A program made the translations under genes and the position numbers. Positions 1 through 64,000 of a stretch of 64,000 nt of DNA are shown here, in pieces (position 1 is the first letter of the stretch; every line of letters begins with the position of its first letter). The DNA is from Hyphomicrobiales bacterium (GTDB lineage: Bacteria > Pseudomonadota > Alphaproteobacteria > Rhizobiales > Rhodobiaceae). The notes below the pieces were generated by a model. The model was not told the DNA's origin. It saw nothing but the letters and a program-made list of their open reading frames with translations, and searched no databases. The stretch spans positions 1 through 64,000 of the forward strand of contig PKTR01000001.1 in NCBI GenBank assembly GCA_002869065.1, given 5' to 3'.

Positions 1-390
1 ACGCACCGTCGTCGCGGTTCGCCGGTCCACACGTCGCGTGCCACGCACCGTCGTCGCGGTTCGCCGGTCCATTCGTCGCGTGCCACGCACCGTCGTCGCG
101 GTTCGCCGGTCCACTCGTCGCGTGCAACGCACCGTCGTCGTGGTTCGCCGACCCATACGTCGCGTGCAAGCCACAGGCGTAGCGGTTCTGGACACCACAC
201 GTCGCGTGCCAGCCACCGTCGTGCTGGCTCGGCCAATCGGCACAGCTCACGTGCGAGCCACCGCCGTACCGGCTCGGCCAATCGGCACAGCTCGCGTGCG
301 AGCCATCGCCGTACCGGCTCGGCCAATCGGCACAGCTCACGCGCGAGCCACCGTCGTACCGGCTCGGCCAACCGGCACCGCCCGCGTGCG
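1..390 (+). repeat. Tandem repeat, 42-bp then 45-bp units
   Basis: Five 42-bp units begin at 1, 43, 85, 127 and 169. Four 45-bp units begin at 211, 256, 301 and 346. Every period is a multiple of three, so the array keeps one reading frame. The first three 42-bp units and the last three 45-bp units are nearly identical, which suggests recent duplication within two sub-families. Confidence 0.9.
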
Positions 391-456
391 AGCCACAACC
401 GGACCGGATCTGGTTCCAGCAACCAGCAGATCCACCGGCCGAACACGCACCGGTAG
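1..456 (+). CDS. Ser/His/Arg-rich tandem-repeat protein (5' end outside window)
   Basis: An open frame enters from the left edge and ends at a TAG, 57 bases before a strong terminator on the same strand. The 151 visible residues are nearly all repeats: five 14-residue units (consensus THRRRGSPVHSSRA), then four 15-residue units (consensus SHRRTGSANRHSSRA), then a degenerate tail ending in NTHR. Most differences between units fall at third codon positions of this frame and are silent (CAC/CAT, CGC/CGT, TCA/TCG, AAC/AAT), which is why I prefer it to the longer open frame at 38-508. One minus-strand frame shares the same wobble positions and is also open, but the terminator points to plus-strand transcription. 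The protein is strongly basic and low-complexity, with no cysteine in the visible part. The function is unknown; nucleic-acid or cell-surface polymer binding is only a guess. Confidence 0.6.
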   Translation, partial: THRRRGSPVHTSRATHRRRGSPVHSSRATHRRRGSPVHSSRATHRRRGSPTHTSRASHRRSGSGHHTSRASHRRAGSANRHSSRASHRRTGSANRHSSRASHRRTGSANRHSSRASHRRTGSANRHRPRASHNRTGSGSSNQQIHRPNTHR

Positions 457-513
457 CGTGCCAGTCATCGCCGCCGTGGTTCGAATAGCTGATCCGGCGG
501 CGAGCTAACAACG

Positions 514-547
514 CCGGGCCGGGGGTTTCCCCGGCCCGGTTCCTTTT
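514..547 (+). terminator. Rho-independent terminator of the repeat gene
   Basis: A perfect 11-bp GC stem (514-524 with 529-539) and a GTTT loop are followed by TTCCTTTT. The T-rich side is on the plus strand only, so it ends the repeat-protein transcript. Confidence 0.9.
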
Positions 548-639
548 CAGTGACATCCCTCCCACGGAACCGGCTCGATGCCGGACGAGTCTGCCTCGCG
601 AACCTCTCGGTTCGGGGCAGCGAACTGCAAGTGGCTATC

Positions 640-1827
640 ATGCGCGCAAAGAACATGAGCAAGAGGAATTCGGGTTTTGCAGCCAACGGCCGGGGCGCTG
701 TCGCAGTACAGGCGGTGATAACTGGCCTGGCGCTGGCGACAGTCTGGTCGATGCCGGCCGTTGCGTCCGACACCGGCTCAGCCGCGCCGGCACTGCATAC
801 CAACCAGGCCTATGTGGAAGAGGTCACCGCGCGCTCCGAGCTGGACATCACCAACACCGATGCGGTTTTCGACTACGCGTTTGCCCAGTTGCCCGATGTG
901 GTGAAAGTCTATCCGACGGAAAACTATTACTATTTCCGCTTCGCCCATAACGGCGTGATCTTCTCGGGCAATTTCCGCTTCGATACGACAGTGCCGAAGG
1001 TCGATCGGGTCTATTTTGCCTATTTCGAGACCTTCACGGACTGGCGCCGCGACGAGATCGACCAGTTCAAGGGTTTTTCCGACGCCGACGGCGTCAAGGT
1101 CGAGAAGCTGGCGCCGCTGGTCTATTCCGTCACCTCGAAAGGCAAGACCGTCCGCTTCGAGCTGAACGACCTCACGAACGTCAAGCCACCCGAGGGTGTG
1201 CTGAACGATGACGAGCGCTATCTCGGTCCGGTGTTCGATGAATCCGGCGTGCAGTTCTATCTGGTCTACAATGCGGGTATCAAAAACTTCCTCTACGTGC
1301 TGAACGAGCAGCAGCCCATTCCCGATGAGCTCTACGCCCTTGAGGGATCGGACCGTACGCTGGTCGGCCGGCGGACTGGCTTCGCCTTCTACAAGGACGA
1401 CAAGCGCGAGCGGAAGATCCTCGTCGGCGTTCACTCTCACAACGTTGAGACGAACACCTATCTCGATGGTCCGTTCGACCAGCTGCCGGACAATTTCATC
1501 GTCGGTGATGAGTTGAAGGAAGCCATTCTCGAGGCGGATCCGAGCTACGCCGGCCAGATCGATCGGTTCGGCGTTCTGCCGGGGGGCGAGGAACGCTTCC
1601 TCATCGCTCCCTATATGTCCTTCACCTACCAGGACGACCTCCTGGCCGTGCCGCATTGTACTTCCGATCCGCAAGTGCCGGCGTCGGACTACTACAACTG
1701 TTTCATCTTCGGCATGGACAACGCGGACGAGGGCTATTCGGACGACAGCGCCATGGAGGGCGTTCCGGCAGACGACGCCGGCGAAGAGCAATCCGACGCG
1801 AAAGCGCCGGCCGGAGGCACGCAGTGA
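640..1827 (+). CDS. Secreted protein of unknown function, paralogue 1
   Basis: I do not recognise a named family. The chosen ATG gives a basic N-terminus and a hydrophobic stretch ending near AVAS, which reads as a Sec signal peptide. Another in-frame ATG lies at 655, and a longer frame from 550 adds residues unlike a signal. The mature part is rich in Tyr, Phe and Asp, with conserved-looking blocks NQAYVEEVT, VYPTENY, RRTGFAFY and YLDGPFDQLPDN. All of these recur in the next gene. The C-terminal tail is acidic and probably disordered. The stop codon overlaps the GTG start of the paralogue, so the two are co-translated. A periplasmic or surface role is inferred from the signal only. Confidence 0.75.
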   Translation: MRAKNMSKRNSGFAANGRGAVAVQAVITGLALATVWSMPAVASDTGSAAPALHTNQAYVEEVTARSELDITNTDAVFDYAFAQLPDVVKVYPTENYYYFRFAHNGVIFSGNFRFDTTVPKVDRVYFAYFETFTDWRRDEIDQFKGFSDADGVKVEKLAPLVYSVTSKGKTVRFELNDLTNVKPPEGVLNDDERYLGPVFDESGVQFYLVYNAGIKNFLYVLNEQQPIPDELYALEGSDRTLVGRRTGFAFYKDDKRERKILVGVHSHNVETNTYLDGPFDQLPDNFIVGDELKEAILEADPSYAGQIDRFGVLPGGEERFLIAPYMSFTYQDDLLAVPHCTSDPQVPASDYYNCFIFGMDNADEGYSDDSAMEGVPADDAGEEQSDAKAPAGGTQ

Positions 1828-3170
1828 GTCGGCGGGCAATGACGGCGGTCGGCTGGCCGAAGCGTTCCGTGCGCGTGCTCGCGCTTGTTGCCGCGATAGC
1901 CGGTTTCGGGTCGGTTCCGGCATCGGCCGGGTCCGATCCGTCGTTCGTGACCAACCAGGCCTATGTCGAGGAAGTCACCCGCGACACCGAGCTTGCCGTC
2001 GACGATATCGATGCCATGTTCGCCTACGTTCTCACCAACCTCGCGCCTGAGGTCTTCGTCTATCCGACTGAGAATTATCACTATTTCAGTTTCGTGCATG
2101 ACGGCACGGACTATACCGGCAACGTCCGCCTGTCGGTTGTCGACCGCGACGAGGGTTTCGTCCACTTCAATTTCTACAAGACCTTCACGCGCTGGCGCCG
2201 CGATCTCGACTATCGCTACAAGCGCTACGGCCCCGATGACGGGGTCAAGATCGTCAAGAAGGGCGATTTTGTCTACTCGGTCACCTTTCGGGACATCGAG
2301 CGGACCTTCCATCTCAACGACAAGCTCGCGCGGGAAATGCCGGAAGGACTGCTGGGGGCGGAGGAAAGCTATATCGGGCCGATTTTCGACGAATCCGGTA
2401 TCCGCTTCTTCCTCGTCTATGACCGTCCGGCCAAGCTGTTCCATTACATCCTCGACGAGACCGATCCCGTTGCCGACGAGCTCTACAGGTCCGAGTACAC
2501 CGACGATATCCTGATCGGCCGGCGCACGGGTTTTGCCTTCTACGAGGACAAGAATGTCGACCGCCGCATCCTGATCGGCGTGTTCGAGGAAAATTCCAAC
2601 ACCAACAGCTATCTCGACGGCCCGTTCGATCAGCTCCCCGACAACTACGTCCAGGGCGAGGCTCTGCGCGACGCGCTGATCGACATGGATCCGACCATGA
2701 AGGGCGAGATCGATCGGTTCGGATTCTGGAGCAACGATGCCCGCTTCATGATCGGCCCCTACCTCTATTACAAGGAAGAGGCCGATCTGCTGGTCTTCGA
2801 CGACTGCGCCCGCAGCGAAGAGATGCAGGGCGAGTTCTACTACCGCTGCTTTTATGTCGAACAGCCCGATGAGGGCGCCGACGCCGCCGAAGTTGCGGAA
2901 GGCGAGGGGACAGGAGACGACAAGGCCACACCCGAGGCCGCCGAAAAAGCCGCAGCCCCAACGGCACCTGCCGAAGCCGACGCGGCAAAGCCTGAGCCGG
3001 AAGCAGAGGGCGTAGCCGAACCGGCAGACGATGCGGTTGACACGCCCGCTCCCACGTCCGACGAGGCAGGCACTCCCGATGACTCTGCCAAGTCCGATGC
3101 AGCCAGTAAGTCGGATGAAACCAGCGCGGCTCGGCAGACGAAACCGGAGCCGGCCGCACAGCCTCAATAG
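1824..3170 (+). CDS. Secreted protein of unknown function, paralogue 2
   Basis: The start is a GTG overlapping the previous stop (GTGA), with GGAGG six bases upstream. An ATG at 1839 is the alternative. A short hydrophobic signal ends near PASAG. The globular part (roughly residues 35-350) aligns by eye along its whole length with the upstream protein, sharing NQAYVEEVTR, VYPTENYHYF, DESGIRFFLVYD, RRTGFAFYED and YLDGPFDQLPDN. It then has an extra tail of about 100 residues made mostly of Ala, Glu, Asp, Pro and Lys, which is low-complexity and acidic and absent from paralogue 1 at this length. It is a tandem duplicate with a diverged tail; the function is unknown. Confidence 0.8.
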   Translation: MSRRAMTAVGWPKRSVRVLALVAAIAGFGSVPASAGSDPSFVTNQAYVEEVTRDTELAVDDIDAMFAYVLTNLAPEVFVYPTENYHYFSFVHDGTDYTGNVRLSVVDRDEGFVHFNFYKTFTRWRRDLDYRYKRYGPDDGVKIVKKGDFVYSVTFRDIERTFHLNDKLAREMPEGLLGAEESYIGPIFDESGIRFFLVYDRPAKLFHYILDETDPVADELYRSEYTDDILIGRRTGFAFYEDKNVDRRILIGVFEENSNTNSYLDGPFDQLPDNYVQGEALRDALIDMDPTMKGEIDRFGFWSNDARFMIGPYLYYKEEADLLVFDDCARSEEMQGEFYYRCFYVEQPDEGADAAEVAEGEGTGDDKATPEAAEKAAAPTAPAEADAAKPEPEAEGVAEPADDAVDTPAPTSDEAGTPDDSAKSDAASKSDETSAARQTKPEPAAQPQ

Positions 3171-3254
3171 GCGGCGGAACGCCCTGCGGCGCCACCTCAG
3201 AAACTCCGCAATCAAGTCCGCAACAGCAGCGCCAGAAATTCCCCTGAAAAATTC

Positions 3255-3270
3255 AATCAATCGATTGATT
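3255..3270. promoter_or_regulatory. Perfect 16-bp palindrome, likely TetR operator
   Basis: AATCAATCGATTGATT is its own reverse complement. It lies in an AT-rich patch about 80 bases before the TetR-type regulator that heads the exporter operon. An autoregulatory operator is the simplest reading; binding is inferred, not seen. Confidence 0.6.
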
Positions 3271-3351
3271 ATATCGTAATTCGGCGTATTGTTCCGATCT
3301 GTGCCGTGAACGGCTCGCCGGCCATGGCATCAGTCTGGGGCGCGACGCGCG

Positions 3352-4077
3352 ATGAACGAAGACACCAAGCCGAACAGTAAAGACGTTGAGCCGCGGAGCC
3401 TTCGCCGGGGCGAAAAGGCCGGTGCCGCTGCCGCGACCCGTCTGGCATTGCTCGAAGCCGCGCTGACGCTGTTCGGCAGCAAAGGGTACGACGCCACCAC
3501 GACGCGCGAGATCGCCGCTGCGGCCGGCGCGAACATCGCCTCGATTGCCTACCATTTCGGCGGCAAGGAAGGCCTTCGCCAGGCCTGCGTCGAGTTCATC
3601 ATGACCACGATGATGCAGGCATCGGGCATGGCGCTCGCCACCGAAAACGTTGAGGGATTTGCCCGCCTCGGTGCTGACGAGGCTCGCGAGCGCCTGATCG
3701 CCACCGCCGAACGCTTCGCCGTCTTTCTCCTCGACAATCCCAAGGCGGGTCTCATCGTCCGCTTCATGTCGCGTGAGATCATGGCGCCGTCCGCCGCGCT
3801 CGACACAATCTACGCCCGCTTTCTGGGGCCGGCGCACACGAGGGTCTGCGCGTTGTGGGCCGCGGCGACCGGAATGGACGCGGAGTCGGAAGAAACCCGC
3901 CTGCTTGTTTTCTCGCTCATCGGACAGGCGGTCTATTTCCGTATCGCCCGTGAAGTGATCATGAGGCGGATGGCGTGGGAGACGATCGGCACCCGCGAGG
4001 TCGCGCTCTCCACGAAGGTCCTCCTCGATAATCTGAACACCATGCTCGACAGCCACACGGGAGCCCGTGATGCTTGA
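3352..4077 (+). CDS. TetR/AcrR-family regulator, CecR (YbiH)-like
   Basis: The N-terminal TetR DNA-binding domain (about residues 20-70) has the expected pattern around ALTLFGSKGYDATTTREIA and ASIAYHFGGKEGL. The C-terminal half resembles the CecR/CerR ligand domain. In Escherichia coli CecR controls the ybhGFSR exporter; here the regulator is followed at once by HlyD, ABC ATPase and ABC-2 permease genes of the same kind, so it most likely represses this operon and responds to an exported toxic compound. Its stop overlaps the start of the HlyD gene. The palindrome upstream is the likely operator. The family call is firm; the ligand cannot be read from the sequence. Confidence 0.88.
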   Translation: MNEDTKPNSKDVEPRSLRRGEKAGAAAATRLALLEAALTLFGSKGYDATTTREIAAAAGANIASIAYHFGGKEGLRQACVEFIMTTMMQASGMALATENVEGFARLGADEARERLIATAERFAVFLLDNPKAGLIVRFMSREIMAPSAALDTIYARFLGPAHTRVCALWAAATGMDAESEETRLLVFSLIGQAVYFRIAREVIMRRMAWETIGTREVALSTKVLLDNLNTMLDSHTGARDA

Positions 4078-5023
4078 ATTTCTTTGTGCCGTGCCTTTGG
4101 TTGCAGGTCTTTTGTCGGAATGTACGCCTGCCCCGCTGAGTGTCGGTTATGTCGAGGGCGAATACGTCCTGTTGGCGCCGCTCGAAGTCGCCGAGGTGCG
4201 GCAGGTCCTGGTGCGCCGTGGCGATCGCGTCGAGGAAGGCGTGCCGTTGGTCAACGTCGAGGACGACGATGCCCGTATCGCCGTCGACAATGCCGCAGCT
4301 GCCCTGCGCCAGGCGAAAGCCAATCTCGCTAACCTGAAAGAAGGCAAGCGGCCCGAGGAAATCCGCGTGCTCGAGGCGACGCTGCACTCGGCCGAGGCGC
4401 AATCGCAGGAGGCCGAACGGGTTTTCAAGCGCCAGAATGACCTCCTGAAGCGCGGCATCGTGTCGACAGCCAGCTTTGACGAGGCCAAGACCGCCCTCGA
4501 TATCGCCCGCGCCAAGGTCGATGAGTTGAAGGCCAATCTCACCGTCGCCCGTCTGCCCGCCCGTGAGAATGAGATTGTCGCATCCGAAAAGCAGGTCGAG
4601 CAGGCTGCCGCCGCCCTGGAGCGGGCTGAGTGGCTGTTGCAGAAGCGCGTGCTGAAGGCGCCCGCCAAGGGCGAGATCAGCGATGTCATCCGACGTGTCG
4701 GCGAGGTCGCCGGCCCGTCGGCGCCGGTGCTGTCATTCCTGCCGGACGGGGCGGTCAAGCTGAAGGTCTACATTCCGCAGACAGCGCTCTCCAGCGTCAC
4801 GGTCGACAGCGTGCTGAGCGTGCGGTGCGACGGCTGCGACGCCGGGCTGAAGGCGCGCGTAAGCTATGTCGCCCGCTCGCCGGAATTCACCCCGCCGGTG
4901 ATCTACTCGCTGCAGAACCGGCAGAAGCTCGTCTATCTGGTCGAGGCCCGCCCGCTCGACGGAGCGACCGCGCTGAAGCCCGGCCAGATCGTCGATGTTG
5001 AACTGGATGGCATGGACCAATGA
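4070..5023 (+). CDS. HlyD-family periplasmic adaptor of an ABC exporter (YbhG-like)
   Basis: This is a membrane-fusion protein. A short hydrophobic N-terminus is followed by a first biotinyl-lipoyl half (around VRRGDRVEEGVPL), a long alpha-helical hairpin rich in Ala, Glu and Lys (about residues 70-190), the second lipoyl half (LKAPAKGEISDVIRRVGEV) and a beta-barrel domain. It would bridge the inner-membrane ABC transporter to an outer-membrane channel. The ATG at 4070 has a GGAG about seven bases upstream; an in-frame GTG directly precedes it. The gene overlaps the regulator upstream and the ATPase downstream (ATGA), so the operon is translationally coupled. No outer-membrane TolC gene is nearby. 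Confidence 0.88.
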   Translation: MLEFLCAVPLVAGLLSECTPAPLSVGYVEGEYVLLAPLEVAEVRQVLVRRGDRVEEGVPLVNVEDDDARIAVDNAAAALRQAKANLANLKEGKRPEEIRVLEATLHSAEAQSQEAERVFKRQNDLLKRGIVSTASFDEAKTALDIARAKVDELKANLTVARLPARENEIVASEKQVEQAAAALERAEWLLQKRVLKAPAKGEISDVIRRVGEVAGPSAPVLSFLPDGAVKLKVYIPQTALSSVTVDSVLSVRCDGCDAGLKARVSYVARSPEFTPPVIYSLQNRQKLVYLVEARPLDGATALKPGQIVDVELDGMDQ

Positions 5024-5937
5024 CAGCGATTGCCGTCGAAGGCCTGACCAAGCGCTATGGCGACCGCACCGTTGTCGACAATGTGACGATGACGGTCGAA
5101 CGCGGCAGCATCGTCGGCTTCCTCGGTCCCAACGGCTCCGGCAAGACGACGACGATCCGTATGATCTGCGGCCTGCTGACGCCCGATGCCGGCAGCGGTA
5201 CGGTGCTCGGTCTCGACCTCAATCGCGAAAGCCTGAAGATCAAGAACAAGGTCGGCTACATGACGCAGCGGTTCTCGTTCTACGAGGACCTGACGATTGC
5301 CGAGAACCTAACTTTCGTCGCTCGCCTGTATCGCCTGAAAAAGCCCGGCCGGCATGTCGACGAAACGCTGGAGACGCTCGGTCTCACATCGCGCCGCAAT
5401 CAGCTCGCGGGCACCCTGTCGGGCGGCTGGAAACAGCGTCTGGCGCTGGCCGCCTGCATCATGCACAAACCCGACCTCCTGCTGCTCGACGAACCGACCG
5501 CCGGCGTCGACCCTAAGGCACGACGCGATTTCTGGGACGAAATCCATGTGCTGGCCGCAGGCGGCATGACGGTGCTCGTCTCGACCCACTACATGGATGA
5601 GGCCGAACGCTGTCACCGGGTCAACTACATCTCCTACGGCAAGCTGATCGCGTCAGGCACGGTTGCCGATGTCGTCAAGCAATCGGGGCTCATCACCTAC
5701 GTTGTCAGCGGTTCCGATATTGCCGACGTGGCGAAACGGCTCCGCGCCGAGCCGGGCGTTGATCAGGTCGCCCCCTTCGGCGCCGAACTGCACGTCGTCG
5801 GTACCGAGCGCGATGCGCTCGAGCGCGCATTGGCACCGCTGCGCGATACGCCGGAGATCGAGATCGAGCAAGGCGAGACCACACTGGAGGACGTGTTCAT
5901 CCAGTTCATGGGCGACGCCAAGGATAACATGTCATGA
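5020..5937 (+). CDS. ABC transporter ATPase (YbhF-like)
   Basis: This is a single nucleotide-binding domain with Walker A GPNGSGKT (residues 36-43), signature LSGGWKQR (133-140), Walker B LLLLDEP (153-159) and a downstream H-loop in STHYMDEAERC. The Trp in the signature in place of the usual Gln/Met is typical of this drug/ABC-2 export branch. At 305 residues it carries a C-terminal extension as in NatA/CcmA-like ATPases, whereas E. coli YbhF is a double-length fusion. It powers the ABC-2 permease encoded next, with which it overlaps by four bases. Confidence 0.92.
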   Translation: MTAIAVEGLTKRYGDRTVVDNVTMTVERGSIVGFLGPNGSGKTTTIRMICGLLTPDAGSGTVLGLDLNRESLKIKNKVGYMTQRFSFYEDLTIAENLTFVARLYRLKKPGRHVDETLETLGLTSRRNQLAGTLSGGWKQRLALAACIMHKPDLLLLDEPTAGVDPKARRDFWDEIHVLAAGGMTVLVSTHYMDEAERCHRVNYISYGKLIASGTVADVVKQSGLITYVVSGSDIADVAKRLRAEPGVDQVAPFGAELHVVGTERDALERALAPLRDTPEIEIEQGETTLEDVFIQFMGDAKDNMS

Positions 5938-7070
5938 GCCGGTTCTTTTCCATCACGCGCCTGATTGCCCTGCTGCAAAAGGAGTTCATCCAGATGCGGC
6001 GTGACCGCATCACCTTCGCGATGATGCTCGGCGTGCCGCTGATCCAGCTCCTGCTGTTCGGCTTCGCCATCAACAATGATCCCAAGGGCCTGCCATCGGC
6101 GCTCGTGGTGACCAGTTCCGATCACTACAGCCGCGCCATCGTCTCCGCGCTCGAACTGACTGGCTACTATCGCTTCAAACACGTCACCGAGAGCGCGGCG
6201 GAAGCCGAGGAACTGCTGGCCGGTGGCAAGGTTGCCTTCGTCGTAACGATCCCCTCCGATTTCGGAACCCGTGTCGACCGCAAGGACAATCCGACCATTC
6301 TCGTCGAGGCCGACGCCACCGACCCGGCGGCGGCAAGCGGAGCGATATCGACGCTCGGCACCGTGGCCGCCGAAGCACTCTTGCGCGAGCGCGGCCTGAC
6401 CGAGGCTGCCAAGCTCGAAAAAGCCGGCGAACTCAACATCATCGTCCAGCGTCGTTACAATCCCGAGGGCATCTCGCAATACAACATCGTGCCCGGCCTG
6501 CTCGGCGTCATCCTGCAGATGACCATGGTGATGATGACGTCGATGGCGCTGACCCGCGAAACCGAGCGCGGCACCATGGAGAACCTTCTCGCCATGCCGG
6601 CGACGCCGTTCGAGATCATGGTCGGCAAGATCGTGCCCTATCTTGCGGTCGGCGCGGTGCAGGTTGCGGTCGTTCTGTTGGCGGCAAAGCTCCTGTTTTC
6701 GGTGCCTTTCGTTGGCTCGATGTCGCTGCTCCTGTTCGCCATTCTTGTCTTCGTGCTGTCGCTGGTTCTGCTCGGCTACACGATCTCGACCTTTGCCCGC
6801 ACACAGATGCAGGCGATGCAGCTCACCTTCTTCTTCTTCCTGCCGTCGCTGATGCTTTCCGGCTTCATGTTCCCGTTCCGCGGCATGCCGGACTGGGCGC
6901 AGATCCTCGGCGAGATCTTTCCGCTTACCCACTTCCTGCGCGTTATTCGCGCGGTGATGCTGAAAGGGGCGGAATGGCCCGCCGTGGCGGCTGAAACCTC
7001 GGCCTTGTTCCTGTTCGTCTTGATCTACGCCGGCCTCGCGCTCGTCCGCTTCCGCCGCACGCTCGACTAA
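5934..7070 (+). CDS. ABC-2 type permease (YbhS/YbhR-like)
   Basis: The topology is that of an ABC-2 export permease: one membrane helix near residues 25-45, a large periplasmic loop (about 50-170), then five hydrophobic segments, the last near the C-terminus. The stretch FLPSLMLSGFMFPFRGMP is characteristic of the family. Only one permease gene is present, against two (YbhS and YbhR) in E. coli, so a homodimer is inferred. It is the last gene of the TetR-HlyD-ATPase-permease operon; about 160 bases without a gene follow before xdhA. Confidence 0.9.
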   Translation: MSRFFSITRLIALLQKEFIQMRRDRITFAMMLGVPLIQLLLFGFAINNDPKGLPSALVVTSSDHYSRAIVSALELTGYYRFKHVTESAAEAEELLAGGKVAFVVTIPSDFGTRVDRKDNPTILVEADATDPAAASGAISTLGTVAAEALLRERGLTEAAKLEKAGELNIIVQRRYNPEGISQYNIVPGLLGVILQMTMVMMTSMALTRETERGTMENLLAMPATPFEIMVGKIVPYLAVGAVQVAVVLLAAKLLFSVPFVGSMSLLLFAILVFVLSLVLLGYTISTFARTQMQAMQLTFFFFLPSLMLSGFMFPFRGMPDWAQILGEIFPLTHFLRVIRAVMLKGAEWPAVAAETSALFLFVLIYAGLALVRFRRTLD

Positions 7071-7232
7071 ATCCTCAGCATGCCAAAATAGAGGGCATTG
7101 CCACGGTCGCGGCCGTCGTGTGAGAGTACGAATCTCCCATGTCGGACGGCACTGGGCCTGACGTGGTGCGCTGCCGAATGCGCCGATCGTGGCCTGACCG
7201 TCCGACGCCAAGAAACAGAACGAGGGTGCTTG

Positions 7233-8723
7233 ATGGAACAGGCCGGGCACGCGCGCACGCGCGACAGGGTGCGGATCATGATTGGCTGGGAGCCGCGGGA
7301 GTTTCCGCTCGGTGACCCGAACCGTACGCTGCTTCAGCTCCTGCGCGAGGATTTCGGCCTTGCCGGCACCAAGGAAGGCTGTGCCGAGGGCGACTGCGGC
7401 GCCTGCACCGTCCTCGTTGGCCGGCTCGACGGCGACACGGTCCGTTATCGCGCCGTCAACGCCTGCATTGTCTTTCCCGGAACGCTCGATGGCTGCCAGG
7501 TGCTGACGGTGGAACACGTCGCGCTTGACGGGCTGCACCCGGCACAGGCCGCGATGGTCGCCGAGGGTGGCTCGCAATGCGGGTTCTGCACGCCCGGTTT
7601 TGTGATGTCGCTTGTCGGTATGCACTTGAACGAAACCGGCACCGAGCGGCGCGCCATCGACGATGCGCTCGCCGGCAATCTCTGTCGTTGCACCGGCTAC
7701 GGTCCGATTGTCGCCGCCGCCCGCCGCATGGCCGGCGAACCGGCCGGCGCGGCCTGGGAAAAGGCGCTCCTGGCCGCCGAGGCGCAGTTGAAGGCCTGGG
7801 CCGCCGATGACAGCGCGCTGATTTGCGAGAGCGCCAGCGGTTTCTTCGCTGCCCCGCGCAGCCGTGCTGATCTCGCCGCCTTGATGGCCGAGCACCCCGA
7901 CGCGACGCTGATCGCCGGCGCGACCGATGCCGGCCTGTGGGTGACCAAGCAGGGGCGCAAACTCAACAAGCAGATCCATGTCGGATCGGTCACCGAGCTC
8001 CACGCCATCACCGATACCGCCGACCAGCTCGAAATCGGCGCTGCCGCGACATATGCGGAAGCCGAAGCCGTTCTCGTCGAAGCGATCCCCGGGCTCGCCG
8101 GCGTACTGCGCCGCATCGGCTCGACCCAGGTGCGCAACTCCGGCACCATCGGCGGCAATATTGCCAACGGCTCGCCGATCGGCGACACGCCGCCCGCGCT
8201 GATCGCGCTCGGCGCGACGCTGGTGCTGCAAAGCGCTGCCGGCACCCGCGAAATCCCGCTGCAATCCTTCTTCATCGAATATGGCCGACAGGACCGCCAG
8301 CCGGGCGAGTTCGTCGCGTCGGTGCGGATCCCGAAGCCGATCCCGGAAAGCTTCCGCTGCTACAAGATCTCCAAGCGCTTCGATCAGGATATCAGTGCCG
8401 TGCTCGGCGCCTTCGCCGTCGAAATCGTGGGCGGCACGGTCAAGAGCGCCCGCATCGCCTTCGGCGGCATGGCCGGAACGCCGATGCGCACGACGCACGC
8501 AGAGGACGTGCTAACCGGCGCGCCGTGGTCTGCGGCGAGCATCGAGGCCACGATGGCGGCTCTGGCCGAGGATTTCACGCCGATGACCGACATGCGCGCG
8601 AGCGCCGCTTACCGCATGGCCGTCGCCCGCAATCTGTTGAAACGCTACTATCTCGATATCAGCGGGGAGGGGCCGGTCGCCGACCTTTCAGAGCGCATGG
8701 ATGGGGAGGTGGCCCATGTCTGA
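7233..8723 (+). CDS. xdhA: Xanthine dehydrogenase small subunit (FeS/FAD)
   Basis: The subunit passes electrons from the molybdenum site to FAD and NAD+. In order: a 2Fe-2S ferredoxin domain with Cys50, Cys55, Cys58 and Cys78; a second 2Fe-2S domain with CGFC (116-119) and CRC (151-153); an FAD-binding domain (about 195-370, with GGNIANGSPIGDTPPAL); and a C-terminal flavoprotein domain. At 496 residues it is the normal length for bacterial XdhA. The ATG was chosen because it follows CGAGGG at good spacing and begins just before the ferredoxin fold. It is first in xdhABC and overlaps xdhB by eight bases. Confidence 0.95.
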   Translation: MEQAGHARTRDRVRIMIGWEPREFPLGDPNRTLLQLLREDFGLAGTKEGCAEGDCGACTVLVGRLDGDTVRYRAVNACIVFPGTLDGCQVLTVEHVALDGLHPAQAAMVAEGGSQCGFCTPGFVMSLVGMHLNETGTERRAIDDALAGNLCRCTGYGPIVAAARRMAGEPAGAAWEKALLAAEAQLKAWAADDSALICESASGFFAAPRSRADLAALMAEHPDATLIAGATDAGLWVTKQGRKLNKQIHVGSVTELHAITDTADQLEIGAAATYAEAEAVLVEAIPGLAGVLRRIGSTQVRNSGTIGGNIANGSPIGDTPPALIALGATLVLQSAAGTREIPLQSFFIEYGRQDRQPGEFVASVRIPKPIPESFRCYKISKRFDQDISAVLGAFAVEIVGGTVKSARIAFGGMAGTPMRTTHAEDVLTGAPWSAASIEATMAALAEDFTPMTDMRASAAYRMAVARNLLKRYYLDISGEGPVADLSERMDGEVAHV

Positions 8724-11061
8724 GACCGGCATTACCAAGGCGCCGAGCGTGCCCGAAAAGATCGTTGGCGGCGTCGCCGAGGCGATGCTGCACGACAGCG
8801 CCGTCAAGCACGTCACCGGCCAGGCGATCTATATCGACGATATCCCGGTTCCGGCCGGCAGCCTGCATCTGGTCACCGGCGAGGCGGAGATCGCCCGCGG
8901 GCGCGTCGTCTCGATGGACCTCGATGCGGTACGCGCCGCCCCTGGCGTTGTTCTTGTCCTGACGGCGGCCGATATCCCCGGCCACAACGATGTCAGCCCG
9001 ACCCATTCCGACGACGATCCGGTCCTGTCGGAAGGGGAGATCACCTTTCACGGCCAGCCGTTGTTCGCCGTTGCCGCGACCAGCGAAGCGGCGGCTCGTG
9101 CCGCGACGAAGCTCGCCCGGATCACGGTTGAGGAAGAGTCGCCGGTGATCACCATCGCCGATGCTCGCAAGGCCGGCGAGAAGGTCAGCCCGGACTATGC
9201 TTTCGGCACAGGCGATGTCGATGCCGCGCTCGCTGCCGCGCCGCGCCGCCTGTCCGGCTCGATGGAAATCGGCGGGCAGGAGCATTTCTATCTCGAAGGC
9301 CACATCTCGCTCGTCGTGCCGATGGAGGATGGCGACGTCGTGGTCCATTGCTCGACCCAGCACCCGTCCGAGGTTCAGCACAATGTCGCCAACGTGCTCG
9401 GCCGCCCGGCGAGCGCCGTCACGGTCGAGGTGCGCCGCATGGGTGGCGGCTTCGGCGGCAAGGAAAGCCAGGCGACGCAATGGGCCGCGCTTGCCGCGAT
9501 CGCCGCGATCCGCACCGGAAAGCCGGTGAAATGCCGCCTCGACCGCGATGACGACATGCGATTGACAGGCAAGCGGCACGACTTCGTTGCCGACTGGGAG
9601 GTCGGCTTCGACGACAGCGGCCGCATCCTTGCGCTCGACGCGATGCTCGCCGCCCGCTGCGGCGTGTCGAAGGACCTGTCGGACGCCATCGTCGACCGCG
9701 CGATGTTCCACATCGACAACACCTATCACCTGCCGGCGTCGCGCATCCGCACCGAACGGCTGCGCACCAACACGGTGTCGGCGACGGCGTTTCGCGGATT
9801 TGGCGGTCCGCAGGGCATGCTGGTCGGCGAGCGCATCGTCGAGGCGGTGGCACGCGCCTGCGGCCTCGATCCGCTTGACGTGCGGCAGAAGAATTTCTAC
9901 GGCGCCGGGACCGGCGCGGAAACGCCTTACGGCCAGAAGGTCGAGGATTTCGTCGCCGACCAGCTTGTCACCGAACTGGCCGAAAGCGCCAGATACCGCG
10001 AGCGCCGCGCCGAAATCGAGCGCTTCAACGCGTCGAGCCCGGTGCTCAAGCGCGGCATCGCGCTGACCCCGATCAAGTTCGGCATTTCCTTCACCACGAG
10101 CTTCCTCAATCAGGCCGGCGCGCTGGTGCACGTCTATCGCGATGGCAGCATCATGCTGAACCACGGCGGCACCGAGATGGGGCAGGGCCTGTTCATGAAG
10201 GTCGCCCAGGTGGTCGCCAACGTGTTCCAGGTCGACGTGGGTACGGTCAAGATCACCGCCACCTCGACCGCCAAGGTGCCGAACACCTCGGCGACCGCGG
10301 CCTCGTCGGGCTCCGACCTAAACGGCATGGCGGCGTTCAATGCGGCGACCGCGATCAGGGAACGCCTCGTCGCCTTCCTCGCCGAGACATACAAGGTCGG
10401 CGCCGACGACATCGAGTCCCTTCCGAACCACGTCCGCGTCGGCAATACGGTGAAGACCTTCGCCGAAGCCGTCAACGAGGCCTATCTCGGCCGCATCCAC
10501 CTGTCGTCGGCCGGCTATTATCGCACGCCGAAGATCGGCTTCGACCGCGCCAGCGGCAAGGGCCATCCCTTCTACTATTTCGCCTATGGCGCGGCGCTGT
10601 CCGAGGTCGCCATCGACACGCTGACCGGCGAAAGCCGGGTACTCGCCGTCGACATCCTTCACGACGTCGGCGCCTCGCTCAATCCGGCGCTCGATATCGG
10701 TCAGATTGAGGGCGGTTTCATCCAGGGCATGGGCTGGCTGACGGCGGAAGAACTGTGGTGGGACGACAAGGGCCGGCTGCGCACCCACGCGCCGTCGACC
10801 TACAAGGTGCCGACCTGCGGCGACCGGCCGGAGCATCTCTCCGTGCGCCTGTGGGAGAAGGGGCGCAATGTCGAGCCGACCATCTACCGTTCGAAAGCCG
10901 TCGGCGAACCGCCGCTGATGCTGGCGATCTCGGTGCATGCGGCGATCACCGATGCGCTGGCGAGCCTCGCGCCGGACGGCGAGTTACCCGCGCTCGATGC
11001 ACCGGCGACGCCCGAACGCATCCTGATGATGGCTGAAAAACTGAAGGCGAACGCGGGCTGA
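8716..11061 (+). CDS. xdhB: Xanthine dehydrogenase molybdenum subunit
   Basis: This subunit oxidises hypoxanthine and xanthine to urate at the molybdopterin site. At 781 residues it has the normal family length. The Mo-cofactor motif GGGFGGKE is at 243-250, and the FRGFGGPQG and GTEMGQG segments are present. Near the C-terminus, GEPPLML carries the catalytic glutamate of the xanthine oxidase family. GGGGAGG lies six bases before the chosen ATG, inside the end of xdhA. The stop shares a base with the xdhC start. Together with XdhA it forms the cytoplasmic alpha2beta2-type bacterial enzyme. Confidence 0.96.
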   Translation: MSETGITKAPSVPEKIVGGVAEAMLHDSAVKHVTGQAIYIDDIPVPAGSLHLVTGEAEIARGRVVSMDLDAVRAAPGVVLVLTAADIPGHNDVSPTHSDDDPVLSEGEITFHGQPLFAVAATSEAAARAATKLARITVEEESPVITIADARKAGEKVSPDYAFGTGDVDAALAAAPRRLSGSMEIGGQEHFYLEGHISLVVPMEDGDVVVHCSTQHPSEVQHNVANVLGRPASAVTVEVRRMGGGFGGKESQATQWAALAAIAAIRTGKPVKCRLDRDDDMRLTGKRHDFVADWEVGFDDSGRILALDAMLAARCGVSKDLSDAIVDRAMFHIDNTYHLPASRIRTERLRTNTVSATAFRGFGGPQGMLVGERIVEAVARACGLDPLDVRQKNFYGAGTGAETPYGQKVEDFVADQLVTELAESARYRERRAEIERFNASSPVLKRGIALTPIKFGISFTTSFLNQAGALVHVYRDGSIMLNHGGTEMGQGLFMKVAQVVANVFQVDVGTVKITATSTAKVPNTSATAASSGSDLNGMAAFNAATAIRERLVAFLAETYKVGADDIESLPNHVRVGNTVKTFAEAVNEAYLGRIHLSSAGYYRTPKIGFDRASGKGHPFYYFAYGAALSEVAIDTLTGESRVLAVDILHDVGASLNPALDIGQIEGGFIQGMGWLTAEELWWDDKGRLRTHAPSTYKVPTCGDRPEHLSVRLWEKGRNVEPTIYRSKAVGEPPLMLAISVHAAITDALASLAPDGELPALDAPATPERILMMAEKLKANAG

Positions 11062-12065
11062 TGGCCCCGTCGGCCGCCAATGCTGCAACCGGCTCGGCCG
11101 GGCTCGGTCCGGTCGACTGGATCGGGCTTGCGCGTGATGCTGCCGCCAACGGCCGGCGCGCGGTGCTGGCGCTGATCGTCGATGCGGCGGGGTCCGCCCC
11201 GCGCGGCGAGGGGACATGGCTGCTGGTTGACGCCGATACCACTTACGGCACGCTCGGCGGTGGCGAACTGGAGCGCATCGCGACGCTCGAGGCCCGCGCC
11301 ATGATCGCTGGTGAGCGTCCATGGACACGCGGCCTGTCCCGCCGTGCGCTCGGTCCCGATCTTGGCCAGTGCTGCGGCGGTGCGGTCGTCTATCTCGCCG
11401 AGCCGATCGATTCCACGTCAATGACGTGGCTCGATCCGTTGATGCACAGCATGGCCGACGCCGGCGACGCAGCGATCCGCTTCGCTCTCTCGGACGCGGG
11501 CGTTCCGCCGACAATTCTGGATACGGCGGCTCCAGCCCAAACCCGCATCAAGAAGGGCCAGACGCCGGACGAGATCACGCTCGCGCTGCACGATCCGCGC
11601 CCGCATCTGGTGATCTGCGGTGCCGGCCATGTCGGACGTACACTCGCAGCCTTCGCGACCTCGTTGCCGCTCAGAACCCACGTCGTTGATGACCGGCCCG
11701 AGGCGCTGGCGCTGATCGAGCCCAGTGCCAATTTGACCCCCGTTCTGGCAGACGACCCTGCTGCCTATGTCGCCGGGCTCGCCACGGTCGATGCGGCATT
11801 CGTCATGAGCTACAGCCACGACCTCGATTTCGCGCTGGTGCGCGCGCTGATCGCCCGTGCCGATACCCGCTATGTCGGCATGATAGGGTCGGCCTCGAAG
11901 GCGGCGCGGGCGTTGAAGCAACTGGATGCCGCCGGTCTCGGCGAACGGGCGCGAGGGCGCTTCGTTTCGCCGATCGGCGCGGAGGGCCCGCCCGGCAAGG
12001 AGCCGGGTATCATCGCGCTCGGCGCGCTGTCGGAAGTATTGAGGATCTTGCGGCCTGACGGTTGA
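11061..12065 (+). CDS. xdhC: Xanthine dehydrogenase accessory protein
   Basis: XdhC binds molybdenum cofactor, presents it for sulfuration and inserts it into XdhB. The N-terminal XdhC/CoxI domain contains GTLGGGELE and LGPDLGQCCGG (Cys104/Cys105, the region tied to cofactor binding in this family). The C-terminal part is a Rossmann domain starting near HLVICGAGHVGRTLA. The 334-residue length is normal. The start overlaps the xdhB stop (TGATG), so it is translationally coupled as in other xdhABC operons. Confidence 0.94.
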   Translation: MAPSAANAATGSAGLGPVDWIGLARDAAANGRRAVLALIVDAAGSAPRGEGTWLLVDADTTYGTLGGGELERIATLEARAMIAGERPWTRGLSRRALGPDLGQCCGGAVVYLAEPIDSTSMTWLDPLMHSMADAGDAAIRFALSDAGVPPTILDTAAPAQTRIKKGQTPDEITLALHDPRPHLVICGAGHVGRTLAAFATSLPLRTHVVDDRPEALALIEPSANLTPVLADDPAAYVAGLATVDAAFVMSYSHDLDFALVRALIARADTRYVGMIGSASKAARALKQLDAAGLGERARGRFVSPIGAEGPPGKEPGIIALGALSEVLRILRPDG

Positions 12066-12102
12066 AGCCCGCACCCCTGGATCGGAAAAGGACGGAACGG
12101 AC

Positions 12103-12585
12103 ATGACGAGCGACCAAGACAAGAATCGTTTCATGCAGGAAGCCGTGCGCCTGTCGCAGGAGATGATGGAAGACGGCAAGGGTGGTCCCTTTGGCGCCAT
12201 CATCGTCAAGGACGGCAAGATCATCGGCCGCGGTTCGAATCAGGTCACCTCGACCAACGATCCGACCGCGCATGCCGAAGTCGTCGCCATCCGAGAAGCC
12301 TGCCGGCACGAGAGCTCTTTCAGTCTTGAGGGCGCGGAAATCTATACGAGCTGCGAACCCTGTCCGATGTGCCTGTCGGCGATTTACTGGGCGCGGCTCG
12401 ACGCGGTCTATTTCGCCAACAACCGCCACGAGGCGGCGGCCATCGGCTTCGACGACGCGCACATCTACAGCGAGATCGCCAAGGAACTCGACCGCCGAGA
12501 AATTCCGATGGTCAATCTCGACCTGCCGGAAGCCAAAGAGGCCTTCCAGGCGTGGGCCGAGAAAGACGACAAGACGCCGTACTGA
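12103..12585 (+). CDS. guaD: Guanine deaminase / nucleoside deaminase (CMP/dCMP deaminase fold)
   Basis: This is a zinc-dependent cytidine-deaminase-fold enzyme with HAE at residues 57-59 (zinc ligand and catalytic Glu) and PCPMC with ligands Cys87 and Cys90. The length of 160 residues and the block FDDAHIYSEIAKEL match Bacillus-type GuaD guanine deaminases rather than the tRNA deaminase TadA. Its position 38 bases after xdhC fits well, because it would turn guanine into xanthine, the substrate of XdhAB. Substrate choice within this family (guanine or another purine/nucleoside) cannot be settled by eye. Confidence 0.85.
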   Translation: MTSDQDKNRFMQEAVRLSQEMMEDGKGGPFGAIIVKDGKIIGRGSNQVTSTNDPTAHAEVVAIREACRHESSFSLEGAEIYTSCEPCPMCLSAIYWARLDAVYFANNRHEAAAIGFDDAHIYSEIAKELDRREIPMVNLDLPEAKEAFQAWAEKDDKTPY

Positions 12586-12610
12586 TCAGTCAGTCGGTAG
12601 GTCGACCGGA

Positions 12611-12970
12611 TTACGGGCAGACGCCGCCGAAACGGCCGAGATAGCGCCCGGACACCCAGCCTTGCGGTGAGGGCTGCCCCCAATAGGGATCCTGGCAGAC
12701 GCCGCTCATGCAGGTGACATGGTACCAGTTGCCGCGCCGGTCGAAGACCGAAACCAGATCGCCGTTGTAGAGCTCGCCGATCTGACGATACTTGGAACTC
12801 GGGCCATTGCGCACGGCAAGGAAGCCCGTTCCCGCATAGTGATCGTAGAAATCGAGCGAGCGCACCCCGACGACCCGCGCCTCGCAGTCGCCGGCGGTGG
12901 CGGGCGTGAGCATGGCAGCGCTGGCGGCAGCGGCTGCCGCGGCAATTGAAATGATCGTTTTCCAGGACAT
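12611..12970 (-). CDS. Secreted SH3-domain protein
   Basis: A 119-residue protein with an Ala-rich signal peptide (cleavage near TATAG) and one bacterial SH3-like domain: FLAVRNGPSSKYRQIGEL and NGDLVSVFDRRGNWYHV are the classic variant-SH3 pattern. Cysteines in DCEARV, CMSGVC and at the C-terminal CP may form disulfides in the periplasm. GGAGG lies five bases upstream of the ATG. Such proteins usually bind peptidoglycan or partner proteins; the exact role is unknown. It is convergent with guaD. Confidence 0.85.
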   Translation of the reverse strand: MSWKTIISIAAAAAAASAAMLTPATAGDCEARVVGVRSLDFYDHYAGTGFLAVRNGPSSKYRQIGELYNGDLVSVFDRRGNWYHVTCMSGVCQDPYWGQPSPQGWVSGRYLGRFGGVCP

Positions 12971-13098
12971 GGTCGCCTCCTTGAAAAGGCGTTGCGTATC
13001 ACGGAGGCAATCATATCCGGTTCGCCGGAGCGGGCCATGACGTGCGTCACACAATGGTGTGATGCGGTTCATCGAGGGACTGTCGGGGGTGTTGGCGT

Positions 13099-14304
13099 CT
13101 ATTCGTGGCGCAGCGCGTCGATCGGGTTCATGCGCGCCGCCCGCCGTGCCGGGAAATAGCCGAACACGACGCCGATGAAGGCGGAAAATCCGAACGAGGC
13201 GACGACGATCGAATAGTCGACCACATAGGGGATCTTGAGCACTAGCGAGGCGACATAGGCAAGCCCAAGCCCCAGACTGATGCCGATCAGGCCGCCGAGC
13301 AGCGACAGCACAACGGCCTCGATGAGGAACTGGAACAGCACCTGGTTTTCCAGTGCGCCGATGGCGAGCCGAATGCCGATTTCGCGGGTCCGCTCCGTCA
13401 CTGAAACGAGCATGATGTTCATGATGCCGATGCCGCCGACCAGGAGGCTGACGGCGGCGACCGCGCCGAGCAGCCCCGTCATCAGCGATGTGGTGCCGGT
13501 CATCGTCTCGGCGAGCTGCTTGGTGTCGCGGACGGTGAAATTGTCGTCCATGCCCGTGCCGATCTTGCGTCGTTCGCGCAACAGCCGTTCGGTGTCGGCC
13601 TGCAGCGCCGCGGTCTCGGTATCGTCTTCGGCGGAAATGAGAATGCGCGCGACGTCGCTGTTGCCGGTGATGCGCCGCTGCAGGGTGCGGAGCGGCATCA
13701 ACACGATGTCGTCCTGGTCGGTGCCGAAGCTCGATTGGCCCTTGGCTTCCAGGAGGCCGATGATCTCGCACGAGACGTTGCCGACGCGGAAACGCTCGCC
13801 GATCGGATCGATGCCGCCGAACAGCTCCTCGCGGATCGTGTCGCCGATGATGCAGACGGCGCGCCCGCTACGCAGTTCGCCATCGAGGAATTGCCGGCCG
13901 GCAGTCAGCGACCAGGCCTGTGTGATCAGATAGTCGTTGTCGGTCCCCGACACGGTGGTCTTGTGGCTCTCCGAGCCGAAGACGACGGTCGATGAGGATT
14001 GGGCAAGGCCCGTCACCGCTTTCACGCCGGTCAACTGCTCGCGCATGATATCGACATCGCGCGAGTTGAACGACGGTGCGCTGGTTGCCGCGCGTCCCGG
14101 ACCGCCCTGACCGGGATGTACGAACAACAGGTTCGAGCCGAGCCGGCCGATCTGGTCCTGGACCTTCACCGTGGTGCCGTTGCCGATGGTGACCATCGCA
14201 ATGACCGCGCCGACGCCGATGACGATGCCGAGGATGGTCAGGAATGAGCGCAGCGCGTTGCGCCGGATCGCCTGCAGGGCGAGCTTCAGCGTTTCATACA
14301 GCAT
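13099..14304 (-). CDS. MacB-like FtsX-family ABC permease
   Basis: The protein begins at the ATG giving [16 protein letters not shown], which overlaps the ATPase gene upstream by eleven bases. The first membrane helix (about residues 20-45) is followed by a large periplasmic MacB-type domain (about 50-270) and three C-terminal helices of the FtsX domain, with GGIGIMNIMLVSVTERTREI marking its start. Here the ATPase is a separate protein, unlike E. coli MacB. With the HlyD protein and ATPase it forms a tripartite-style exporter or mechanotransmitter for a substrate I cannot name. Confidence 0.9.
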   Translation of the reverse strand: MLYETLKLALQAIRRNALRSFLTILGIVIGVGAVIAMVTIGNGTTVKVQDQIGRLGSNLLFVHPGQGGPGRAATSAPSFNSRDVDIMREQLTGVKAVTGLAQSSSTVVFGSESHKTTVSGTDNDYLITQAWSLTAGRQFLDGELRSGRAVCIIGDTIREELFGGIDPIGERFRVGNVSCEIIGLLEAKGQSSFGTDQDDIVLMPLRTLQRRITGNSDVARILISAEDDTETAALQADTERLLRERRKIGTGMDDNFTVRDTKQLAETMTGTTSLMTGLLGAVAAVSLLVGGIGIMNIMLVSVTERTREIGIRLAIGALENQVLFQFLIEAVVLSLLGGLIGISLGLGLAYVASLVLKIPYVVDYSIVVASFGFSAFIGVVFGYFPARRAARMNPIDALRHE

Positions 14305-15049
14305 CGGCGTGCCTCGCATTCTGCTCGTCGCTGGCGATCTTGCCGTCGACGAAGCGAATGATCCGCTTGGCGTGTTCGGCAATGTCCATTTCGTGGGTCA
14401 CCATGGCGATGGTGATGCCCTGATCGCGGTTGAGGCTCGTCAGCAACTCAATGATTTCGCTGCTGGTGCGTGTGTCGAGGTTGCCGGTCGGTTCGTCGGC
14501 GAGAAGAACGGCCGGTTCGGTGACGATGGCGCGCGCGATCGCGACCCGTTGCTGCTGACCGCCCGAGAGCTCGGCGGAGGTGTGGTGCTCGCGGCCCTCA
14601 AGGTCGACCTTGGCAAGCGCCTGCATGGCCAGTTGGCGGCGCTCGCGGCCACCCATGCCGCGATAGATGAGGGGTAATTCGACATTCTCCACCGCCGAGG
14701 TGCGTGACAGGAGGTTGAAGCCCTGGAACACGAAGCCGAGGAAGTGCCGCCGCAGCAGGGCCCGTTCGTCATGGCCGAGCGCTCCGGCCGAAATGCCGGA
14801 AAAAAGGTATTCCCCGGACGTCGGCACGTCGAGGCAGCCGATGATGTTCATAGCCGTCGACTTGCCGGAGCCTGACGGCCCCATGATGGCGACGAACTCG
14901 CCCTGTTCGATGATCAGATCGACGCCGGCGAGCGCGTGCACGGCAGCCTCGCCCGAGCCATAGGTCTTTCTGACATCCTTCAGCTGGATCAGCGGTGCGG
15001 AACCGCCTCCGTCGCTGGATATGTCGGCGTCGTTCGACATGACGGTCAC
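14294..15049 (-). CDS. MacB/LolD-type ABC ATPase
   Basis: A LolD/MacB-class ATPase with Walker [11 protein letters not shown]-loop in [10 protein letters not shown], signature LSGGQQQR, and Walker [13 protein letters not shown] followed by THEMD. The block with FVFQGFNLL and NVELPLIY is diagnostic of this class, which works with FtsX-type permeases. The GTG start overlaps the stop of the HlyD gene (GTGA); the ATG nine bases further in is an equally good start. Its 3' end overlaps the permease gene. Confidence 0.92.
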
Positions 15050-16329
15050 TTCTTGGCGGTTCGCTGGCTGGTGATGACGCGGTCGCCTTCGGTCAGTTCG
15101 CCGCCGACGATTTCGGTGCGCCGTCCGTCGGATGCGCCGACCTCGACCGGCACTGATTCCGGCGCCCCATCACGCAGCACCCAGACTTTGCGCCCGGTTC
15201 CATCCGGTTCGGTCTCCTGCTTGCTGGCGCGGCGGAAGCGCGGTGGCCCGGGAAGCATGCGTTCTAGGAAACTGCGGGTGTCCTTCTCCTCGGCAACGGG
15301 CGGCGCGTAGCGCAATGCCGTGTTGGGAACGAGAAGGGCGTTCTCGACTTCCTTGACCCGGATTTCGGCCGTTGCCGTCATGCCCGGGCGCAGCAGCAGT
15401 GCGGAATTGTCGATGTCGAGGATCGCCTTGTAGGTGACGACGCTCTGCACGACCTCGGAGGCGAAGTAGATCTCGCGGATCTCTGCCGGGAAACGCTGGT
15501 CGGGATAGGCATCGACATAAAAGGTGGCCTTCTGGCCGACGGACACCCGGCCGACATCGGCCTCGTCCACGTCGACCTGCAGTTCCATCTTGGTCAGGTC
15601 TTCGGCGATCGAGAACAGCACCGGGGCCGACAGCGACGCGGCGATGGTCTGGCCCGGGTCGACGCTGCGTTCGAGGATCACGCCCTTGATCGGCGAATAG
15701 ATCTTCGACTTGGCCAGATTGGTCTCGTCGAGTTCGAGGCTGGCTTTTGCGATCCCGACATCGGCTTCAGCACTTTTAACCGCGACCACGGCGCGCTCAT
15801 AGGCGGCCTTGGCGGTGTCGAGATCCTGCTCCGTTCCGACCTTGCGTTCGCTCAATCCCCGTTTACGCGCGTATTCCCGTTCTTTCTCGATGAGCGTGAC
15901 CTTGGCGTCCGCGACTTTTGCTTCGGCGGCGGCGAGCTTCGCGCGTGAACTGTCGACGGAGGCCTGCAGCTTTTCCGTCGTCAGTTCAGCGAGCAGTTCA
16001 CCCTGGGCGACGACCGAGTTGTAGTCGACATGCACCGCCTTCACCGTGCCCGACAATTCGCTTGAGACGTCCACCTGGTTGGTCGGTTCGACCGAGCCGG
16101 TCGCGGTCACCAACACCGTCATGTTTCCGCTTGTCACCGGGCTGGTGACATAAGTGACCGCACTTTCCTTGCCGCTGTACATCCAGTAGGCGGCGCCGGC
16201 GCCGCCCAGGACGATCAGGATCAGCAGCCAGCGCAGGATCCGGCGGAATATCCCGCGACCGGGCTTGCCGCCGCTCGGCAGCACCGCTTCGATCTCGGAT
16301 TTCAAAGCGTCAGTGTTTTCTGCAGTCAT
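15046..16329 (-). CDS. MacA-like HlyD-family adaptor protein
   Basis: This is a periplasmic adaptor anchored by one N-terminal membrane helix (about residues 30-50 from the chosen ATG). In order it has a lipoyl half (VTSGNMTVLVTATGSVEP), a helical hairpin (about 105-190), the second lipoyl half (AKSKIYSPIKGVILERSVD) and barrel domains ending near GDRVITSQ. It heads the adaptor-ATPase-permease operon. Neither candidate start (16329 or 16365) has a strong ribosome site; 16329 leaves a compact cytoplasmic tail before the anchor. The roughly 290 bases before the next gene upstream hold only an AT-rich patch and no gene. Confidence 0.88.
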   Translation of the reverse strand: MTAENTDALKSEIEAVLPSGGKPGRGIFRRILRWLLILIVLGGAGAAYWMYSGKESAVTYVTSPVTSGNMTVLVTATGSVEPTNQVDVSSELSGTVKAVHVDYNSVVAQGELLAELTTEKLQASVDSSRAKLAAAEAKVADAKVTLIEKEREYARKRGLSERKVGTEQDLDTAKAAYERAVVAVKSAEADVGIAKASLELDETNLAKSKIYSPIKGVILERSVDPGQTIAASLSAPVLFSIAEDLTKMELQVDVDEADVGRVSVGQKATFYVDAYPDQRFPAEIREIYFASEVVQSVVTYKAILDIDNSALLLRPGMTATAEIRVKEVENALLVPNTALRYAPPVAEEKDTRSFLERMLPGPPRFRRASKQETEPDGTGRKVWVLRDGAPESVPVEVGASDGRRTEIVGGELTEGDRVITSQRTAKK

Positions 16330-16618
16330 CGTGGTTGCCGATCTGTGCACGGACCGAATGGTCATCTGGCGGGCGCGGACCTGGCTGGCGGATCGTCCAC
16401 CAAGCTGAAAATGGGCAATGGAAGTTTGCCACATTCACAACCCGTCTGGTGGACCGATTCATTTCCTCGGCCCTTACATAGAGATAGGCGTGGGAGGACG
16501 CCTTCACCAGCGACATATTATCCCGCCAAAGCGCCCAGCCGAATTAAATTTATGTAATGCTTTCAAATGTATTCACGTGTTTCTGGCGTTCGCGGAAACC
16601 CGCGACGCCGTCGGGCGG

Positions 16619-17848
16619 CTAACGTGCCGCACCGTTCGATGGCTCGCCGTCACGAATTTCGACTTCCTTGCCCGATGCGATCTGGTCGTTCGGGTGCAGG
16701 ATCACCGTGTCGCCTTCGGCAAGCCCGTCGACGACTTGCGCGACGGTCAGGTTCCGCTCGCCAAGTGTCACCGTACGCTGAACCGCCTTGCCATCCTCGA
16801 CCCGGAACACCGCCCAGTCCGTTCCGTCCCGGAACAGCGCCGCAAGCGGTACCGTCACGGCGTCCGGCTGTTCCCAGACGACAATGTGCACGACCACCCG
16901 ATAGCTGTGGCCGAGCGTGCCCCATTCCTCACGCGGGGTGACGATGTCGAGCACGGTCTTGACCCGCTGTTCCTCGATACCGAGTGCCGAAACCTTGGTG
17001 AAGCCGGCCGGCTCGATCCGCTTCACGCGTGCCTCGATATCGCTGTCGCCGCCCCAGCCGTCGATGCGGGCCACGGCGCCGACCTTCACCCGCACCGCGT
17101 CTCGCGACAGCAGGTCGACGACGACTTCCAGATTGCCCGGGTCCCCGATCTCGAGAAGCTGTGTGCCGGCCTGCACGACCTGCTCGCTTTCGACGTTGAT
17201 CGACAGCACTCGCCCGTCGACCGGCGCCGAGACCTGAACGCAGCAGGCCGCCGAGCGCGTGTTGGTATCGCCCGGCTGGATCAGCTTGGCCTTGGCGCTC
17301 TCCAGCTCGCTCTTGCGCACATCGAGTGTCGCGCGGGCACTTGCCAGTGTCGCCTCGGCGGTCTCCACGTCGAGCCGGGCCTTTTCCAGCGCGCGTGCCG
17401 AAATCGTTTCGCGGGAAGCAAGCTCGCGGGCGCGGATCAGGTCGGAACGGGCGAATGCGAGATTGGCCTGCGCCTGCTGCACATTGGCGTCGGCGAGCTT
17501 GACCGCGGCATCGGCGGCGTTGATCGCGGCCTGTGCCATGCGCTCGGAGCGGGCGTCGAGGAAGGTCGGGTCGGTTGGTTCGAGCACCGCGACCAGCGTC
17601 TCATTCGCCTTGACCGTATCGCCGACCGTGCGCGGCGAGCGCATCACCTTGCCGGTGATCGGCGCGGAGACCGAATAGACGTCGCGGATGCGGGTCACGC
17701 CCTCGTCCTCGACCACCACCGTCATCGCCGCGCGCGAAATGGTGGCCACGTCGACGGCGACCGGACGCGGCCATAGTGCCCACGTCGTGGCAGCGGCGAT
17801 GGCCGCGAACAGGAGCAGCGTCAGAAGTCTGCGCCACAGGGTTTTCAT
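16619..17848 (-). CDS. HlyD-family adaptor (second exporter)
   Basis: A 409-residue adaptor with an N-terminal membrane anchor (about residues 8-27), a lipoyl half around SAPITGKVMRSPRTVGDTVKANE, a long helical hairpin (about 95-205), the second lipoyl half (VQVSAPVDGRVLSINVESEQV) and a C-terminal barrel. An unusual feature is the pair Cys205-Cys206 (approximate positions) just before the second lipoyl half. The ribosome site overlaps the permease stop five bases upstream, so it is the last gene of an ATPase-permease-adaptor operon. That order is the reverse of the neighbouring MacA-type operon. Confidence 0.88.
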   Translation of the reverse strand: MKTLWRRLLTLLLFAAIAAATTWALWPRPVAVDVATISRAAMTVVVEDEGVTRIRDVYSVSAPITGKVMRSPRTVGDTVKANETLVAVLEPTDPTFLDARSERMAQAAINAADAAVKLADANVQQAQANLAFARSDLIRARELASRETISARALEKARLDVETAEATLASARATLDVRKSELESAKAKLIQPGDTNTRSAACCVQVSAPVDGRVLSINVESEQVVQAGTQLLEIGDPGNLEVVVDLLSRDAVRVKVGAVARIDGWGGDSDIEARVKRIEPAGFTKVSALGIEEQRVKTVLDIVTPREEWGTLGHSYRVVVHIVVWEQPDAVTVPLAALFRDGTDWAVFRVEDGKAVQRTVTLGERNLTVAQVVDGLAEGDTVILHPNDQIASGKEVEIRDGEPSNGAAR

Positions 17849-17853
17849 GCCGG

Positions 17854-20217
17854 TTACTCCCGTGTCTTCAGCACTTCGATCAGGTCGAGCCGGTCGATGC
17901 GCCGGCGCACCACCAGCGCCGAGATGACGCCGGTCGCCAGTACCACCAGGCTGGAGAGCGCATAGGTGGGTGCGTCGAGGACGAATGGAATGCGGTACAG
18001 CTCGCTCTCGAAACTGGTCACCATCGCATAGGCAAACAGGTAGCCAAGCAACCAGCCGAGAGGTTGTGCAACCACCACCAGAATCGCCAGTTCGGTGAGA
18101 AGGATGGCCGAAACCTCCGCCCGGGTGAAGCCGAGCACCCTGAGGCTGGCCAGTTCGCGCCCGCGCTCCGACAGCGAAATGCGGGCCGAATTGTAGACGA
18201 CGCCGAATGCGATGATCGCGGCGAGCATCACATAGACCGAGACCATGATGTGGATGTTCTCGCCGATGATGTCGCGGAACTTCTGCGTCGAGACCTTCAA
18301 CAGCGCGATGAAATTCGCGGCCGGGATCTCCTTGATCTCGCGGAAGAGGGCGTCTTCCTCGGCGCTGTCGTAACTCAGATGAACGCCGGAGATCAGTGCG
18401 CCCTCACGCATCATGCGGTTGAGCGTCTCGATCGAGGCATAGGCGTTGAGACCGAAATAGCTCTGGATGATCGCCGTCACCGGCGCTTCGACCGTGCGGC
18501 GGGCGCCTTCCATCAGCTCGATCTCGACGATGTCGCCGACCTGCACCTCGAGCAATTTCGCCAGCATGTCGGATACGGTGATCCCGGTTTCCGGCATCGC
18601 GACCGGACGCAACTCGGTATCGAGCACGCGGCTGAGCTGTGCGTCAGGCGCCTTGCCGAGAATGCCGACACGGCGCTCGTGGTGGCGGTGGCGGATCTTC
18701 ACCGAGACCGAGCGATAGGGCTCCGCCGTCAGCACGCCGGGCAGTCGCACCACCTCGTTGAGCGCCGAGATCCGCTTGGCCTCGCCGAAGTTGATCGAGG
18801 CGTCCTGCCGCTCGGCGCGATAGAAGGAGACGTCGATCATGAATTCGACCGACGGCAGCGACCAAAGCGAAGCAACGAGCACCGAGGTGCCAAGCGCGAT
18901 GCCGAGCGTCGCCGAGGCCGTGCGCACCGGGTTGTGCCGCAAGTGACGCAGGATCATGATCGTGACATTGGACGGTGACAACGCGCCCGCGAGCCGACCG
19001 CCAAAGAACTGCCGGTAGCGCATCGGGGCAGGGGGCTGCATGGCAACCGCTGGCGGCAGCTTGACAACACCCCACACCGCCTTCACTGCGCCCAGCGTCG
19101 CCGCGGCCAGCGTAACACCGGCTGCCAGCACATAATTGGCGGGATCCTTGATGAAAATGAGGAACGGGAAGCGGTAGAAGTCGCCATAGAGCTTGGTCAG
19201 GCCGATGCCCAGCCAGGTGCCGCCGATCGCGCCGATGATAATGCCGACGATGGTGATCGCCGTGACGAATTGCAGATAGTGGAGGGCGACGGTCCAGTCG
19301 GAATAGCCGAGCGCCTTCAAGAGGCCAATCTGCTCGCGTTCGAGCGCGACGAGCCGGCTCAACGTCATGTTGACCAGAAACGCGGCGACCAGCAGGAAAA
19401 TCGGCGGCAGGGTCTGCGCCATTGCCTTCAACTGGGTCAGTTCGGCGTCGAGAAAGGCGTGGCTGATCTGGTCCTTGCGACCATAGGCGCCGCTGCCGCC
19501 ATAGCGCACCAGCAGACTGTCGAGTCGGTCGATGACATCCTGTTCCGACGCGTTGCGCAACAGCTTGACCGAGACGCTGGAAAACGCGCCGTCAAGATCG
19601 TAGGCGGCCGCGAGCGCCTTTTCCGACATCCAGATGATCGCGTAGCGGCTGTCGTCGGGCACCAGATCGCCGGGGCCGAGCGCGTAGATGAATTCCGGCG
19701 ACAGCGCGATGCCGACCACCCGCAACTCGCGCTTGGCACCGTTCAGGATTGCGTGGAAGCGCGAGCCGAGCACGAACTTCTGGGCGTCGGCGAACGCCTC
19801 GTTGACGACCACTTCGTGGTCGTCGCCGGCGATCGGCAGCCGTCCCTTGCGCATGAACGCCGTGTTGAGTTTCTGCGGCCCGATGTCGGGCAGTGAAACG
19901 AACATGCCCGACGCGGGTTCGCGCATGCCCTCGATGTCGAGGAGGGCGATCTTCTTGATGCGGGTCTCGACGGTCGCCACCCCCGGCAGATCGGCGATAG
20001 TCGGCTCAAGCAGTTTCGGCGCCCGGGTCACCGAGGCGAAGACGTCGGCAAAGCGGTTCTGATCGTAATAGGCCGCGCGGGTTTCCATCAACGACTGCTG
20101 CGCGCCGAGTGCCAGGATCAATGTCGCGACGCCAGCCGCGATCACGAGCGCAATCGCCAGCGCCTGCGGCCACAGCCGCACCAGATCCCGCAACACCTTT
20201 GTCGTCAGCGCACCCAT
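17854..20217 (-). CDS. Large FtsX/DevC-type ABC permease
   Basis: At 787 residues this is a double-FtsX permease of the LolE/DevC-like kind with two membrane-domain halves. A helix near residues 17-38 and a periplasmic domain lead to three helices around 270-390. A second helix (about 430-450) and second periplasmic domain end in three further helices with LSERGRELASLRVLGFTRAE, the typical FtsX coupling region. The two-half architecture resembles permeases that extract lipids or lipoproteins, but the substrate is unknown. It lies four bases after the ATPase gene and five before the adaptor gene. Confidence 0.9.
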   Translation of the reverse strand: MGALTTKVLRDLVRLWPQALAIALVIAAGVATLILALGAQQSLMETRAAYYDQNRFADVFASVTRAPKLLEPTIADLPGVATVETRIKKIALLDIEGMREPASGMFVSLPDIGPQKLNTAFMRKGRLPIAGDDHEVVVNEAFADAQKFVLGSRFHAILNGAKRELRVVGIALSPEFIYALGPGDLVPDDSRYAIIWMSEKALAAAYDLDGAFSSVSVKLLRNASEQDVIDRLDSLLVRYGGSGAYGRKDQISHAFLDAELTQLKAMAQTLPPIFLLVAAFLVNMTLSRLVALEREQIGLLKALGYSDWTVALHYLQFVTAITIVGIIIGAIGGTWLGIGLTKLYGDFYRFPFLIFIKDPANYVLAAGVTLAAATLGAVKAVWGVVKLPPAVAMQPPAPMRYRQFFGGRLAGALSPSNVTIMILRHLRHNPVRTASATLGIALGTSVLVASLWSLPSVEFMIDVSFYRAERQDASINFGEAKRISALNEVVRLPGVLTAEPYRSVSVKIRHRHHERRVGILGKAPDAQLSRVLDTELRPVAMPETGITVSDMLAKLLEVQVGDIVEIELMEGARRTVEAPVTAIIQSYFGLNAYASIETLNRMMREGALISGVHLSYDSAEEDALFREIKEIPAANFIALLKVSTQKFRDIIGENIHIMVSVYVMLAAIIAFGVVYNSARISLSERGRELASLRVLGFTRAEVSAILLTELAILVVVAQPLGWLLGYLFAYAMVTSFESELYRIPFVLDAPTYALSSLVVLATGVISALVVRRRIDRLDLIEVLKTRE

Positions 20218-20221
20218 GTCG

Positions 20222-20929
20222 CTACCACTGAATTTCGAGCGGATCGACCCGCGTTTCGTTTTCCTCGCTTGCCAGAATGCGCCCGTCGCCGAACCGCACC
20301 ACGCGGTGTGCGATGTCGCGGATCGCCGCGTTATGGGTAATGACGAGCGTCGTCGCGCCGGTCTCGGCGTTGACCTCGGTCAGCGCCTTCAGGATCAGCA
20401 CGCCGGTCTTGGAATCGAGCGAGCCGGTCGGCTCGTCGCACAACAGAACTTCGGGCTTCTTGGCGATGGCGCGGGCAATCGCCACGCGCTGCTGTTCGCC
20501 GCCGGACAATTGCGCGGGAAAGTGATCGAGCCGCTCTTCGAGCCCGACAAGAGCGAGCGCGTCCTCGGCCTTCATCGGCGTGCGGGCGATTTCGGTCACC
20601 AGCGCCACGTTCTCGCGCGCCGTCAGGCTCGGCACCAGATTGAAGAACTGGAACACGAAGCCGACATGGTCGCGCCGATAGAGCGTCATCTCCCGCTCGC
20701 CGTAGGACGTCAGATCGTGGTCCTTGAACCACGCAGACCCGGCGGTCGGCCGATCAAGCCCGCCGATGATGTTCAGGAAGGTCGACTTGCCCGAGCCCGA
20801 CGGGCCGAGAAGAACCACGAACTCGGCCGCATCGGCGGTAAAATCCACGCCGCGCAGGGCATGAACCTCGACCTCGCCGGTCTTGTAGACCTTCGTCAGT
20901 CCTTCGGTGAGGAATACGGGCGACGGCAT
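20222..20929 (-). CDS. LolD-type ABC ATPase (second exporter)
   Basis: A 235-residue nucleotide-binding protein with Walker [11 protein letters not shown]-loop [12 protein letters not shown], signature LSGGEQQR, Walker [13 protein letters not shown] and [10 protein letters not shown]. It belongs to the same LolD/MacB class as the neighbouring exporter's ATPase but is clearly distinct in sequence. The ATG chosen gives [15 protein letters not shown], with GAGGTG upstream. It is the first gene of the operon with the large FtsX permease and HlyD adaptor. Confidence 0.92.
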
Positions 20930-21010
20930 GTGACACCTCGTCTGGCGGGTGTTCATTGCGGGACGCGGCCGACGGTACGCGGGAAAAGGCTGAAGAGGAA
21001 GTGTCCGGTC

Positions 21011-21040
21011 AAAAAACCACCGGCATGTGTTAAATGCCGG
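21011..21040 (-). terminator. Terminator-like hairpin in the leader of the second exporter operon
   Basis: Read on the minus strand, a 7-bp stem (CCGGCAT with ATGCCGG, 21020-21026 with 21034-21040) is followed after four bases by six T residues. It stands about 80 bases before the ATPase start, not after a gene, so it could act as an attenuator or mark a short leader transcript. Confidence 0.4.
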
Positions 21041-21055
21041 CCGATTGCCCCGCCC

Positions 21056-21085
21056 TTGGCTCGGCTTTGTTTCTTCAGATATAAT
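21056..21085 (+). promoter_or_regulatory. Sigma-70-like promoter for the L,D-transpeptidase
   Basis: TTGGCT and a perfect TATAAT are separated by 18 bases, and the -10 box ends 59 bases before the transpeptidase ATG. It is one of the few near-consensus promoters in the window. Confidence 0.6.
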
Positions 21086-21144
21086 TACGCACCGCGTCCA
21101 ATGAAAGAACTGCGGACCGGAAACCGGGCACGACACGGCCGAAA

Positions 21145-21588
21145 ATGACGAGAATCAAAAGCACGATCCGGCGCCTTTCCGTTGCAGCGCTCATTGTTTT
21201 TGGAATGCTGGTGCCGACAGCGGCGCTTGCTGGCGTTCGCGCTGTCATCGATCTTTCCGAGCAGGAAATGACGGTCTATGTGAACGGTTGGCCCCGCCAC
21301 ACCTGGCCGGTTTCGACCGGGCGGCCCGGCTATCCGACGCCGACGGGATCGTTCCAGCCGATTCGCCTCGAGCGCAAATGGTTCTCGCGTAAGTACGACT
21401 GGGCGCCGATGCCCCATTCGGTGTTCTTCCGCGGCGGTTACGCCATTCACGGAACGACCGAAATCCGCCGACTCGGTCACCGCGCCTCACATGGCTGCGT
21501 GCGCCTGCATCCCGACAATGCGGCTACGCTTTTCGGTCTGATCGAGCGTTATGGCAAAGCGAATTCGCGCATTGTAATAAGCCGTTAG
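21145..21588 (+). CDS. Periplasmic L,D-transpeptidase (YkuD family)
   Basis: A 147-residue YkuD-fold enzyme that forms 3-3 peptidoglycan cross-links or attaches proteins to peptidoglycan. A signal peptide ends near AALAG (residue 30). The catalytic motif is complete: His102 in IHGT and the SHGCVR box with His116 and Cys118. It is short, a bare catalytic domain without LysM or peptidoglycan-binding modules. It has its own near-consensus promoter and no close operon partner, being divergent from the exporter genes and well separated from the following operon. Confidence 0.92.
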
Positions 21589-21871
21589 CCGTCGCGCGCA
21601 AATTTGATTTGCAGCGCTGGAGCGGCTGCATAGCATTCGGATTATCCCGTGTGCAAAGGGCTGGGATTCGTCGTCGAAAGCTCGGTTCGGGAGGGTTGGC
21701 CAACCGGCCCGTACGTGTTTTTGCGGCGCACAATACATTCGTATTTCAGGAAATGATGGTCTATACTTTCGTATCACCGTCAAACGGCGCGGACCAAGAC
21801 GCGCCTCATCGCAAACAAGACCGAAGTCGAGAGCCGGGCAAACGGCCCGACGCTGTGGGCAAGGGGGCATC

Positions 21872-22441
21872 ATGACGGATTCTGCTGCGACCGGCGCAGG
21901 GCGCCCGTTGCAAGAACGTCCTGCCGGGTCCGGCAAGGACGGCTTTTCCTTTCAGCGATTTGTATTGACCTGGGGCGGTCTCTTCATTGTCTGGATGATG
22001 CTGGTTGCCAGCTTCGACGCCGTCGAGATCGCGACCGGCATCGTCGTCGCCGGTTTCGTCGCGGCGCTGTCTGTCGGACATCTCGCGCTGCTTGACGACA
22101 TCATCCTGACGCCGCTGCTGCCGTTCCATCTGGCACGTTACTTCCTGCTGTTCTTCCGCGAGCTGATCCGGGCAAACCTCGATGTCGCCGCCCGCGTCGT
22201 GGCGCCCAGCGTCGACATCACGCCGGAGATCGTCGAGGTGCACACCGAGCTGCACTCCGATCTCGGCAAGTTGTGGCTCGCCAACAGCATCACGCTGACG
22301 CCGGGCACGCTGACCATCGACATCGAGGACCAGACCCTCAAGGTGCACTGGATCGACGTCAGCGCCGGTACGGATACGGCCGTGGCGACGCGCGAAATCG
22401 CCGCCAGGTTCGAAGCCGCTCTGAAGGAGTTCCTGAAATGA
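21872..22441 (+). CDS. Mrp antiporter subunit E-like (MbhA/MbxA position)
   Basis: This is the first gene of a fourteen-gene operon for an ion-translocating membrane complex. The 189-residue protein has a polar N-terminus, two membrane helices (about 30-75) and a C-terminal soluble domain with LWLANSITLTPGTLTIDI, the hallmark of MrpE/MnhE. In energy-converting hydrogenases of the Mbh type this is subunit A. It is needed for assembly of the Na+/H+ antiporter module rather than for ion conduction itself. The stop overlaps the next start (ATGA). No convincing promoter was seen in the roughly 280 bases upstream. Confidence 0.9.
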   Translation: MTDSAATGAGRPLQERPAGSGKDGFSFQRFVLTWGGLFIVWMMLVASFDAVEIATGIVVAGFVAALSVGHLALLDDIILTPLLPFHLARYFLLFFRELIRANLDVAARVVAPSVDITPEIVEVHTELHSDLGKLWLANSITLTPGTLTIDIEDQTLKVHWIDVSAGTDTAVATREIAARFEAALKEFLK

Positions 22442-22713
22442 GCGCCGACGTCAGTTTCCTTCAGGTCATTGCCTTCGTGCTGGTCGCCGCCGGCGTGCTG
22501 CTCGGCATGCTGCGGCTCGTGCTCGGCCCCACACTGCCTGACCGGGTGGTCGCCGCCGACACGATGGCCGTCATCACAACCGCCGCGCTCGCCTGGGTCG
22601 CATTGTGGACCGGCAGCAGCCTTTATCTCGATATCGCTCTAGTCTATGGCGCGCTCGCCTTCATCGGCGTTGTCGCAATCGCCCGGGCGATCGAACGCAA
22701 GGAGGGCGAATGA
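22438..22713 (+). CDS. Mrp antiporter subunit F-like (MbhB/MbxB position)
   Basis: A 91-residue protein with three membrane helices and the MrpF/MnhF signature LRLVLGPTLPDRVVAAD between helices one and two. Its ATG overlaps the previous stop and GGAG lies about nine bases upstream. In Mbh-type complexes this is subunit B. Like E and G it packs against the sodium/proton module; it has no redox cofactor. Confidence 0.92.
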   Translation: MSADVSFLQVIAFVLVAAGVLLGMLRLVLGPTLPDRVVAADTMAVITTAALAWVALWTGSSLYLDIALVYGALAFIGVVAIARAIERKEGE

Positions 22714-23045
22714 TGGAAGCCCTTGGCTCAATCGCCGCCATCGTCGGCGACATCTTTTTGGTCATCGGCGCGGTATTTCTGTTCCTCAGCGCGCTTGGCC
22801 TCGTGCGCATGCCTGACGTCTTCAACCGCATCCAGGCCGGCACCAAGGCCGCGACGCTCGGCACCGTCGCGCTGCTTGTCGGTATCGGCTTCCACCATCC
22901 CGAATGGTGGTCGAAGCTGGTTCTGATCGCGATGTTCGTGCTGGTGACCTCGCCGGTCGGTTCCTCGACCATCGCCCGCGCAGCCCTCACCGTTCACGTG
23001 CCCTTCTGGCACCGCAAGGACAGCGGAAAGGAGACGTCACAGTGA
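22710..23045 (+). CDS. Mrp antiporter subunit G-like (MbhC/MbxC position)
   Basis: A 111-residue protein with three membrane helices. The MrpG/MnhG motif is present around LGLVRMPDVFNRIQAGTKAA and VLVTSPVGSSTIARAA. It starts with a double ATG inside the previous stop, with GGAGGG just upstream. In Mbh-type complexes this is subunit C. It is part of the ion-translocating module. Confidence 0.92.
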   Translation: MMEALGSIAAIVGDIFLVIGAVFLFLSALGLVRMPDVFNRIQAGTKAATLGTVALLVGIGFHHPEWWSKLVLIAMFVLVTSPVGSSTIARAALTVHVPFWHRKDSGKETSQ

Positions 23046-23302
23046 TCGTCGCCGTTCATATCGCCGTCATCGTCATGCTGATCGCCGCCGTCGCGGTGGT
23101 CGTATTGCGTTCCTATCTCGCCGCCGTCGTCGCCCTGTCGGTCGTCTCGCTTGCCCTGTCGGTGATCTTCGCGCTGTTGCGCGCGCCCGATGTTGCGCTG
23201 GCCGAAGCCGCCGTCGGCGCCGGCCTCACCGGCCTTTTGATGGCGCTTGCCGCCCGTCGCGTCGGCCTGTGGCCGAAAGACGACGAAAGCAAGGAGGGCT
23301 GA
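23042..23302 (+). CDS. MbhD-like subunit (DUF4040)
   Basis: An 86-residue protein of three membrane helices that corresponds to the C-terminal region of MrpA and to stand-alone MbhD. The family motif is RAPDVALAEAAVGAGLTGLL. The start is a GTG within the previous stop (GTGA), with GGAG eight bases upstream; no ATG gives the full first helix. Its presence as a separate protein is typical of hydrogenase-related complexes and not of ordinary Mrp antiporters, where it is fused to MrpA. Confidence 0.9.
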   Translation: MIVAVHIAVIVMLIAAVAVVVLRSYLAAVVALSVVSLALSVIFALLRAPDVALAEAAVGAGLTGLLMALAARRVGLWPKDDESKEG

Positions 23303-23305
23303 GCC

Positions 23306-24004
23306 ATGCACGGACACGCCCGCGCCGTCACCACGGTCATCTTCCTCGTAGGTATCGGTATCCTTCTCTACGCCATCATGCAGGCGGTTCCGCTCGGCCA
23401 GGCGCCGATGCAGGTCGGCCAGGCGATCGCCGCGCGCGCCGCGGAAGAAACCGGCGCCGCCAACATCGTCGCCGCCATCCTGCTCGGCTATCGCGGCTTC
23501 GACACGCTCGGCGAAGTGACGATCTTGTTCGTCGCCGCAACCGCCGCCGGTCTTGTGCTCTCGGGCGCCGGTGCCGGTGAGGCGCAGACGCGGCCCTCGG
23601 GCTACATCCTGCGCGTCGCCGCCTACATGCTGTTTCCCTTCCTGCTGATGCTTGGCGCCTACATCATCCTGCACGGCCATCTGACGCCGGGCGGTGGTTT
23701 CCAGGGCGGCGCGATCCTAGCCGCGGCCTTCTTCGTGCCGTTGCTCGCCAATCCGGCAAGCCCGCTGAACCACACCGTCGCGATGGTGGTCGAAGGTTTC
23801 GCCGGCGCGGCCTTCGTCCTCATCGGCATCGTCAGCCTCGGCTGGGGCGAGGCGTTCCTGACGCCGTTCCTCGGTCACGGCACGCTCGGCTCGCTGGCCT
23901 CCGCCGGCAGCCTGCCGCTTCTCTACCTCGCAATCGGCCTCAAGGTCGGGTCGGAACTTGCCGGCCTGATCGACCGGGTCGCCGGAAATGGAGCGGTGCA
24001 ATGA
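23306..24004 (+). CDS. MbhE-MrpB (MbhF) fusion subunit
   Basis: Two subunits appear joined in one 232-residue protein. The N-terminal part (about residues 1-95, with GYRGFDTLGEVTILF) matches MbhE, the last segment of MrpA. The rest (from about residue 98, with LRVAAYMLFPFLLMLGAYII and HLTPGGGFQGGAI) is MrpB/MnhB, i.e. MbhF. In Pyrococcus Mbh these are separate genes. Six or more membrane helices are visible. It forms part of the ion-translocating arm and is linked to the next gene by an ATGA overlap. Confidence 0.88.
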   Translation: MHGHARAVTTVIFLVGIGILLYAIMQAVPLGQAPMQVGQAIAARAAEETGAANIVAAILLGYRGFDTLGEVTILFVAATAAGLVLSGAGAGEAQTRPSGYILRVAAYMLFPFLLMLGAYIILHGHLTPGGGFQGGAILAAAFFVPLLANPASPLNHTVAMVVEGFAGAAFVLIGIVSLGWGEAFLTPFLGHGTLGSLASAGSLPLLYLAIGLKVGSELAGLIDRVAGNGAVQ

Positions 24005-24492
24005 CCGGTCTTTTCCCCTCTGACGGCGAACTGCTGCAAATCGCGCTCTATGGCGGCGCGGTCGGCCTGCTGCTGGTCGGCCTCTACGGCATGGTCGCCG
24101 AACGCAACCTGATGCGCATCCTGCTCGGGCTGGCGCTGGTCGAAGCCGGCGTCAACATGTTCCTCGTCGCGGTCGGTTTCCGCGCCGAAGCCGTCGCGCC
24201 GATCCTGACCGGCGAAACCTCCGGTCCGATGGTCGACCCGCTGCCGCAGGCGCTGGTGCTCACCGCCATCGTCATCGGCGTCGGCGTGCTCGCCTTCGGC
24301 CTCGCGCTCGCCATCAAGGCCAAGGCCGTCTGCAACACGCTCGATGTGCAGGAAATGGCTGCAATCATCGCCAAGGACACAGACGACGTGCCGGTGCCGC
24401 CGGACTTGTCGCCGGCCAAGCACCCGGTCGAGCCGACCGCACCGGTTCCGGTCGCGGGCCGCACCGTCGCATCCGAGGGAGGCGCGTCATGA
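24001..24492 (+). CDS. MrpC/NuoK-like subunit (MbhG/MbxG position)
   Basis: Three membrane helices in residues 15-110 contain GLYGMVAERNLMRILLGLALVEAGVN (in part), the MrpC/NuoK signature with the Glu in helix two (VEAGVN) that is important for ion transfer in NuoK. The second part, after PLPQALVLTAIVIGVG, carries the MrpC-type third helix. A soluble tail of about 50 residues rich in Pro and Val follows, longer than in NuoK. Both ends overlap neighbours by four bases. Confidence 0.92.
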   Translation: MTGLFPSDGELLQIALYGGAVGLLLVGLYGMVAERNLMRILLGLALVEAGVNMFLVAVGFRAEAVAPILTGETSGPMVDPLPQALVLTAIVIGVGVLAFGLALAIKAKAVCNTLDVQEMAAIIAKDTDDVPVPPDLSPAKHPVEPTAPVPVAGRTVASEGGAS

Positions 24493-25946
24493 GCTTCGGT
24501 CCAAACGGCATCGCGCTGGCGATCGCCATCCCGCTTCTCGCTGCCTTCCTGCTGCCGATCGTTGCCCGCCTCGGCGAGGCTGCCGGCCGCATCTGGGGTC
24601 TTGCCGCGACCCTCGTCGCGCTCATCATCGCGCTCGGCATTTACGGCGATGCAAGCACTGCGCCGCAGGTCACCGCGCTCGGCGGTTTCGCACCGCCGCT
24701 CGGCATCGTGCTTTATGCCGACACGCTGGCGTCCATCTTCCTCGTCGCGCTTGTCATCGGCGTGCTGATGTTCTGGCCGCGCGGTGCGGCCGCCGGAACC
24801 CGCGCCTATACGCTGATGCTCGTCCTGCTCGCCGGTGGCAGCGGTCTGGTGCTGTCCGGCGATCTGTTCAACATCTACGTCTTCTACGAGATCGTCGCGG
24901 TTGCCTCCTACGGCCTCGTCGCCAGCGGCAATTCGCGGGCCAGCATCGCTGCGGCCGCCCGCTACGTGATCCTCAGCGCAGCCGGTTCGGCGATGGCGCT
25001 GCTTGGCATTGCGCTTGTCTATGCCGCAGCCGGCACGCTCAACCTTGCCGACCTTGCGACGCTGTCGAGCGAACGCCTGAGCGGTCCGCTCGGTTTGTCG
25101 GCCTTCCTGCTGATCGTCATCGGCTTTGGCGTCAAGGCGGAGCTGTTCCCGGTCAACTCCTGGGTGCCGGAGGTCTACGCGTCCGCCCCGGTGCCGGTGA
25201 CCGCGCTGCTTGCCGGCGTCGTCTCCAAGCTCGCGATGATCGTCATTCTGCGCCTGCTGGTGCTCGTCTTCAACACGCCCGAGGCGCTCAGCCTCTTGCT
25301 GGTGCTCGGTGTGCTCGGCGTCATCGCCGGCGAACTCGCCGCCTATCGCAGCGGCGACCTGAAGCGGGTGTTCGCCTATTCCTCGATCGCCCAGCTCGGG
25401 CTGGTCGCGATCGCCTTCTCGATCCCCGGAGAGGCCGGCGTTGTGGCCGGACTTGCGCTTGCTCTTCATCACCTCGTGGTCAAGCCGGCCTTTTTCGCGC
25501 TCACGGTGCGCTGGGCGGGACCGATTGCCGGTCTTGCCGGTGCCATCAAGGCCTCGCCGCTCGCCGCCGCCATCTTCTTCCTGATGGCGCTGTCGATCAT
25601 CGGCGTGCCGCCGCTGCCCGGCTTCTGGGCCAAGTACCTGCTGATCGGCGGCGCCATTGCCACCGGTAGCGCGGCCTACGGTCTGGCTATCGCGGTGGTG
25701 CTGATCGCCACCGTGATCGAGGCGGCCTATCTGTTCCGCATCGCGCTGGTTCTCTATCGCAAGCCGGCCGAGACGGTCGCGCCGCGCTTCAAATTCGCCG
25801 AACTGGCGCCCGGTCTTCTGCTCGGCGCCGTGGTGATCATCGCGGCTGTCGCCGTGATCCCGCTCGGCGATGGTCTGATGGCCGCGGCGAATGAGGCGGC
25901 CGATGCCAGCCTCTACGTCACGCGCACTCTCGGCGGAGGACAATGA
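24489..25946 (+). CDS. MrpD/NuoN-like antiporter subunit (MbhH/MbxH position)
   Basis: A 485-residue, roughly fourteen-helix proton/sodium-pumping subunit. Conserved features of the family are present: the Glu in FNIYVFYEIVAVASYGL (helix 5) and the Lys in GFGVKAELFPVNSWVPEVYA (helix 7), the pair that drives ion transfer in NuoL/M/N and MrpA/D. It is the first of two antiporter-like subunits in the operon. It begins within the mrpC-like stop, and the second antiporter-like gene starts five bases after it ends. Confidence 0.93.
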   Translation: MSFGPNGIALAIAIPLLAAFLLPIVARLGEAAGRIWGLAATLVALIIALGIYGDASTAPQVTALGGFAPPLGIVLYADTLASIFLVALVIGVLMFWPRGAAAGTRAYTLMLVLLAGGSGLVLSGDLFNIYVFYEIVAVASYGLVASGNSRASIAAAARYVILSAAGSAMALLGIALVYAAAGTLNLADLATLSSERLSGPLGLSAFLLIVIGFGVKAELFPVNSWVPEVYASAPVPVTALLAGVVSKLAMIVILRLLVLVFNTPEALSLLLVLGVLGVIAGELAAYRSGDLKRVFAYSSIAQLGLVAIAFSIPGEAGVVAGLALALHHLVVKPAFFALTVRWAGPIAGLAGAIKASPLAAAIFFLMALSIIGVPPLPGFWAKYLLIGGAIATGSAAYGLAIAVVLIATVIEAAYLFRIALVLYRKPAETVAPRFKFAELAPGLLLGAVVIIAAVAVIPLGDGLMAAANEAADASLYVTRTLGGGQ

Positions 25947-25950
25947 CGCC

Positions 25951-27831
25951 ATGAGCCTTCTCGACATCCTCCTCGTATTCATGGCGATTTCGACGGTCGT
26001 CCTCTATCTCGGCGGCAATCGACGCGGCATGGGCGTGCTCGCGACCGCGGTTTACGCCGCGGCGGTCGTCCTGGTGGCGATGATCGGCACGCAGATCTCA
26101 GGCGCCGATGTGAGCGTGCCGTCCGCGCTTGCCTTCACCGTCTTCGGCGCGCCGCTTGGCTGGGCAATCGATGGCCTTGGCTGGTTCTTTGCGCTGCTGA
26201 CCACCGGTGCGGCCTTCTTCTCCGCCTTCTACATGACCGGTCCGTGGGGCGCGGCACAGAAGCATCCCGGCTTCCAGCGTGGCACGCTGGCGCTCAACGT
26301 GCTGGTCATGCTGCTGCTCGTTTCCAGCGCCGACCTCCTCAGCCTCTTCATCGGCTGGGAATTCGTCAGCTGGTCGGCCTATCTGATGATGACGCAGCTC
26401 GGCGGCGCGGCCGCCCGCGCGGCGCTGCGCTACCTGCTCTATGCAATGGCCGGCGCGATGGCGCTGTTCGCCGCGATCATGATCGTCCACGCCGAGACCG
26501 GCAGCTTCGCCTATGCCGACCTGCAGGCGGCGGTTATGGCCATGCCGACTGCGACGCTGTGGTTGCTCGCGGCGCTCTTTGCCTTCGGCTTCGGCGTCAA
26601 GATGGCGCTCGTTCCGACCCATCTGTGGCAGGCGCCGGCCTATTCCGAGACGCCGGGCGCTTCGTCTGCCTTCCTCAACGCGGTGTCGGCTCGCATGGGC
26701 CTGTTCGCGCTGATCGTTACCCTGGTCAAGCTGCTCGGCTTTGCCGCACTGTCGAGCCTCGTCGTGCCGGTCGCCGGCTTCGACATGCGCGACATCCTGT
26801 TGTGGATCGCCGCCATCACCATGGTGGTGCCGACCTATATCGCCCTGCAGCAGACCGATGCGCGCATGCTGTTGACCTGGCACGGCATCGGCCAGGGCGG
26901 CTACATGTTGCTCGGCATTCTCGTCGCGACCCCGCTTGGTGTCTCCGGCGGTCTCTTGCATGTCTTCAACTACGCCACCTATCAGGCGGCGCTGTTCCTG
27001 ACCGTGACGGCGGTGATCTACCGCACCGGCACGTCGGACCTCGACCGTCTCGGCGGCCTTATCAATCGCATGCCGTTCTCCTACGTCACGCTGCTGATGG
27101 GCATCATCGGCCTTGCCGGCCTGCCGCCGATGAACGGCTTCGTGTCGAAATGGATGATCTACAAGTCGCTGATCGTCGAACAGCAGCCGCTCCTGTCGAT
27201 CGCCGCCTTCGTCGCCACGCTCGGCACCATCCTCAGCGTCTACAAGCTGATCCACAACATCTTCCTCGGCCAGCTGCGCAAGGAGCACTGGGAGGTCAAG
27301 GAAGCGCCGTGGCAGATGGTGGTTCCCATGCTGGCGCTCGGCGGTATCGGGTTCATCACCGGCTGGATGCCGGGACTGGCGCTCGACCTTGTCGACAAGG
27401 CCCAGGCCGCGATTGGCGTCGCCCCGCTCGCCCACCATCTCGGCGGGGTCGAGCTTGCCAACGGCTCGCTCAACATGCTGTGGGTGGTTAGCGTCCTGCT
27501 CGGCGCCATCGGCGTCGGCGCGGTGATCTTCTACTTCCTCGGCAATCGCCACATTGGCGTGCACCAGTACGACAACTACGCCGGCGGCCACTTCCTGTCG
27601 TCGGATATCCGCTACCACTACAGCCATGAATTCTATCCCGGCCTCAACCGGGTGATCGGCCCGTGGTATCGCGGCACGGTGGTCAAGGCCGAACGCAGCC
27701 TCGAGACGTTGCTGCAGTTCCTCGCCTCGGCCTGGCGCGGTTTCTACCAGACCGCCTACACGCCGCTTTATCTCGTCATCGTCGTGGCGCTCGGCCTTGC
27801 ATGGGCCAGCTTCACCGGAATTCAGGGCTGA
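25951..27831 (+). CDS. Second antiporter-like subunit, NuoL/NuoM type (MbxH' position)
   Basis: A 626-residue antiporter-like subunit, longer than the one before and distinct from it. The conserved Glu lies in LFIGWEFVSWSAYL and the conserved Lys in FGFGVKMALVPTHLW; a second Lys region is in GLPPMNGFVSKWMIY. It extends past the usual fourteen helices with a soluble stretch (about 540-590) and a last membrane helix near residues 600-620, recalling the C-terminal extension of NuoL. GGAGGA precedes the start by ten bases. Having two such subunits in a row is the arrangement I recall for archaeal mbx (H and H') and not for mbh, which has one. Confidence 0.92.
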   Translation: MSLLDILLVFMAISTVVLYLGGNRRGMGVLATAVYAAAVVLVAMIGTQISGADVSVPSALAFTVFGAPLGWAIDGLGWFFALLTTGAAFFSAFYMTGPWGAAQKHPGFQRGTLALNVLVMLLLVSSADLLSLFIGWEFVSWSAYLMMTQLGGAAARAALRYLLYAMAGAMALFAAIMIVHAETGSFAYADLQAAVMAMPTATLWLLAALFAFGFGVKMALVPTHLWQAPAYSETPGASSAFLNAVSARMGLFALIVTLVKLLGFAALSSLVVPVAGFDMRDILLWIAAITMVVPTYIALQQTDARMLLTWHGIGQGGYMLLGILVATPLGVSGGLLHVFNYATYQAALFLTVTAVIYRTGTSDLDRLGGLINRMPFSYVTLLMGIIGLAGLPPMNGFVSKWMIYKSLIVEQQPLLSIAAFVATLGTILSVYKLIHNIFLGQLRKEHWEVKEAPWQMVVPMLALGGIGFITGWMPGLALDLVDKAQAAIGVAPLAHHLGGVELANGSLNMLWVVSVLLGAIGVGAVIFYFLGNRHIGVHQYDNYAGGHFLSSDIRYHYSHEFYPGLNRVIGPWYRGTVVKAERSLETLLQFLASAWRGFYQTAYTPLYLVIVVALGLAWASFTGIQG

Positions 27832-27845
27832 GGAGGGCAGGACTC

Positions 27846-28745
27846 ATGGAACTCGTTGCAGATCTCGTCCTGATGCCGCTGGTGGCCTTCGTGGTCGGCC
27901 TCGGGCTCGTGCTGATGGCCCGCCGCGTGCGCGCCAAGATCGAACGCCGCGTCGGCCCGCCGGTGCTGCAGCCGATCTACGACATCGTCAAGCTCTACGC
28001 CAAGAAGACGCAGATCAGTCACGGCGTGATGCACGATCTCGCCATCGTGCTCCTGCTCGGCGGCTTCATCACCGCGGAAATCTTCCTGCCGGTGCCGGGC
28101 ATGGATGGCCTTGCCGCGCAGGGCGATCTCATCACGCTCGTCTATCTGATGATGGTGCCGATGCTCGGCATGGCACTCGGCGTCGGTGCCTGCGCCAACC
28201 CGAACGGTTCGATCGGCATTTCCCGCGCGCTGACCGCCATGCTGGCCTATGACGTGCCCTACGTGGTCGCTGTCGTCGGCGCGTGCATTCTCTACCGCTC
28301 GACCAATCTCGCCGATATCGTCGCCATCCAGCAGGCCGGCGGCGTCGCGACCTGGGGCCTGTTCACGATGCCGCTTCTGGCCGTCGCCGGACTGCTCGCC
28401 ATGCACGCCATGCTCGGCAAGGAGCCGTTCGAGATCTACGTCGCGCCGGCTGAAATCGCCACCGGCCCGATGGTCGAGATGAGCGGCAAATACATGGGCG
28501 CGCTGTTCGTCATGCAGTGCTTCCAGTTTTACACGGTGGGCGTGCTCTACACGACGCTGTTCCTCGGCGGCGGTGAGAACTGGCTCACCTTCCTCGCCAA
28601 GGTGTTCGGCGTGATCTTCATCTCGGTTGCCGTGACCAACGTTTATGGCCGCTACAAGACCGAGGACATGATCCGCTGGCAGTGGAAATGGCCGACCGGC
28701 ATCGCCCTTGTCGGGCTGGCGCTGGTCATGACCAGCATCAATTAG
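27846..28745 (+). CDS. NuoH-like membrane anchor subunit (MbhM/MbxM)
   Basis: A 299-residue, eight-helix protein of the complex I subunit 1 family, which joins the redox arm to the membrane arm. Family motifs include RVGPPVLQPIYDIVKLYAKK near the N-terminus and the acidic loop KEPFEIYVAPAEIATGPMVE, which corresponds to the charged loop lining the quinone or substrate chamber in NuoH. The ATG follows GAGGAGGG. In archaeal mbx this subunit lies directly after H', as it does here. Confidence 0.93.
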   Translation: MELVADLVLMPLVAFVVGLGLVLMARRVRAKIERRVGPPVLQPIYDIVKLYAKKTQISHGVMHDLAIVLLLGGFITAEIFLPVPGMDGLAAQGDLITLVYLMMVPMLGMALGVGACANPNGSIGISRALTAMLAYDVPYVVAVVGACILYRSTNLADIVAIQQAGGVATWGLFTMPLLAVAGLLAMHAMLGKEPFEIYVAPAEIATGPMVEMSGKYMGALFVMQCFQFYTVGVLYTTLFLGGGENWLTFLAKVFGVIFISVAVTNVYGRYKTEDMIRWQWKWPTGIALVGLALVMTSIN

Positions 28746-28757
28746 GGAGAGACAGGA

Positions 28758-29507
28758 ATGACCGAACGGCTTCCCACGCTTGCCCCCGGTTCGGATGGCT
28801 GTCCGACCATCGACGCCGAGGAGAAATCCGTCTGGCGCACGGTCATGGATCGCTTCGCCGACCATTGCCGCTCACGCTCCCTGTTCGTGCTGCACTACTG
28901 CACCGGCTGCGGCGCAATCGAACTGCCGCCGACGATCACCTCGCGCTTCGACATGGAGCGGGTCGGCGTGTCGCCGATGGTCACGCCGCGTCAGGCCGAC
29001 ATCCTGCTGATCACCGGCTATCTGTCGATCAAGACGCTGAAGCGCGTGATCCTGTCCTACGAGCAGATGCAATCGCCGAAATACGTGCTCGGCTTCGGTT
29101 CGTGCACCATCAATGGCGGCATGTACTGGAACTCCTATGCGACCGTGAAGCAGCTCAACCAGTACATCCCGGTTGACGGCTTCATCGCCGGCTGCATGCC
29201 GCGCCCGGAAGCTGTGCAGCAGGTCTTTTTCGACCTGATGAAGCGGATCGACGCCGGCGAGGCCAATGCCTGGCAGGATTACTACCGCAACTACGACCAC
29301 TATCTCGGCAACCAGATGGCGCTGTTCGGCGAGGACTGGCACACCCCGACCGACGTGCTCGGCGAGGCCGAACACTACGGCTATCTCGGCGAGAACTCGC
29401 GCGGCCAGCACACCGCGATCCTCGAAAAACGCGCCGACTGGGCGGTCGACAGCGTGCCCGAGATCTATCCCGAGCATGGCGACAACGAGAAGAAGCTGAT
29501 CCGATGA
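28758..29507 (+). CDS. NuoB-like small subunit with one 4Fe-4S cluster (MbhJ/MbxJ)
   Basis: This is the electron-transfer subunit next to the catalytic subunit. Four cysteines suit one proximal 4Fe-4S cluster: Cys48 and Cys51 in CTGC, Cys116 in GSC and Cys146 in GCMPRPEAV. The first pair is CxxC as in hydrogenase small subunits, not the adjacent Cys-Cys of complex I NuoB. At 249 residues it is longer than MbhJ or NuoB; the extra C-terminal region (about 170-249), with many Tyr, His and Asp, has no family I recognise. The stop overlaps the NuoC-like start. Confidence 0.92.
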   Translation: MTERLPTLAPGSDGCPTIDAEEKSVWRTVMDRFADHCRSRSLFVLHYCTGCGAIELPPTITSRFDMERVGVSPMVTPRQADILLITGYLSIKTLKRVILSYEQMQSPKYVLGFGSCTINGGMYWNSYATVKQLNQYIPVDGFIAGCMPRPEAVQQVFFDLMKRIDAGEANAWQDYYRNYDHYLGNQMALFGEDWHTPTDVLGEAEHYGYLGENSRGQHTAILEKRADWAVDSVPEIYPEHGDNEKKLIR

Positions 29508-30043
29508 ATAGCGCCGCATCCAGCATGCCGGCCCATCTGGCCGACGTAATCCGCGAGACCCCCGGCGTCACCATGAAGCCGCAGGGCCCGCGCCGTAGCC
29601 GCGTCGACGTCAAGCCCGAGGCGCTGTCGAGCGTCCTCAATCTGCTCAAAGGGCAGGGCGGTTTCCTGCACCTGTCGTCGATCTCCTGCGTCGACTGGCC
29701 CCAGACCGAGGAATTCGAGCTCGTCTATCACCTGTGGTCCTACGAGCTGAAGACGCTGGTTTCGGCCCATGTCTTCATCCCGAAAGAACCCGGCCGCTTC
29801 ATTTCGGTCTACGATATCCACGCGCCGGCCGGCTTCTTCGAGCGCGACATCCACGAGATGTTCGGCATCCATTTCGAAGGCGCGCCGAACCTCAACAAGT
29901 TCATTCTGACGAGCTGGGGCGGTCCGCCGCCGATGCTGAAATCCTTCGATACGCGTGGCTATGTCGAGGAGACCTACACCTGGGTCGACTACCGGCCCGA
30001 CTGGCTGAAGGACGTCGAGGCCAAGGGAGGCGGAGTGGAATAA
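29504..30043 (+). CDS. NuoC-like 30-kDa subunit (MbhK/MbxK)
   Basis: A 179-residue complex I 30-kDa family protein. The signature ERDIHEMFGIHFEG is near the centre-to-end of the domain. It binds no cofactor and packs against the NuoD-like catalytic subunit. It stays separate from the D-like subunit here, unlike the NuoCD fusion of E. coli. Its stop shares one base with the next start. Confidence 0.92.
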   Translation: MNSAASSMPAHLADVIRETPGVTMKPQGPRRSRVDVKPEALSSVLNLLKGQGGFLHLSSISCVDWPQTEEFELVYHLWSYELKTLVSAHVFIPKEPGRFISVYDIHAPAGFFERDIHEMFGIHFEGAPNLNKFILTSWGGPPPMLKSFDTRGYVEETYTWVDYRPDWLKDVEAKGGGVE

Positions 30044-31185
30044 TGCGCCCCGAAAACTACCGCCCGGTCGAACACCCCGCGAGCCATGAATACGAGCTCT
30101 ATTTCGGGCCGAATCATCCCGGTATCGAAGGCAACTACGCTATTCGCGTGCGCCTGATGGGTGACGTGATCCAGGAGGCCGTCGCCGACGGCGGCTATCT
30201 GCACCGCGGCTTCGAGAAAATCATGGAAGAGCGGCTGTGGATCCAGAACGTCGCGCTGGTGCCGCGCATCTGCGTGCCGGATCCGGTGCCGATGGAAGAG
30301 ACCTATTCGCGCGCCGTTGAAATGCTCGGCGGGCTTGAAGTGCCCATCCGCGCCCAGTGGATCCGCGTCATGATGCTGGAGATGTCGCGCATCTGCGCTC
30401 ACCTCTTCACCTTTGGCGGCAACGCGGCGACCATCGGCCTCTACACCAATATGTTCTGGGGCATCTCGACCCGTGACCTGTTCCTCGACCTGTTCGAGGA
30501 AATCACCGGCGCGCGCGTCTACCACATGTACATCACTCCGGGCGGTGTGCGCCGCGATCTGCCCGATGGCATCCTTGATAAATTGTCCGACCTGCTCGAT
30601 CTGGTCGAAGGTCGCGCGCCGGAATTCGACGACCTGTTCTTCGATTCCTCCGTCGTCATCAACCGCGCCACAAATTGCGGCTATATCAGCCAGGAAAACG
30701 CGCTGGCGTGGGGCGTTACGGGACCGAACCTGCGTGCCTCCGGCCTGCCGTTCGACGTGCGCCGCGATGACCCGTACCTGACCTACGACGAGATCGAGTT
30801 CGACGTGCCGACCGAGACCGGCGGCGACGCGCTCGCCCGCATGCAGGTGCGCCGGGCGGAGATGTTCCAGTCGATCCGTATCCTTCGACAGGTGATCGAG
30901 AAATTGCGTTCGGTGAGGGGCCCGATCCGGTGTCCGCTGCCCAATCCGCTCGCCTGGAACGTGCCGACGGGCGACGCCTATGCCCGCGTCGAATCCTCGA
31001 AGGGCGAACTGGGCTTTTTCGTTGTGTCCAATGGCGGCGACAAGCCGTGGCGGGTGCATGTGCGCGGCCCCTCGCAGATGCATGCGGTCCAGGTTTTGGA
31101 ACGCACGCTTCAGGGGGCCCGGCTGGAAGACATCGCGCAGATCATGTTCTCGCTCGATGCCTGTCCGCCGGAAGTGGATCGCTGA
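30043..31185 (+). CDS. NuoD/NiFe-hydrogenase-type large subunit with altered metal motifs (MbxL-like)
   Basis: This 380-residue catalytic-subunit homologue has the fold-specific GPNHPG near residue 22, RGFEKIMEER near 55-64 and a C-terminus exactly where NiFe subunits are processed. The two metal-binding motifs are altered. The N-terminal RICxxCxxP of hydrogenases reads RICVPDPVP (Cys77, Asp80), and the C-terminal DPCxxC motif reads DACPPEVDR (Cys374, Glu377). Each keeps its first cysteine and has an acid in place of the second. Complex I NuoD normally has neither cysteine. A NiFe centre is therefore unlikely, and so is standard quinone chemistry. The sequence stops at the position of hydrogenase cleavage with no extension, and no hyp maturation genes are nearby. 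Confidence 0.92.
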   Translation: MRPENYRPVEHPASHEYELYFGPNHPGIEGNYAIRVRLMGDVIQEAVADGGYLHRGFEKIMEERLWIQNVALVPRICVPDPVPMEETYSRAVEMLGGLEVPIRAQWIRVMMLEMSRICAHLFTFGGNAATIGLYTNMFWGISTRDLFLDLFEEITGARVYHMYITPGGVRRDLPDGILDKLSDLLDLVEGRAPEFDDLFFDSSVVINRATNCGYISQENALAWGVTGPNLRASGLPFDVRRDDPYLTYDEIEFDVPTETGGDALARMQVRRAEMFQSIRILRQVIEKLRSVRGPIRCPLPNPLAWNVPTGDAYARVESSKGELGFFVVSNGGDKPWRVHVRGPSQMHAVQVLERTLQGARLEDIAQIMFSLDACPPEVDR

Positions 31186-31197
31186 GGAGGGTTAGCG

Positions 31198-33030
31198 ATG
31201 GGTGATATCAATCCAAAGCCGAAGGGCAGCTTCCTGAAGCCGCTCAAGTCGCTGTCTTTCCTGTTCAAGCCGCCGATCACGCTGCCGATGGAGCCGCGTC
31301 CGGCCGCCGAGAACTATCGCGGCTTTCATTTGAACGATTGGGAGAAATGCATCGGTTGCGGCACGTGCCAGGAAATCTGCGACAACGCCGCCATCCGCAT
31401 GATCTCGATCCCCGACCTGCCGTCGGATCCGGTAAAGGGCGTCAAGCCGCGCCGTCCGGCGATCGATTACGGTCGCTGCTGCTGGTGCGCGCTGTGCGTC
31501 GACATCTGTCCGACCGGCTCTCTGTCACTGTCGCGCGAATACATCCATGTCAGCGCCGATCTCGACACCTTCTTCATCCTGCCGGACGAGAAGGGGATGC
31601 ACGGCCTCGGCTTCCCGAAAGGCTGGGCAAAGAGCGACCACTCCGACCTGCTTGACCTCGAGCGCCAGGAAATGCCGGAACTGCCGGCTGAAAGCCGCTC
31701 CGACAATTTCGACGAGATCGCCGGTGGATACGACGAACAGACGGCGCTGTTCGAGGCCTCGCGCTGCATCCAGTGCGGCATGTGCCACGATGCCTGCCCG
31801 GCCAACATGCATGCGCCGGAATACATCCGCGCCATCTGGAAGGGCGACAAGACCGAAGCCGTCGAACAGATCTACCGCACCAACCCGTTCCCGAGCGTGT
31901 GCGGCCGCATCTGTACCCACCGCTGCGAAACGGCCTGCTCGATCGGCCGCCGCGGCGATCCGGTCGCGATCCAATGGCTGAAGCGCTACGTCATGGATGC
32001 GGTTGACCACGAGATGGTCAAGAAGATCGCGACGAAGGACGTGGCAAAGAACAAGACCGGCAAGAAGGTCGCCATTATCGGCTCCGGCCCGGCCGGGCTG
32101 ACCGCAGCCTTCGATCTCGCCAAGCTCGGTCACGAGGTGACGGTTTACGAGTCGAAGCCGGAAGCCGGCGGCATGATGCGCTACGGCATCCCGGAATATC
32201 GGCTGCCCTATGACCGGCTCGACGACGACATCAACGTCATCAAGGCGGCTGGTGTTGAGATCAAATGCAACGCGGGCATTGGCGACAAGCTGCCGATGAC
32301 CAAGCTGCGCTCCGACAACGACGCGGTGCTCGTTGCGACCGGCCTCGGTATGGGCCGCTCAACCCGGGTGCCCGGCACCGACCATGAAAAGGTCGCGTCC
32401 GCCGTCGATCTCTTGGAAAAGATCACCCGCAACCAGCGCTTCGCCGTGCCGAAAAAGGCCGTCGTCATCGGTGGCGGCAACGTCGCCTTCGACATCGCCC
32501 GTTCGCTTGCCCGCCTGCAGGCGCAGAAGAAGGACGGCGTCATCGACGTCACCCTCGTTGCGCTCGAAGCCCGCGATGGCATGCTGGCCGACGAGGTCGA
32601 GGTGATCGAGTCCGCTGAAGAAGGACTGACCCTTTACAACAGCCGCGGTCCGAAGCAGGTCGTCGTCGAGAACGGCAAGCTGAAGGGGCTCGAAACGGTC
32701 AAATGCCTGTCGATCTTCGACGACGAAGGCCGCTTCCACCCGCAATATGACGAAGACGATCTCGTGCTGCACGAGGCGGATTTGGTCGTCGAGGCCATCG
32801 GTCAGGCGTCGGACACGGCGTTCCTCGGTGAGGAGCTGGTCGAAAAGCTCGAATGGCAGCGCGGCCGGTTGAAGATCGACGAAGTCGGCAGGACGTCGGA
32901 ACCGGGCCTGTGGGCCGCCGGCGACATGGTTCAGGGACCGGACGTTATCCACGCAATCGCAGCCGGTCATCGCACGGCGGCGAGCATCCACGCCTTCGTG
33001 ATGGGCGAGGCAGAGGCGGAGAAGGCGTAA
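31198..33030 (+). CDS. Fusion of NuoI-like ferredoxin subunit and GltD/NfnB-like FAD oxidoreductase
   Basis: The 610-residue protein joins two electron-transfer modules. Residues 45-110 carry two 4Fe-4S clusters: Cys51, 54, 57, 61 and Cys94, 97, 100, 104, as in NuoI/MbhN. Residues 185-250 carry the GltD-type cysteine set CIQCGMCHDAC (190-200) and CGRICTHRCETAC (235-247). An FAD Rossmann motif GSGPAG (295-300) and an NAD(P)H motif GGGN (425-428) follow, with GDMVQGPDVI near the end. It would take electrons from NAD(P)H, or exchange with ferredoxin, and pass them to the NuoB-like cluster. It stands at the mbxN position, where archaeal operons have only the ferredoxin part. No NuoEFG genes are present, so this is probably the sole electron-input subunit. 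Confidence 0.9.
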   Translation: MGDINPKPKGSFLKPLKSLSFLFKPPITLPMEPRPAAENYRGFHLNDWEKCIGCGTCQEICDNAAIRMISIPDLPSDPVKGVKPRRPAIDYGRCCWCALCVDICPTGSLSLSREYIHVSADLDTFFILPDEKGMHGLGFPKGWAKSDHSDLLDLERQEMPELPAESRSDNFDEIAGGYDEQTALFEASRCIQCGMCHDACPANMHAPEYIRAIWKGDKTEAVEQIYRTNPFPSVCGRICTHRCETACSIGRRGDPVAIQWLKRYVMDAVDHEMVKKIATKDVAKNKTGKKVAIIGSGPAGLTAAFDLAKLGHEVTVYESKPEAGGMMRYGIPEYRLPYDRLDDDINVIKAAGVEIKCNAGIGDKLPMTKLRSDNDAVLVATGLGMGRSTRVPGTDHEKVASAVDLLEKITRNQRFAVPKKAVVIGGGNVAFDIARSLARLQAQKKDGVIDVTLVALEARDGMLADEVEVIESAEEGLTLYNSRGPKQVVVENGKLKGLETVKCLSIFDDEGRFHPQYDEDDLVLHEADLVVEAIGQASDTAFLGEELVEKLEWQRGRLKIDEVGRTSEPGLWAAGDMVQGPDVIHAIAAGHRTAASIHAFVMGEAEAEKA

Positions 33031-33542
33031 TGAGCGAACACGGCGAAGGCCATATCAGCGGCCGCGAAAAACTGCAGCGCGCGAAGACGGTCGAAGAGAT
33101 CCTCGACACTGCAATGGGCTTCGAGAAGACCGCCGAGACCTTCTATGCGGGTCTGAAGGATCGGGTGAACAAGCCGATCCGCGAACTGGTCGTCGAACTT
33201 GCCGAGGAAGAGGCCGAACACTACGAGCTGTTCGCGCGGGTGCGCGATCACGCTGATACCGTCGCACATCTGAAGGACCTGATCGCGACACCGCCGAACG
33301 ACCACAAGTTCGCCGACTACGTCATGATGCCCGATCTCGGCGAGAACCCGGACGATCAGGCGATCCTGCAATATGCGCTGGCCCGCGAACACGCGGCCTA
33401 CGAGCAGTATTCGGCGCTGGCCGAAACGGCGCCCGAGGGCGCCTTGCGCGATCTGTTCCAGTTCCTCGCCGACGAGGAATTGCGCCACAAGGGCGAGCTG
33501 GAAAAGCGCTACTACGAGATCGTCCATTCCGGCGGTGTCTGA
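33030..33542 (+). CDS. Rubrerythrin/ferritin-like diiron protein
   Basis: A 170-residue four-helix-bundle protein with the diiron ligand pattern of rubrerythrins: Glu32 in FEKTAETF, Glu61-x-x-His64, Glu120 in REHAAYEQY and Glu150-x-x-His153 in DEELRHK. There is no rubredoxin domain (no cysteine pairs), so electrons must come from a partner. The start codon shares a base with the stop of the NuoI-GltD fusion, so it is translated with the membrane complex. A peroxidase role, or sensing or scavenging oxygen species around the FeS subunits, is inferred from the family. It is the last gene of the operon. Confidence 0.87.
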   Translation: MSEHGEGHISGREKLQRAKTVEEILDTAMGFEKTAETFYAGLKDRVNKPIRELVVELAEEEAEHYELFARVRDHADTVAHLKDLIATPPNDHKFADYVMMPDLGENPDDQAILQYALAREHAAYEQYSALAETAPEGALRDLFQFLADEELRHKGELEKRYYEIVHSGGV

Positions 33543-33633
33543 ACCGCCCGCACCGCCGTTTTCTTTGACGTGATGCGCATGACGCAGGCGTACTCCTGCG
33601 GCTTGGCGTTGCGCCGTGCGCGATCCTTTTCGG

Positions 33634-33661
33634 TTGACGCACATTTCGCGCTCTGTATACA
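33634..33661 (+). promoter_or_regulatory. Sigma-70-like promoter overlapping a TGTATACA palindrome
   Basis: TTGACG, a 16-base gap and TATACA form a near-consensus promoter. Its -10 box lies inside the perfect palindrome TGTATACA (33654-33661), so a repressor bound there would block it. The next gene start downstream is about 350 bases away. Confidence 0.5.
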
Positions 33662-33943
33662 GTCCCCTCAACAAACAAATGCCGACCGGCGTCAATCGTG
33701 CTTCTGATGGCAAACTCCAGGCACGGTGAAAATGACGAAACGGGGCGGCAAGGGGACGTGAGGGCGAACTTTTGGCTGCTGCATACGGGCAGAAAAGTCC
33801 AATAGAATTAGGATTTTCTCACGCCTTCGCCGGCTCTCGGCGAAACGGCGTCCGTATGTTGTTCATTTCTGGATGGCCGGTGGAGCGCCTCCGCCCGGCA
33901 ATCTCCGCGATTTGGCGCTGTTTCGGCGCGTTTCAGACTTTCA

Positions 33944-33951
33944 TGTATACA
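33944..33951. promoter_or_regulatory. Second TGTATACA palindrome, candidate GntR operator
   Basis: This is identical to the palindrome at 33654-33661 and centred about 66 bases before the GntR-family start. Short T-x-TATAC-x-A type palindromes are common operators of FCD-type GntR regulators, so autoregulation is a fair inference. Confidence 0.45.
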
Positions 33952-34012
33952 CAGATGCGACATTCCTTCACTCGCGGCCTTCGTGCCGGCCACCACACGG
34001 GGGCCGCGCTCA

Positions 34013-34789
34013 ATGCTTAAGGGCAACGGCGATCCGGTTCTGTCCTCGCAATCTCTGAAGGCGCTGCTCGGCATTCGCGAGCTCGTCTACAACGGTACCA
34101 TGCGCCCCGGCGAGCGCATGTCGGAACTCGCGCTGGTCGATCGCCTCGGCCTGTCGCGCACGCCGGTGCGTGCCGCGCTTGCCCGTCTTGAACTCGAAGG
34201 TCTGCTCGAAGCGCTGCCGTCCGGCGGCTATGCCGTGCGCGCGTTTTCCGATGCCGATGTCAGCGATGCGATCGAACTGCGCGGCGTGCTGGAGGGGACG
34301 GCCGCGCGCCTCGCCGCCGAACGCGGTGTGGCCCCGAGCGTGATGCGCGAGGCCCAGGATCTGCTGGCGCAGCTCGCGAACACCCTCGACGGCAAGGGCG
34401 GCCTGCAGCAGTTCGAGACCTACATGCGGCTCAACGAAGATTTCCACGAATTGCTGGCCAAGATGTCAGGCAGCGTGATGCTGCAGCGCGAGCTGGAACG
34501 CCTCGCCGTTCTGCCCTTTGCTTCGCCGAGTGCGTTTGTCGATGCCCACGCCGCGATGCCCGGCTTCGAGGACGTGCTGGCCGTTGCGCACAATCATCAC
34601 CGTGCGCTCATCGAGGCAATCGAAAATCGTGAAGGCGCCCGCGCCGAAGCCCTGGGACGGGAACATGCCCGGCTGGCGCGCCGTACCCTGGATCGTGTGC
34701 TCGAAAGCGCAGAACTGCGCAGCCGCGTACCGGGTCTTGCCCTGTTGGCCGATGATGGACAGCGGGACAATGAGGGAACTGAGGACTGA
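34013..34789 (+). CDS. GntR-family regulator, FCD domain
   Basis: The N-terminal winged helix (about residues 10-75) has the GntR pattern GERMSELALVDRLGLSRTPVRAALARLELEGLL. The C-terminal all-helical FCD domain (about 85-225) includes the RxxxE-type start (IELRGVLEGTAARLAAER), LNEDFHELL and HNHHRALIEAI, whose His residues usually bind a metal that holds a carboxylate ligand. It stands just before a TRAP transporter on the same strand and most likely controls it in response to the imported acid. The ATG at 34013 is chosen; an in-frame GTG at 33983 is possible, and neither has a strong ribosome site. Confidence 0.9.
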   Translation: MLKGNGDPVLSSQSLKALLGIRELVYNGTMRPGERMSELALVDRLGLSRTPVRAALARLELEGLLEALPSGGYAVRAFSDADVSDAIELRGVLEGTAARLAAERGVAPSVMREAQDLLAQLANTLDGKGGLQQFETYMRLNEDFHELLAKMSGSVMLQRELERLAVLPFASPSAFVDAHAAMPGFEDVLAVAHNHHRALIEAIENREGARAEALGREHARLARRTLDRVLESAELRSRVPGLALLADDGQRDNEGTED

Positions 34790-34798
34790 ACTGGAATA

Positions 34799-34816
34799 GG
34801 GACGCAATTGCGTCCC
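34799..34816. promoter_or_regulatory. Perfect 18-bp palindrome before dctP
   Basis: GGGACGCAATTGCGTCCC is self-complementary and lies between the regulator stop and the dctP ribosome site. As RNA it forms a 7-bp stem with an AATT loop. It could be an operator or an intercistronic processing hairpin. Confidence 0.45.
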
Positions 34817-34844
34817 CGAAACTGCAACTGGGAGGAGCAGGAAT

Positions 34845-35879
34845 ATGAAAAGAAGGACCTTCATGCTGGGGTCGCTTATGGCGGCCACCCTCATGACCGT
34901 GACCCCGGCCGCGGCACAGGAAGTCACCATGCGGCTGCATCAGCTGCTGCCGCCGCAGGCGTCGGTGCCGAAAATGGCCATCACGCCGTGGATCGAGACG
35001 ATCGAGAAGGCCTCCAACGGCCGCATCAAGATCGAGCACTATCCGGCCATGCAGCTCGGCGGCAAGCCGCCCTCGCTGTTCGACCAGGCCAAGGATGGTG
35101 TCGTCGACATCATCTGGACCGTTCTCGGCTACACCCCGGGCCGTTTCCCGCGCACCGAGGCTTTCGAACTGCCGTTCATGGTCACCAACGCGACCGCGAC
35201 CTCGCTGGCGTTCCAGGAATACGTCGAAAAGAACGCCATGGACGAGTTCAAGGACGTTCATCCGATCGTCTTCCACACTCATGGTCCGGGCCTCATCCAT
35301 GCCAAGGGCAGCGGCGTCACCAAGCTTGAGGACATGCAGGGCCTGAAGCTGCGCGGTCCGACCCGCATCGTCACCAAGATGCTTGAGAAGCTCGGCGCCA
35401 CCGCCGTCGGCATGCCGGTCCCGGCTGTGCCGGAATCGCTGTCGAAGGGCGTCATCGACGGCGCGGTCATTCCCTGGGAAGTCACCCCGGCGCTCAAGAT
35501 CACCGAGCTGACCAACACCCACACCGGCTTCAGCGGTGACCATGGCCTCTACACCGCGACCTTCGCGATGGTGATGAACAAGGACACCTACAACAATCTG
35601 CCGGACGATCTGAAGAAGATCATCGACGACAATTCCGGCATGGCTGCTGCCAAGCTGTTCGGTGGCGCCATGGACAAGGGTGACGTCATCGGCCTCGGCA
35701 TCGCCGAGAAGTCCGGCAACACCATCCTGACCCTCGACGATGCCGAAACGGCGCGCTGGAAAGAAGTCGCCGCGTCGGTCGAAGCCGAGTGGATCGAGGA
35801 AATGAAGGGCAAGGGTATCGACGCGGCCAGCCTCGTTGCTCAGGCCAAGGAACTGGTCGCGAAGTACACCGCCCAGTAA
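34845..35879 (+). CDS. dctP: TRAP transporter substrate-binding protein
   Basis: This is the periplasmic receptor of a tripartite ATP-independent transporter. A Sec signal peptide with a basic start (MKRRTF) ends at AAAQ (about residue 25). The mature part is a DctP-fold protein with FPRTEAFELPFMV near residue 105, the helix and loop around LKLRGPTRIVTKMLEKLGA with the Arg that usually holds the substrate carboxylate, and ALKITELTNTHT. GGAGGAG precedes the ATG. The ligand is an organic acid by family; which one cannot be read. It forms an operon with dctQ and dctM. Confidence 0.92.
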   Translation: MKRRTFMLGSLMAATLMTVTPAAAQEVTMRLHQLLPPQASVPKMAITPWIETIEKASNGRIKIEHYPAMQLGGKPPSLFDQAKDGVVDIIWTVLGYTPGRFPRTEAFELPFMVTNATATSLAFQEYVEKNAMDEFKDVHPIVFHTHGPGLIHAKGSGVTKLEDMQGLKLRGPTRIVTKMLEKLGATAVGMPVPAVPESLSKGVIDGAVIPWEVTPALKITELTNTHTGFSGDHGLYTATFAMVMNKDTYNNLPDDLKKIIDDNSGMAAAKLFGGAMDKGDVIGLGIAEKSGNTILTLDDAETARWKEVAASVEAEWIEEMKGKGIDAASLVAQAKELVAKYTAQ

Positions 35880-36020
35880 CGAACATGGAGCCGGCCGCCT
35901 CGTGGCCGGCTCCCTCTCACGCGGCCGGATACAGCGAAAGCCGTATCCGGCTCACTCTTGCGGCGCATATGCGCGGCCAGTCCAGATCATGAAGTCGAAA
36001 TTTCTGGGGCGGAGTTTACG

Positions 36021-36614
36021 GTGATCGAACGGATCGACAGGGCAGTCCACAAGATTGCTTACCTGACGGCATTGCTCGGCGGGCTGGTGCTCTCCGCGCT
36101 CATGCTGATGACGACAATAAGCATCATTGGCCGCGAACTCGGCGCCATGGGGCATCGTCTCTTGCGGACGGAAAGCGGTTTCCTGCATTCCCTCGGCGAG
36201 GCGATCAATTCCGTGGGCTTCGCGCCGCTGCCCGGCGACTTCGAGCTTGTCAGCGTCGGAATGGCGTTCTGCATCTTCGCCTTTCTGCCCTGGTGCCAGA
36301 TCCGGCGCGGCCATGTCACTGTCGATATCTTTCTCTCCAAGGTCGGCACGCGCACCAACTATCTGATCGACGTTATCGCCAATGCGCTGATGACTGCCGC
36401 CATCGCCGTCGTGTCCTGGGGCATATACGCCGGCATGCTCGACAAGATGGCTTACAACGAGACGTCGTTCATTCTGCAGTTTCCGATCTGGTGGGCTTTC
36501 GCGGCTTGCCTGGTTGGTTCCATCATCTTCACTCTGATCTGCCTGTACACGGTCTGGCGGAGCCTGCGCGAGTATCGCTCCGGCCGTCATGTCGTGCTCT
36601 CCGGGGGGCGTTAA
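36021..36614 (+). CDS. dctQ: TRAP transporter small membrane subunit
   Basis: A 197-residue, four-helix DctQ-family protein. The family motif is around FCIFAFLPWCQIRRGHVTVDIF. The start is a GTG with GGAG six bases upstream; a longer frame to 35958 adds residues that would disturb the first helix. It sits about 140 bases after dctP and two bases before dctM. It has a longer loop between helices one and two (about 45-80) than most DctQ proteins. Confidence 0.9.
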   Translation: MIERIDRAVHKIAYLTALLGGLVLSALMLMTTISIIGRELGAMGHRLLRTESGFLHSLGEAINSVGFAPLPGDFELVSVGMAFCIFAFLPWCQIRRGHVTVDIFLSKVGTRTNYLIDVIANALMTAAIAVVSWGIYAGMLDKMAYNETSFILQFPIWWAFAACLVGSIIFTLICLYTVWRSLREYRSGRHVVLSGGR

Positions 36615-36616
36615 TC

Positions 36617-37939
36617 GTGACCAATCTCGAACTGGGCATCTGGTCGTTCCCCGTCCTGATGGCATTGATCTTTCTGCGCGTGCCGATCGGCCTCGCAATG
36701 CTTCTGGCCGGTTTCGTCGGCTCGGGCCTCGTGCTCGGCCGCTGGTCGCCGGTGCTGGCGCAGATGAAGGGCCTGACCTACGACACCTTCTCGAATTACT
36801 CGCTGTCGATCGTGCCGCTGTTCCTCTTGATGGGGCAGTTCGCGACGCTGGGCGGCATGTCGAAATCGCTGTTCAACGCGGCCGAAACCTGGCTCGGGCA
36901 CCGCAAGGGCGGCGTCGCCATGGCAGCCGTCGGCGCCTGCGGCGGCTTTGGCGCGATCTGCGGCTCCTCGCTCGCGACCGCCGCCACCATGGGGCAGGTC
37001 GCGCTGCCGGAACTGCGCCGCTTCGGCTATTCCAATGCGCTTGCGACCGGATGTCTCGCCGCCGGCGGAACGCTCGGTATTCTGATCCCGCCCTCGGTGG
37101 TGCTGGTCATCTATGCCATCCTGACCGAGCAGAACATCGCCAAGCTGTTCGTCGCCGCCTTCATTCCGGGCTTCCTGGCCGCGCTCGGCTACATCATCAC
37201 CATCTCGATCTATGTCCGCCTCAATCCCGGCTCGGCCGGCATGCGCGAGCGCGCGCCCTATAGCGAGCGATTCAAGGCGCTGGCAGAGGTCTGGCCGGTT
37301 CTGGTGATCTTCCTCGTCGTCATTGGCGGCATCTATGGCGGCTTCTTCACGCCGACCGAGGCCGCCGCCGTCGGTGCGGCCGGTACCGGCCTCGTTGCGT
37401 TCGTCAATGGCGGTTTGTCCCGCAAGACCTTCATCGATGCGATCCTGTCGACCGCGGTCTCGACCGGCATGATCTTCCTGATCGTGCTTGGCGCCAGCTC
37501 CTACAACAGCTTCCTCGCCTTCTCGCGCCTGCCGCAGGAAGCCGCGCTCTTCGTCACCGAGCAGGGCTTCAACCCCTGGCTCGTGATGGCGATCATCCTG
37601 CTGTGCTACCTGGTCTTCGGCTGCATCATGGACTCGCTGTCGATGATCCTTTTGACGATCCCGATCTTCTTCCCGGTCGTCATGGCGCTCGATTACGGCC
37701 TGCAGCCGGAAGAACTTGCACTGTGGTTCGGTATCATCGTCCTGATCGTCGTGGAGGTGGGGCTGATAACGCCACCAGTGGGCATGAATCTGTTCGTCAT
37801 CAACTCGATGTCGAATGGCGCGCCGATATCACAGACCTTCCGCGGTGCCATGCCGTTCGTCGCAAGCGATCTCGTCCGCGTTGTCATCCTGACCGCGTTC
37901 CCCGGCATCACGCTGCTCCTGGTCCGTCTGCTGTACTGA
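36617..37939 (+). CDS. dctM: TRAP transporter large membrane subunit
   Basis: A 440-residue DctM-family permease with about twelve helices that uses a sodium or proton gradient to import the acid delivered by DctP. Recognisable blocks are VPLFLLMGQFATLGGMS, GFGAICGSSLATAATMG, AAGGTLGILIPPSVVLVIY and LITPPVGMNLFVIN. The GTG start follows GGGGGG and the dctQ stop by two bases. A strong terminator 44 bases after the stop ends the operon. Confidence 0.94.
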   Translation: MTNLELGIWSFPVLMALIFLRVPIGLAMLLAGFVGSGLVLGRWSPVLAQMKGLTYDTFSNYSLSIVPLFLLMGQFATLGGMSKSLFNAAETWLGHRKGGVAMAAVGACGGFGAICGSSLATAATMGQVALPELRRFGYSNALATGCLAAGGTLGILIPPSVVLVIYAILTEQNIAKLFVAAFIPGFLAALGYIITISIYVRLNPGSAGMRERAPYSERFKALAEVWPVLVIFLVVIGGIYGGFFTPTEAAAVGAAGTGLVAFVNGGLSRKTFIDAILSTAVSTGMIFLIVLGASSYNSFLAFSRLPQEAALFVTEQGFNPWLVMAIILLCYLVFGCIMDSLSMILLTIPIFFPVVMALDYGLQPEELALWFGIIVLIVVEVGLITPPVGMNLFVINSMSNGAPISQTFRGAMPFVASDLVRVVILTAFPGITLLLVRLLY

Positions 37940-37982
37940 TTTGTACTGATCGGCTTGGCAGTCCACAGAGAGCCAAAAGAAA

Positions 37983-38020
37983 CGGGGCGTGGATCGTTGT
38001 GATCCACGCCCCGCTTTTTT
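37983..38020. terminator. Terminator between dctM and the transglycosylase gene
   Basis: A perfect 13-bp stem (37983-37995 with 38001-38013) with a GTTGT loop is followed by six T residues on the plus strand. The minus-strand side is also fairly T-rich, so it may serve both convergent genes. Confidence 0.92.
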
Positions 38021-38044
38021 CGCAGGTTCCCGTCGACCGGCGGC

Positions 38045-39259
38045 TTACATCCGGCGCAGCCGGGCGAGGAAATCGCCGGTCGGGAAAGCGTCCTGCGGCA
38101 GCCCCATCTGCGCCTGTACGGCCTTCACCGCCGCGCGGCTCTTTTCGCCGAGCGTTCCGTCGACGCCGCCGACGTCATAGCCCTTCTTGGTCAACAACCG
38201 CTGCATCTCCTTGATCTGGTTGAAAGAGAGCGCGTCGATCGACTTGACGCCATTGCGGTTGAGCGGCGGTGCGCCCGCCAGACGGGTTGCGAAATAGGCC
38301 GCCGTCAGCGAATAGGTCAGTGAGTTGTTCCAGTTGATGTAGGCGTTGCGGAAATTGTTGTAGGCGAGGAAGGCGGGTCCTTTGTGGCCCATCGGCAGCA
38401 GCAGCGACGCCGGAAGCTGGCTGTTCGACAGTGCCGACCCATCGGCCCGGCGCACGCCCCATTGCGCCCATTGTGCCTGCGGGTGGGTGATCGCGAGATC
38501 GGCTTCCTGCCAGGCGAGGTTATTGGGAACACGAACCTCGACGATCCAGGGTTCGCCGGCGCGCCAGCCATATTTCTGCAAAAGCCGGGCGCCCGAGGCG
38601 AGTGCATCGGGAACGCTTTTGACCAGATTGCGGTGCCCGTCGCCGTCGTAGTCGACCGCCGTCTCGAAATAGTCGGTCATCAGGAATTGCGTATGGCCGA
38701 GCTCACCGGCCCAGGCGCCGACCATCTCGGATGCCTTCAGGTCGCCATTGTCGATCAGCTTCAGGCCGGCGACGAGTTCTTCTGTGAACATCTCCGGGCG
38801 TCGACAGTCATAGGCAAGCGTCGCCAGCGAGCGCAGCGTCTGGAAATCGCCCATGAAGCCGCCGAAATCGGTCTCAAGGCCCCAGAAGGCGGCCAGCACC
38901 GGACCGGGTACGCCGTAATCGCGCTCGATGCGGGCGAACAGCTTGGCGTGCTGTTTCAGCTTCTTGCGGCCGCCGTTGATGCGGCCCTTCGAAACCAGGC
39001 GATCGACGAATTCGACATAGGTGAGCGAGAACAGGCTCTGCGCCCGGTCGCGTTTGATGACGCGCGGATCGAGCGTGATGCCACGCAATGCGCTGTCGAC
39101 GGTGCGCTGCGATACCCCCTCGGCGACGGCGTGTTTCTTGAAGCCGGCCATCCAGGCGTCGAAGCTTCCCGTGTTCTTGCAAGCCGCGGCGGCAGGCCCG
39201 GCAAGGATGGCGGTGACGGCGACCGCGCCGGCGATACGTACAATTTCCCTGCGCAACAT
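38045..39259 (-). CDS. Lytic murein transglycosylase (MltB type) with peptidoglycan-binding domain
   Basis: This enzyme cleaves the MurNAc-GlcNAc bond of peptidoglycan to the 1,6-anhydro form. A signal peptide ends at AAAAC (about residue 27). The SLT_2/MltB catalytic domain (about 30-330) has its catalytic Glu129 in FWGLETDFGG, with GELGHTQFL and DYDGDGHRNL downstream. A C-terminal PG_binding_1 domain (about 340-400, QIKEMQRLLTKKGYDVGGVDG) follows. The ATG has GGAGG ten bases upstream; a longer frame adds an implausible N-terminus. Cys27 at the cleavage site lacks a proper lipobox, so a soluble periplasmic enzyme is more likely than a lipoprotein. Confidence 0.92.
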   Translation of the reverse strand: MLRREIVRIAGAVAVTAILAGPAAAACKNTGSFDAWMAGFKKHAVAEGVSQRTVDSALRGITLDPRVIKRDRAQSLFSLTYVEFVDRLVSKGRINGGRKKLKQHAKLFARIERDYGVPGPVLAAFWGLETDFGGFMGDFQTLRSLATLAYDCRRPEMFTEELVAGLKLIDNGDLKASEMVGAWAGELGHTQFLMTDYFETAVDYDGDGHRNLVKSVPDALASGARLLQKYGWRAGEPWIVEVRVPNNLAWQEADLAITHPQAQWAQWGVRRADGSALSNSQLPASLLLPMGHKGPAFLAYNNFRNAYINWNNSLTYSLTAAYFATRLAGAPPLNRNGVKSIDALSFNQIKEMQRLLTKKGYDVGGVDGTLGEKSRAAVKAVQAQMGLPQDAFPTGDFLARLRRM

Positions 39260-39451
39260 CGTGTGCGAATCCTCCCTTGTGCCCCGGCGCGATTTGAGCG
39301 GTTGCCGTTGGGTCGCGTCAAGCGCCGACTGTGGAGCGCGCGAATAGATCATGCGAATTTGACAAGTGTGCGGTGGCGGGCTCTACCGGGAGGAGGCGGT
39401 TCGCTATGTGGCCGTCGCCGGACCGAAACACCCACGCAGAGGGAGCCGATC

Positions 39452-40402
39452 ATGCGAATGATGAGTGCCGAAGAAACCCGCGCCGCCCTTGCCTGGCGTC
39501 CGCTCGTCGAAGCACTGCGCGCGATGTTCGCGTCCGGCTGCGACATGCCGGTGCGCCATCACCATGATTTCACCGTGCCTGGCGAGCCGGATGGCACCCT
39601 GCTCTTGATGCCGGCCTGGCAGGTCGGCGAGCATCTCGGCGTCAAGATCGTCAATGTTGTGCCGGGCAACGCCGATCGCGGCATGGCGGCGATTTCCGCC
39701 GTCTATTTGCTGAGCGACGCAAAGACCGGCGTCATGCAGGCGATGGTCGATGGCGGCGAACTGACGGCGCGGCGCACGGCGGCGGCCTCGGCGCTTGCCG
39801 CCGATTACCTCGCCCGCAAGGACGCCAAACGCCTGCTCGTGGTCGGCACCGGCCGCCTCTCGGTCAATCTGGTGGAGGCGCACGCCTCGGTGCGCGACAT
39901 TGACGAGGTCGTCATCTGGGGCCGCAACGCCGACAAGGCCGCGGCGATAGCCGAGAGCGTCGCCAAGCTCGGCTTCCGGGCCGAAGCCGCAAGCGATCTC
40001 GCCGAGGCGGTGGCGGGCGCCGATATCGTCAGCGCGGCGACGCTGTCGACCGAGCCGCTGGTCATGGGCGAATGGCTGACGCCGGGCACACACGTCGATC
40101 TGGTCGGTGGTTTCAAGCCGACAATGCGCGAGGCCGATGACGAGGCGGTCCGCCGCGCCCGCGTGTTCGTCGACACCCGCGCCGGCGCCACCAAGGAGGC
40201 CGGCGATATCGTCGTGCCGCTTCAGACCGGCGCGCTCGCGATGGAGGACATCGCCGCCGACCTCTACGATTTGACGCGCGGGAAACATGCGGGCCGCGCG
40301 AGCGACGACGAGATCACGCTCTTCAAGTCGGTCGGTGCCGCGCTGGAGGATCTCGCCGGCGCCGTGCTCGCCTACAGGACCGCAACGGGCGAAGCCGAAT
40401 AG
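39452..40402 (+). CDS. Ornithine cyclodeaminase / mu-crystallin family protein
   Basis: A 316-residue NAD(P)-dependent protein. The Rossmann motif GTGRLSVNL lies near residue 130, after a substrate-binding N-terminal part with LLLMPAW and [10 protein letters not shown]. Family members are ornithine cyclodeaminases, alanine dehydrogenases, or 1-pyrroline-2-carboxylate/ketimine reductases; the sequence alone does not separate them. It is the first gene of a pair with hyi, eleven bases apart, next to a 2-hydroxyacid dehydrogenase. This suggests a role in handling an amino acid or its keto/imino derivative. GGGAG precedes the ATG. Confidence 0.88.
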
Positions 40403-40413
40403 GGACAACGACC

Positions 40414-41184
40414 ATGCCGCGTTTTGCCGCCAATCTATCGATGATGTTTACCGAGCGCCCGTTCATGGAGCGCTTCGCCGCCGCAGCCGAGGCAGGCTTC
40501 GAGGCGGTCGAGTATCTCTTTCCCTACGAGCACGATGCCGCCGCGATCCGCGCCGAGCTGGACAGCAACGGGCTCACCCAGGCGCTGTTCAACCTGCCGC
40601 CGGGCAATTGGGATGAAGGTGAGCGGGGGCTCGCCGCACTGCCGGGTCGGGAAGGGCAGTTCGCAGCCTCGCTCGATACCGCGCTTGCCTATGCCGAGGT
40701 GATCGGCGTGCCGCGCCTGCACGCGATGGCGGGCATTGCCTCGGGCGAAGACGCCCGCGCGGCCTACATCGCCAATCTCAAACTCGCTGCCGAGAAAGCC
40801 GCCGAGCGCGGTCTGACGCTGCTGATCGAGCCGATCAACACCCGTGACATGCCGGGCTATCATCTCTCGCGGACCGACGACGCACTTGCGGTCATCGACG
40901 CGGTCGGCGCGGCCAATCTGCGGCTCCAGCTCGACCTCTATCACTGCCAGATCATGGAGGGCGACCTCGCCCGCCATATCGAGCGGCTGCTGCCCTTCGT
41001 CGATCATATCCAGATCGCCGGCGTGCCGGATCGCCATGAGCCGGATCTCGGCGAGGTGAACTATCCGTACCTTTTCGACCGGCTTGATGAGCTCGGCTAT
41101 GACGGCTGGATCGGCTGCGAATATCGCCCGCGCGACCGCACGGAAAACGGCCTCGGCTGGTTCGGCTCCTATCGGGCGCGCTGA
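40414..41184 (+). CDS. hyi: Hydroxypyruvate isomerase family protein
   Basis: A 256-residue TIM-barrel (AP endonuclease family 2 fold) enzyme. The N-terminus [20 protein letters not shown] and VEYLFPYE are diagnostic of Hyi/OtnI. The metal-binding or catalytic acids expected are Glu139 in [10 protein letters not shown] and the Glu in CEYRP near the C-terminus. It interconverts hydroxypyruvate and tartronate semialdehyde (Hyi) or a 2-oxo-tetronate (OtnI). It is convergent with the 2-hydroxyacid dehydrogenase gene only three bases away, and the two could act on the same hydroxypyruvate pool. Confidence 0.9.
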
Positions 41185-41187
41185 CCC

Positions 41188-42126
41188 TTAGACCAGCGGT
41201 GTCGGCAGGTCCTTGCCGGCGAAATGAGCGACGAGATTCTCGACCACCAGTTCGGCCATCGCCTGGCGGGTCTTTTCCGTCGCGCTGCCCTGATGCGGCG
41301 ACAGCACCACATTGTCCATCGCGAACAGGGCCTCCGGCACGTTCGGCTCATCGGCAAAGACGTCGAGCGCTGCGCCACCGAGGCGGCCCTCTTTCAGCGC
41401 GGCGACGAGGGCGTCTTCATCGACCAGCGTGCCGCGCGCCACATTGACCAGCATGCCCTCAGGCCCGAGCGCGTCGATCACCTCGGCCGAGATCAGCTTT
41501 GCTGTCGACGCAGTGCCCGGCGCGATCACCACCAGCCAGTCGACGTCGCGCGCCATCTCGACGAGATCGCCATAGTAGCGGTAAGGCTGGTCCGGCTGTT
41601 CGCTACGGCCGTGATAGGCGATCTCCATCTTCAACGCAGCGCAGCGCGTGGCGATCTCCTTGCCGATCCGCCCGAGCCCGACAATGCCGGCCCTGGCGCC
41701 GGCGATCTGGCCGGTGAGGGGATAGCCGCCGTTGAGCCAGCCACCAGCCCGCACGAACTGGTCGGCCCGCACCACGTCGCGCGCCAACGCCATCATCAGT
41801 GCGATGGCCAGCTCCGCCGTCGCGTCGTTGAGCACATCCGGCGTCGTCGTCACGCGCAGCCCGCGTTTCCTCGCTTCCTCGACATCGATGCTGTCGTAGC
41901 CGACGCCGCAACTGCCGACGATCTCGAGATTGGGCAGGCGGTCCATCAGCGCGGCCGAGCAGCCGTGCAGGGCATCGGTGCCGATCGCCCGGATCGCCGC
42001 GCCATGCTCGGCAAAGAAGGCGTCCTTGTCGGCAATGTCCTCATAGCGGTGCACGGTGAAATTCTCCCGCAGATTATCCATCACCCGCAGCAGCATTTTG
42101 CCCATGACGAGAATGTCGGCGCTCAT
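41188..42126 (-). CDS. D-2-hydroxyacid dehydrogenase, glyoxylate/hydroxypyruvate reductase-like
   Basis: A 312-residue NAD(P)H-dependent reductase. The dinucleotide motif GLGRIG is at 150-155, and the catalytic triad of the family is visible as Arg231, Glu260 and His278. GSCGVGYDSID near residue 71 supports the GhrB-like subgroup that reduces glyoxylate and hydroxypyruvate. It is convergent with hyi, whose product or substrate it could reduce to glycerate. The cofactor loop after GLGRIG carries HGRS, which often goes with NADPH preference; this is inference. Confidence 0.9.
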   Translation of the reverse strand: MSADILVMGKMLLRVMDNLRENFTVHRYEDIADKDAFFAEHGAAIRAIGTDALHGCSAALMDRLPNLEIVGSCGVGYDSIDVEEARKRGLRVTTTPDVLNDATAELAIALMMALARDVVRADQFVRAGGWLNGGYPLTGQIAGARAGIVGLGRIGKEIATRCAALKMEIAYHGRSEQPDQPYRYYGDLVEMARDVDWLVVIAPGTASTAKLISAEVIDALGPEGMLVNVARGTLVDEDALVAALKEGRLGGAALDVFADEPNVPEALFAMDNVVLSPHQGSATEKTRQAMAELVVENLVAHFAGKDLPTPLV

Positions 42127-42165
42127 GGCGTCTCCCTGACTTGAAAGTGTTCTGATTTCTGGCCG

Positions 42166-42609
42166 CTATTCGCCCTGCGGGGTGATGCCGAACTTGGCCA
42201 GCACCTCGGCTTCGGTCAGCCGCGGTGCGTCGTCAGCAAAGGCGTAACGCGACGGCTGCTGATCGACATAGATGTGCTGCTTCAGTTCGAGGTCGTCCTT
42301 GTCGTCAAAGGCTTCCGCCGAGACAGCCAGCATCCCTTCCGGCGAATTGGACAGACGGTAGAACAGGCTCGTGCCGCAGCGGCTGCAAAAACCGCGCTCC
42401 GCCCAGGCCGAGCTCTCATACCAGCCGACCGGCTCGGGATCGGCGAACTCGAGGTCCGTCTTGCAGTGCACGGCCATGAACGGCCCGGCGCTCCAGCGCC
42501 GGCACATGCTGCAATGACAGATCGAGAATTTCGCCCGCGGCACACTGACCGAAAACGAAACGGCGCCACACAGGCACCGTCCCGAACGGCGGGTTGCGGA
42601 ATCGCTCAT
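42166..42609 (-). CDS. GFA-family (Gfa/CENP-V) zinc protein
   Basis: A 147-residue protein with the cysteine pattern of the glutathione-dependent formaldehyde-activating family: CLCG near residue 12, CHCSMC (about 32-37) and CSRCG (about 75-79), which bind two zinc ions. Most family members have no proven formaldehyde activity, so only the fold is certain. It lies on the same strand as the hydroxyacid dehydrogenase gene, 39 bases upstream of it, and may share its transcript. Confidence 0.9.
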   Translation of the reverse strand: MSDSATRRSGRCLCGAVSFSVSVPRAKFSICHCSMCRRWSAGPFMAVHCKTDLEFADPEPVGWYESSAWAERGFCSRCGTSLFYRLSNSPEGMLAVSAEAFDDKDDLELKQHIYVDQQPSRYAFADDAPRLTEAEVLAKFGITPQGE

Positions 42610-42698
42610 GGAGTTACCTCTCGCCGAATGCGTTTCGGCGAGTGTGCGTCGAATGAGCCGGTTGGTGCAAGGCTGTCGAGATTGACCGCCGCGCCCCG

Positions 42699-43958
42699 TC
42701 AGAGCGACGCGGCGACGTTACGGTGAAGCTTGATCGGCGCCGGCCGGGTCGGCTGCGGTTGCGAGCTCTTGCCCGAAGCCGCATGAGGCCGGTCGTCGAG
42801 CGCATCCATGCCGGCGCTCTGCGCAAAGCGGGTCAGCCTGTGTCCCGCATCCATCAGCTTGGGAGAGTCCTTGATGCGCTTTTTCGCCCGTACCTTGGCC
42901 GTCTCCACGGATGCCGCCAACCAGCCGCGCCCGGTCATCGCCTTGGCGCTATAGGTCAACTCCGTCTTGCGGTCGCAGATTTCGAGCTTGTAGCCCTCAT
43001 CGCCGAGCGAGAAGTCGAACACCTTGAGCCCCAGGCCGATCGCCTCAGCCATCATCCGGTGGACGAGGATGCGGCCGGGCGAGTAGCGGGAATATTCGTT
43101 GTTGGCATAGGCGGTCTGGTAGACGGTGAAGGCGTCGTTATCGACGAGCACGATACCGCCGGCGAGCAGCTCGCAATCCAGTTCGAGCGCATAGATGCGC
43201 AGAAGTTCCGGCGCTTCGCTCAGCAGACGTCCGAAGAACGGTTCGAGCGGCGCGCCGCGGAATGGATTGAACCGGCCCCGCGCCCGCACTTGGTCGATCT
43301 TCCATGCGACGAGCTTGTCGATCGCCGCACAGGCCTGGTCGAAATCTTCCAGCTGACGGAAGACGAGATCGCCGCACTGGCCGAGCTTGCGCTCCTTCTC
43401 GTTCATGCGCCGCCGTGTCTTGGAGCTGCGCAACTGGCCGTAGAAGGTTTCCCAGTCGTCGCCGAGACCGAGCGCATAGGCGTGCGTCGCCGCTTCCTCG
43501 CTTTCGAAGGTCGCGAACGGGTTTTCGCGCTCGCCGAGCGTCTCGGGCTGCTTTTCAAAATGCACATAGTCGACGGAGCCAACCGCTTCGGCCGCCGCGC
43601 CACGAATGCGGGCAATGTCGCCCGGTTCCAGCTTTGCATAGAGTTCGGGTGCGATCAGCGGGCCGCCATAATCCGACCAGTCGATGCCGAGCCAGGAGAG
43701 GGTGGAGGCGCCGAGCGTACGGCTCAAGGCGAGCGGCAACAGGACCTGCGGTTTGCCGCCGACCGTGCCAACGACGATGCGCGGTTCGACCGAAGCCGGA
43801 TCTTCCAGCATCTCGTATTCGGCCTTCAGCCACTCGTAGCGCTGGAAAACCGTTCTGACGGCTGTGCTCTGGAAGTCGCGCCAAAGGTCGGCGCAGCTTT
43901 CCAGGTCGTCATGGACGGTCCAGACGAGATCGAGAGTGTTGCGGCTCTCAGTGCGCAT
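42699..43958 (-). CDS. GNAT-family (CelD/BcsL-type) acetyltransferase
   Basis: A 419-residue protein of the FemAB-like GNAT group often named CelD/BcsL. The N-terminal half has AVRTVFQRYEWLKAEYE and VLLPLALSR. The central GNAT_6 domain (about 170-320) has RRRMNEKERKLG, LLRIYALELDCELLAGGIVL and SPGRILVHRMMAEAI, followed by FDFSLGDEGYKLEICD. Such enzymes are tied to exopolysaccharide or cell-surface modification, but no polysaccharide genes are nearby. A Pro- and Arg-rich tail of about 50 residues ends the protein. Confidence 0.85.
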   Translation of the reverse strand: MRTESRNTLDLVWTVHDDLESCADLWRDFQSTAVRTVFQRYEWLKAEYEMLEDPASVEPRIVVGTVGGKPQVLLPLALSRTLGASTLSWLGIDWSDYGGPLIAPELYAKLEPGDIARIRGAAAEAVGSVDYVHFEKQPETLGERENPFATFESEEAATHAYALGLGDDWETFYGQLRSSKTRRRMNEKERKLGQCGDLVFRQLEDFDQACAAIDKLVAWKIDQVRARGRFNPFRGAPLEPFFGRLLSEAPELLRIYALELDCELLAGGIVLVDNDAFTVYQTAYANNEYSRYSPGRILVHRMMAEAIGLGLKVFDFSLGDEGYKLEICDRKTELTYSAKAMTGRGWLAASVETAKVRAKKRIKDSPKLMDAGHRLTRFAQSAGMDALDDRPHAASGKSSQPQPTRPAPIKLHRNVAASL

Positions 43959-44207
43959 CGTTTATCCGCTCCGGCATGGCAGAAAAGGTGGCCGGATCGC
44001 TCCGGCAATTCGACCCCCAGTAAAGCAGAGCGGCGTTACGGTGGCCTTTATGCTCACGCTTTTCGGGGCTTAGCTCGATTTATCGTAAAGTTTTCGTTGA
44101 ATGGCCGGGCCCGATAGCGGGTGCTTTCGAACGAAAACCATTTGCCGGATCGGTCCAACAGCGACTAGCTTTACGCGCTGGTCATGTAAAGGCAGAGGAA
44201 TTCGCAA

Positions 44208-45269
44208 GTGGGCATCAATCCCGTCCTGGTCGACGTCATTCGCGGGGAAACCGTCGAAAGCCGCCATCGCGGTGCTATCGCCTTTGCCGGGCATGGCCTG
44301 AAGGAAGGTGCGGCGCTCGGCGATGTCGACAGGCCGGTTTTCCCCCGCTCGGCGATCAAGGCACTGCAGGCGCTTGCGCTTGTCGAGACCGGCGCGGCCG
44401 ACGCCGCCGCCGTGACCGATGCCGAACTGGCGCTCGCCTGCGCTTCGCACAATGGCGAAGAAGCCCATGTGGCCGGTGCCCGCGCCATGCTGGAAAAGGC
44501 GGGTCTCGGTGAAACCGCGCTCGAATGCGGTTCGCACTGGCCGCGTCTCGATGCCGACATCGCCCGCCTGCACAAGGCCGGCGAGGAACCGACCGCGATC
44601 CACAACAACTGTTCGGGAAAGCACGCCGGATTTCTGGTGCTCGCAAATCATCTCGGCATCGACCCGAAGGGCTACGTCAACGCCGACCATCCGCTGCAGC
44701 AGAAGATCCGCGGCATTCTCGAGGAGATGATGGGGGCGGCACACGCGGTCGATGCCTGCGGGATCGATGGCTGCTCAATCCCCACCTACGCGGTGCCGCT
44801 GACGGTAATCGCCAAGGGCTTCGCTCACATCGCCGACCCGGAGGGCCTTGCGCTGGAACGGGCCGACGCCTGTCGTCGTCTCTACACGGCCTGTGTCAGC
44901 CATCCGCACATGGTGGCTGGTACCAAGCGTTTCTGCACCGACGTAATGGAGCTGTTCAAGGGCAGGGTCTTCGTTAAGGTCGGTGCCGAAGGGGTCTATA
45001 CCGCGGCAATCCCCGAACTGAGCCTTGGCGTCGCGTTGAAATGCGACGATGGCGCCATTCGCGGTGCGGAAGTGATGATGGCCGCCGTGATCAATGCGCT
45101 GGTGCCGATGTCGCGCGAGGAGCGCGATGCGTTCGGCGCGTTCCTGCAGCCGAAACTGACCAACTGGAACGGCATCGAGGTCGGCTCGCTGCGTCCGAGC
45201 GAGGATTTCGCCCGCCTGCTGCGCGCGGTGCTCATCACCAATGGCTGGGAAGGCGACATCGTCACCTGA
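44208..45269 (+). CDS. Rhizobium etli-type L-asparaginase (class 3)
   Basis: A 353-residue member of the asparaginase II family that hydrolyses asparagine to aspartate and ammonia. It is unrelated to E. coli AnsA/AnsB. The active-site residues I recall for R. etli ReAV fall at the same numbers here: Ser48 and Lys51 (RSAIK), Ser80 (ASHNGE), Cys135 and Lys138 (CSGK), and Cys189 in the zinc-binding region (DGCSIP). The start is a GTG with GAGG ten bases upstream. It is divergent from the acetyltransferase gene, with about 250 bases between that hold no gene. Confidence 0.93.
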   Translation: MGINPVLVDVIRGETVESRHRGAIAFAGHGLKEGAALGDVDRPVFPRSAIKALQALALVETGAADAAAVTDAELALACASHNGEEAHVAGARAMLEKAGLGETALECGSHWPRLDADIARLHKAGEEPTAIHNNCSGKHAGFLVLANHLGIDPKGYVNADHPLQQKIRGILEEMMGAAHAVDACGIDGCSIPTYAVPLTVIAKGFAHIADPEGLALERADACRRLYTACVSHPHMVAGTKRFCTDVMELFKGRVFVKVGAEGVYTAAIPELSLGVALKCDDGAIRGAEVMMAAVINALVPMSREERDAFGAFLQPKLTNWNGIEVGSLRPSEDFARLLRAVLITNGWEGDIVT

Positions 45270-45298
45270 TCGCGCCGCGACCTGTATCAAAGACCGCT

Positions 45299-46666
45299 CT
45301 ACAGCGCGCTGTTTCCCGTCAGCGTCAGATGCGGGAAGACGGATGCGTCGCCGTCCGCCAGATCGTCGCTCGCGCGCTCGGCCCAGCGGAAACCGACAAT
45401 CGCGCCATCCCGACTCTCGGTGATCACATTGTTGGAGATCACCGTCTTGCCCGCGCCTTCGACCACCGAGACCGCGATGCCGACGCCGCAGGCGCGGATC
45501 ACATTGCCGGTCGCGGCCACATTGCGCAGATAGGGCCCCCAGCCGATGCCGATGCCATAGGTCGGCGCGCCTTCGATCGTGTTGCCGGTGACAACCGTAT
45601 CTGCCTCGACCGCGATCCCCCAGCCGAAACCCGGCGGGTTGGATTCGTATGGGCCGGTGGTGACGAGATTACGCACGATATTGCCTGAGCACACCGCAAG
45701 CCGGCCGCCCTCGCGGAAATTGGCAATCGAGATACCCTTCGCCGCTCCGTCGACCAGATTGTTGGCGATCACCGCACCCTGGAAAGCGAATTCGGAATAG
45801 ACCGCGGTCTCGCCCGAGCGCAGGCAGGTGTTACCGACCATCTGCACGTTCGAGCCGCCATTGGCGCGGATCGCCGAGAACGAGCAGTCGGCAATGTGGT
45901 TGTTAGCGATCATCACGTCGTGGGCGCGGAAGACGTTGATCCCGTTGCCATTCTGGCCCGTGCCGCCATCGCGCGCCGAAATCGAGCGGATGCGGTTGCC
46001 GAGGATCTGCGTGCCGTCGGAACCCTCGCTCCAGCGGTGCACGAGGATGCCGCCATTGCCACAGTTCTCGACGATGTTGTTGCGGATCGCGAGGTCGGTG
46101 GCTTCCATCGAGCGCAGCGCCGCGTCGCCGGCGCCGGCCAGCGTGCTGCGTTCGACCCGGCCGCCGCAGCGGTCGAGCGCCAGCCCGTTCTTGCTGCTGC
46201 CGAGGATCTCGCATTCGTCGACGATGACGGTCTTGACCTCGGCAAGATGGATGAGGCCGGGCGCGTAATCGGCGAGATGCCGGTTGGCACCGTCGATGAT
46301 CAGGCCGGACAGCGTGATGCGTTCGGCCTTTTCCGCGATCATGCAATGGCCGCCGCCACGATATTCGATGCGCGTCTCGCCGGCGATACCGACGATCTGG
46401 CAGCGGTCGGGCAGCGCCAGATTGCTGACAAGATAGCGGCCCGGCGGCAGGAACAGCGGACGGCCTTCGATGGTTGCCTTGTCGATCGCCTTCTGCAGGA
46501 CGTCGCTCTGGTCGTCGCCGGCACCCGGCCGCGCGCCGAGCTTCGTCGCGTCGATCGAGCCGCGCAGATCGGCAACCTTGAACGGCCGGTTCGCGGCAAG
46601 AGCCGGACCGGTGCTGGCAGCAAGCGCTGCGGAAGCCATGAGAAAATCGCGCCGGGTGACGATGAT
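45299..46666 (-). CDS. Tat-exported beta-helix repeat protein, probable AUC start
   Basis: This belongs to the uncharacterised twin-arginine repeat family (TIGR03808-like). The right-handed beta-helix part is made of repeats such as NNIVENCGNGG and NNHIADCSFSA and resembles pectate-lyase or carbohydrate-active folds. The first ATG (46639) falls inside the signal peptide. The in-frame codons before it read IIVTRRDFL, a full twin-arginine motif (TRRDFL), and the frame stays open to a TGA at 46685-46687. No ATG, GTG, TTG or CTG lies in that stretch. An AGGAG stands six bases before the first ATC, so I place the start there. Cleavage is expected near ALAA. Function is unknown. Confidence 0.75.
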   Translation of the reverse strand: MIVTRRDFLMASAALAASTGPALAANRPFKVADLRGSIDATKLGARPGAGDDQSDVLQKAIDKATIEGRPLFLPPGRYLVSNLALPDRCQIVGIAGETRIEYRGGGHCMIAEKAERITLSGLIIDGANRHLADYAPGLIHLAEVKTVIVDECEILGSSKNGLALDRCGGRVERSTLAGAGDAALRSMEATDLAIRNNIVENCGNGGILVHRWSEGSDGTQILGNRIRSISARDGGTGQNGNGINVFRAHDVMIANNHIADCSFSAIRANGGSNVQMVGNTCLRSGETAVYSEFAFQGAVIANNLVDGAAKGISIANFREGGRLAVCSGNIVRNLVTTGPYESNPPGFGWGIAVEADTVVTGNTIEGAPTYGIGIGWGPYLRNVAATGNVIRACGVGIAVSVVEGAGKTVISNNVITESRDGAIVGFRWAERASDDLADGDASVFPHLTLTGNSAL

Positions 46667-46672
46667 GGAACA

Positions 46673-46696
46673 CTCCTGCTGTTGTCACAGCAGGAG
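46673..46696 (-). promoter_or_regulatory. Hairpin that holds the Shine-Dalgarno of the Tat protein gene
   Basis: On the minus strand a perfect 10-bp stem (CTCCTGCTGT with ACAGCAGGAG) closes a GACA loop. The 3' arm contains the AGGAG ribosome site used for the AUC start, so the folded RNA would hide it. Confidence 0.65.
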
Positions 46697-46761
46697 AGCA
46701 AGAGGCGTGCCGCCCAGAATTGTGCCGTTTCGGGACGTTGTCGGGCGAAGGAGCGGCCGCC

Positions 46762-47766
46762 TCAGTCGAGGCCGATCAGCTTGGCGATCTTTTCCACCGC
46801 AAACGAGGCGCTGAGCTGTCCGGAGCGGACATCGCCCTCGATCGTCGGCAGTTGGCCGGCAAGCGACGGGTTTTCCTTCAGCGAGGTCATTAGCCGGTCC
46901 GTCAGCATCGCCCACATCCAGTTGACCTGCTGGCGCCGCCGCTTTTCTTCGTATTCGCCGGATGCCGTGAGCGCTTCACGGTGGTTCAGGATCTCCTGCC
47001 ACAGCCGGTCGAGCCCCTCATTGGCGCGGCCGGAAATGGTTATCACCGGCGGCGACCAGGTCAGGCTGCGCGGCGCGAGGATGTTGAGCGCGCCGCGGTA
47101 TTCCGAGGCCGCGGCCTGCGCGCGGGTAAGCCCGTCGCCATCGGCCTTGTTGACCGCAATCATGTCCGCGATCTCGAGCACGCCCTTCTTGATGCCCTGC
47201 AATTCGTCGCCGGCGCCCGGCAGCATCAGAACGAGGAAGAAGTCGACCATCTCCGCGACCGTCGTTTCCGACTGGCCGATGCCGACCGTCTCGACGAGGA
47301 TGACGTCGAAGCCGGCGGCTTCGCACAGGAGCATCGTCTCGCGGGTCTTCGCCGCGACGCCGCCGAGCGTGCCGGCCGACGGGGAGGGACGAATGAAGGC
47401 GTTGGGGTCGGTGGCAAGCTGGGCCATCCGCGTCTTGTCGCCGAGGATCGAGCCGCCGGTCACCGTCGACGACGGATCGACCGCGAGCACCGCGACCTTG
47501 TGGCCGGCAGCGGTCAGATTGGCGCCGAGCATGTCGATGGTGGTCGATTTGCCGACGCCCGGCACGCCGGTAATGCCGATACGGTGGGCATGCCCCGTTT
47601 CCGGTAGGAGAAGCTGCAGCAGCTCGCGCGCCTTGGCGCGGTGGTCGGGCTTCTTCGATTCAACCAGCGTGATGGCGCGGGCCAGCGTGGCGCGGTCGCC
47701 GCTGCGGATCTTTTCCGCCATTTCGCTGATAGTTGGCTGCTGGGGTCGGCGTGTCTCGGTCGTCAT
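46762..47766 (-). CDS. meaB: Methylmalonyl-CoA mutase-associated GTPase
   Basis: MeaB is a G3E-family GTPase chaperone that guards and reloads adenosylcobalamin in methylmalonyl-CoA mutase. The P-loop GVPGVGKS is at residues 67-74, followed by DPSSTVTGGSILGDKTRM, ETVGIGQSE and NKAD, all typical. The ATG chosen follows GAGGG; the longer frame adds a weak N-terminus. The target enzyme MutA/MutB is encoded about 4-8 kb away on the same strand. Confidence 0.95.
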   Translation of the reverse strand: MTTETRRPQQPTISEMAEKIRSGDRATLARAITLVESKKPDHRAKARELLQLLLPETGHAHRIGITGVPGVGKSTTIDMLGANLTAAGHKVAVLAVDPSSTVTGGSILGDKTRMAQLATDPNAFIRPSPSAGTLGGVAAKTRETMLLCEAAGFDVILVETVGIGQSETTVAEMVDFFLVLMLPGAGDELQGIKKGVLEIADMIAVNKADGDGLTRAQAAASEYRGALNILAPRSLTWSPPVITISGRANEGLDRLWQEILNHREALTASGEYEEKRRRQQVNWMWAMLTDRLMTSLKENPSLAGQLPTIEGDVRSGQLSASFAVEKIAKLIGLD

Positions 47767-47865
47767 GTTCCCTCGCATAGCCCAACGCGCCGGGAAATTC
47801 ATCCGCGACCAATGGTCAAAATGCCGGAAATGCCGGTTTTGCGCTTAGCCCGCGGTCAGCATCGC

Positions 47866-48510
47866 TCAGCGCGGCTTCCAGACCATGCGCTGCAGTGTAG
47901 CGTCGCCGATCATCTTTTCGCTCGGCATCTGCGTGAACGGTCCGCGATAGCCGGGAAGGGCGAACACGAGCTGAACGTTCGAGGCCTTGCGCGACGGGCA
48001 CACCGCCATGCCGCGCCACAGATTGCGGCCGACCCGGCAATCGGAGCGTTTCATGCCGGCGCGCCGGAAGGTCATGCCGACCTGCTCGCCCGCCGGTCCG
48101 CCGACGATGCCGCTGACTGCGTGCACCTCGCGGGCGCGGCCGTCGGAGCCCTTGAAGAGCTGCAGCACCTGCTGCCCATCCTTCAGCACCGCAAGCGTCG
48201 GATAGACCTTGTCTTCAAGTGCCGTTTCCGCCGTCACGGTCTCATAGCCAGGCATGCGGCTTTTCACTTCCGCCGACGAATAGGCCGGCGTCGACCCGAG
48301 CGGCCCGGCGGCTTCGGCGCTCATCACGAACGCGATTTCCGGCAGCGGCAATTCGTAGTCGGCGCCGGTGTAGGGCGAATCGGGCGAGAACGGATTGCCG
48401 GAGATGGTGTTGTCGATACCGGAGAATTTGTCACCCGTGCCGCTGCTGCAAGCCGTTGCAGCAGAAAGCAGAAAGGCTATGGCAAATCCGCGGGCAGTCT
48501 TGATGCGCAT
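47866..48510 (-). CDS. DUF1131 (YfeY-like) lipoprotein
   Basis: A 214-residue protein with a signal peptide ending in SAATAC, a weak lipobox with Cys21 as the lipidated residue. The C-terminal half aligns by eye with E. coli YfeY, an RpoE-linked lipoprotein: a segment near VSGIVGGPAGEQVGMTF, two cysteines that could pair, and the ending with YRGPFTQMPSEKMIGDATL and VWKPR. Function is unknown; an envelope role is inferred. It lies about 100 bases upstream of meaB on the same strand. Confidence 0.8.
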   Translation of the reverse strand: MRIKTARGFAIAFLLSAATACSSGTGDKFSGIDNTISGNPFSPDSPYTGADYELPLPEIAFVMSAEAAGPLGSTPAYSSAEVKSRMPGYETVTAETALEDKVYPTLAVLKDGQQVLQLFKGSDGRAREVHAVSGIVGGPAGEQVGMTFRRAGMKRSDCRVGRNLWRGMAVCPSRKASNVQLVFALPGYRGPFTQMPSEKMIGDATLQRMVWKPR

Positions 48511-48588
48511 GTTTGGCCACCGTTGGTGTTGGCTCTGTTGGTTGGCTTTCGGATAGTCGACTTTACCGCTGGCGGCAAGGTTGCCGGC

Positions 48589-48909
48589 TCAATCGACGAT
48601 GACGGCGGTTCCCGACGCCGACACCATCAGCATCGAACCGTTGGCGCCGATGGTCTCGTAGTCGATGTCGATGCCGATGACCGCGTTGGCGCCAAGCGCC
48701 TGCGCCTTGGCACACATCTCGTCGATCGCGATCTCGCGCGCCCGAGACAGCTCCTTCTCGTAGGCCGCCGAACGGCCGCCGACGATATCGCGGATGCTGG
48801 CGAAGAAATCCTTGAAGATGTTCGCGCCGAGAATGGCTTCGCCCATGACGAGGCCACGATAGTCGCGCACCGGGTGTCCTTCGAGCGTATTGGTCGTGGT
48901 CGTAAGAAT
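48589..48909 (-). CDS. ybjQ: YbjQ-family (UPF0145) protein, probable AUU start
   Basis: The YbjQ fold is plain from [36 protein letters not shown] and [20 protein letters not shown]. Family members are 103-107 residues and begin with a strand like MxxTTTxTLEG. Here the matching codons (ATT CTT ACG ACC ACG ACC AAT ACG CTC GAA GGA) lie upstream of the first GTG (48870) but have no ATG/GTG/TTG before them. GGAG stands seven bases before the ATT, so initiation at AUU gives the expected 106 residues. Starting at the GTG would lose the first beta-strand. The family forms homopentamers of unknown function. Confidence 0.8.
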
Positions 48910-49113
48910 GGCTTCTCTCCGTAAAGGCTGGTGGGGGGAGTGATCCTTGAATGGATGACTGCGTCAGCGGCCAAAGCGCCAGCATCTTGGTGAATGTAGT
49001 GGAACCAGGATCGTGTCAATTTTACGAAAACGCGAGAGGTTTCCTTAGCTGGGTGGTGAAATGTCTTGGGTATTGTTCTCGTGAGAGAAACTCTGTCACA
49101 AGAGGACAATGCC

Positions 49114-49548
49114 ATGGTTGATCAGGTCGCCGGCTCCGCCGGACAAACCAACGTTCGCCCGCCGGGTGTAGAGGCCGACAAGGCGGCGCTCGAGCGGCGT
49201 CAGGCTGCGCAGGAACAGGCCGAGAAAGGTCCGGAACCGCAAACGGCCGAGGTCGGATCGCCGGCTGCGATCGTCCAGAACGCCAGCAGCGTTGCGAACC
49301 GACCCGAAGCAGCTGGCGATGCTGACCCGGTGACACGTCTCGTCAGCACCATCGCCAAGGGGGCCGAGGAACTCGGTATCGACCCCGCTGTGCTGATCGG
49401 AACGCTCGCCAGCGAGTCGATCGACACCGGCCGCGCGTTGCTCACCGCAATCGAGGAAGGCAACGGGGAAGGGGCGACAAAGATCCTCAATTCGGCGTCC
49501 CCGCGTCCGACCCGCGAATATGGCAATCTGATTGATATGCGGGTCTGA
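49114..49548 (+). CDS. Small hypothetical protein
   Basis: A 144-residue protein without a family I recognise. The ATG used follows AGAGGA at about eight bases; an earlier in-frame ATG at 49066 lacks a ribosome site. The first half is rich in Ala, Gln, Glu and Pro and probably disordered. The second half (about 75-125, DPVTRLVSTIAKGAEELGID and so on) looks like an amphipathic helical segment. There is no signal peptide or membrane helix. It ends 27 bases before a strong bidirectional terminator. Codon use is like the neighbours, so I take it as a real gene. Confidence 0.6.
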   Translation: MVDQVAGSAGQTNVRPPGVEADKAALERRQAAQEQAEKGPEPQTAEVGSPAAIVQNASSVANRPEAAGDADPVTRLVSTIAKGAEELGIDPAVLIGTLASESIDTGRALLTAIEEGNGEGATKILNSASPRPTREYGNLIDMRV

Positions 49549-49575
49549 TCCCGGTTCCGCGTTATTGCGAGAGAC

Positions 49576-49610
49576 AAAAAAGGGCGGCTCCCGGAGCCGC
49601 CCTTTTGTTT
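49576..49610. terminator. Bidirectional terminator
   Basis: A perfect 13-bp stem (49578-49590 with 49594-49606) closes a 3-base loop. It has an A tract before and a T tract after, so it works for the small gene on the plus strand and the chemoreceptor gene on the minus strand. Confidence 0.92.
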
Positions 49611-49634
49611 GTTCTCGATCTCTTGCCGCTGCGG

Positions 49635-51128
49635 TCAGGCGCGGTAGGCGAGGCGCACGCCGCCCCAATGGCGCCCATTGACGAGGATCGGTGCGGAAAC
49701 GTCCTTCATCAGCGCGAAGGTGCCGCCGCCCATATCGCGGCGATAGGTCTGCAGCAGGAAGCGCTTGGTATTCTGCCCGGCGGCGAGCCCGACGCGGTCG
49801 TCGAAGATGCGCCGGTTACGGCAATTGCCGGCATTCCAGACCGGGTCGCTCGACTGCGGCTTGGAGAATTTCAGATTGTGGGTCGGCAGATAGCCCTTGG
49901 TGTCGACGCAGGCGCAGAACACGATACGCTCGTCGGACGCCGCGACCGCTTCCTGATACTCCGGCAGCAGACGGTCAGTCAGTTCGGTATACTTCGCCAT
50001 CACCTGCTCGGGGTTGCTGCCCGGGATCGGCGTGTAGGTGGTGTCGAACAGGTCGGCCATCGTGATGTCACCGCGTGCGACGGCTTCGGTGAACACCGCG
50101 CTGACCTTTTCGGCGGTTTCGACAACCTTTTCGATCAAATTGGTGTCTTCGGTGACGATGCCACTGGTCGCGACCGTGCCGACCATCTCGTCGGTGCTCG
50201 AAACCGCGTCCATCATCGTGTCGCGGCAGCCGATCAGATCGTCGACCGTCTCGCCGATGCCGTTCTGAACGCTCGAAAGATGTTCCGCGAAGGTGCTGAG
50301 ATGTTGGTCGTTTTCCTGCACCCGCCCGTCGATGACGGTGCTCGAATCCTGGATGCGGCGGATCGCGTCGGTCAGAAGCGAGATCGCCTCGCCGAGCGAG
50401 GTCGCGCTATCGCGCACATCGCCGGTGTGGCCGACGGCTTCGGTGCCGAGATGCACCAGCTTGTCGGCTTCGGAGTCGAGGTCCGACAGGGTGCGGCCGA
50501 TCTTTTCCGTCGCGTCGCTGGTTTCCTTGGCGAGCATCTTCACTTCGCTCGCCACCACGGCAAAGCCCTTGCCGCTTTCGCCGGCGCGCGCCGCTTCGAT
50601 GGTCGCGTTGAGGGCGAGGAGATTGGTCTGGCGGGCGATGGAATCGATCGAACCGGCGACTTCGCGCACACTGTTGAGCGCGGTCTGCAACTCCTGAAGC
50701 TGTTCGCTGATCTCGGACACGGCCGAAATCAGCCCGCCGATATGGCCGACCGCGTCGTCGAGCGTACGTTGGGATTCGTTGACCGCTTCGCCGGCGGCTT
50801 CCGTGACCGTGATGGTTTCTTCCGCCGATTCCGCGATCGCCCGGTTGGCGTGGTGGATTGCGTCGACGGACTGGACAAGTTCGCCGAAGGTCTGTGCAAA
50901 CGCCAGCGAGCGTCCGGCGCTCTGCTCGACCTTGCCGGACGTTTCCGCGATGACGTTGCCGAGGGTCCCAAGGTTGCCGGCCAGCGACTGAAGGACATCG
51001 CCACCGGCGACGGCACTGGCGGTCTCGGTTTCGGGGCTTTCGCCGTGGTCGCCTTCCTTTGCGTCAGGCGTGGGAGCCACAAGATGGTCCCGCACCGGCG
51101 CGGAAGCTTTTCTCAGGCGCATCAGCAT
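49635..51128 (-). CDS. Soluble methyl-accepting chemotaxis protein with C-terminal sensor
   Basis: A 497-residue chemoreceptor without membrane helices. The coiled-coil signalling part (about residues 40-330) has the conserved hairpin tip around [20 protein letters not shown] and [14 protein letters not shown]. The sensor lies after it (about 365-497): [35 protein letters not shown] and [11 protein letters not shown], a pattern I know from Cache-like receptor regions. It is therefore inverted relative to classic receptors and probably senses an internal signal such as redox state; three cysteines (CAC and GNC) lie in the sensor. No che genes are nearby. The ribosome site is weak. Confidence 0.88.
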
Positions 51129-51366
51129 ATTCCAAAAGCCCTGTTCTGTTCGGGAGTTTTTGTTTGTTCCCTAAAGCTGTACCAGAGTCCTTAAGAAACC
51201 GTTTTGCGTAATGTAGAAGTTCCGCCATTTAGAGAATTCGAATAGAAACGGCCGAGGTAAAACTATTCAGATTCCGTAAGGTCGCAAAAGGCGCCGAGTG
51301 TCCCGCAAATAACGCCGGGCTTGAAGGCGCGCAGGAGGGGCCTTGCGGGCACGGCTGGCCGGATAC

Positions 51367-51394
51367 GAAAACGGCCCCGCCGAAGCCGGGGCCG
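51367..51394 (-). terminator. Terminator of the mutAB operon
   Basis: An 8-bp GC stem (51372-51379 with 51387-51394) is followed by TTTT on the minus strand, 28 bases after the mutB stop. Confidence 0.7.
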
Positions 51395-51421
51395 CTGATG
51401 CTCAAAACGGTGCGCGAAAGC

Positions 51422-53590
51422 CTATTCGGCAGCCTGCTGCGGCTCGTAGCCCAGCGCCGCGTTCAGCTTCTGTAAGAGATCCACCGCCGCTTCGGCAATG
51501 ACCGTGCCCGGCGGGAAGATCGCCGTCGCGCCGGCCTCGTAGAGTGCGTCGTAGTCCTGCGGCGGCACAACACCACCGACGACGATCATGATGTCGGGCC
51601 GGCCCTGTTCGGCGAGCGCCGCTTTCAGCGCGGGAACCAGAGTCAGGTGACCTGCGGCGAGCGACGATACGCCGACGATATGGACGTCGTTCTCAATGGC
51701 CTGGCGCGCCGCTTCGTCGGGTGTGGCAAACAGCGGGCCGATATCGACGTCGAAGCCGAGATCGGCGAAGGCCGACGCGATCACCTTCTGACCACGGTCG
51801 TGGCCGTCCTGGCCCATCTTGGCGACCAGCAGACGCGGCCGGCGGCCGTCATTGTCCTCAAATTCGGAAACCAGCTTTTGAACCCTTTCGACCGCCGCAT
51901 TCATGGTTCCGACCTCCCGCTTGTAGACGCCCGAGATCGATTTGATTTCGGCGGTGTGGCGCCCGAACACCTTCTCCATGGCGAGCGTGATCTCGCCGAC
52001 GGTTGCCTTGGCGCGGGCCGCCTTGACCGACAGGTCGAGCAGATTGCCCGTGCCGTTGGCCGCCGCCTCCGTCAGCGCGTCGAGCGCGGCTTCGACATCG
52101 GCGTCGTTGCGTTCCGCCTTCAGCCGCTGCAGCTTGTCGATCTGCGCTGCACGCACCGCCGAATTGTCGACCTTCAGAACGTCGATCTCTTCTTCGCGGT
52201 CCGGGCGGAACTTGTTGACGCCGACGACCGTCTGGCGGCCGGAGTCGATGCGCGCCTGGGTCTTGGCGGCTGCTTCCTCGATGCGCAGCTTCGGGATGCC
52301 CTTTTCAATGGCTTTTGCCATACCGCCGAGGCTTTCGACTTCCTCGATATGGGCGAGCGCCTTGGCGGCCAGGTCATGCGTCAGCCGCTCGACGTAGAAC
52401 GAACCGCCCCATGGATCGATGACCTTGGTGGTTCCCGATTCCTGCTGCAGGAAGAGCTGGGTGTTGCGCGCGATGCGGGCAGAGAAGTCGGTCGGCAGCG
52501 CCAGCGCCTCGTCGAGCGCGTTGGTGTGCAGCGACTGGGTGTGGCCCTGCGTGGCGGCCATTGCCTCGACAGCGGTGCGGATCGCGTTGTTGAACACGTC
52601 CTGCGCCGTCAGCGACCAGCCCGAGGTCTGCGAATGGGTGCGCAGCGACAGCGACTTCGGGTTCTTTGGTTGGAAATTCGCCTGCATCAGCTTCGCCCAA
52701 AGGAGGCGCGCCGCGCGCATCTTGGCGACTTCCATGAAGAAGTTCATGCCGATCGCCCAGAAGAAGGAGAGGCGAGGGGCAAAGGCATCGATATCGAGCC
52801 CGGCGGCGACGCCCGCGCGGGCATACTCGATGCCGTCGGCGAGCGTGTAGGCGAGTTCGAGATCCGCCGTCGCACCCGCTTCCTGCATGTGATAGCCGGA
52901 AATCGAGATCGAATTGAACTTCGGCATGTGCTCCGACGTATAGGCGAAGATGTCTGAGATGATCCGCATCGACGGCGTCGGCGGGTAGATATAGGTGTTG
53001 CGGACCATGAACTCCTTCAGAATGTCGTTCTGAATGGTCCCCGACAGCTTGTCGTGGGCAACACCCTGTTCTTCCGCCGCCACGATGTAGAGCGCCATGA
53101 CCGGCAGCACCGCGCCGTTCATGGTCATCGACACGCTCATCTTGTCGAGCGGGATCCCCGAGAACAGCGTGCGCATGTCGTAGATCGAGTCGATCGCAAC
53201 ACCGGCCATACCGACGTCACCCGACACGCGCGGATGATCGGAATCGTAACCGCGGTGGGTTGCAAGGTCGAAGGCGACCGACAGGCCCTTCTGGCCGGCG
53301 GCGAGATTGCGCCGGTAAAAGGCGTTGGAATCTTCCGCCGTCGAGAAGCCCGCATATTGCCGGACGGTCCAGGGCTGCTGGACATACATCGTCGGGTAGG
53401 GGCCGCGCACGAAGGGCGCGAGACCCGGGAAGCCGGTGGTCGAGGCGAGCCCCTCGGCGTCCTTCGCCGTGTAGAGCGGCTGGACCGGGATGTCCTCGGG
53501 CGTCAGCCAGGGCTCGGCGGCAGCGCCGGCCTCGGACGCCTGCGGCGCGCTGGCGAAGGGGATGGTGGAAAAATTCGGGATGCGGGTCAT
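51422..53590 (-). CDS. mutB: Methylmalonyl-CoA mutase large (catalytic) subunit
   Basis: This enzyme converts (R)-methylmalonyl-CoA to succinyl-CoA with adenosylcobalamin, the last step of propionyl-CoA use. At 722 residues it has the normal length. The substrate-binding TIM barrel (about 40-450) includes [21 protein letters not shown] and [20 protein letters not shown]. The C-terminal B12 domain (about 590-715) has [13 protein letters not shown] with the base-off/His-on DxHxxG motif and the later GGVVPPQDY. The ATG beginning MTRIPNF is chosen; longer frames add unrelated sequence. It follows mutA by 32 bases. Confidence 0.97.
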
Positions 53591-53622
53591 GTCCGGTATC
53601 CGTCTGTCTTGAGCAGCGGCGA

Positions 53623-55464
53623 TCAGCGCTGAAGCGCGATCGCCTGCACCTCGGTCAGGAAGTCTAGCACATTGCAGCCAACGTAAAGGAAGCCGTCGAC
53701 GCCGGCGGCTTTGAGCGCGGCTTCGAGATCGCCCGGCCGGCCCGCGAGCGAGATATGAGCGGCGCCCGCGTCCTTGACGGCTTTTGCCGCCGTTTCGGCA
53801 AGATCGGCGTAGACCGCATCCGACGAGCACAGGCAGCAGATCCGCGCACCGCTGTCGGCGAAGGCTTTCGCGGCGGTGTCCGCATCGGCGGCACCCTCGC
53901 CGATGATTGCCTCGATACCGGCGGCCTCGAAGAAGTTCTTGGCGAACGTCGCCCGCGCCGTGAAGTCGGCGATGCGGCCGAGCGTGGCAAGGAACACCGC
54001 CGGACGCTTGCCGGTCTCGGCGAGAAAGGCGTCCGCCTGATCGCGCAACGCTTCATACACGGCGCCGAGCCGGATCGGAGCGAGCGCACCGTCTCCGGAG
54101 ACCGGTGCATCGAACGCGGTCACCTCAAGCGCCTTGACCGGTGCTTCGTGGATGTTCGGGAACTCGCTGGTGCCGGTGATCGCAACCTTGCGCTTGGCGA
54201 TGTCGCGGTCGCGCGCGGCACGTACGGTGGTGATCTTTTCCTGCAGATCGCCGGAGGCGAGGGCGGCCGAAAGCCCGCCGGCAGCCTCGATTTCCTGGAA
54301 CAGCGCCCAGGCCGCCTGCGCGAGCTGGTCGGTCATGGTCTCGACATAGCCGGAACCGGCCGCCGGGTCGGCGACGCGGTAGAGGTTCGATTCTTCCAGC
54401 AGCACCGACTGGGTGTTGCGGGCAACGCGGCGGGCAAAGCCGTCGGCAAGCCCCAGCGCGGCTGTAAACGGCAGCACCGTCAGCGACGTCGCGCCGCCAA
54501 CGCCGGCGGCAAATCCGGCAATGGTCGTGCGCAGCATGTTCACCCACGGGTCGCGGCGCGTCATCATCCGCCAGGCGGTTTCGGTGTGAACGGTGAGGGT
54601 GGTCGGGGCAACGCCGCAGGCCTCGCAGACCTGCCGCCAGAGGCGGCGCAGGGCGCGGATCTTGGCGATGCCGAGGAACTGCTCGGCGTCGACCGACACG
54701 ACGGCTTCGATCGCCGCAACCGCATCTTCCAGCGCCATGCCGGTGGCTTCGAGCGCGCGCAGATAGCCGACCGCAGCGGCGAGCACGGCCGCAATCTCCT
54801 GCGCTTCCGACGCGCCGGCGGCGTGGAACGGACGGCCATCGGCGGCAAGGAACGGACCGGCGAAGCCGTTAGCCTTCAGCGCGACGGCAGCAGCAGCAGC
54901 CTTGGCCACCGCATCGGCATCAGCAGTGCCTGAGGCGGCCTGTGCGCCGAGCGGATCGATGCCGAAGGAAACCGACACGGAGGCGGGTGCCGTGCCGGAG
55001 GCCTTGATATGCGCGGCAAGCGCTGCAGCGGCGGCAACCCCGTCGGCGCCGGCATTGAGCCGGATACGGATCGCATCGAGCAGCACGTCGTCGAGAAGTG
55101 TTACGAAAGTGGCGGCGTCAGTGAGGCCGTCGATGCCAAACCCGAACGCATTCGGCGCGCCACGACCGACAATGTCGAGGCCTGCGGCGCCGCCTGCGAG
55201 ATCGTCAAGCGCAATGGCGTTCGCCGCCTTCGCATCCGGATGATCGGCGCGCTGCAGCGCGGCCCAGGGGGCGGCATCGGCCCGCCCCGGCTCGGCCACC
55301 GCGTTGGCGGCCTGCGGGTAGAGCGGCTCGATCGCAAGCCCGTCATCGGTCTTGCTGCGCAGCTTGTCGAAAGCGGCACCCTTCAGCGCCTTTTCAACGG
55401 CGGCGAGCCAGGTTGTTTCGTTGGCGCCGGCAAAATCGTCCGACAGCAGGGAAATGGAAGCCAT
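53623..55464 (-). CDS. mutA: Methylmalonyl-CoA mutase small subunit
   Basis: A 613-residue homologue of MutB that forms the alpha-beta enzyme but does not catalyse. Barrel features such as [20 protein letters not shown] and [21 protein letters not shown] are present. The B12 domain region (about 500-610) lacks DxHxxG, as expected for this subunit. It is unusually Ala-rich (runs such as KAAAAAVAL), which fits high-GC drift. GGAAATGGAAGCC upstream of the ATG gives only a modest ribosome site. It is the first gene of the mutAB operon, with meaB separate. Confidence 0.93.
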
Positions 55465-55650
55465 GGCGCGTTCCCGAATTGGTTCGGCCCGGCGCAATCA
55501 CATGCCGGGCAGGCCTTCAAAGTTTGCCCGTCCTTATACGGATTTCACAAGGGCCGGGGCAAGTTAGGCAAAGGGCGAGGGCGACGCTCACCCGCGATCT
55601 CGATCGGCATGTCGTGTTCGCAGCAGAATGCCGTCCGGAAGCGTAACGCG

Positions 55651-55686
55651 CAAAGAAAAAGGGAGCACCGTCGATGCCCCCTTTCC
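55651..55686 (-). terminator. Possible terminator after the DUF4332 gene
   Basis: On the minus strand an imperfect stem (GGAAAGGGGGC with GCTCCCTTTTTC, one mismatch) runs into TTTTTCTTT about 80 bases after the DUF4332 stop. Confidence 0.45.
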
Positions 55687-55765
55687 AAATCGCACAAACC
55701 ACCGTGGCGCGACCGGGCGGTGCGCCGCGCGCCGGTGTGAACCGGCCTGCCGATGGGATCGGCTC

Positions 55766-56176
55766 TTAGTAGGTCATCATCGGCGGCAGCGACTTGGCCT
55801 GCTCAACCCATTTGGCGACGGCCTTTTCGCTCGGCAGCAGCCGGACGAGTTTCTTCTCGGCGTTGACCTCGGCCATCTTGGCTGTGAGGTTGTCGGCGCG
55901 ACGGTGCTTCAGTTCCTTCACCGTGTCGACGCCGGCCGCTTCCAGAAGCTCTGAATACTCTTCCGCAACGCCCTTGATCCGCATCAGGTCGGCCATGTTG
56001 GCCCACTTGAGGATGCGGGCATCGTCGATGCCGCTTTCCTCAGCGACCGCCTTGCGGCCCTTCGGATCCTTGGCGCGCTCAAGCAGCTTGCCCGTGGTGC
56101 GAATACCGATGGCCTTCAGCTTTTCGGCATAGGTGGGGCCGATGCCTTCAATGTCGATAATGGAATAGGATGACAT
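55766..56176 (-). CDS. DUF4332 helix-hairpin-helix protein
   Basis: A 136-residue protein with two helix-hairpin-helix units: IDIEGIGPTYAEKLKAIGI near the N-terminus and the matching second unit around MADLMRIKGVAEEYSELLEAAG. This is the DUF4332 architecture. The fold usually binds DNA without sequence preference, but the function of this family is not known to me. AGGAGG lies twelve bases before the ATG. It is on the same strand as the next gene upstream, with about 90 bases between. Confidence 0.88.
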   Translation of the reverse strand: MSSYSIIDIEGIGPTYAEKLKAIGIRTTGKLLERAKDPKGRKAVAEESGIDDARILKWANMADLMRIKGVAEEYSELLEAAGVDTVKELKHRRADNLTAKMAEVNAEKKLVRLLPSEKAVAKWVEQAKSLPPMMTY

Positions 56177-56263
56177 GCCCGTGTGCTCCTCCTGTGTGCA
56201 GGTGTTCCGTCTCTAACATCCGGGACTTTGTCCCGGCTCGCGGCCCCTTGCTGTTCCCCGGTG

Positions 56264-56656
56264 TCAGGAAATGAACTGCCCCAGACCCGGAATTGAACCG
56301 ATCACCTCGTCGACGACATCCGGACCGGCCTTTTCGCGCGCCATGCCGACGACTTCGTCGGTCACGCCCTTGACCTGATCCATGTCGAGACCGGCGTCTG
56401 TGAGCTGATTGAGGGCGCCCATGGCACCAAGACCGCCGCCCAGCGAACCGAGAGCGCCGAGCAGTCCGCCGCTCTTCTTTTCGCCCGCCTGCGCGTCTAT
56501 CAGTTCCTGCGCGCCGGGAATGGCCTTGATCATTTCAGCCACGGTCCCTTCCGAACCTTCCTTGGTCAGGAAGTTCAGGATGATGCCGACGGCTTTTTTT
56601 GCCAGCTCCTCGTCGATGCCGACATTGGCGACAATGCGGCTGATCAACTCCTCCAT
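56264..56656 (-). CDS. Small helical protein of DUF2267/DUF2780-like type
   Basis: A 130-residue protein. The N-terminal helical part (about 1-60, VGIDEELAKKAVGIILNFLTKEG and GTVAEMIKAIPGAQELI) is linked by a Gly-rich stretch (GGLLGALGSLGGGLGAMGAL) to a second helical part ending in IGSIPGLGQFIS. This resembles DUF2267/DUF2780-type proteins, which are widespread and uncharacterised. TGGAGGC precedes the ATG at good spacing. No signal peptide. Confidence 0.75.
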   Translation of the reverse strand: MEELISRIVANVGIDEELAKKAVGIILNFLTKEGSEGTVAEMIKAIPGAQELIDAQAGEKKSGGLLGALGSLGGGLGAMGALNQLTDAGLDMDQVKGVTDEVVGMAREKAGPDVVDEVIGSIPGLGQFIS

Positions 56657-56861
56657 CGGATGCCTCCAGATTGATACATTTGCCGCAGATGTGACAACAG
56701 GCGTGCCGCAAAGACAAGTGATTCCTTGTGATTTCGGCAATTTTCCGGGGATATTTGCCGCTTTGTCGCAACCCCTGGCAGATGAGGCCAGGCCGCCGCT
56801 ACGGCATGTTTCGCGCGCTTGTCGGCGCACGGACCGGATTCTATAACCGACGACGAGTCAT

Positions 56862-58400
56862 ATGGGGGAAACAGCGATGCTCATCGACGGCAAGGTCTAT
56901 CTCGGCACCAGCGACAAGCCGGAATATCTCGATCTTGCCTATGCCAACCGGCACGGGCTGATCACGGGCGCGACCGGCACAGGCAAGACCGTGTCGCTGC
57001 AGATTTTGGCAGAGGGCTTTTCCGCCGCCGGAGTTCCGGTCTTCTGCGCCGACATCAAGGGCGACCTGTCGGGCATCGCGACGGCGGGCGAGACGAAGGA
57101 CTTCCTCGAGAAGCGCGCAAAGACGATCGGCTTCGACGACTACCGTTACGAAGCCTTTCCGACCGTGTTCTGGGACCTGTTCGGCGAGCAGGGCCACCCG
57201 ATCCGCACCACGATCAGCGAGATGGGCCCGCTTCTGCTGTCGCGCTTGCTCGGCCTGACCGATGTGCAGGAAGGTGTGCTTAACGTCGCCTTCCGCCTGG
57301 CCGACGACGAGGGCCTGTTGCTGCTCGATCTGAAGGACCTGCGCGCGCTGCTCGTCAACGTCGACGGTCGCCGCGACGAGATCTCGGCCAGCTACGGCCG
57401 CGTTTCGACCGCTTCGATCGGTGCGATCCAGCGCCGCCTGCTGGTGCTGGAAGAGCAGGGCGGCGACAATTTCTTTGGCGAGCCGGCTCTGCGCATCGCC
57501 GATATCATGCGCACCGATGTCGACGGGCGCGGCATCGTCAATGTGCTCGCCGCCGACAAGTTGATGCCGAACCCACATCTCTACGCCACCTTCCTCTTGT
57601 GGCTGATGTCGGAGCTGTTCGAGGAACTGCCGGAAGTCGGCGATCCCGACAAGCCGCGCCTCGTCTTCTTCTTCGACGAAGCGCACCTGCTGTTCGACGA
57701 GGCGCCGAAGGTGCTGCTCGACAAGGTCGAGCAGGTGGTCCGGCTGATCCGCTCCAAGGGCGTCGGTGTCTTCTTCGTCACCCAGAACCCGCTCGACGTG
57801 CCCGACGAGGTGCTCGGCCAGCTCGGAAACAGGGTGCAGCATGCGCTGCGCGCCTTTACCCCGCGCGATCAACGTGCCGTGCGTGCTGCCGCCCAGACTT
57901 TCCGTCAGAACCCGGACCTCGACACCGAAGAGGTGATCATGGAACTCGGGGTCGGCGAGGCGCTGGTTTCGACGCTGGAGAAGAAGGGCATTCCCTCCAT
58001 CGTCCAGCGCACGCTGATCCGTCCGCCGTCATCCCGGCTTGGTCCGCTGACGCCGGCCGAGCGCCGCCAGATCGTCGCGACAAGCTCCATGGCTGGCTAC
58101 TATGACCGCGAGATCGACCGCGAGTCCGCCTACGAAGTGCTGCAGGAGCGGGCCGAGGCCGAAGCCCGCCGCGAGGAAGAACAGCGCCTGGCCGAAGAGC
58201 GCGAGAAGGAACGCGAGCGCATCGAAAAGGCGCGGGAACGCGACGCGCGGTCGAGCCGGTCCTCGTCGCGCTCATCGAGCCGCTCGCGCAACGATACGGT
58301 CACCGAAGCCGCGATCAAATCCGTTGTCCGCAGCGTTTCGACGACGCTTGGCCGCGAAATCGTGCGCGGCATCCTTGGTAGCCTGAAACGCGGCTTCTGA
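56862..58400 (+). CDS. HerA-like P-loop ATPase, DUF853 (YjgR) family
   Basis: A 512-residue ATPase of the HerA/FtsK superfamily. Walker A GATGTGKT is at about 36-43, and Walker B and the following acid at [15 protein letters not shown] (about 265-279). [33 protein letters not shown] and [17 protein letters not shown] are typical of YjgR. From about residue 420 the tail is a charged coiled coil ([20 protein letters not shown]), then a Ser/Arg-rich stretch. Family function is unsettled; DNA translocation is possible. The ATG at 56862 was used, but the in-frame ATG at 56877 has the better ribosome site (GGGGG). Confidence 0.9.
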
Positions 58401-58485
58401 CCTCCGCGCACTCCCGGCGCGGCCGTCATCTTTCGTCGTCCATCCGTGGTCCCGCATCGGGCGGAACCCGAACCGGAGTCATGCC

Positions 58486-59871
58486 ATGTCGTTGGAAAAG
58501 GTGCTGGCACGCATTGATGCCGATCTCGATCAGAGCCTCGAACGGCTGTTCGATCTGATGCGCGTGAAGTCGATTTCCGCAGACCCTGCCTACAAGGCCG
58601 ACTGCCAGGCCGCGGCCGAATGGTGCTCGAACGAGCTGACCGGCCTCGGTTTCGAGTCTTCCGTGCGTCCGACGCCGGGTCACCCCATGGTCGTCGCCCA
58701 TCGCCGCGACGACGGCGCGACGGGGCCGAATGTCTTGTTCTACGGCCACTATGACGTGCAGCCGGTCGATCCGATCGAGCTGTGGGAGATGGACCCGTTC
58801 GACCCGCGCATCGTGACGCGTGACGACGGTTCTAAAATGATCGTTGGACGCGGCAGTGACGATGATAAGGGGCAGTTGCTGACCTTCGTGGAGGCGGCGC
58901 GCGCCTGGATCGCCGAAACCGGTAGTTTGCCGGTTCCCGTCTCGATCCTGTTCGAGGGTGAGGAGGAATCCGGCAGCCCGTCACTCGCCGGCTTCCTCGC
59001 CGAAAATGCCGAGGAGCTGAGCCTCGATCTCGCGCTCGTTTGCGACACCGGTATGTGGGATCGCAACACGCCGGCCATCACCACCATGCTGCGGGGGTTG
59101 ATGGAAGATGAAATCGTCATCACTGCCGCCGACCGGGACCTGCATTCCGGCAGCTTCGGCAGCGCGGCCCGCAATCCGATCCACCTTCTGGCAAGCATCA
59201 TCGCCGATCTGCACGATGAGAACGGAAGTGTGGCCGTGCCCGGCTTCTATGATGACGTTGCCGACCTGCCGGCCGAGATCAAGGCGATGTGGGATGGCCT
59301 GGGCTTCGACGAGGCCGCCTTCCTCGGGCAGATCGGCCTGTCGGTTCCGGCTGGCGAAGCTGATCGCTCGGTGCTCGAACAGATCTGGTCGCGGCCGACC
59401 TGCGAGATCAACGGCATCATCGGCGGCTATACGGGCGAGGGCTTCAAGACCGTGATCCCGTCGAAGGCGTCGGCGAAGATTTCCTGCCGGCTGGTCGGCG
59501 GTCAGGATCCCGAAAAGGTGCGCACCGCATTCCGCGACTTCGTTCGCGCGCGCATGCCGGCCGATTGCACCGTCGAGTTCCTCTCGCATGGCGGAAGCCC
59601 CGGCTTTACCGTGCCGATCGACAGCCCGGCGCTCAATCAGGGGCGCGCCGCGCTCGACGCCGAATGGGAGAACCCAGCCGTACTGATGGCCATGGGGGGA
59701 TCGATCCCCATCGTCGGCGATTTCAAGCACAAGCTCGGCATGGAGACGCTGATGATCGGTTTCGGCCTCGACGATGACCGCATCCACTCGCCGAACGAGA
59801 AGTACGAGCTCAAGAGCTTCCACAAAGGTATCCGCTCCTGGGCGCGGGTGCTGGCCGAACTCGCCGGCTGA
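58486..59871 (+). CDS. M20-family metallopeptidase (dipeptidase type)
   Basis: A 461-residue di-zinc peptidase. His88 and Asp90 in GHYDVQP, the bridging Asp in GRGSDDDKGQ (121-130) and the acidic pair in EGEEESGSPS (about 157-165) fit the M20 active site. The lid/dimer domain (about 200-370) begins after DLHSGSFGSAARNPIHLL. The subgroup resembles carnosinase/Dug1-like dipeptidases. No signal peptide, so cytoplasmic. A strong terminator follows. Confidence 0.92.
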   Translation: MSLEKVLARIDADLDQSLERLFDLMRVKSISADPAYKADCQAAAEWCSNELTGLGFESSVRPTPGHPMVVAHRRDDGATGPNVLFYGHYDVQPVDPIELWEMDPFDPRIVTRDDGSKMIVGRGSDDDKGQLLTFVEAARAWIAETGSLPVPVSILFEGEEESGSPSLAGFLAENAEELSLDLALVCDTGMWDRNTPAITTMLRGLMEDEIVITAADRDLHSGSFGSAARNPIHLLASIIADLHDENGSVAVPGFYDDVADLPAEIKAMWDGLGFDEAAFLGQIGLSVPAGEADRSVLEQIWSRPTCEINGIIGGYTGEGFKTVIPSKASAKISCRLVGGQDPEKVRTAFRDFVRARMPADCTVEFLSHGGSPGFTVPIDSPALNQGRAALDAEWENPAVLMAMGGSIPIVGDFKHKLGMETLMIGFGLDDDRIHSPNEKYELKSFHKGIRSWARVLAELAG

Positions 59872-59892
59872 TCAAGGCGAGTGCTCAAAAAG

Positions 59893-59922
59893 AAAACGCC
59901 CGGGGGAAGACCCGGGCGTTTT
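59893..59922. terminator. Bidirectional terminator
   Basis: A perfect 12-bp stem (59893-59904 with 59911-59922) with a GGAAGA loop, starting in AAAA and ending in TTTT, lies between the convergent peptidase and DUF2147 genes. Confidence 0.93.
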
Positions 59923-59951
59923 GCGTTCAGTACAGCTGGCGCGAAGGAGCG

Positions 59952-60311
59952 TTAGCGCGTCCAGGTCTCGGAATCGCACATCGACTTGCCGATGGCGCAG
60001 CCCTTAACCGACAGCTGGTTGCCGCTCAGCTTCACGGTGCCGTTGAAAGTCATCCAGCTGCCCATCTTCGGGTGCCACATGTCGCCGGCCCAGGTGTTTG
60101 CACCGGTCTTCGGGATGCCCTTGAACATCTTGAAGCCGGATTTCTTGCCGCTGGTCACGACGCCGCACATCTTGCCGCCGCAATCGCTCACCTTGGCGGT
60201 CGAGCCGTCCGGGCGCTTCCAGGTGCCGAACGGCGAAGCCGCGCTGGCGGTGACGGTGAAGGCGAGCAGGCCGGCAATGGCCACGCTGCTGCGAAGCAGA
60301 GAAATCTTCAT
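59952..60311 (-). CDS. Secreted DUF2147 protein
   Basis: A 119-residue protein. The signal peptide ends at ASAAS (about residue 25). The DUF2147 domain then starts with FGTWKRPDGSTAKVSDCGGKMCGVV; the pattern GxWxxPDG...ACGxxLCGxI is typical. Four cysteines (in DCGGKMC and GCAIGKSMC) may form two disulfides. The rest is beta-rich, with WHPKMGSWMTFNGTVKLSG. GGGAGG precedes the ATG by about ten bases. Function is unknown; the family is periplasmic. Confidence 0.9.
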   Translation of the reverse strand: MKISLLRSSVAIAGLLAFTVTASAASPFGTWKRPDGSTAKVSDCGGKMCGVVTSGKKSGFKMFKGIPKTGANTWAGDMWHPKMGSWMTFNGTVKLSGNQLSVKGCAIGKSMCDSETWTR

Positions 60312-60614
60312 TCGATTGGTCCCTCCCAGAAGACCCGTTTTCGGGTCTTTTCTTTCCGTTTTGGTTCCACGCCTCAATTTCGAATGCGCGGAAAGCTGTC
60401 TTATGCCAAACCAGCCCAGGCTGGTGCGGCCCGCTGCAGCTTCTTGTTTTTATGTCGAAATTCGACGCGAGCGCCGTTCCCCTCGGAACATCCGACGCGA
60501 CACGTTATCACATGCGAATATGAATACCTATGGGATTGCACGCCGGGACAGGTGAAAATTCCTGGCGTCGAAAGCCGCCGCGACGAGATGGCCAGGCGTG
60601 CCTGTCCGTAGCGG
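60312..60614. other. 303-base intergenic region
   Basis: This lies between the haloacid dehalogenase stop and the DUF2147 start, both on the minus strand. Apart from a hairpin at 60330-60349 I see no gene, repeat or clear promoter. Confidence 0.5.
60330..60349 (-). promoter_or_regulatory. Hairpin in the DUF2147 leader
   Basis: A perfect 8-bp stem (AAGACCCG with CGGGTCTT, four-base loop) stands just before the ribosome site of the DUF2147 gene. The plus-strand side is followed by TTTTCTTT, so it could also stop stray plus-strand transcripts. Confidence 0.4.
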
Positions 60615-61277
60615 TCAAGCGAGGGTTTCGAGCCCGCTCAGCGACGACAGGATCGCGCTCGGCGGCAGGTCGGAATACTCGTCCGGCTGGCCTGTGCGGT
60701 TGATCCAGACCGGGCGGAAGCCGAAGGCGGCAGCCCCCGCGATATCCCAGCGGTTGGACGACTGGAAGGAAACGGCCTCCGGGAACACCCGGAAATGGGT
60801 CGTCACCATCTCGTAGACCCGCTCGTCGGTCTTGTAGGTCCGCAACTCGTCGACGGAGATGGACGCATCGACGACATTGTCGATCCCGGCGGAGGACACC
60901 GCGCTCGCGAGCATCTCCGGCGAACCGTTCGACAGGATCGCCACCCGCGCGCCGCTATCCTTCAATGCCCGCAAGACGCCGGGCACCTCCGGGTAGGCAT
61001 CGAGATGGCGGTAGGCATCGAGCAGCATCGGACGCACCGAGGTGTCGGCTGACGGCACCATGCGAAACGCATAATCGAGCGCCTGTTCGGTCAAGAGCCA
61101 GAAATCCTGATAGCGGCCCATCAGGGCGCGCACCCACGAGTATTCAAGCTGCTTGGCGCGCCAGATCTCCGACAGCCTCTGCCCGTCCGGACCAACCGCT
61201 TCGGCATGCCGGCGTACCGCGGCATGAACGTCGAACAAGGTGCCGTAGGCGTCGAAAACATAGACCGAAGGTGCCAT
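60615..61277 (-). CDS. Haloacid dehalogenase, type II
   Basis: A 220-residue HAD-fold hydrolase of the (S)-2-haloacid dehalogenase type. The nucleophile Asp9 is in VFDAYGTLFDV, motif II in ILSNGSPEML, the Lys in YKTDERVYE and motif III in FQSSNRWDIAGAAAFGF; the SSNxWDxxGA string is specific for type II dehalogenases. It would remove halide from 2-haloalkanoic acids, giving 2-hydroxyacids, although many family members have other or unknown substrates. The ATG begins MAPSVYVFDAYG, with AGAGGCAGG upstream. Confidence 0.92.
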   Translation of the reverse strand: MAPSVYVFDAYGTLFDVHAAVRRHAEAVGPDGQRLSEIWRAKQLEYSWVRALMGRYQDFWLLTEQALDYAFRMVPSADTSVRPMLLDAYRHLDAYPEVPGVLRALKDSGARVAILSNGSPEMLASAVSSAGIDNVVDASISVDELRTYKTDERVYEMVTTHFRVFPEAVSFQSSNRWDIAGAAAFGFRPVWINRTGQPDEYSDLPPSAILSSLSGLETLA

Positions 61278-61480
61278 TGCGCCTGCCTCTTTCCTTGAAT
61301 CTCGAGCGCGCCGCCGGGCTCCATTGACTGACTGCCGTTCGCCGCTTTGCGGTCTGTTCTGCGGTCGCTTCCTCGCCGGCGCCGCGCGCCGCCGCGTTTC
61401 CCGCTGCAAGACAATCGCGTTCATCCCTTCCGGTCAAGCCGCAAAGACCGCGTCGGCTTTCCTTCGCCTGTCCACGCGCG

Positions 61481-61921
61481 CTACGCCCCAGCCGGTGGCG
61501 GCAGCACCATCTTGCCGCTTTCATCCAGCAGGAAGATCGGGTTGAAGGCGATTTCCAGAAGGTGTCCGCCGGGGATGCGGACATAGCCGGAATAGCCGCC
61601 CCAGAACACCTCCTGCGGCGTCTTCACCGGCTCGCCGCCGGCTGCAACCGCACGGGCGAATGCTTCGTCGACGGCCTCCTTGCTGACGCCGTTCCAGGCA
61701 ATCGAGACAGCGTGGTAGCTGCCGCCGTCGTCTTCGACCTCGGCATCCTCTGCCAGTGCCTTGCGCCCGAACAGCCCGAGTGACGTGGTTCCGGTGTCAT
61801 AGAATGCGACCTGATCGCTCTCGAACGCGGCCGGTTTCCACCCCAGACCGTCTTCTAAGAACCGCCGCGCGGCAGCAAGATCGTCTAAGCCGAGTGTCAC
61901 CATGGTGAGTCGCTGGTCCAT
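61481..61921 (-). CDS. VOC-family (glyoxalase fold) protein
   Basis: A 146-residue vicinal-oxygen-chelate protein with paired beta-alpha-beta-beta-beta units: RLTMVTLGLDDLAAARRFLE at the start and GGYSGYVRIPGGHLLEIAFN near the end. The metal ligands are not the full glyoxalase I set: the C-terminal Glu (LLEIAFN) is there, while the N-terminal His of the first strand is replaced (TMVTLG). This may be a non-glyoxalase subgroup. GGAGAG lies five bases before the ATG. It has a separate start upstream of the dehalogenase gene. Confidence 0.88.
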   Translation of the reverse strand: MDQRLTMVTLGLDDLAAARRFLEDGLGWKPAAFESDQVAFYDTGTTSLGLFGRKALAEDAEVEDDGGSYHAVSIAWNGVSKEAVDEAFARAVAAGGEPVKTPQEVFWGGYSGYVRIPGGHLLEIAFNPIFLLDESGKMVLPPPAGA

Positions 61922-62090
61922 CGTTCTCTCCCTTTCGACGCCAATCCCTTCGAGTTTTTCCGAAATGCGGAGTTTTGTCCAGAACAAAAACAGAACATGC
62001 GTGCGCGAATGAAAAGACCCGGTTTTTTTGCCCCAAGGAGTTGACGGCGGCCCGTGTGGTGCGTTCGATTTGCCAAACGGAGGACGCGTT

Positions 62091-62945
62091 ATGGCGGAAT
62101 GGTCGAAAACCTGGACCTGGATCGACGGCGAGTGGCTGGAAGGCAATCCGCCGATTATGGGACCGCGAACCCATTCGAGCTGGCTGGGCTCGAGCGTCTT
62201 CGACGGTGCGCGCGGATTTGAGGGCGTAATGCCTGACCTCGACCGGCACTGTCAGCGGGTCAATCATTCGGCCCGCGCCCTCGGCCTCGATCCGACCATG
62301 GAGGCCGGCGCCATCGAGGAACTCGCCAGGGAAGGCTACGCCAAATTCGGCGATGACGCGGCCGTCTATATCCGGCCGATGTACTGGGCGGAGGAGGGCG
62401 GCTTCATGGCCGTCGCTCCCGATCCGGACAGCACCAAATTTTGCTTGTGCATCTACGAGACGCCGATGCCGCAGCCGACCGGCTTCTCCGTCGGGCTGTC
62501 GCCGTTCCGCCGGCCGACCATCGAGTGCATGCCGACCAACGCCAAGGCCGGCTGCCTCTATCCCAACAACGCCCGTGCCCTGCAGCGCGCACGCGATACC
62601 GGCTTCGACAACACGCTCGTCCTCGACATGCTCGGCAATGTCGCGGAACTGGCAACCGCGAACGTGTTCCTGGTGCGCGACGACCGTGTCTTCACGCCGG
62701 TGCCGAATGGGACCTTCCTCAATGGCATAACCCGCCAGCGCATCATCGCGCTGCTGCGCGAGGCCGGCTACGGCGTGTTCGAGACCTCGCTGCGCTACGA
62801 GGATTTCTACGCGGCGGACGAAATCTTCTCGACCGGCAACTATTCCAAGGTCAGCCCGGTCAACCGGATCGGCGATCGCGCGATCGAACCGGGGCCGGTG
62901 GCTGCCAAGGCGCGCGAGCTCTACTGGGAGTGGGCGCACGCCTGA
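62091..62945 (+). CDS. Class IV aminotransferase, branched-chain type
   Basis: A 284-residue PLP enzyme. The Schiff-base Lys is expected at Lys152 in TNAKAGCLYPNN, with the class IV features SSVFDGARGFEG near residue 34, the Glu in DMLGNVAELATANVFLV and LNGITRQRII for the phosphate end. Branched-chain amino acid transaminase is the nearest role; D-amino acid or other class IV activity cannot be excluded, since it is shorter and less canonical than IlvE. GGAGGA lies six bases upstream of the ATG. No operon partner is evident. Confidence 0.88.
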   Translation: MAEWSKTWTWIDGEWLEGNPPIMGPRTHSSWLGSSVFDGARGFEGVMPDLDRHCQRVNHSARALGLDPTMEAGAIEELAREGYAKFGDDAAVYIRPMYWAEEGGFMAVAPDPDSTKFCLCIYETPMPQPTGFSVGLSPFRRPTIECMPTNAKAGCLYPNNARALQRARDTGFDNTLVLDMLGNVAELATANVFLVRDDRVFTPVPNGTFLNGITRQRIIALLREAGYGVFETSLRYEDFYAADEIFSTGNYSKVSPVNRIGDRAIEPGPVAAKARELYWEWAHA

Positions 62946-63078
62946 TATTGTCACACCAGTCGGCAGGCGGCGAAAATCCGGACAGCCGGCAAATTTCCGT
63001 TGATTTTCGACCGCGGGAATTTTTCGTTTTTTCGCATGTTTTCCCACGCCGCCGATTGCCGACGCGCGGGTCGCGACC

Positions 63079-63094
63079 TATGTTCCGAAACATA
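63079..63094. promoter_or_regulatory. Inverted repeat upstream of sod
   Basis: TATGTT and AACATA are separated by four bases, about 90 bases before the superoxide dismutase start. The arrangement suits a dimeric regulator; which one is unknown. Confidence 0.35.
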
Positions 63095-63180
63095 AGTTCC
63101 CACCGCGGCAAAATGCCCCCAATTGCTCCGGTCGGTCGGCCTCGACCTGCACCGGGCGACAAACTCATGAGGAGATCGCA

Positions 63181-63777
63181 ATGGCTTTCGAATTGACGGT
63201 TCTGCCCTATGCCGCCGATGCGCTGCAGCCGTATATGTCGGCCGAGACGCTCGAATTCCACCACGGCAAGCACCACGCCACCTATGTCACCAACGCCAAC
63301 AAGCTGATCGAAGGCTCGGGCCTCGAAGGCAAGTCGCTGGAAGACGTGATCATCGGCTCGCGCGGCTCCAATGTCGGCCTGTTCAACAACGCCGCCCAGA
63401 CCTTTAACCACGACTTCTACTGGCGTGGCATGAAGCCGAATGGCGGCGGCAGCCTGCCGGGCGCCATTGCTTCCAAGATCGACTCTGATCTCGGCGGCCT
63501 TGCGAAGTTCAAGGAAGACTTCCTCAACGCTGGCGTCACCCAGTTCGGTTCCGGCTGGGCCTGGCTCGTCCTGCGCGACGGCAAGCTCGCCATCGAGAAG
63601 ACGGCGAATGCGGAAAACCCGCTCGGCACCGGCGCGACCCCGCTGCTCGTCTGCGACGTGTGGGAGCACGCCTATTACATCGACTACCGCAACGCGCGTC
63701 CGAAGTTCCTCGAAGCCTGGTTCGACAATCTCGTCAACTGGGACTTCGTGCTCGAGCAGTTCGAAGCGGCGAAGTAA
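63181..63777 (+). CDS. sodB: Iron (Fe/Mn) superoxide dismutase
   Basis: A 198-residue superoxide dismutase that turns superoxide into oxygen and hydrogen peroxide. The four metal ligands are His27, His77 (FNHDFYW), Asp159 and His163 (DVWEHAYY). Gln73 in AAQTFNH, before His77, is the hydrogen-bonding Gln position typical of the iron type, which supports SodB over SodA. It has no signal peptide. GAGGAG precedes the ATG and a terminator follows. Confidence 0.95.
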   Translation: MAFELTVLPYAADALQPYMSAETLEFHHGKHHATYVTNANKLIEGSGLEGKSLEDVIIGSRGSNVGLFNNAAQTFNHDFYWRGMKPNGGGSLPGAIASKIDSDLGGLAKFKEDFLNAGVTQFGSGWAWLVLRDGKLAIEKTANAENPLGTGATPLLVCDVWEHAYYIDYRNARPKFLEAWFDNLVNWDFVLEQFEAAK

Positions 63778-63824
63778 GGGCTTTCCGGCGTAGAACGCCG
63801 GTCGAAAACCTGAACGCGAGTTCG

Positions 63825-63852
63825 AAACGGCGGGGCATGTCCCCGCCGTTTT
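63825..63852 (+). terminator. Terminator of sodB
   Basis: A perfect 11-bp stem (63825-63835 with 63841-63851) with a CATGT loop runs into TTTT on the plus strand. Confidence 0.92.
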
Positions 63853-63967
63853 GCTTTCGAAATCCTGAATGCGCGTGCATCGTTCGCAACGTTCCGATGA
63901 AGGGAATATTTACGCCCACCCTCTATGCTTGTCGAAAATCGAGTATCAGGGTTCCCCGGGGCGCGTT

Positions 63968-64000
63968 ATGCATAATCAGGTGGCCGACGAATTGGCATCG
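63968..64000 (+). CDS. Possible start of a gene cut by the window edge
   Basis: An ATG opens a frame (MHNQVADELAS) that is still open at the last base. GGGG lies about nine bases upstream. Eleven codons are too few to assign anything; the call rests on position after the sodB terminator only. Confidence 0.35.
   Translation, partial: MHNQVADELAS

Follow-up and report, generated by a model that had tools for sequence, protein, structure and literature searches.

A 14-gene operon for a putative NAD(H)-wired variant of membrane-bound sulfane reductase in dsrA-carrying proteobacteria

Genes of mbx operons follow the letter order A-B-C-D-(E/F)-G-H-H'-M-J-K-L-N, and the forms of membrane-bound sulfane reductase (MBS, formerly Mbx) that have been studied come, to our knowledge, from anaerobic thermophiles. 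The MBS of Pyrococcus furiosus (6U8Y) is described as a complex of 13 subunits, fed by ferredoxin, in which polysulfide is proposed to be cleaved at a cluster that has three cysteine ligands; the same paper discusses MBS as an intermediate between membrane hydrogenases and complex I (PMC7684303). Bacterial mbx operons of 12 or 13 genes are reported from Thermotoga and Thermoanaerobacter, and mbxA of T. maritima is induced by sulfur (PMC9431562, PMC2246101, PMC3608648, PMC4596419); in earlier proposals Mbx acted as a ferredoxin:NAD(P)+ oxidoreductase (PMC3608648, PMC4596419). An Mbx-type complex has already been noticed in a sulfur oxidiser as well: a putative Mrp-Mbx complex was named in Candidatus Endoriftia, the sulfur-oxidising gammaproteobacterial symbiont of Riftia (PMC11636981), and it is probably of the same type as the complex reported here.

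We analysed a window of 64,000 nucleotides from a Hyphomicrobiales bacterium (GCA_002869065.1, contig PKTR01000001.1, positions 1-64,000, forward strand). Reading of ORFs together with Pfam searches delineated an operon of 14 genes at 21872-33542, all on the + strand, in which neighbouring genes, after correction of starts, overlap by at most 4 bases or are separated by gaps of at most 14 bases. All 14 proteins score above the curated Pfam cut-off of their own family, the weakest being MbhE (38.5 bits versus a cut-off of 27) and Rubrerythrin (43.6 versus 22.8). The close-packed plus-strand genes running from Mrp E to a diiron protein, as the original prediction had them, are thus all present and backed by Pfam.

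The operon opens with mrpE-like MbsA (21872..22441; PF01899, MNHE, E 6.8e-36), mrpF-like MbsB (22438..22713, start corrected; PF04066, MrpF, E 1.6e-17), mrpG-like MbsC (22710..23045; PF03334, MrpG, E 7.2e-25), mbhD-like MbsD (23042..23302, GTG start; PF13244, MbhD, E 4.5e-18), an mbhE-mrpB fusion corresponding to MbsE/F (23306..24004; PF20501 and PF04039, MbhE+MnhB) and mrpC-like MbsG (24001..24492; PF00420, Oxidored_q2, E 1.1e-21). Downstream of two antiporter-like genes lie the nuoH-like membrane anchor MbsM (27846..28745; PF00146, NADHdh, E 5e-50) and, among the remaining genes, nuoC-like MbsK (29504..30043; PF00329, Complex1_30kDa, E 3.2e-26). The order of subunits matches that of MBS/Mbx, doubled H included. 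A stand-alone Mrp antiporter operon is ruled out, since M, J, K, L and N continue in the same operon.

Related loci in other genomes were read with a codon-usage gene caller, longest-ORF calling having chosen antisense frames in GC-rich loci. They include 41 loci of the kind that we call type 1, of which 21 are whole (17 by gene calling; L007, L082, L085 and L091 by tblastn), 11 are ended by a contig edge and nine are of a Beggiatoa type with scattered genes. The synteny search that had been suggested for this exact order found all 14 genes in the same order in each of the 21 whole type-1 loci, and for this reason the arrangement is not a product of chance. Clustering of the genes flanking 43 loci gave no family present in more than eight of them and none pointing to a partner; the two commonest families resemble response regulators/kinases and RND efflux proteins.

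L and an N fusion of almost full length (65-69% matches) are present in all nine Beggiatoa-type genomes, J and K are also seen at six of the nine L loci, and the other ten subunits were read on the L contigs alone. In locus L017 a gene judged by eye to be RnfC-like starts 5 bases after L. RnfC as a substitute NADH module was rejected, because the near full-length N fusion is encoded elsewhere in all nine scattered-gene genomes (G448-G456).

The catalytic subunits L (nuoD-like, 30043..31185; Complex1_49kDa) and J (nuoB-like, 28758..29507; Oxidored_q6, with the proximal [4Fe-4S] cluster) are by sequence of the MBS type, neither complex I nor [NiFe] hydrogenase. PDB searches covered five window proteins (L, J, H, H' and the NuoI part of N), and for every one the top match was a chain of P. 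furiosus MBS. For L the score was 369 bits with 6u8y_L, against 260 with Thermus complex I and 140 with P. furiosus Mbh; for J it was 209 bits with 6u8y_J, the next chain reaching 116. The L motifs RICVPDP and LDACPPEVDR are those of MBS. In the window operon and in all 41 type-1 genomes, L lacks the quinone residues His38 and Tyr87 of Nqo4, which are replaced by Glu and Val as in MBS, and keeps two of the four NiFe cysteines (feature list from PMC7684303). The second cysteine of each CxxC motif in L is D or E, while none of the four is missing in the controls Mbh, HycE and L054; with its set of Ni-binding cysteines incomplete, L rules out a [NiFe] hydrogenase (Mbh, Hyc, Ech). Near the spot of MbhL Glu21, a residue that proton reduction requires, an acidic residue is found in MBS and in the window relatives alike, in a region of uncertain local alignment. 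In J the motif reads CTGCGAIELPP, compared with CTGCGGIEMPP in MBS; the SC and GCM motifs are also present, and the short motif is CTGC as opposed to the adjacent CC of complex I.

The outcome that the original prediction had named as telling against it was a position of the catalytic subunits inside complex I or a NiFe hydrogenase clade. In a tree of 50 L rows, built with a single, long-branched MBS reference after 18 repeat or near-duplicate rows were dropped, L joins MBS: the MBS-like rows make up one side of a branch with 100/100 support, and a grouping of these rows with complex I to the exclusion of MBS was rejected (p-AU 0.0019).

The two antiporter-like subunits are H (24489..25946; Proton_antipo_M; 6u8y_H, 216 bits) and H' (25951..27831; Proton_antipo_M; 6u8y_X, 174 bits). 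Pump-axis positions were mapped by hand on PDB alignments. In H, the E and K of the pump axis are present in 24 of 24 rows and the H in 23; in H', E and H are kept in all 25 rows and the central Lys is Arg in all 25.

The N gene (31198..33030) encodes a NuoI-like protein fused to a complete flavoprotein of the NfnL/GltD type, similar to NfnL and DsrL (Fer4, Fer4_20, Pyr_redox_2). A NuoI fusion had been foreseen with its partner left unspecified; the NuoI part is confirmed (6u8y_N) and the partner matches NfnL-type chains (5jca_L). The likeness to DsrL and NfnL/NfnB lies in Fer4_20 and in the FAD and NAD(P) sites of the C-terminal domain (PMC7596348; 5jca_L); in contrast to those proteins, the window flavoprotein is fused to NuoI and its operon has no NfnS partner. 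The fusion carries motifs for four [4Fe-4S] clusters besides the FAD and NAD(P) sites, and it has Lys at the site of the Glu cluster ligand of NfnB, so that one of its clusters may differ. It is ~32% identical to the DsrL-like protein of the same genome. The NCBIfam model PRK13984 (NF010590, putative oxidoreductase) matches it nearly end to end with 836 bits, below the cut-off of 946; this cut-off is exceeded in one of 14 control genomes. An AlphaFold2 model of the fusion (14 rows) had a mean pLDDT of 61.6, with values below 50 for residues 1-206, and distances between clusters are therefore not to be judged from it.

The motif YRR is described as a mark of NADP-specific DsrL-2 and NfnB (PMC7596348). 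It is absent from all 40 type-1 N fusion rows, which mostly have ALE in its place, and is present in the related flavoproteins L006_18, L106, L107 and L108; the flavoprotein site of the fusion accordingly reads as an NAD(H)-type one. Two of the six type-2 rows, L092 and L093, have YRR and for that reason may be NADP(H)-linked. The type-2 operon L092 has no rubrerythrin alongside.

The new element is thus a predicted flavoprotein module of NAD(H) type, joined to N at the electron-input end. The complex shares with P. furiosus MBS the L and J motifs and the loss of the quinone residues, but N of MBS has 208 residues and is fed by ferredoxin; the window operon also differs in its added rubrerythrin gene, in the Arg of H' and in its occurrence in dsrA genomes. 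The hosts of Thermotoga/Thermoanaerobacter Mbx, by comparison, are fermenters with ferredoxin as the assumed donor (PMC9431562, PMC2246101, PMC3608648, PMC4596419). We speak of an MBS-type variant, not of plain MBS, because the fusion alters the input module and not the catalytic core.

In a sample of one class, dsrA was found in 17 of 17 operon carriers against 117 of 369 genomes; in the class of the window the figures are 2 of 2 and 6 of 385, the L search there having a threshold of E 1e-100, at which type-2 relatives (~1e-100 to 1e-105) may be undercounted. The complex is missing from most genomes with dsrA (100 of 117 and 4 of 6), and the four of the window's class, rechecked at a lower threshold, gave matches of 33-35%, the level of complex I. 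Among 33 genomes tested for dsrA it was not found in four, and three more had sub-cut-off pieces or a dsrB-like match only. In the window genome the dsr genes lie on another contig, C2.

With moderate confidence we take the complex to be a putative reversible, ion-translocating NAD(H):sulfane-sulfur oxidoreductase of sulfur oxidisers with reverse Dsr. The electron path would link NAD(H) and FAD to the proximal cluster of J by way of four [4Fe-4S] clusters, two in the NfnL-like and two in the NuoI-like domain; with the J cluster, five [4Fe-4S] clusters are predicted in it. The J cluster would have one iron without a cysteine ligand, where S-S bonds could be split or made, either in polysulfide or in the persulfide or trisulfide of a protein or thiol; the change at this cluster would be relayed to both antiporter-like subunits and to the Mrp module, and these would move H+/Na+. 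The rubrerythrin-like protein encoded last (33030..33542; PF02915, E 4.8e-11) keeps the diiron residues E32, E61, H64, E120, E150 and H153 in at least 90% of 32 rows and probably guards the complex against oxygen or peroxide.

The parallel with Mbx/Mbs in the original prediction holds in gene order, PDB matches, L/J motifs and tree. Its novel electron acceptor does not, as the testable acceptor-site features are those of MBS, which makes sulfane sulfur the natural guess. Several points tell against our reading: archaeal MBS uses ferredoxin, the central Lys of H' is replaced throughout, the dsrA link is a correlation among related genomes, and by our own arithmetic NADH to sulfur yields only ~10 kJ per 2 electrons, which under standard conditions would not suffice to run two pumps. 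An MBS-order relative in reverse-Dsr proteobacteria, apparently wired to NAD(H), makes the exchange of electrons between NAD(H) and sulfane sulfur in sulfur lithotrophs testable, and the gene cluster may connect sulfur chemistry with NADH supply in a way not recognised before.

As to direction, one tentative possibility is reverse electron transport, in which ion-motive force would drive electrons of sulfide or thiols straight to NAD+, skipping the quinone pool, with polysulfide, persulfide or DsrC trisulfide as products. Carriers go with dsrA, and a RuBisCO match is found in 22 of 27 of them, which argues for a need for NADH; replacing ferredoxin by NAD(H) would make the reaction nearly isoenergetic, as we infer from the 41 kJ figure given for MBS, and at high sulfide two pumps would then favour NAD+ reduction (PMC7684303). 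The Mrp-Mbx genes of Endoriftia are, moreover, reported as co-expressed with carbon fixation via the rTCA cycle (PMC11636981). However, Dsr oxidation is described as already coupled to NAD+ by DsrL (PMC7596348), and the window genome has a DsrL-like protein of its own. RuBisCO does not tell carriers apart from dsrA genomes without the complex (48 of 53, the sample being four alphas plus the 49 gammas that stand first in a list of 100; p 0.29), and autotrophy was rejected as a discriminator of direction. A direct sulfide (or persulfide):NAD+ oxidoreductase driven by ion-motive force, and with it a putative second reverse-electron-transport route in sulfur lithotrophs, is a reading that we regard as rather doubtful; if true, quinone pool and complex I would be bypassed with fewer ions spent per NADH, and a three-cysteine [4Fe-4S] cluster would catalyse S-S bond formation.

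Just as tentatively, NADH might reduce stored sulfur or polysulfide in anoxia with a little energy conserved, and the complex would be the enzyme of internal sulfur respiration in Beggiatoaceae. This is the direction shown for MBS (PMC7684303), stored sulfur is reported to be respired with storage carbon by several Beggiatoaceae (PMC4959497), and the Beggiatoa-type genomes retain L, N and often J and K as given above. In Endoriftia the Mrp-Mbx genes are described as first neighbours of the rTCA cycle rather than of the CBB cycle, with which most sulfur-oxidation genes group (PMC11636981), but rTCA co-expression fits NAD+ reduction too. NADH as donor gives a small driving force, and pumping would need very low sulfide. 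The operon makes it testable which enzyme runs the internal sulfur respiration of sulfur-storing bacteria.

An unlikely variant has protein-bound sulfane (DsrC trisulfide, TusA/DsrE persulfide) as the substrate in place of free polysulfide, the complex being a Dsr accessory; the nesting of carriers among dsrA genomes is in line with it, but neither the flanking genes of the 43 loci nor the place of dsr on C2 provides linkage. That the operon encodes an unusual complex I or a pump of NAD(H):quinone type is highly improbable: fold and subunit set overlap those of complex I, many matching NCBIfam models are nuo models, and L and J exceed the cut-offs of NF004739 (NuoD; 433 versus 360) and NF005012 (NuoB), but the lost quinone residues, the CTGC of J, the L tree and a separate true complex I in the genome (C1:516398) all argue against it.

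The putative NAD(H):sulfane-sulfur oxidoreductase also has type-2 relatives, whose L proteins have one or none of the NiFe cysteines left. The cysteine that is a non-ligand in MBS is Gly in all 12 type-2 rows (six genomes, each represented twice), and relatives without this fourth cysteine are relevant to the proposal that the catalytic cluster of MBS has three ligands. In one of the six genomes (2 rows) an extra Cys is found two positions further on.

The operon comprises 14 plus-strand genes at 21872-33542, with overlaps of up to 4 bases or gaps of at most 14 bases once gene starts are corrected. The order is MrpE, MrpF, MrpG, MbhD, an MbhE-MrpB fusion, MrpC, antiporter subunits 1 and 2 (H and H'), NuoH, NuoB-like J, NuoC-like K, NuoD-like L, a NuoI-like N joined to a flavoprotein (the N fusion) and a rubrerythrin-like gene; the gene families named in the original prediction were borne out by Pfam. 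The genome (4.04 Mb, 7 contigs) has its ordinary complex I elsewhere, at 516398 of contig C1. Look-alikes of a GntR-type regulator and a TRAP transporter, recognized by eye, lie directly downstream of the operon (33983-37939).

Judged by its sequences, the complex is of the type of MBS, the membrane-bound sulfane reductase of Pyrococcus furiosus (formerly Mbx; PDB 6U8Y). The window L scores 369 bits against the MBS chain 6u8y_L, 260 against Thermus complex I and 140 against P. furiosus Mbh; J scores 209 bits against 6u8y_J, with the next chain at 116. The two antiporter subunits are best fitted by MbsH (216 bits) and MbsH' (174 bits), and among the 60 matches listed for the N fusion, MbsN (93 bits) fits its NuoI part better than does any other NuoI-type chain. 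Passages of PMC7684303 give as marks of MBS an L subunit that has lost the quinone residues His38 and Tyr87 and keeps two of the four nickel cysteines, and a J proximal cluster with three cysteine ligands and one free iron, the proposed site of polysulfide cleavage. In all 41 genomes with a window-like complex (type 1), as in the window, the quinone positions of L are E and V and each nickel motif retains its first cysteine (RICVPDP and LDACPPE[V/I]DR, compared with RICVPEP and LDNCPPDIDR in MBS itself). The J motif CTGCGA[I/V]ELPP is present in 44 of 69 rows (some genomes appear twice, and three further rows are cut there), where MBS has CTGCGGIEMPP and eight complex I rows have GLACC. In all 25 type-1 rows, the window included, arginine replaces the central lysine of the pump subunit H' (MbsH' K248; window 25951-27831).

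The parallel with the archaeal operon drawn in the original prediction is supported by the phylogeny of L. In a tree of 50 rows, MBS falls with the window and its relatives on one side of a branch (100/100), outside complex I (10 rows, 99/96) and the NiFe hydrogenases (three rows, a third group, 100/100). The references of this tree did not include Ehr, Ech or Fpo and contained a single, long-branched MBS sequence, and the run gave long-branch warnings. Forcing the window group to complex I and away from MBS was rejected (p-AU 0.0019), the tested group having been defined after an earlier tree without the window's row.

A search of 84,980 species genomes with short patterns, whose reach is limited to close relatives, turned up 32 loci, 28 of them of type 1 and four grouping with complex I. 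By title, the type-1 loci come from Magnetospira, Hyphomicrobiaceae, Thiomargarita, Parabeggiatoa, Sedimenticola, Thiolapillus and other Alpha- and Gammaproteobacteria. The gene order of the window is shared: the whole operon is visible in 21 of 41 type-1 loci, and none of the 21 departs from the 14-gene arrangement. Contig ends cut 11 loci, and nine Beggiatoa-type loci have scattered genes; a nearly full N fusion is kept in all nine Beggiatoa-type genomes. At locus L050 (genome G403) the rubrerythrin-like match, right after the N fusion, covers just the C-terminal half (residues 80-170). By eye, K and L are separated by a hybrid cluster protein look-alike in two loci of Beggiatoa type (L011, 8560-9894; L013, 4478-5785), and an RnfC-like gene (L017, 9412-10764) lies 5 bases after L, the next called gene being on the opposite strand. 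Locus L015 has a second, partial L-like ORF (12023-12325; 100 aa, 73%) about 1.4 kb past the full L gene.

More distant relatives (type 2; genomes G001, G002, G015, G688, G703 and G734) have an L about 44% identical to that of the window, compared with 66-84% in type 1. The window's two congeners (G001, G002) carry type 2 and no type 1. Of 61 near relatives, five matched at 1e-60, and the motifs of the fifth (G028) mark it as a NiFe hydrogenase. Its locus (L054), from the same order as the window genome, is an Mbh/Ech-like operon, and none of the four nickel cysteines is missing from its large subunit. In type 2 the antiporter subunits are fused into a single protein of about 1045 residues. 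The N fusion is present in all six loci, with a rubrerythrin-like match next in five (one cut by a contig end) and another gene instead in L092; the gene listing for L093 has MbhD and MrpG swapped. Of the nickel-site cysteines left in MBS, the second is Tyr in type-2 L and the first is Cys or Ala. Type-2 J retains the three cluster cysteines while the cysteine that is a non-ligand in MBS is Gly (12 of 12 rows, six genomes each twice), which fits, without proving, three ligands as the working state of the proximal cluster. In one genome of the six, J carries an additional Cys next to the first ligand.

The flavoprotein of the N fusion belongs to the NfnL, GltD and DsrL family. The cluster cysteine motifs of the N fusion (two [4Fe-4S] in the NuoI part, two in the Fer4_20 part) show little or no variation across 14 rows, and the same is true of its FAD and pyridine nucleotide sites; Lys stands in place of the Glu cluster ligand of NfnB. 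According to passages of PMC7596348, the nucleotide site of NADP-specific DsrL-2 and NfnB reads YRR. This motif occurs in none of 40 type-1 N fusions (mostly ALE, also AME, AID, VLE and CLE), so that NAD(H) is their predicted partner. Two of six type-2 N fusions, L092 (G703) and L093 (G734), have YRR and are perhaps NADP(H)-linked; it is also found in the related flavoproteins L006_18, L106, L107 and L108 of the alignment. By database match, the N fusion is not confined to operons of this kind: the NCBIfam model PRK13984 covers it nearly end to end at 836 bits (cut-off 946) and exceeds its cut-off in one of 14 control genomes. At E 1e-120, the window's own genome is the only one with the N fusion among 284 drawn from its class. 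A GltD-like gene presumably lies beside the Thermotoga mbx operon.

The window genome has dsrA at 226344 of contig C2, in a cluster whose gene sizes, gene order and start sequences agree with dsrABEFHCMKLJOPN (names other than dsrA and the DsrL-like gene were assigned by eye). The DsrL-like protein, with a long insertion and no YRR, shows the DsrL-1A pattern, which points to a sulfur oxidiser according to passages of PMC7596348. Among 33 genomes with either type of complex, dsrA was above cut-off in 26, in pieces below cut-off in G449 and G452, represented by a dsrB-like match and an end fragment in G462, and not found in G448, G454, G459 and G470. All five alphaproteobacterial genomes found via L alone (G443-G447) have dsrA above cut-off. 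In the window's class the complex occurs in 2 of 385 genomes (one being the window's own) and dsrA in six, both carriers among them; in the class of G463 the figures are 17 and 117 of 369, all 17 carriers included (G734 counted via a fragment below cut-off). The chance of such overlap is 0.0002 and 1.4e-9, respectively, or 1.4e-8 for the latter class when two genomes originally reached via the operon are left out, values that are not true probabilities because the genomes are related. The converse fails, the complex being absent from 100 of the 117 and four of the six dsrA genomes. In three genomes with scattered MBS genes (G449, G452 and G456), dsrA is split into two parts separated by about 0.7-1.0 kb. 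Both parts share a single open frame of 701 residues in G456, as an in-frame insert would give; in G449 and G452 they occupy separate frames.

MBS is already known as a kind, and a proteobacterial Mbx has been named in one symbiont, Endoriftia. Passages of PMC11636981 place its 'putative Mrp-Mbx complex' as co-expression first neighbour of the rTCA and not the CBB cycle, list the in vivo function or direction of MBX as unknown, and have the sulfur-oxidation genes (Sox, rDSR) go mostly with CBB. Mbx was not found in the passages on Mrp, Rnf and sulfur reduction of an Endoriftia genome paper (PMC9796809). The open-licence PMC literature, in the parts available to us, yielded no account of how carriers are nested among dsrA genomes, of the division into two types, or of the rubrerythrin and the NAD(H) fusion.

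Most likely, electrons would be exchanged between NAD(H), FAD, the chain of clusters and the J proximal cluster, where S-S bonds would be broken or made, and this chemistry would be coupled to ion movement via H, H' and the Mrp module. The potential of NADH is -320 mV. By our calculation, NADH as donor provides about 10 kJ, compared with 31-35 kJ needed for two protons at 160-180 mV; at high sulfide the complex should therefore run towards NADH, and micromolar sulfide could allow the opposite direction, towards sulfide. For MBS, passages of PMC7684303 give 41 kJ per two electrons and two protons. RuBisCO does not decide the direction (22 of 27 carriers versus 48 of 53 comparison genomes). Both directions would be useful, in reverse electron transport or in respiration of stored sulfur, the latter known in several Beggiatoaceae according to passages of PMC4959497.
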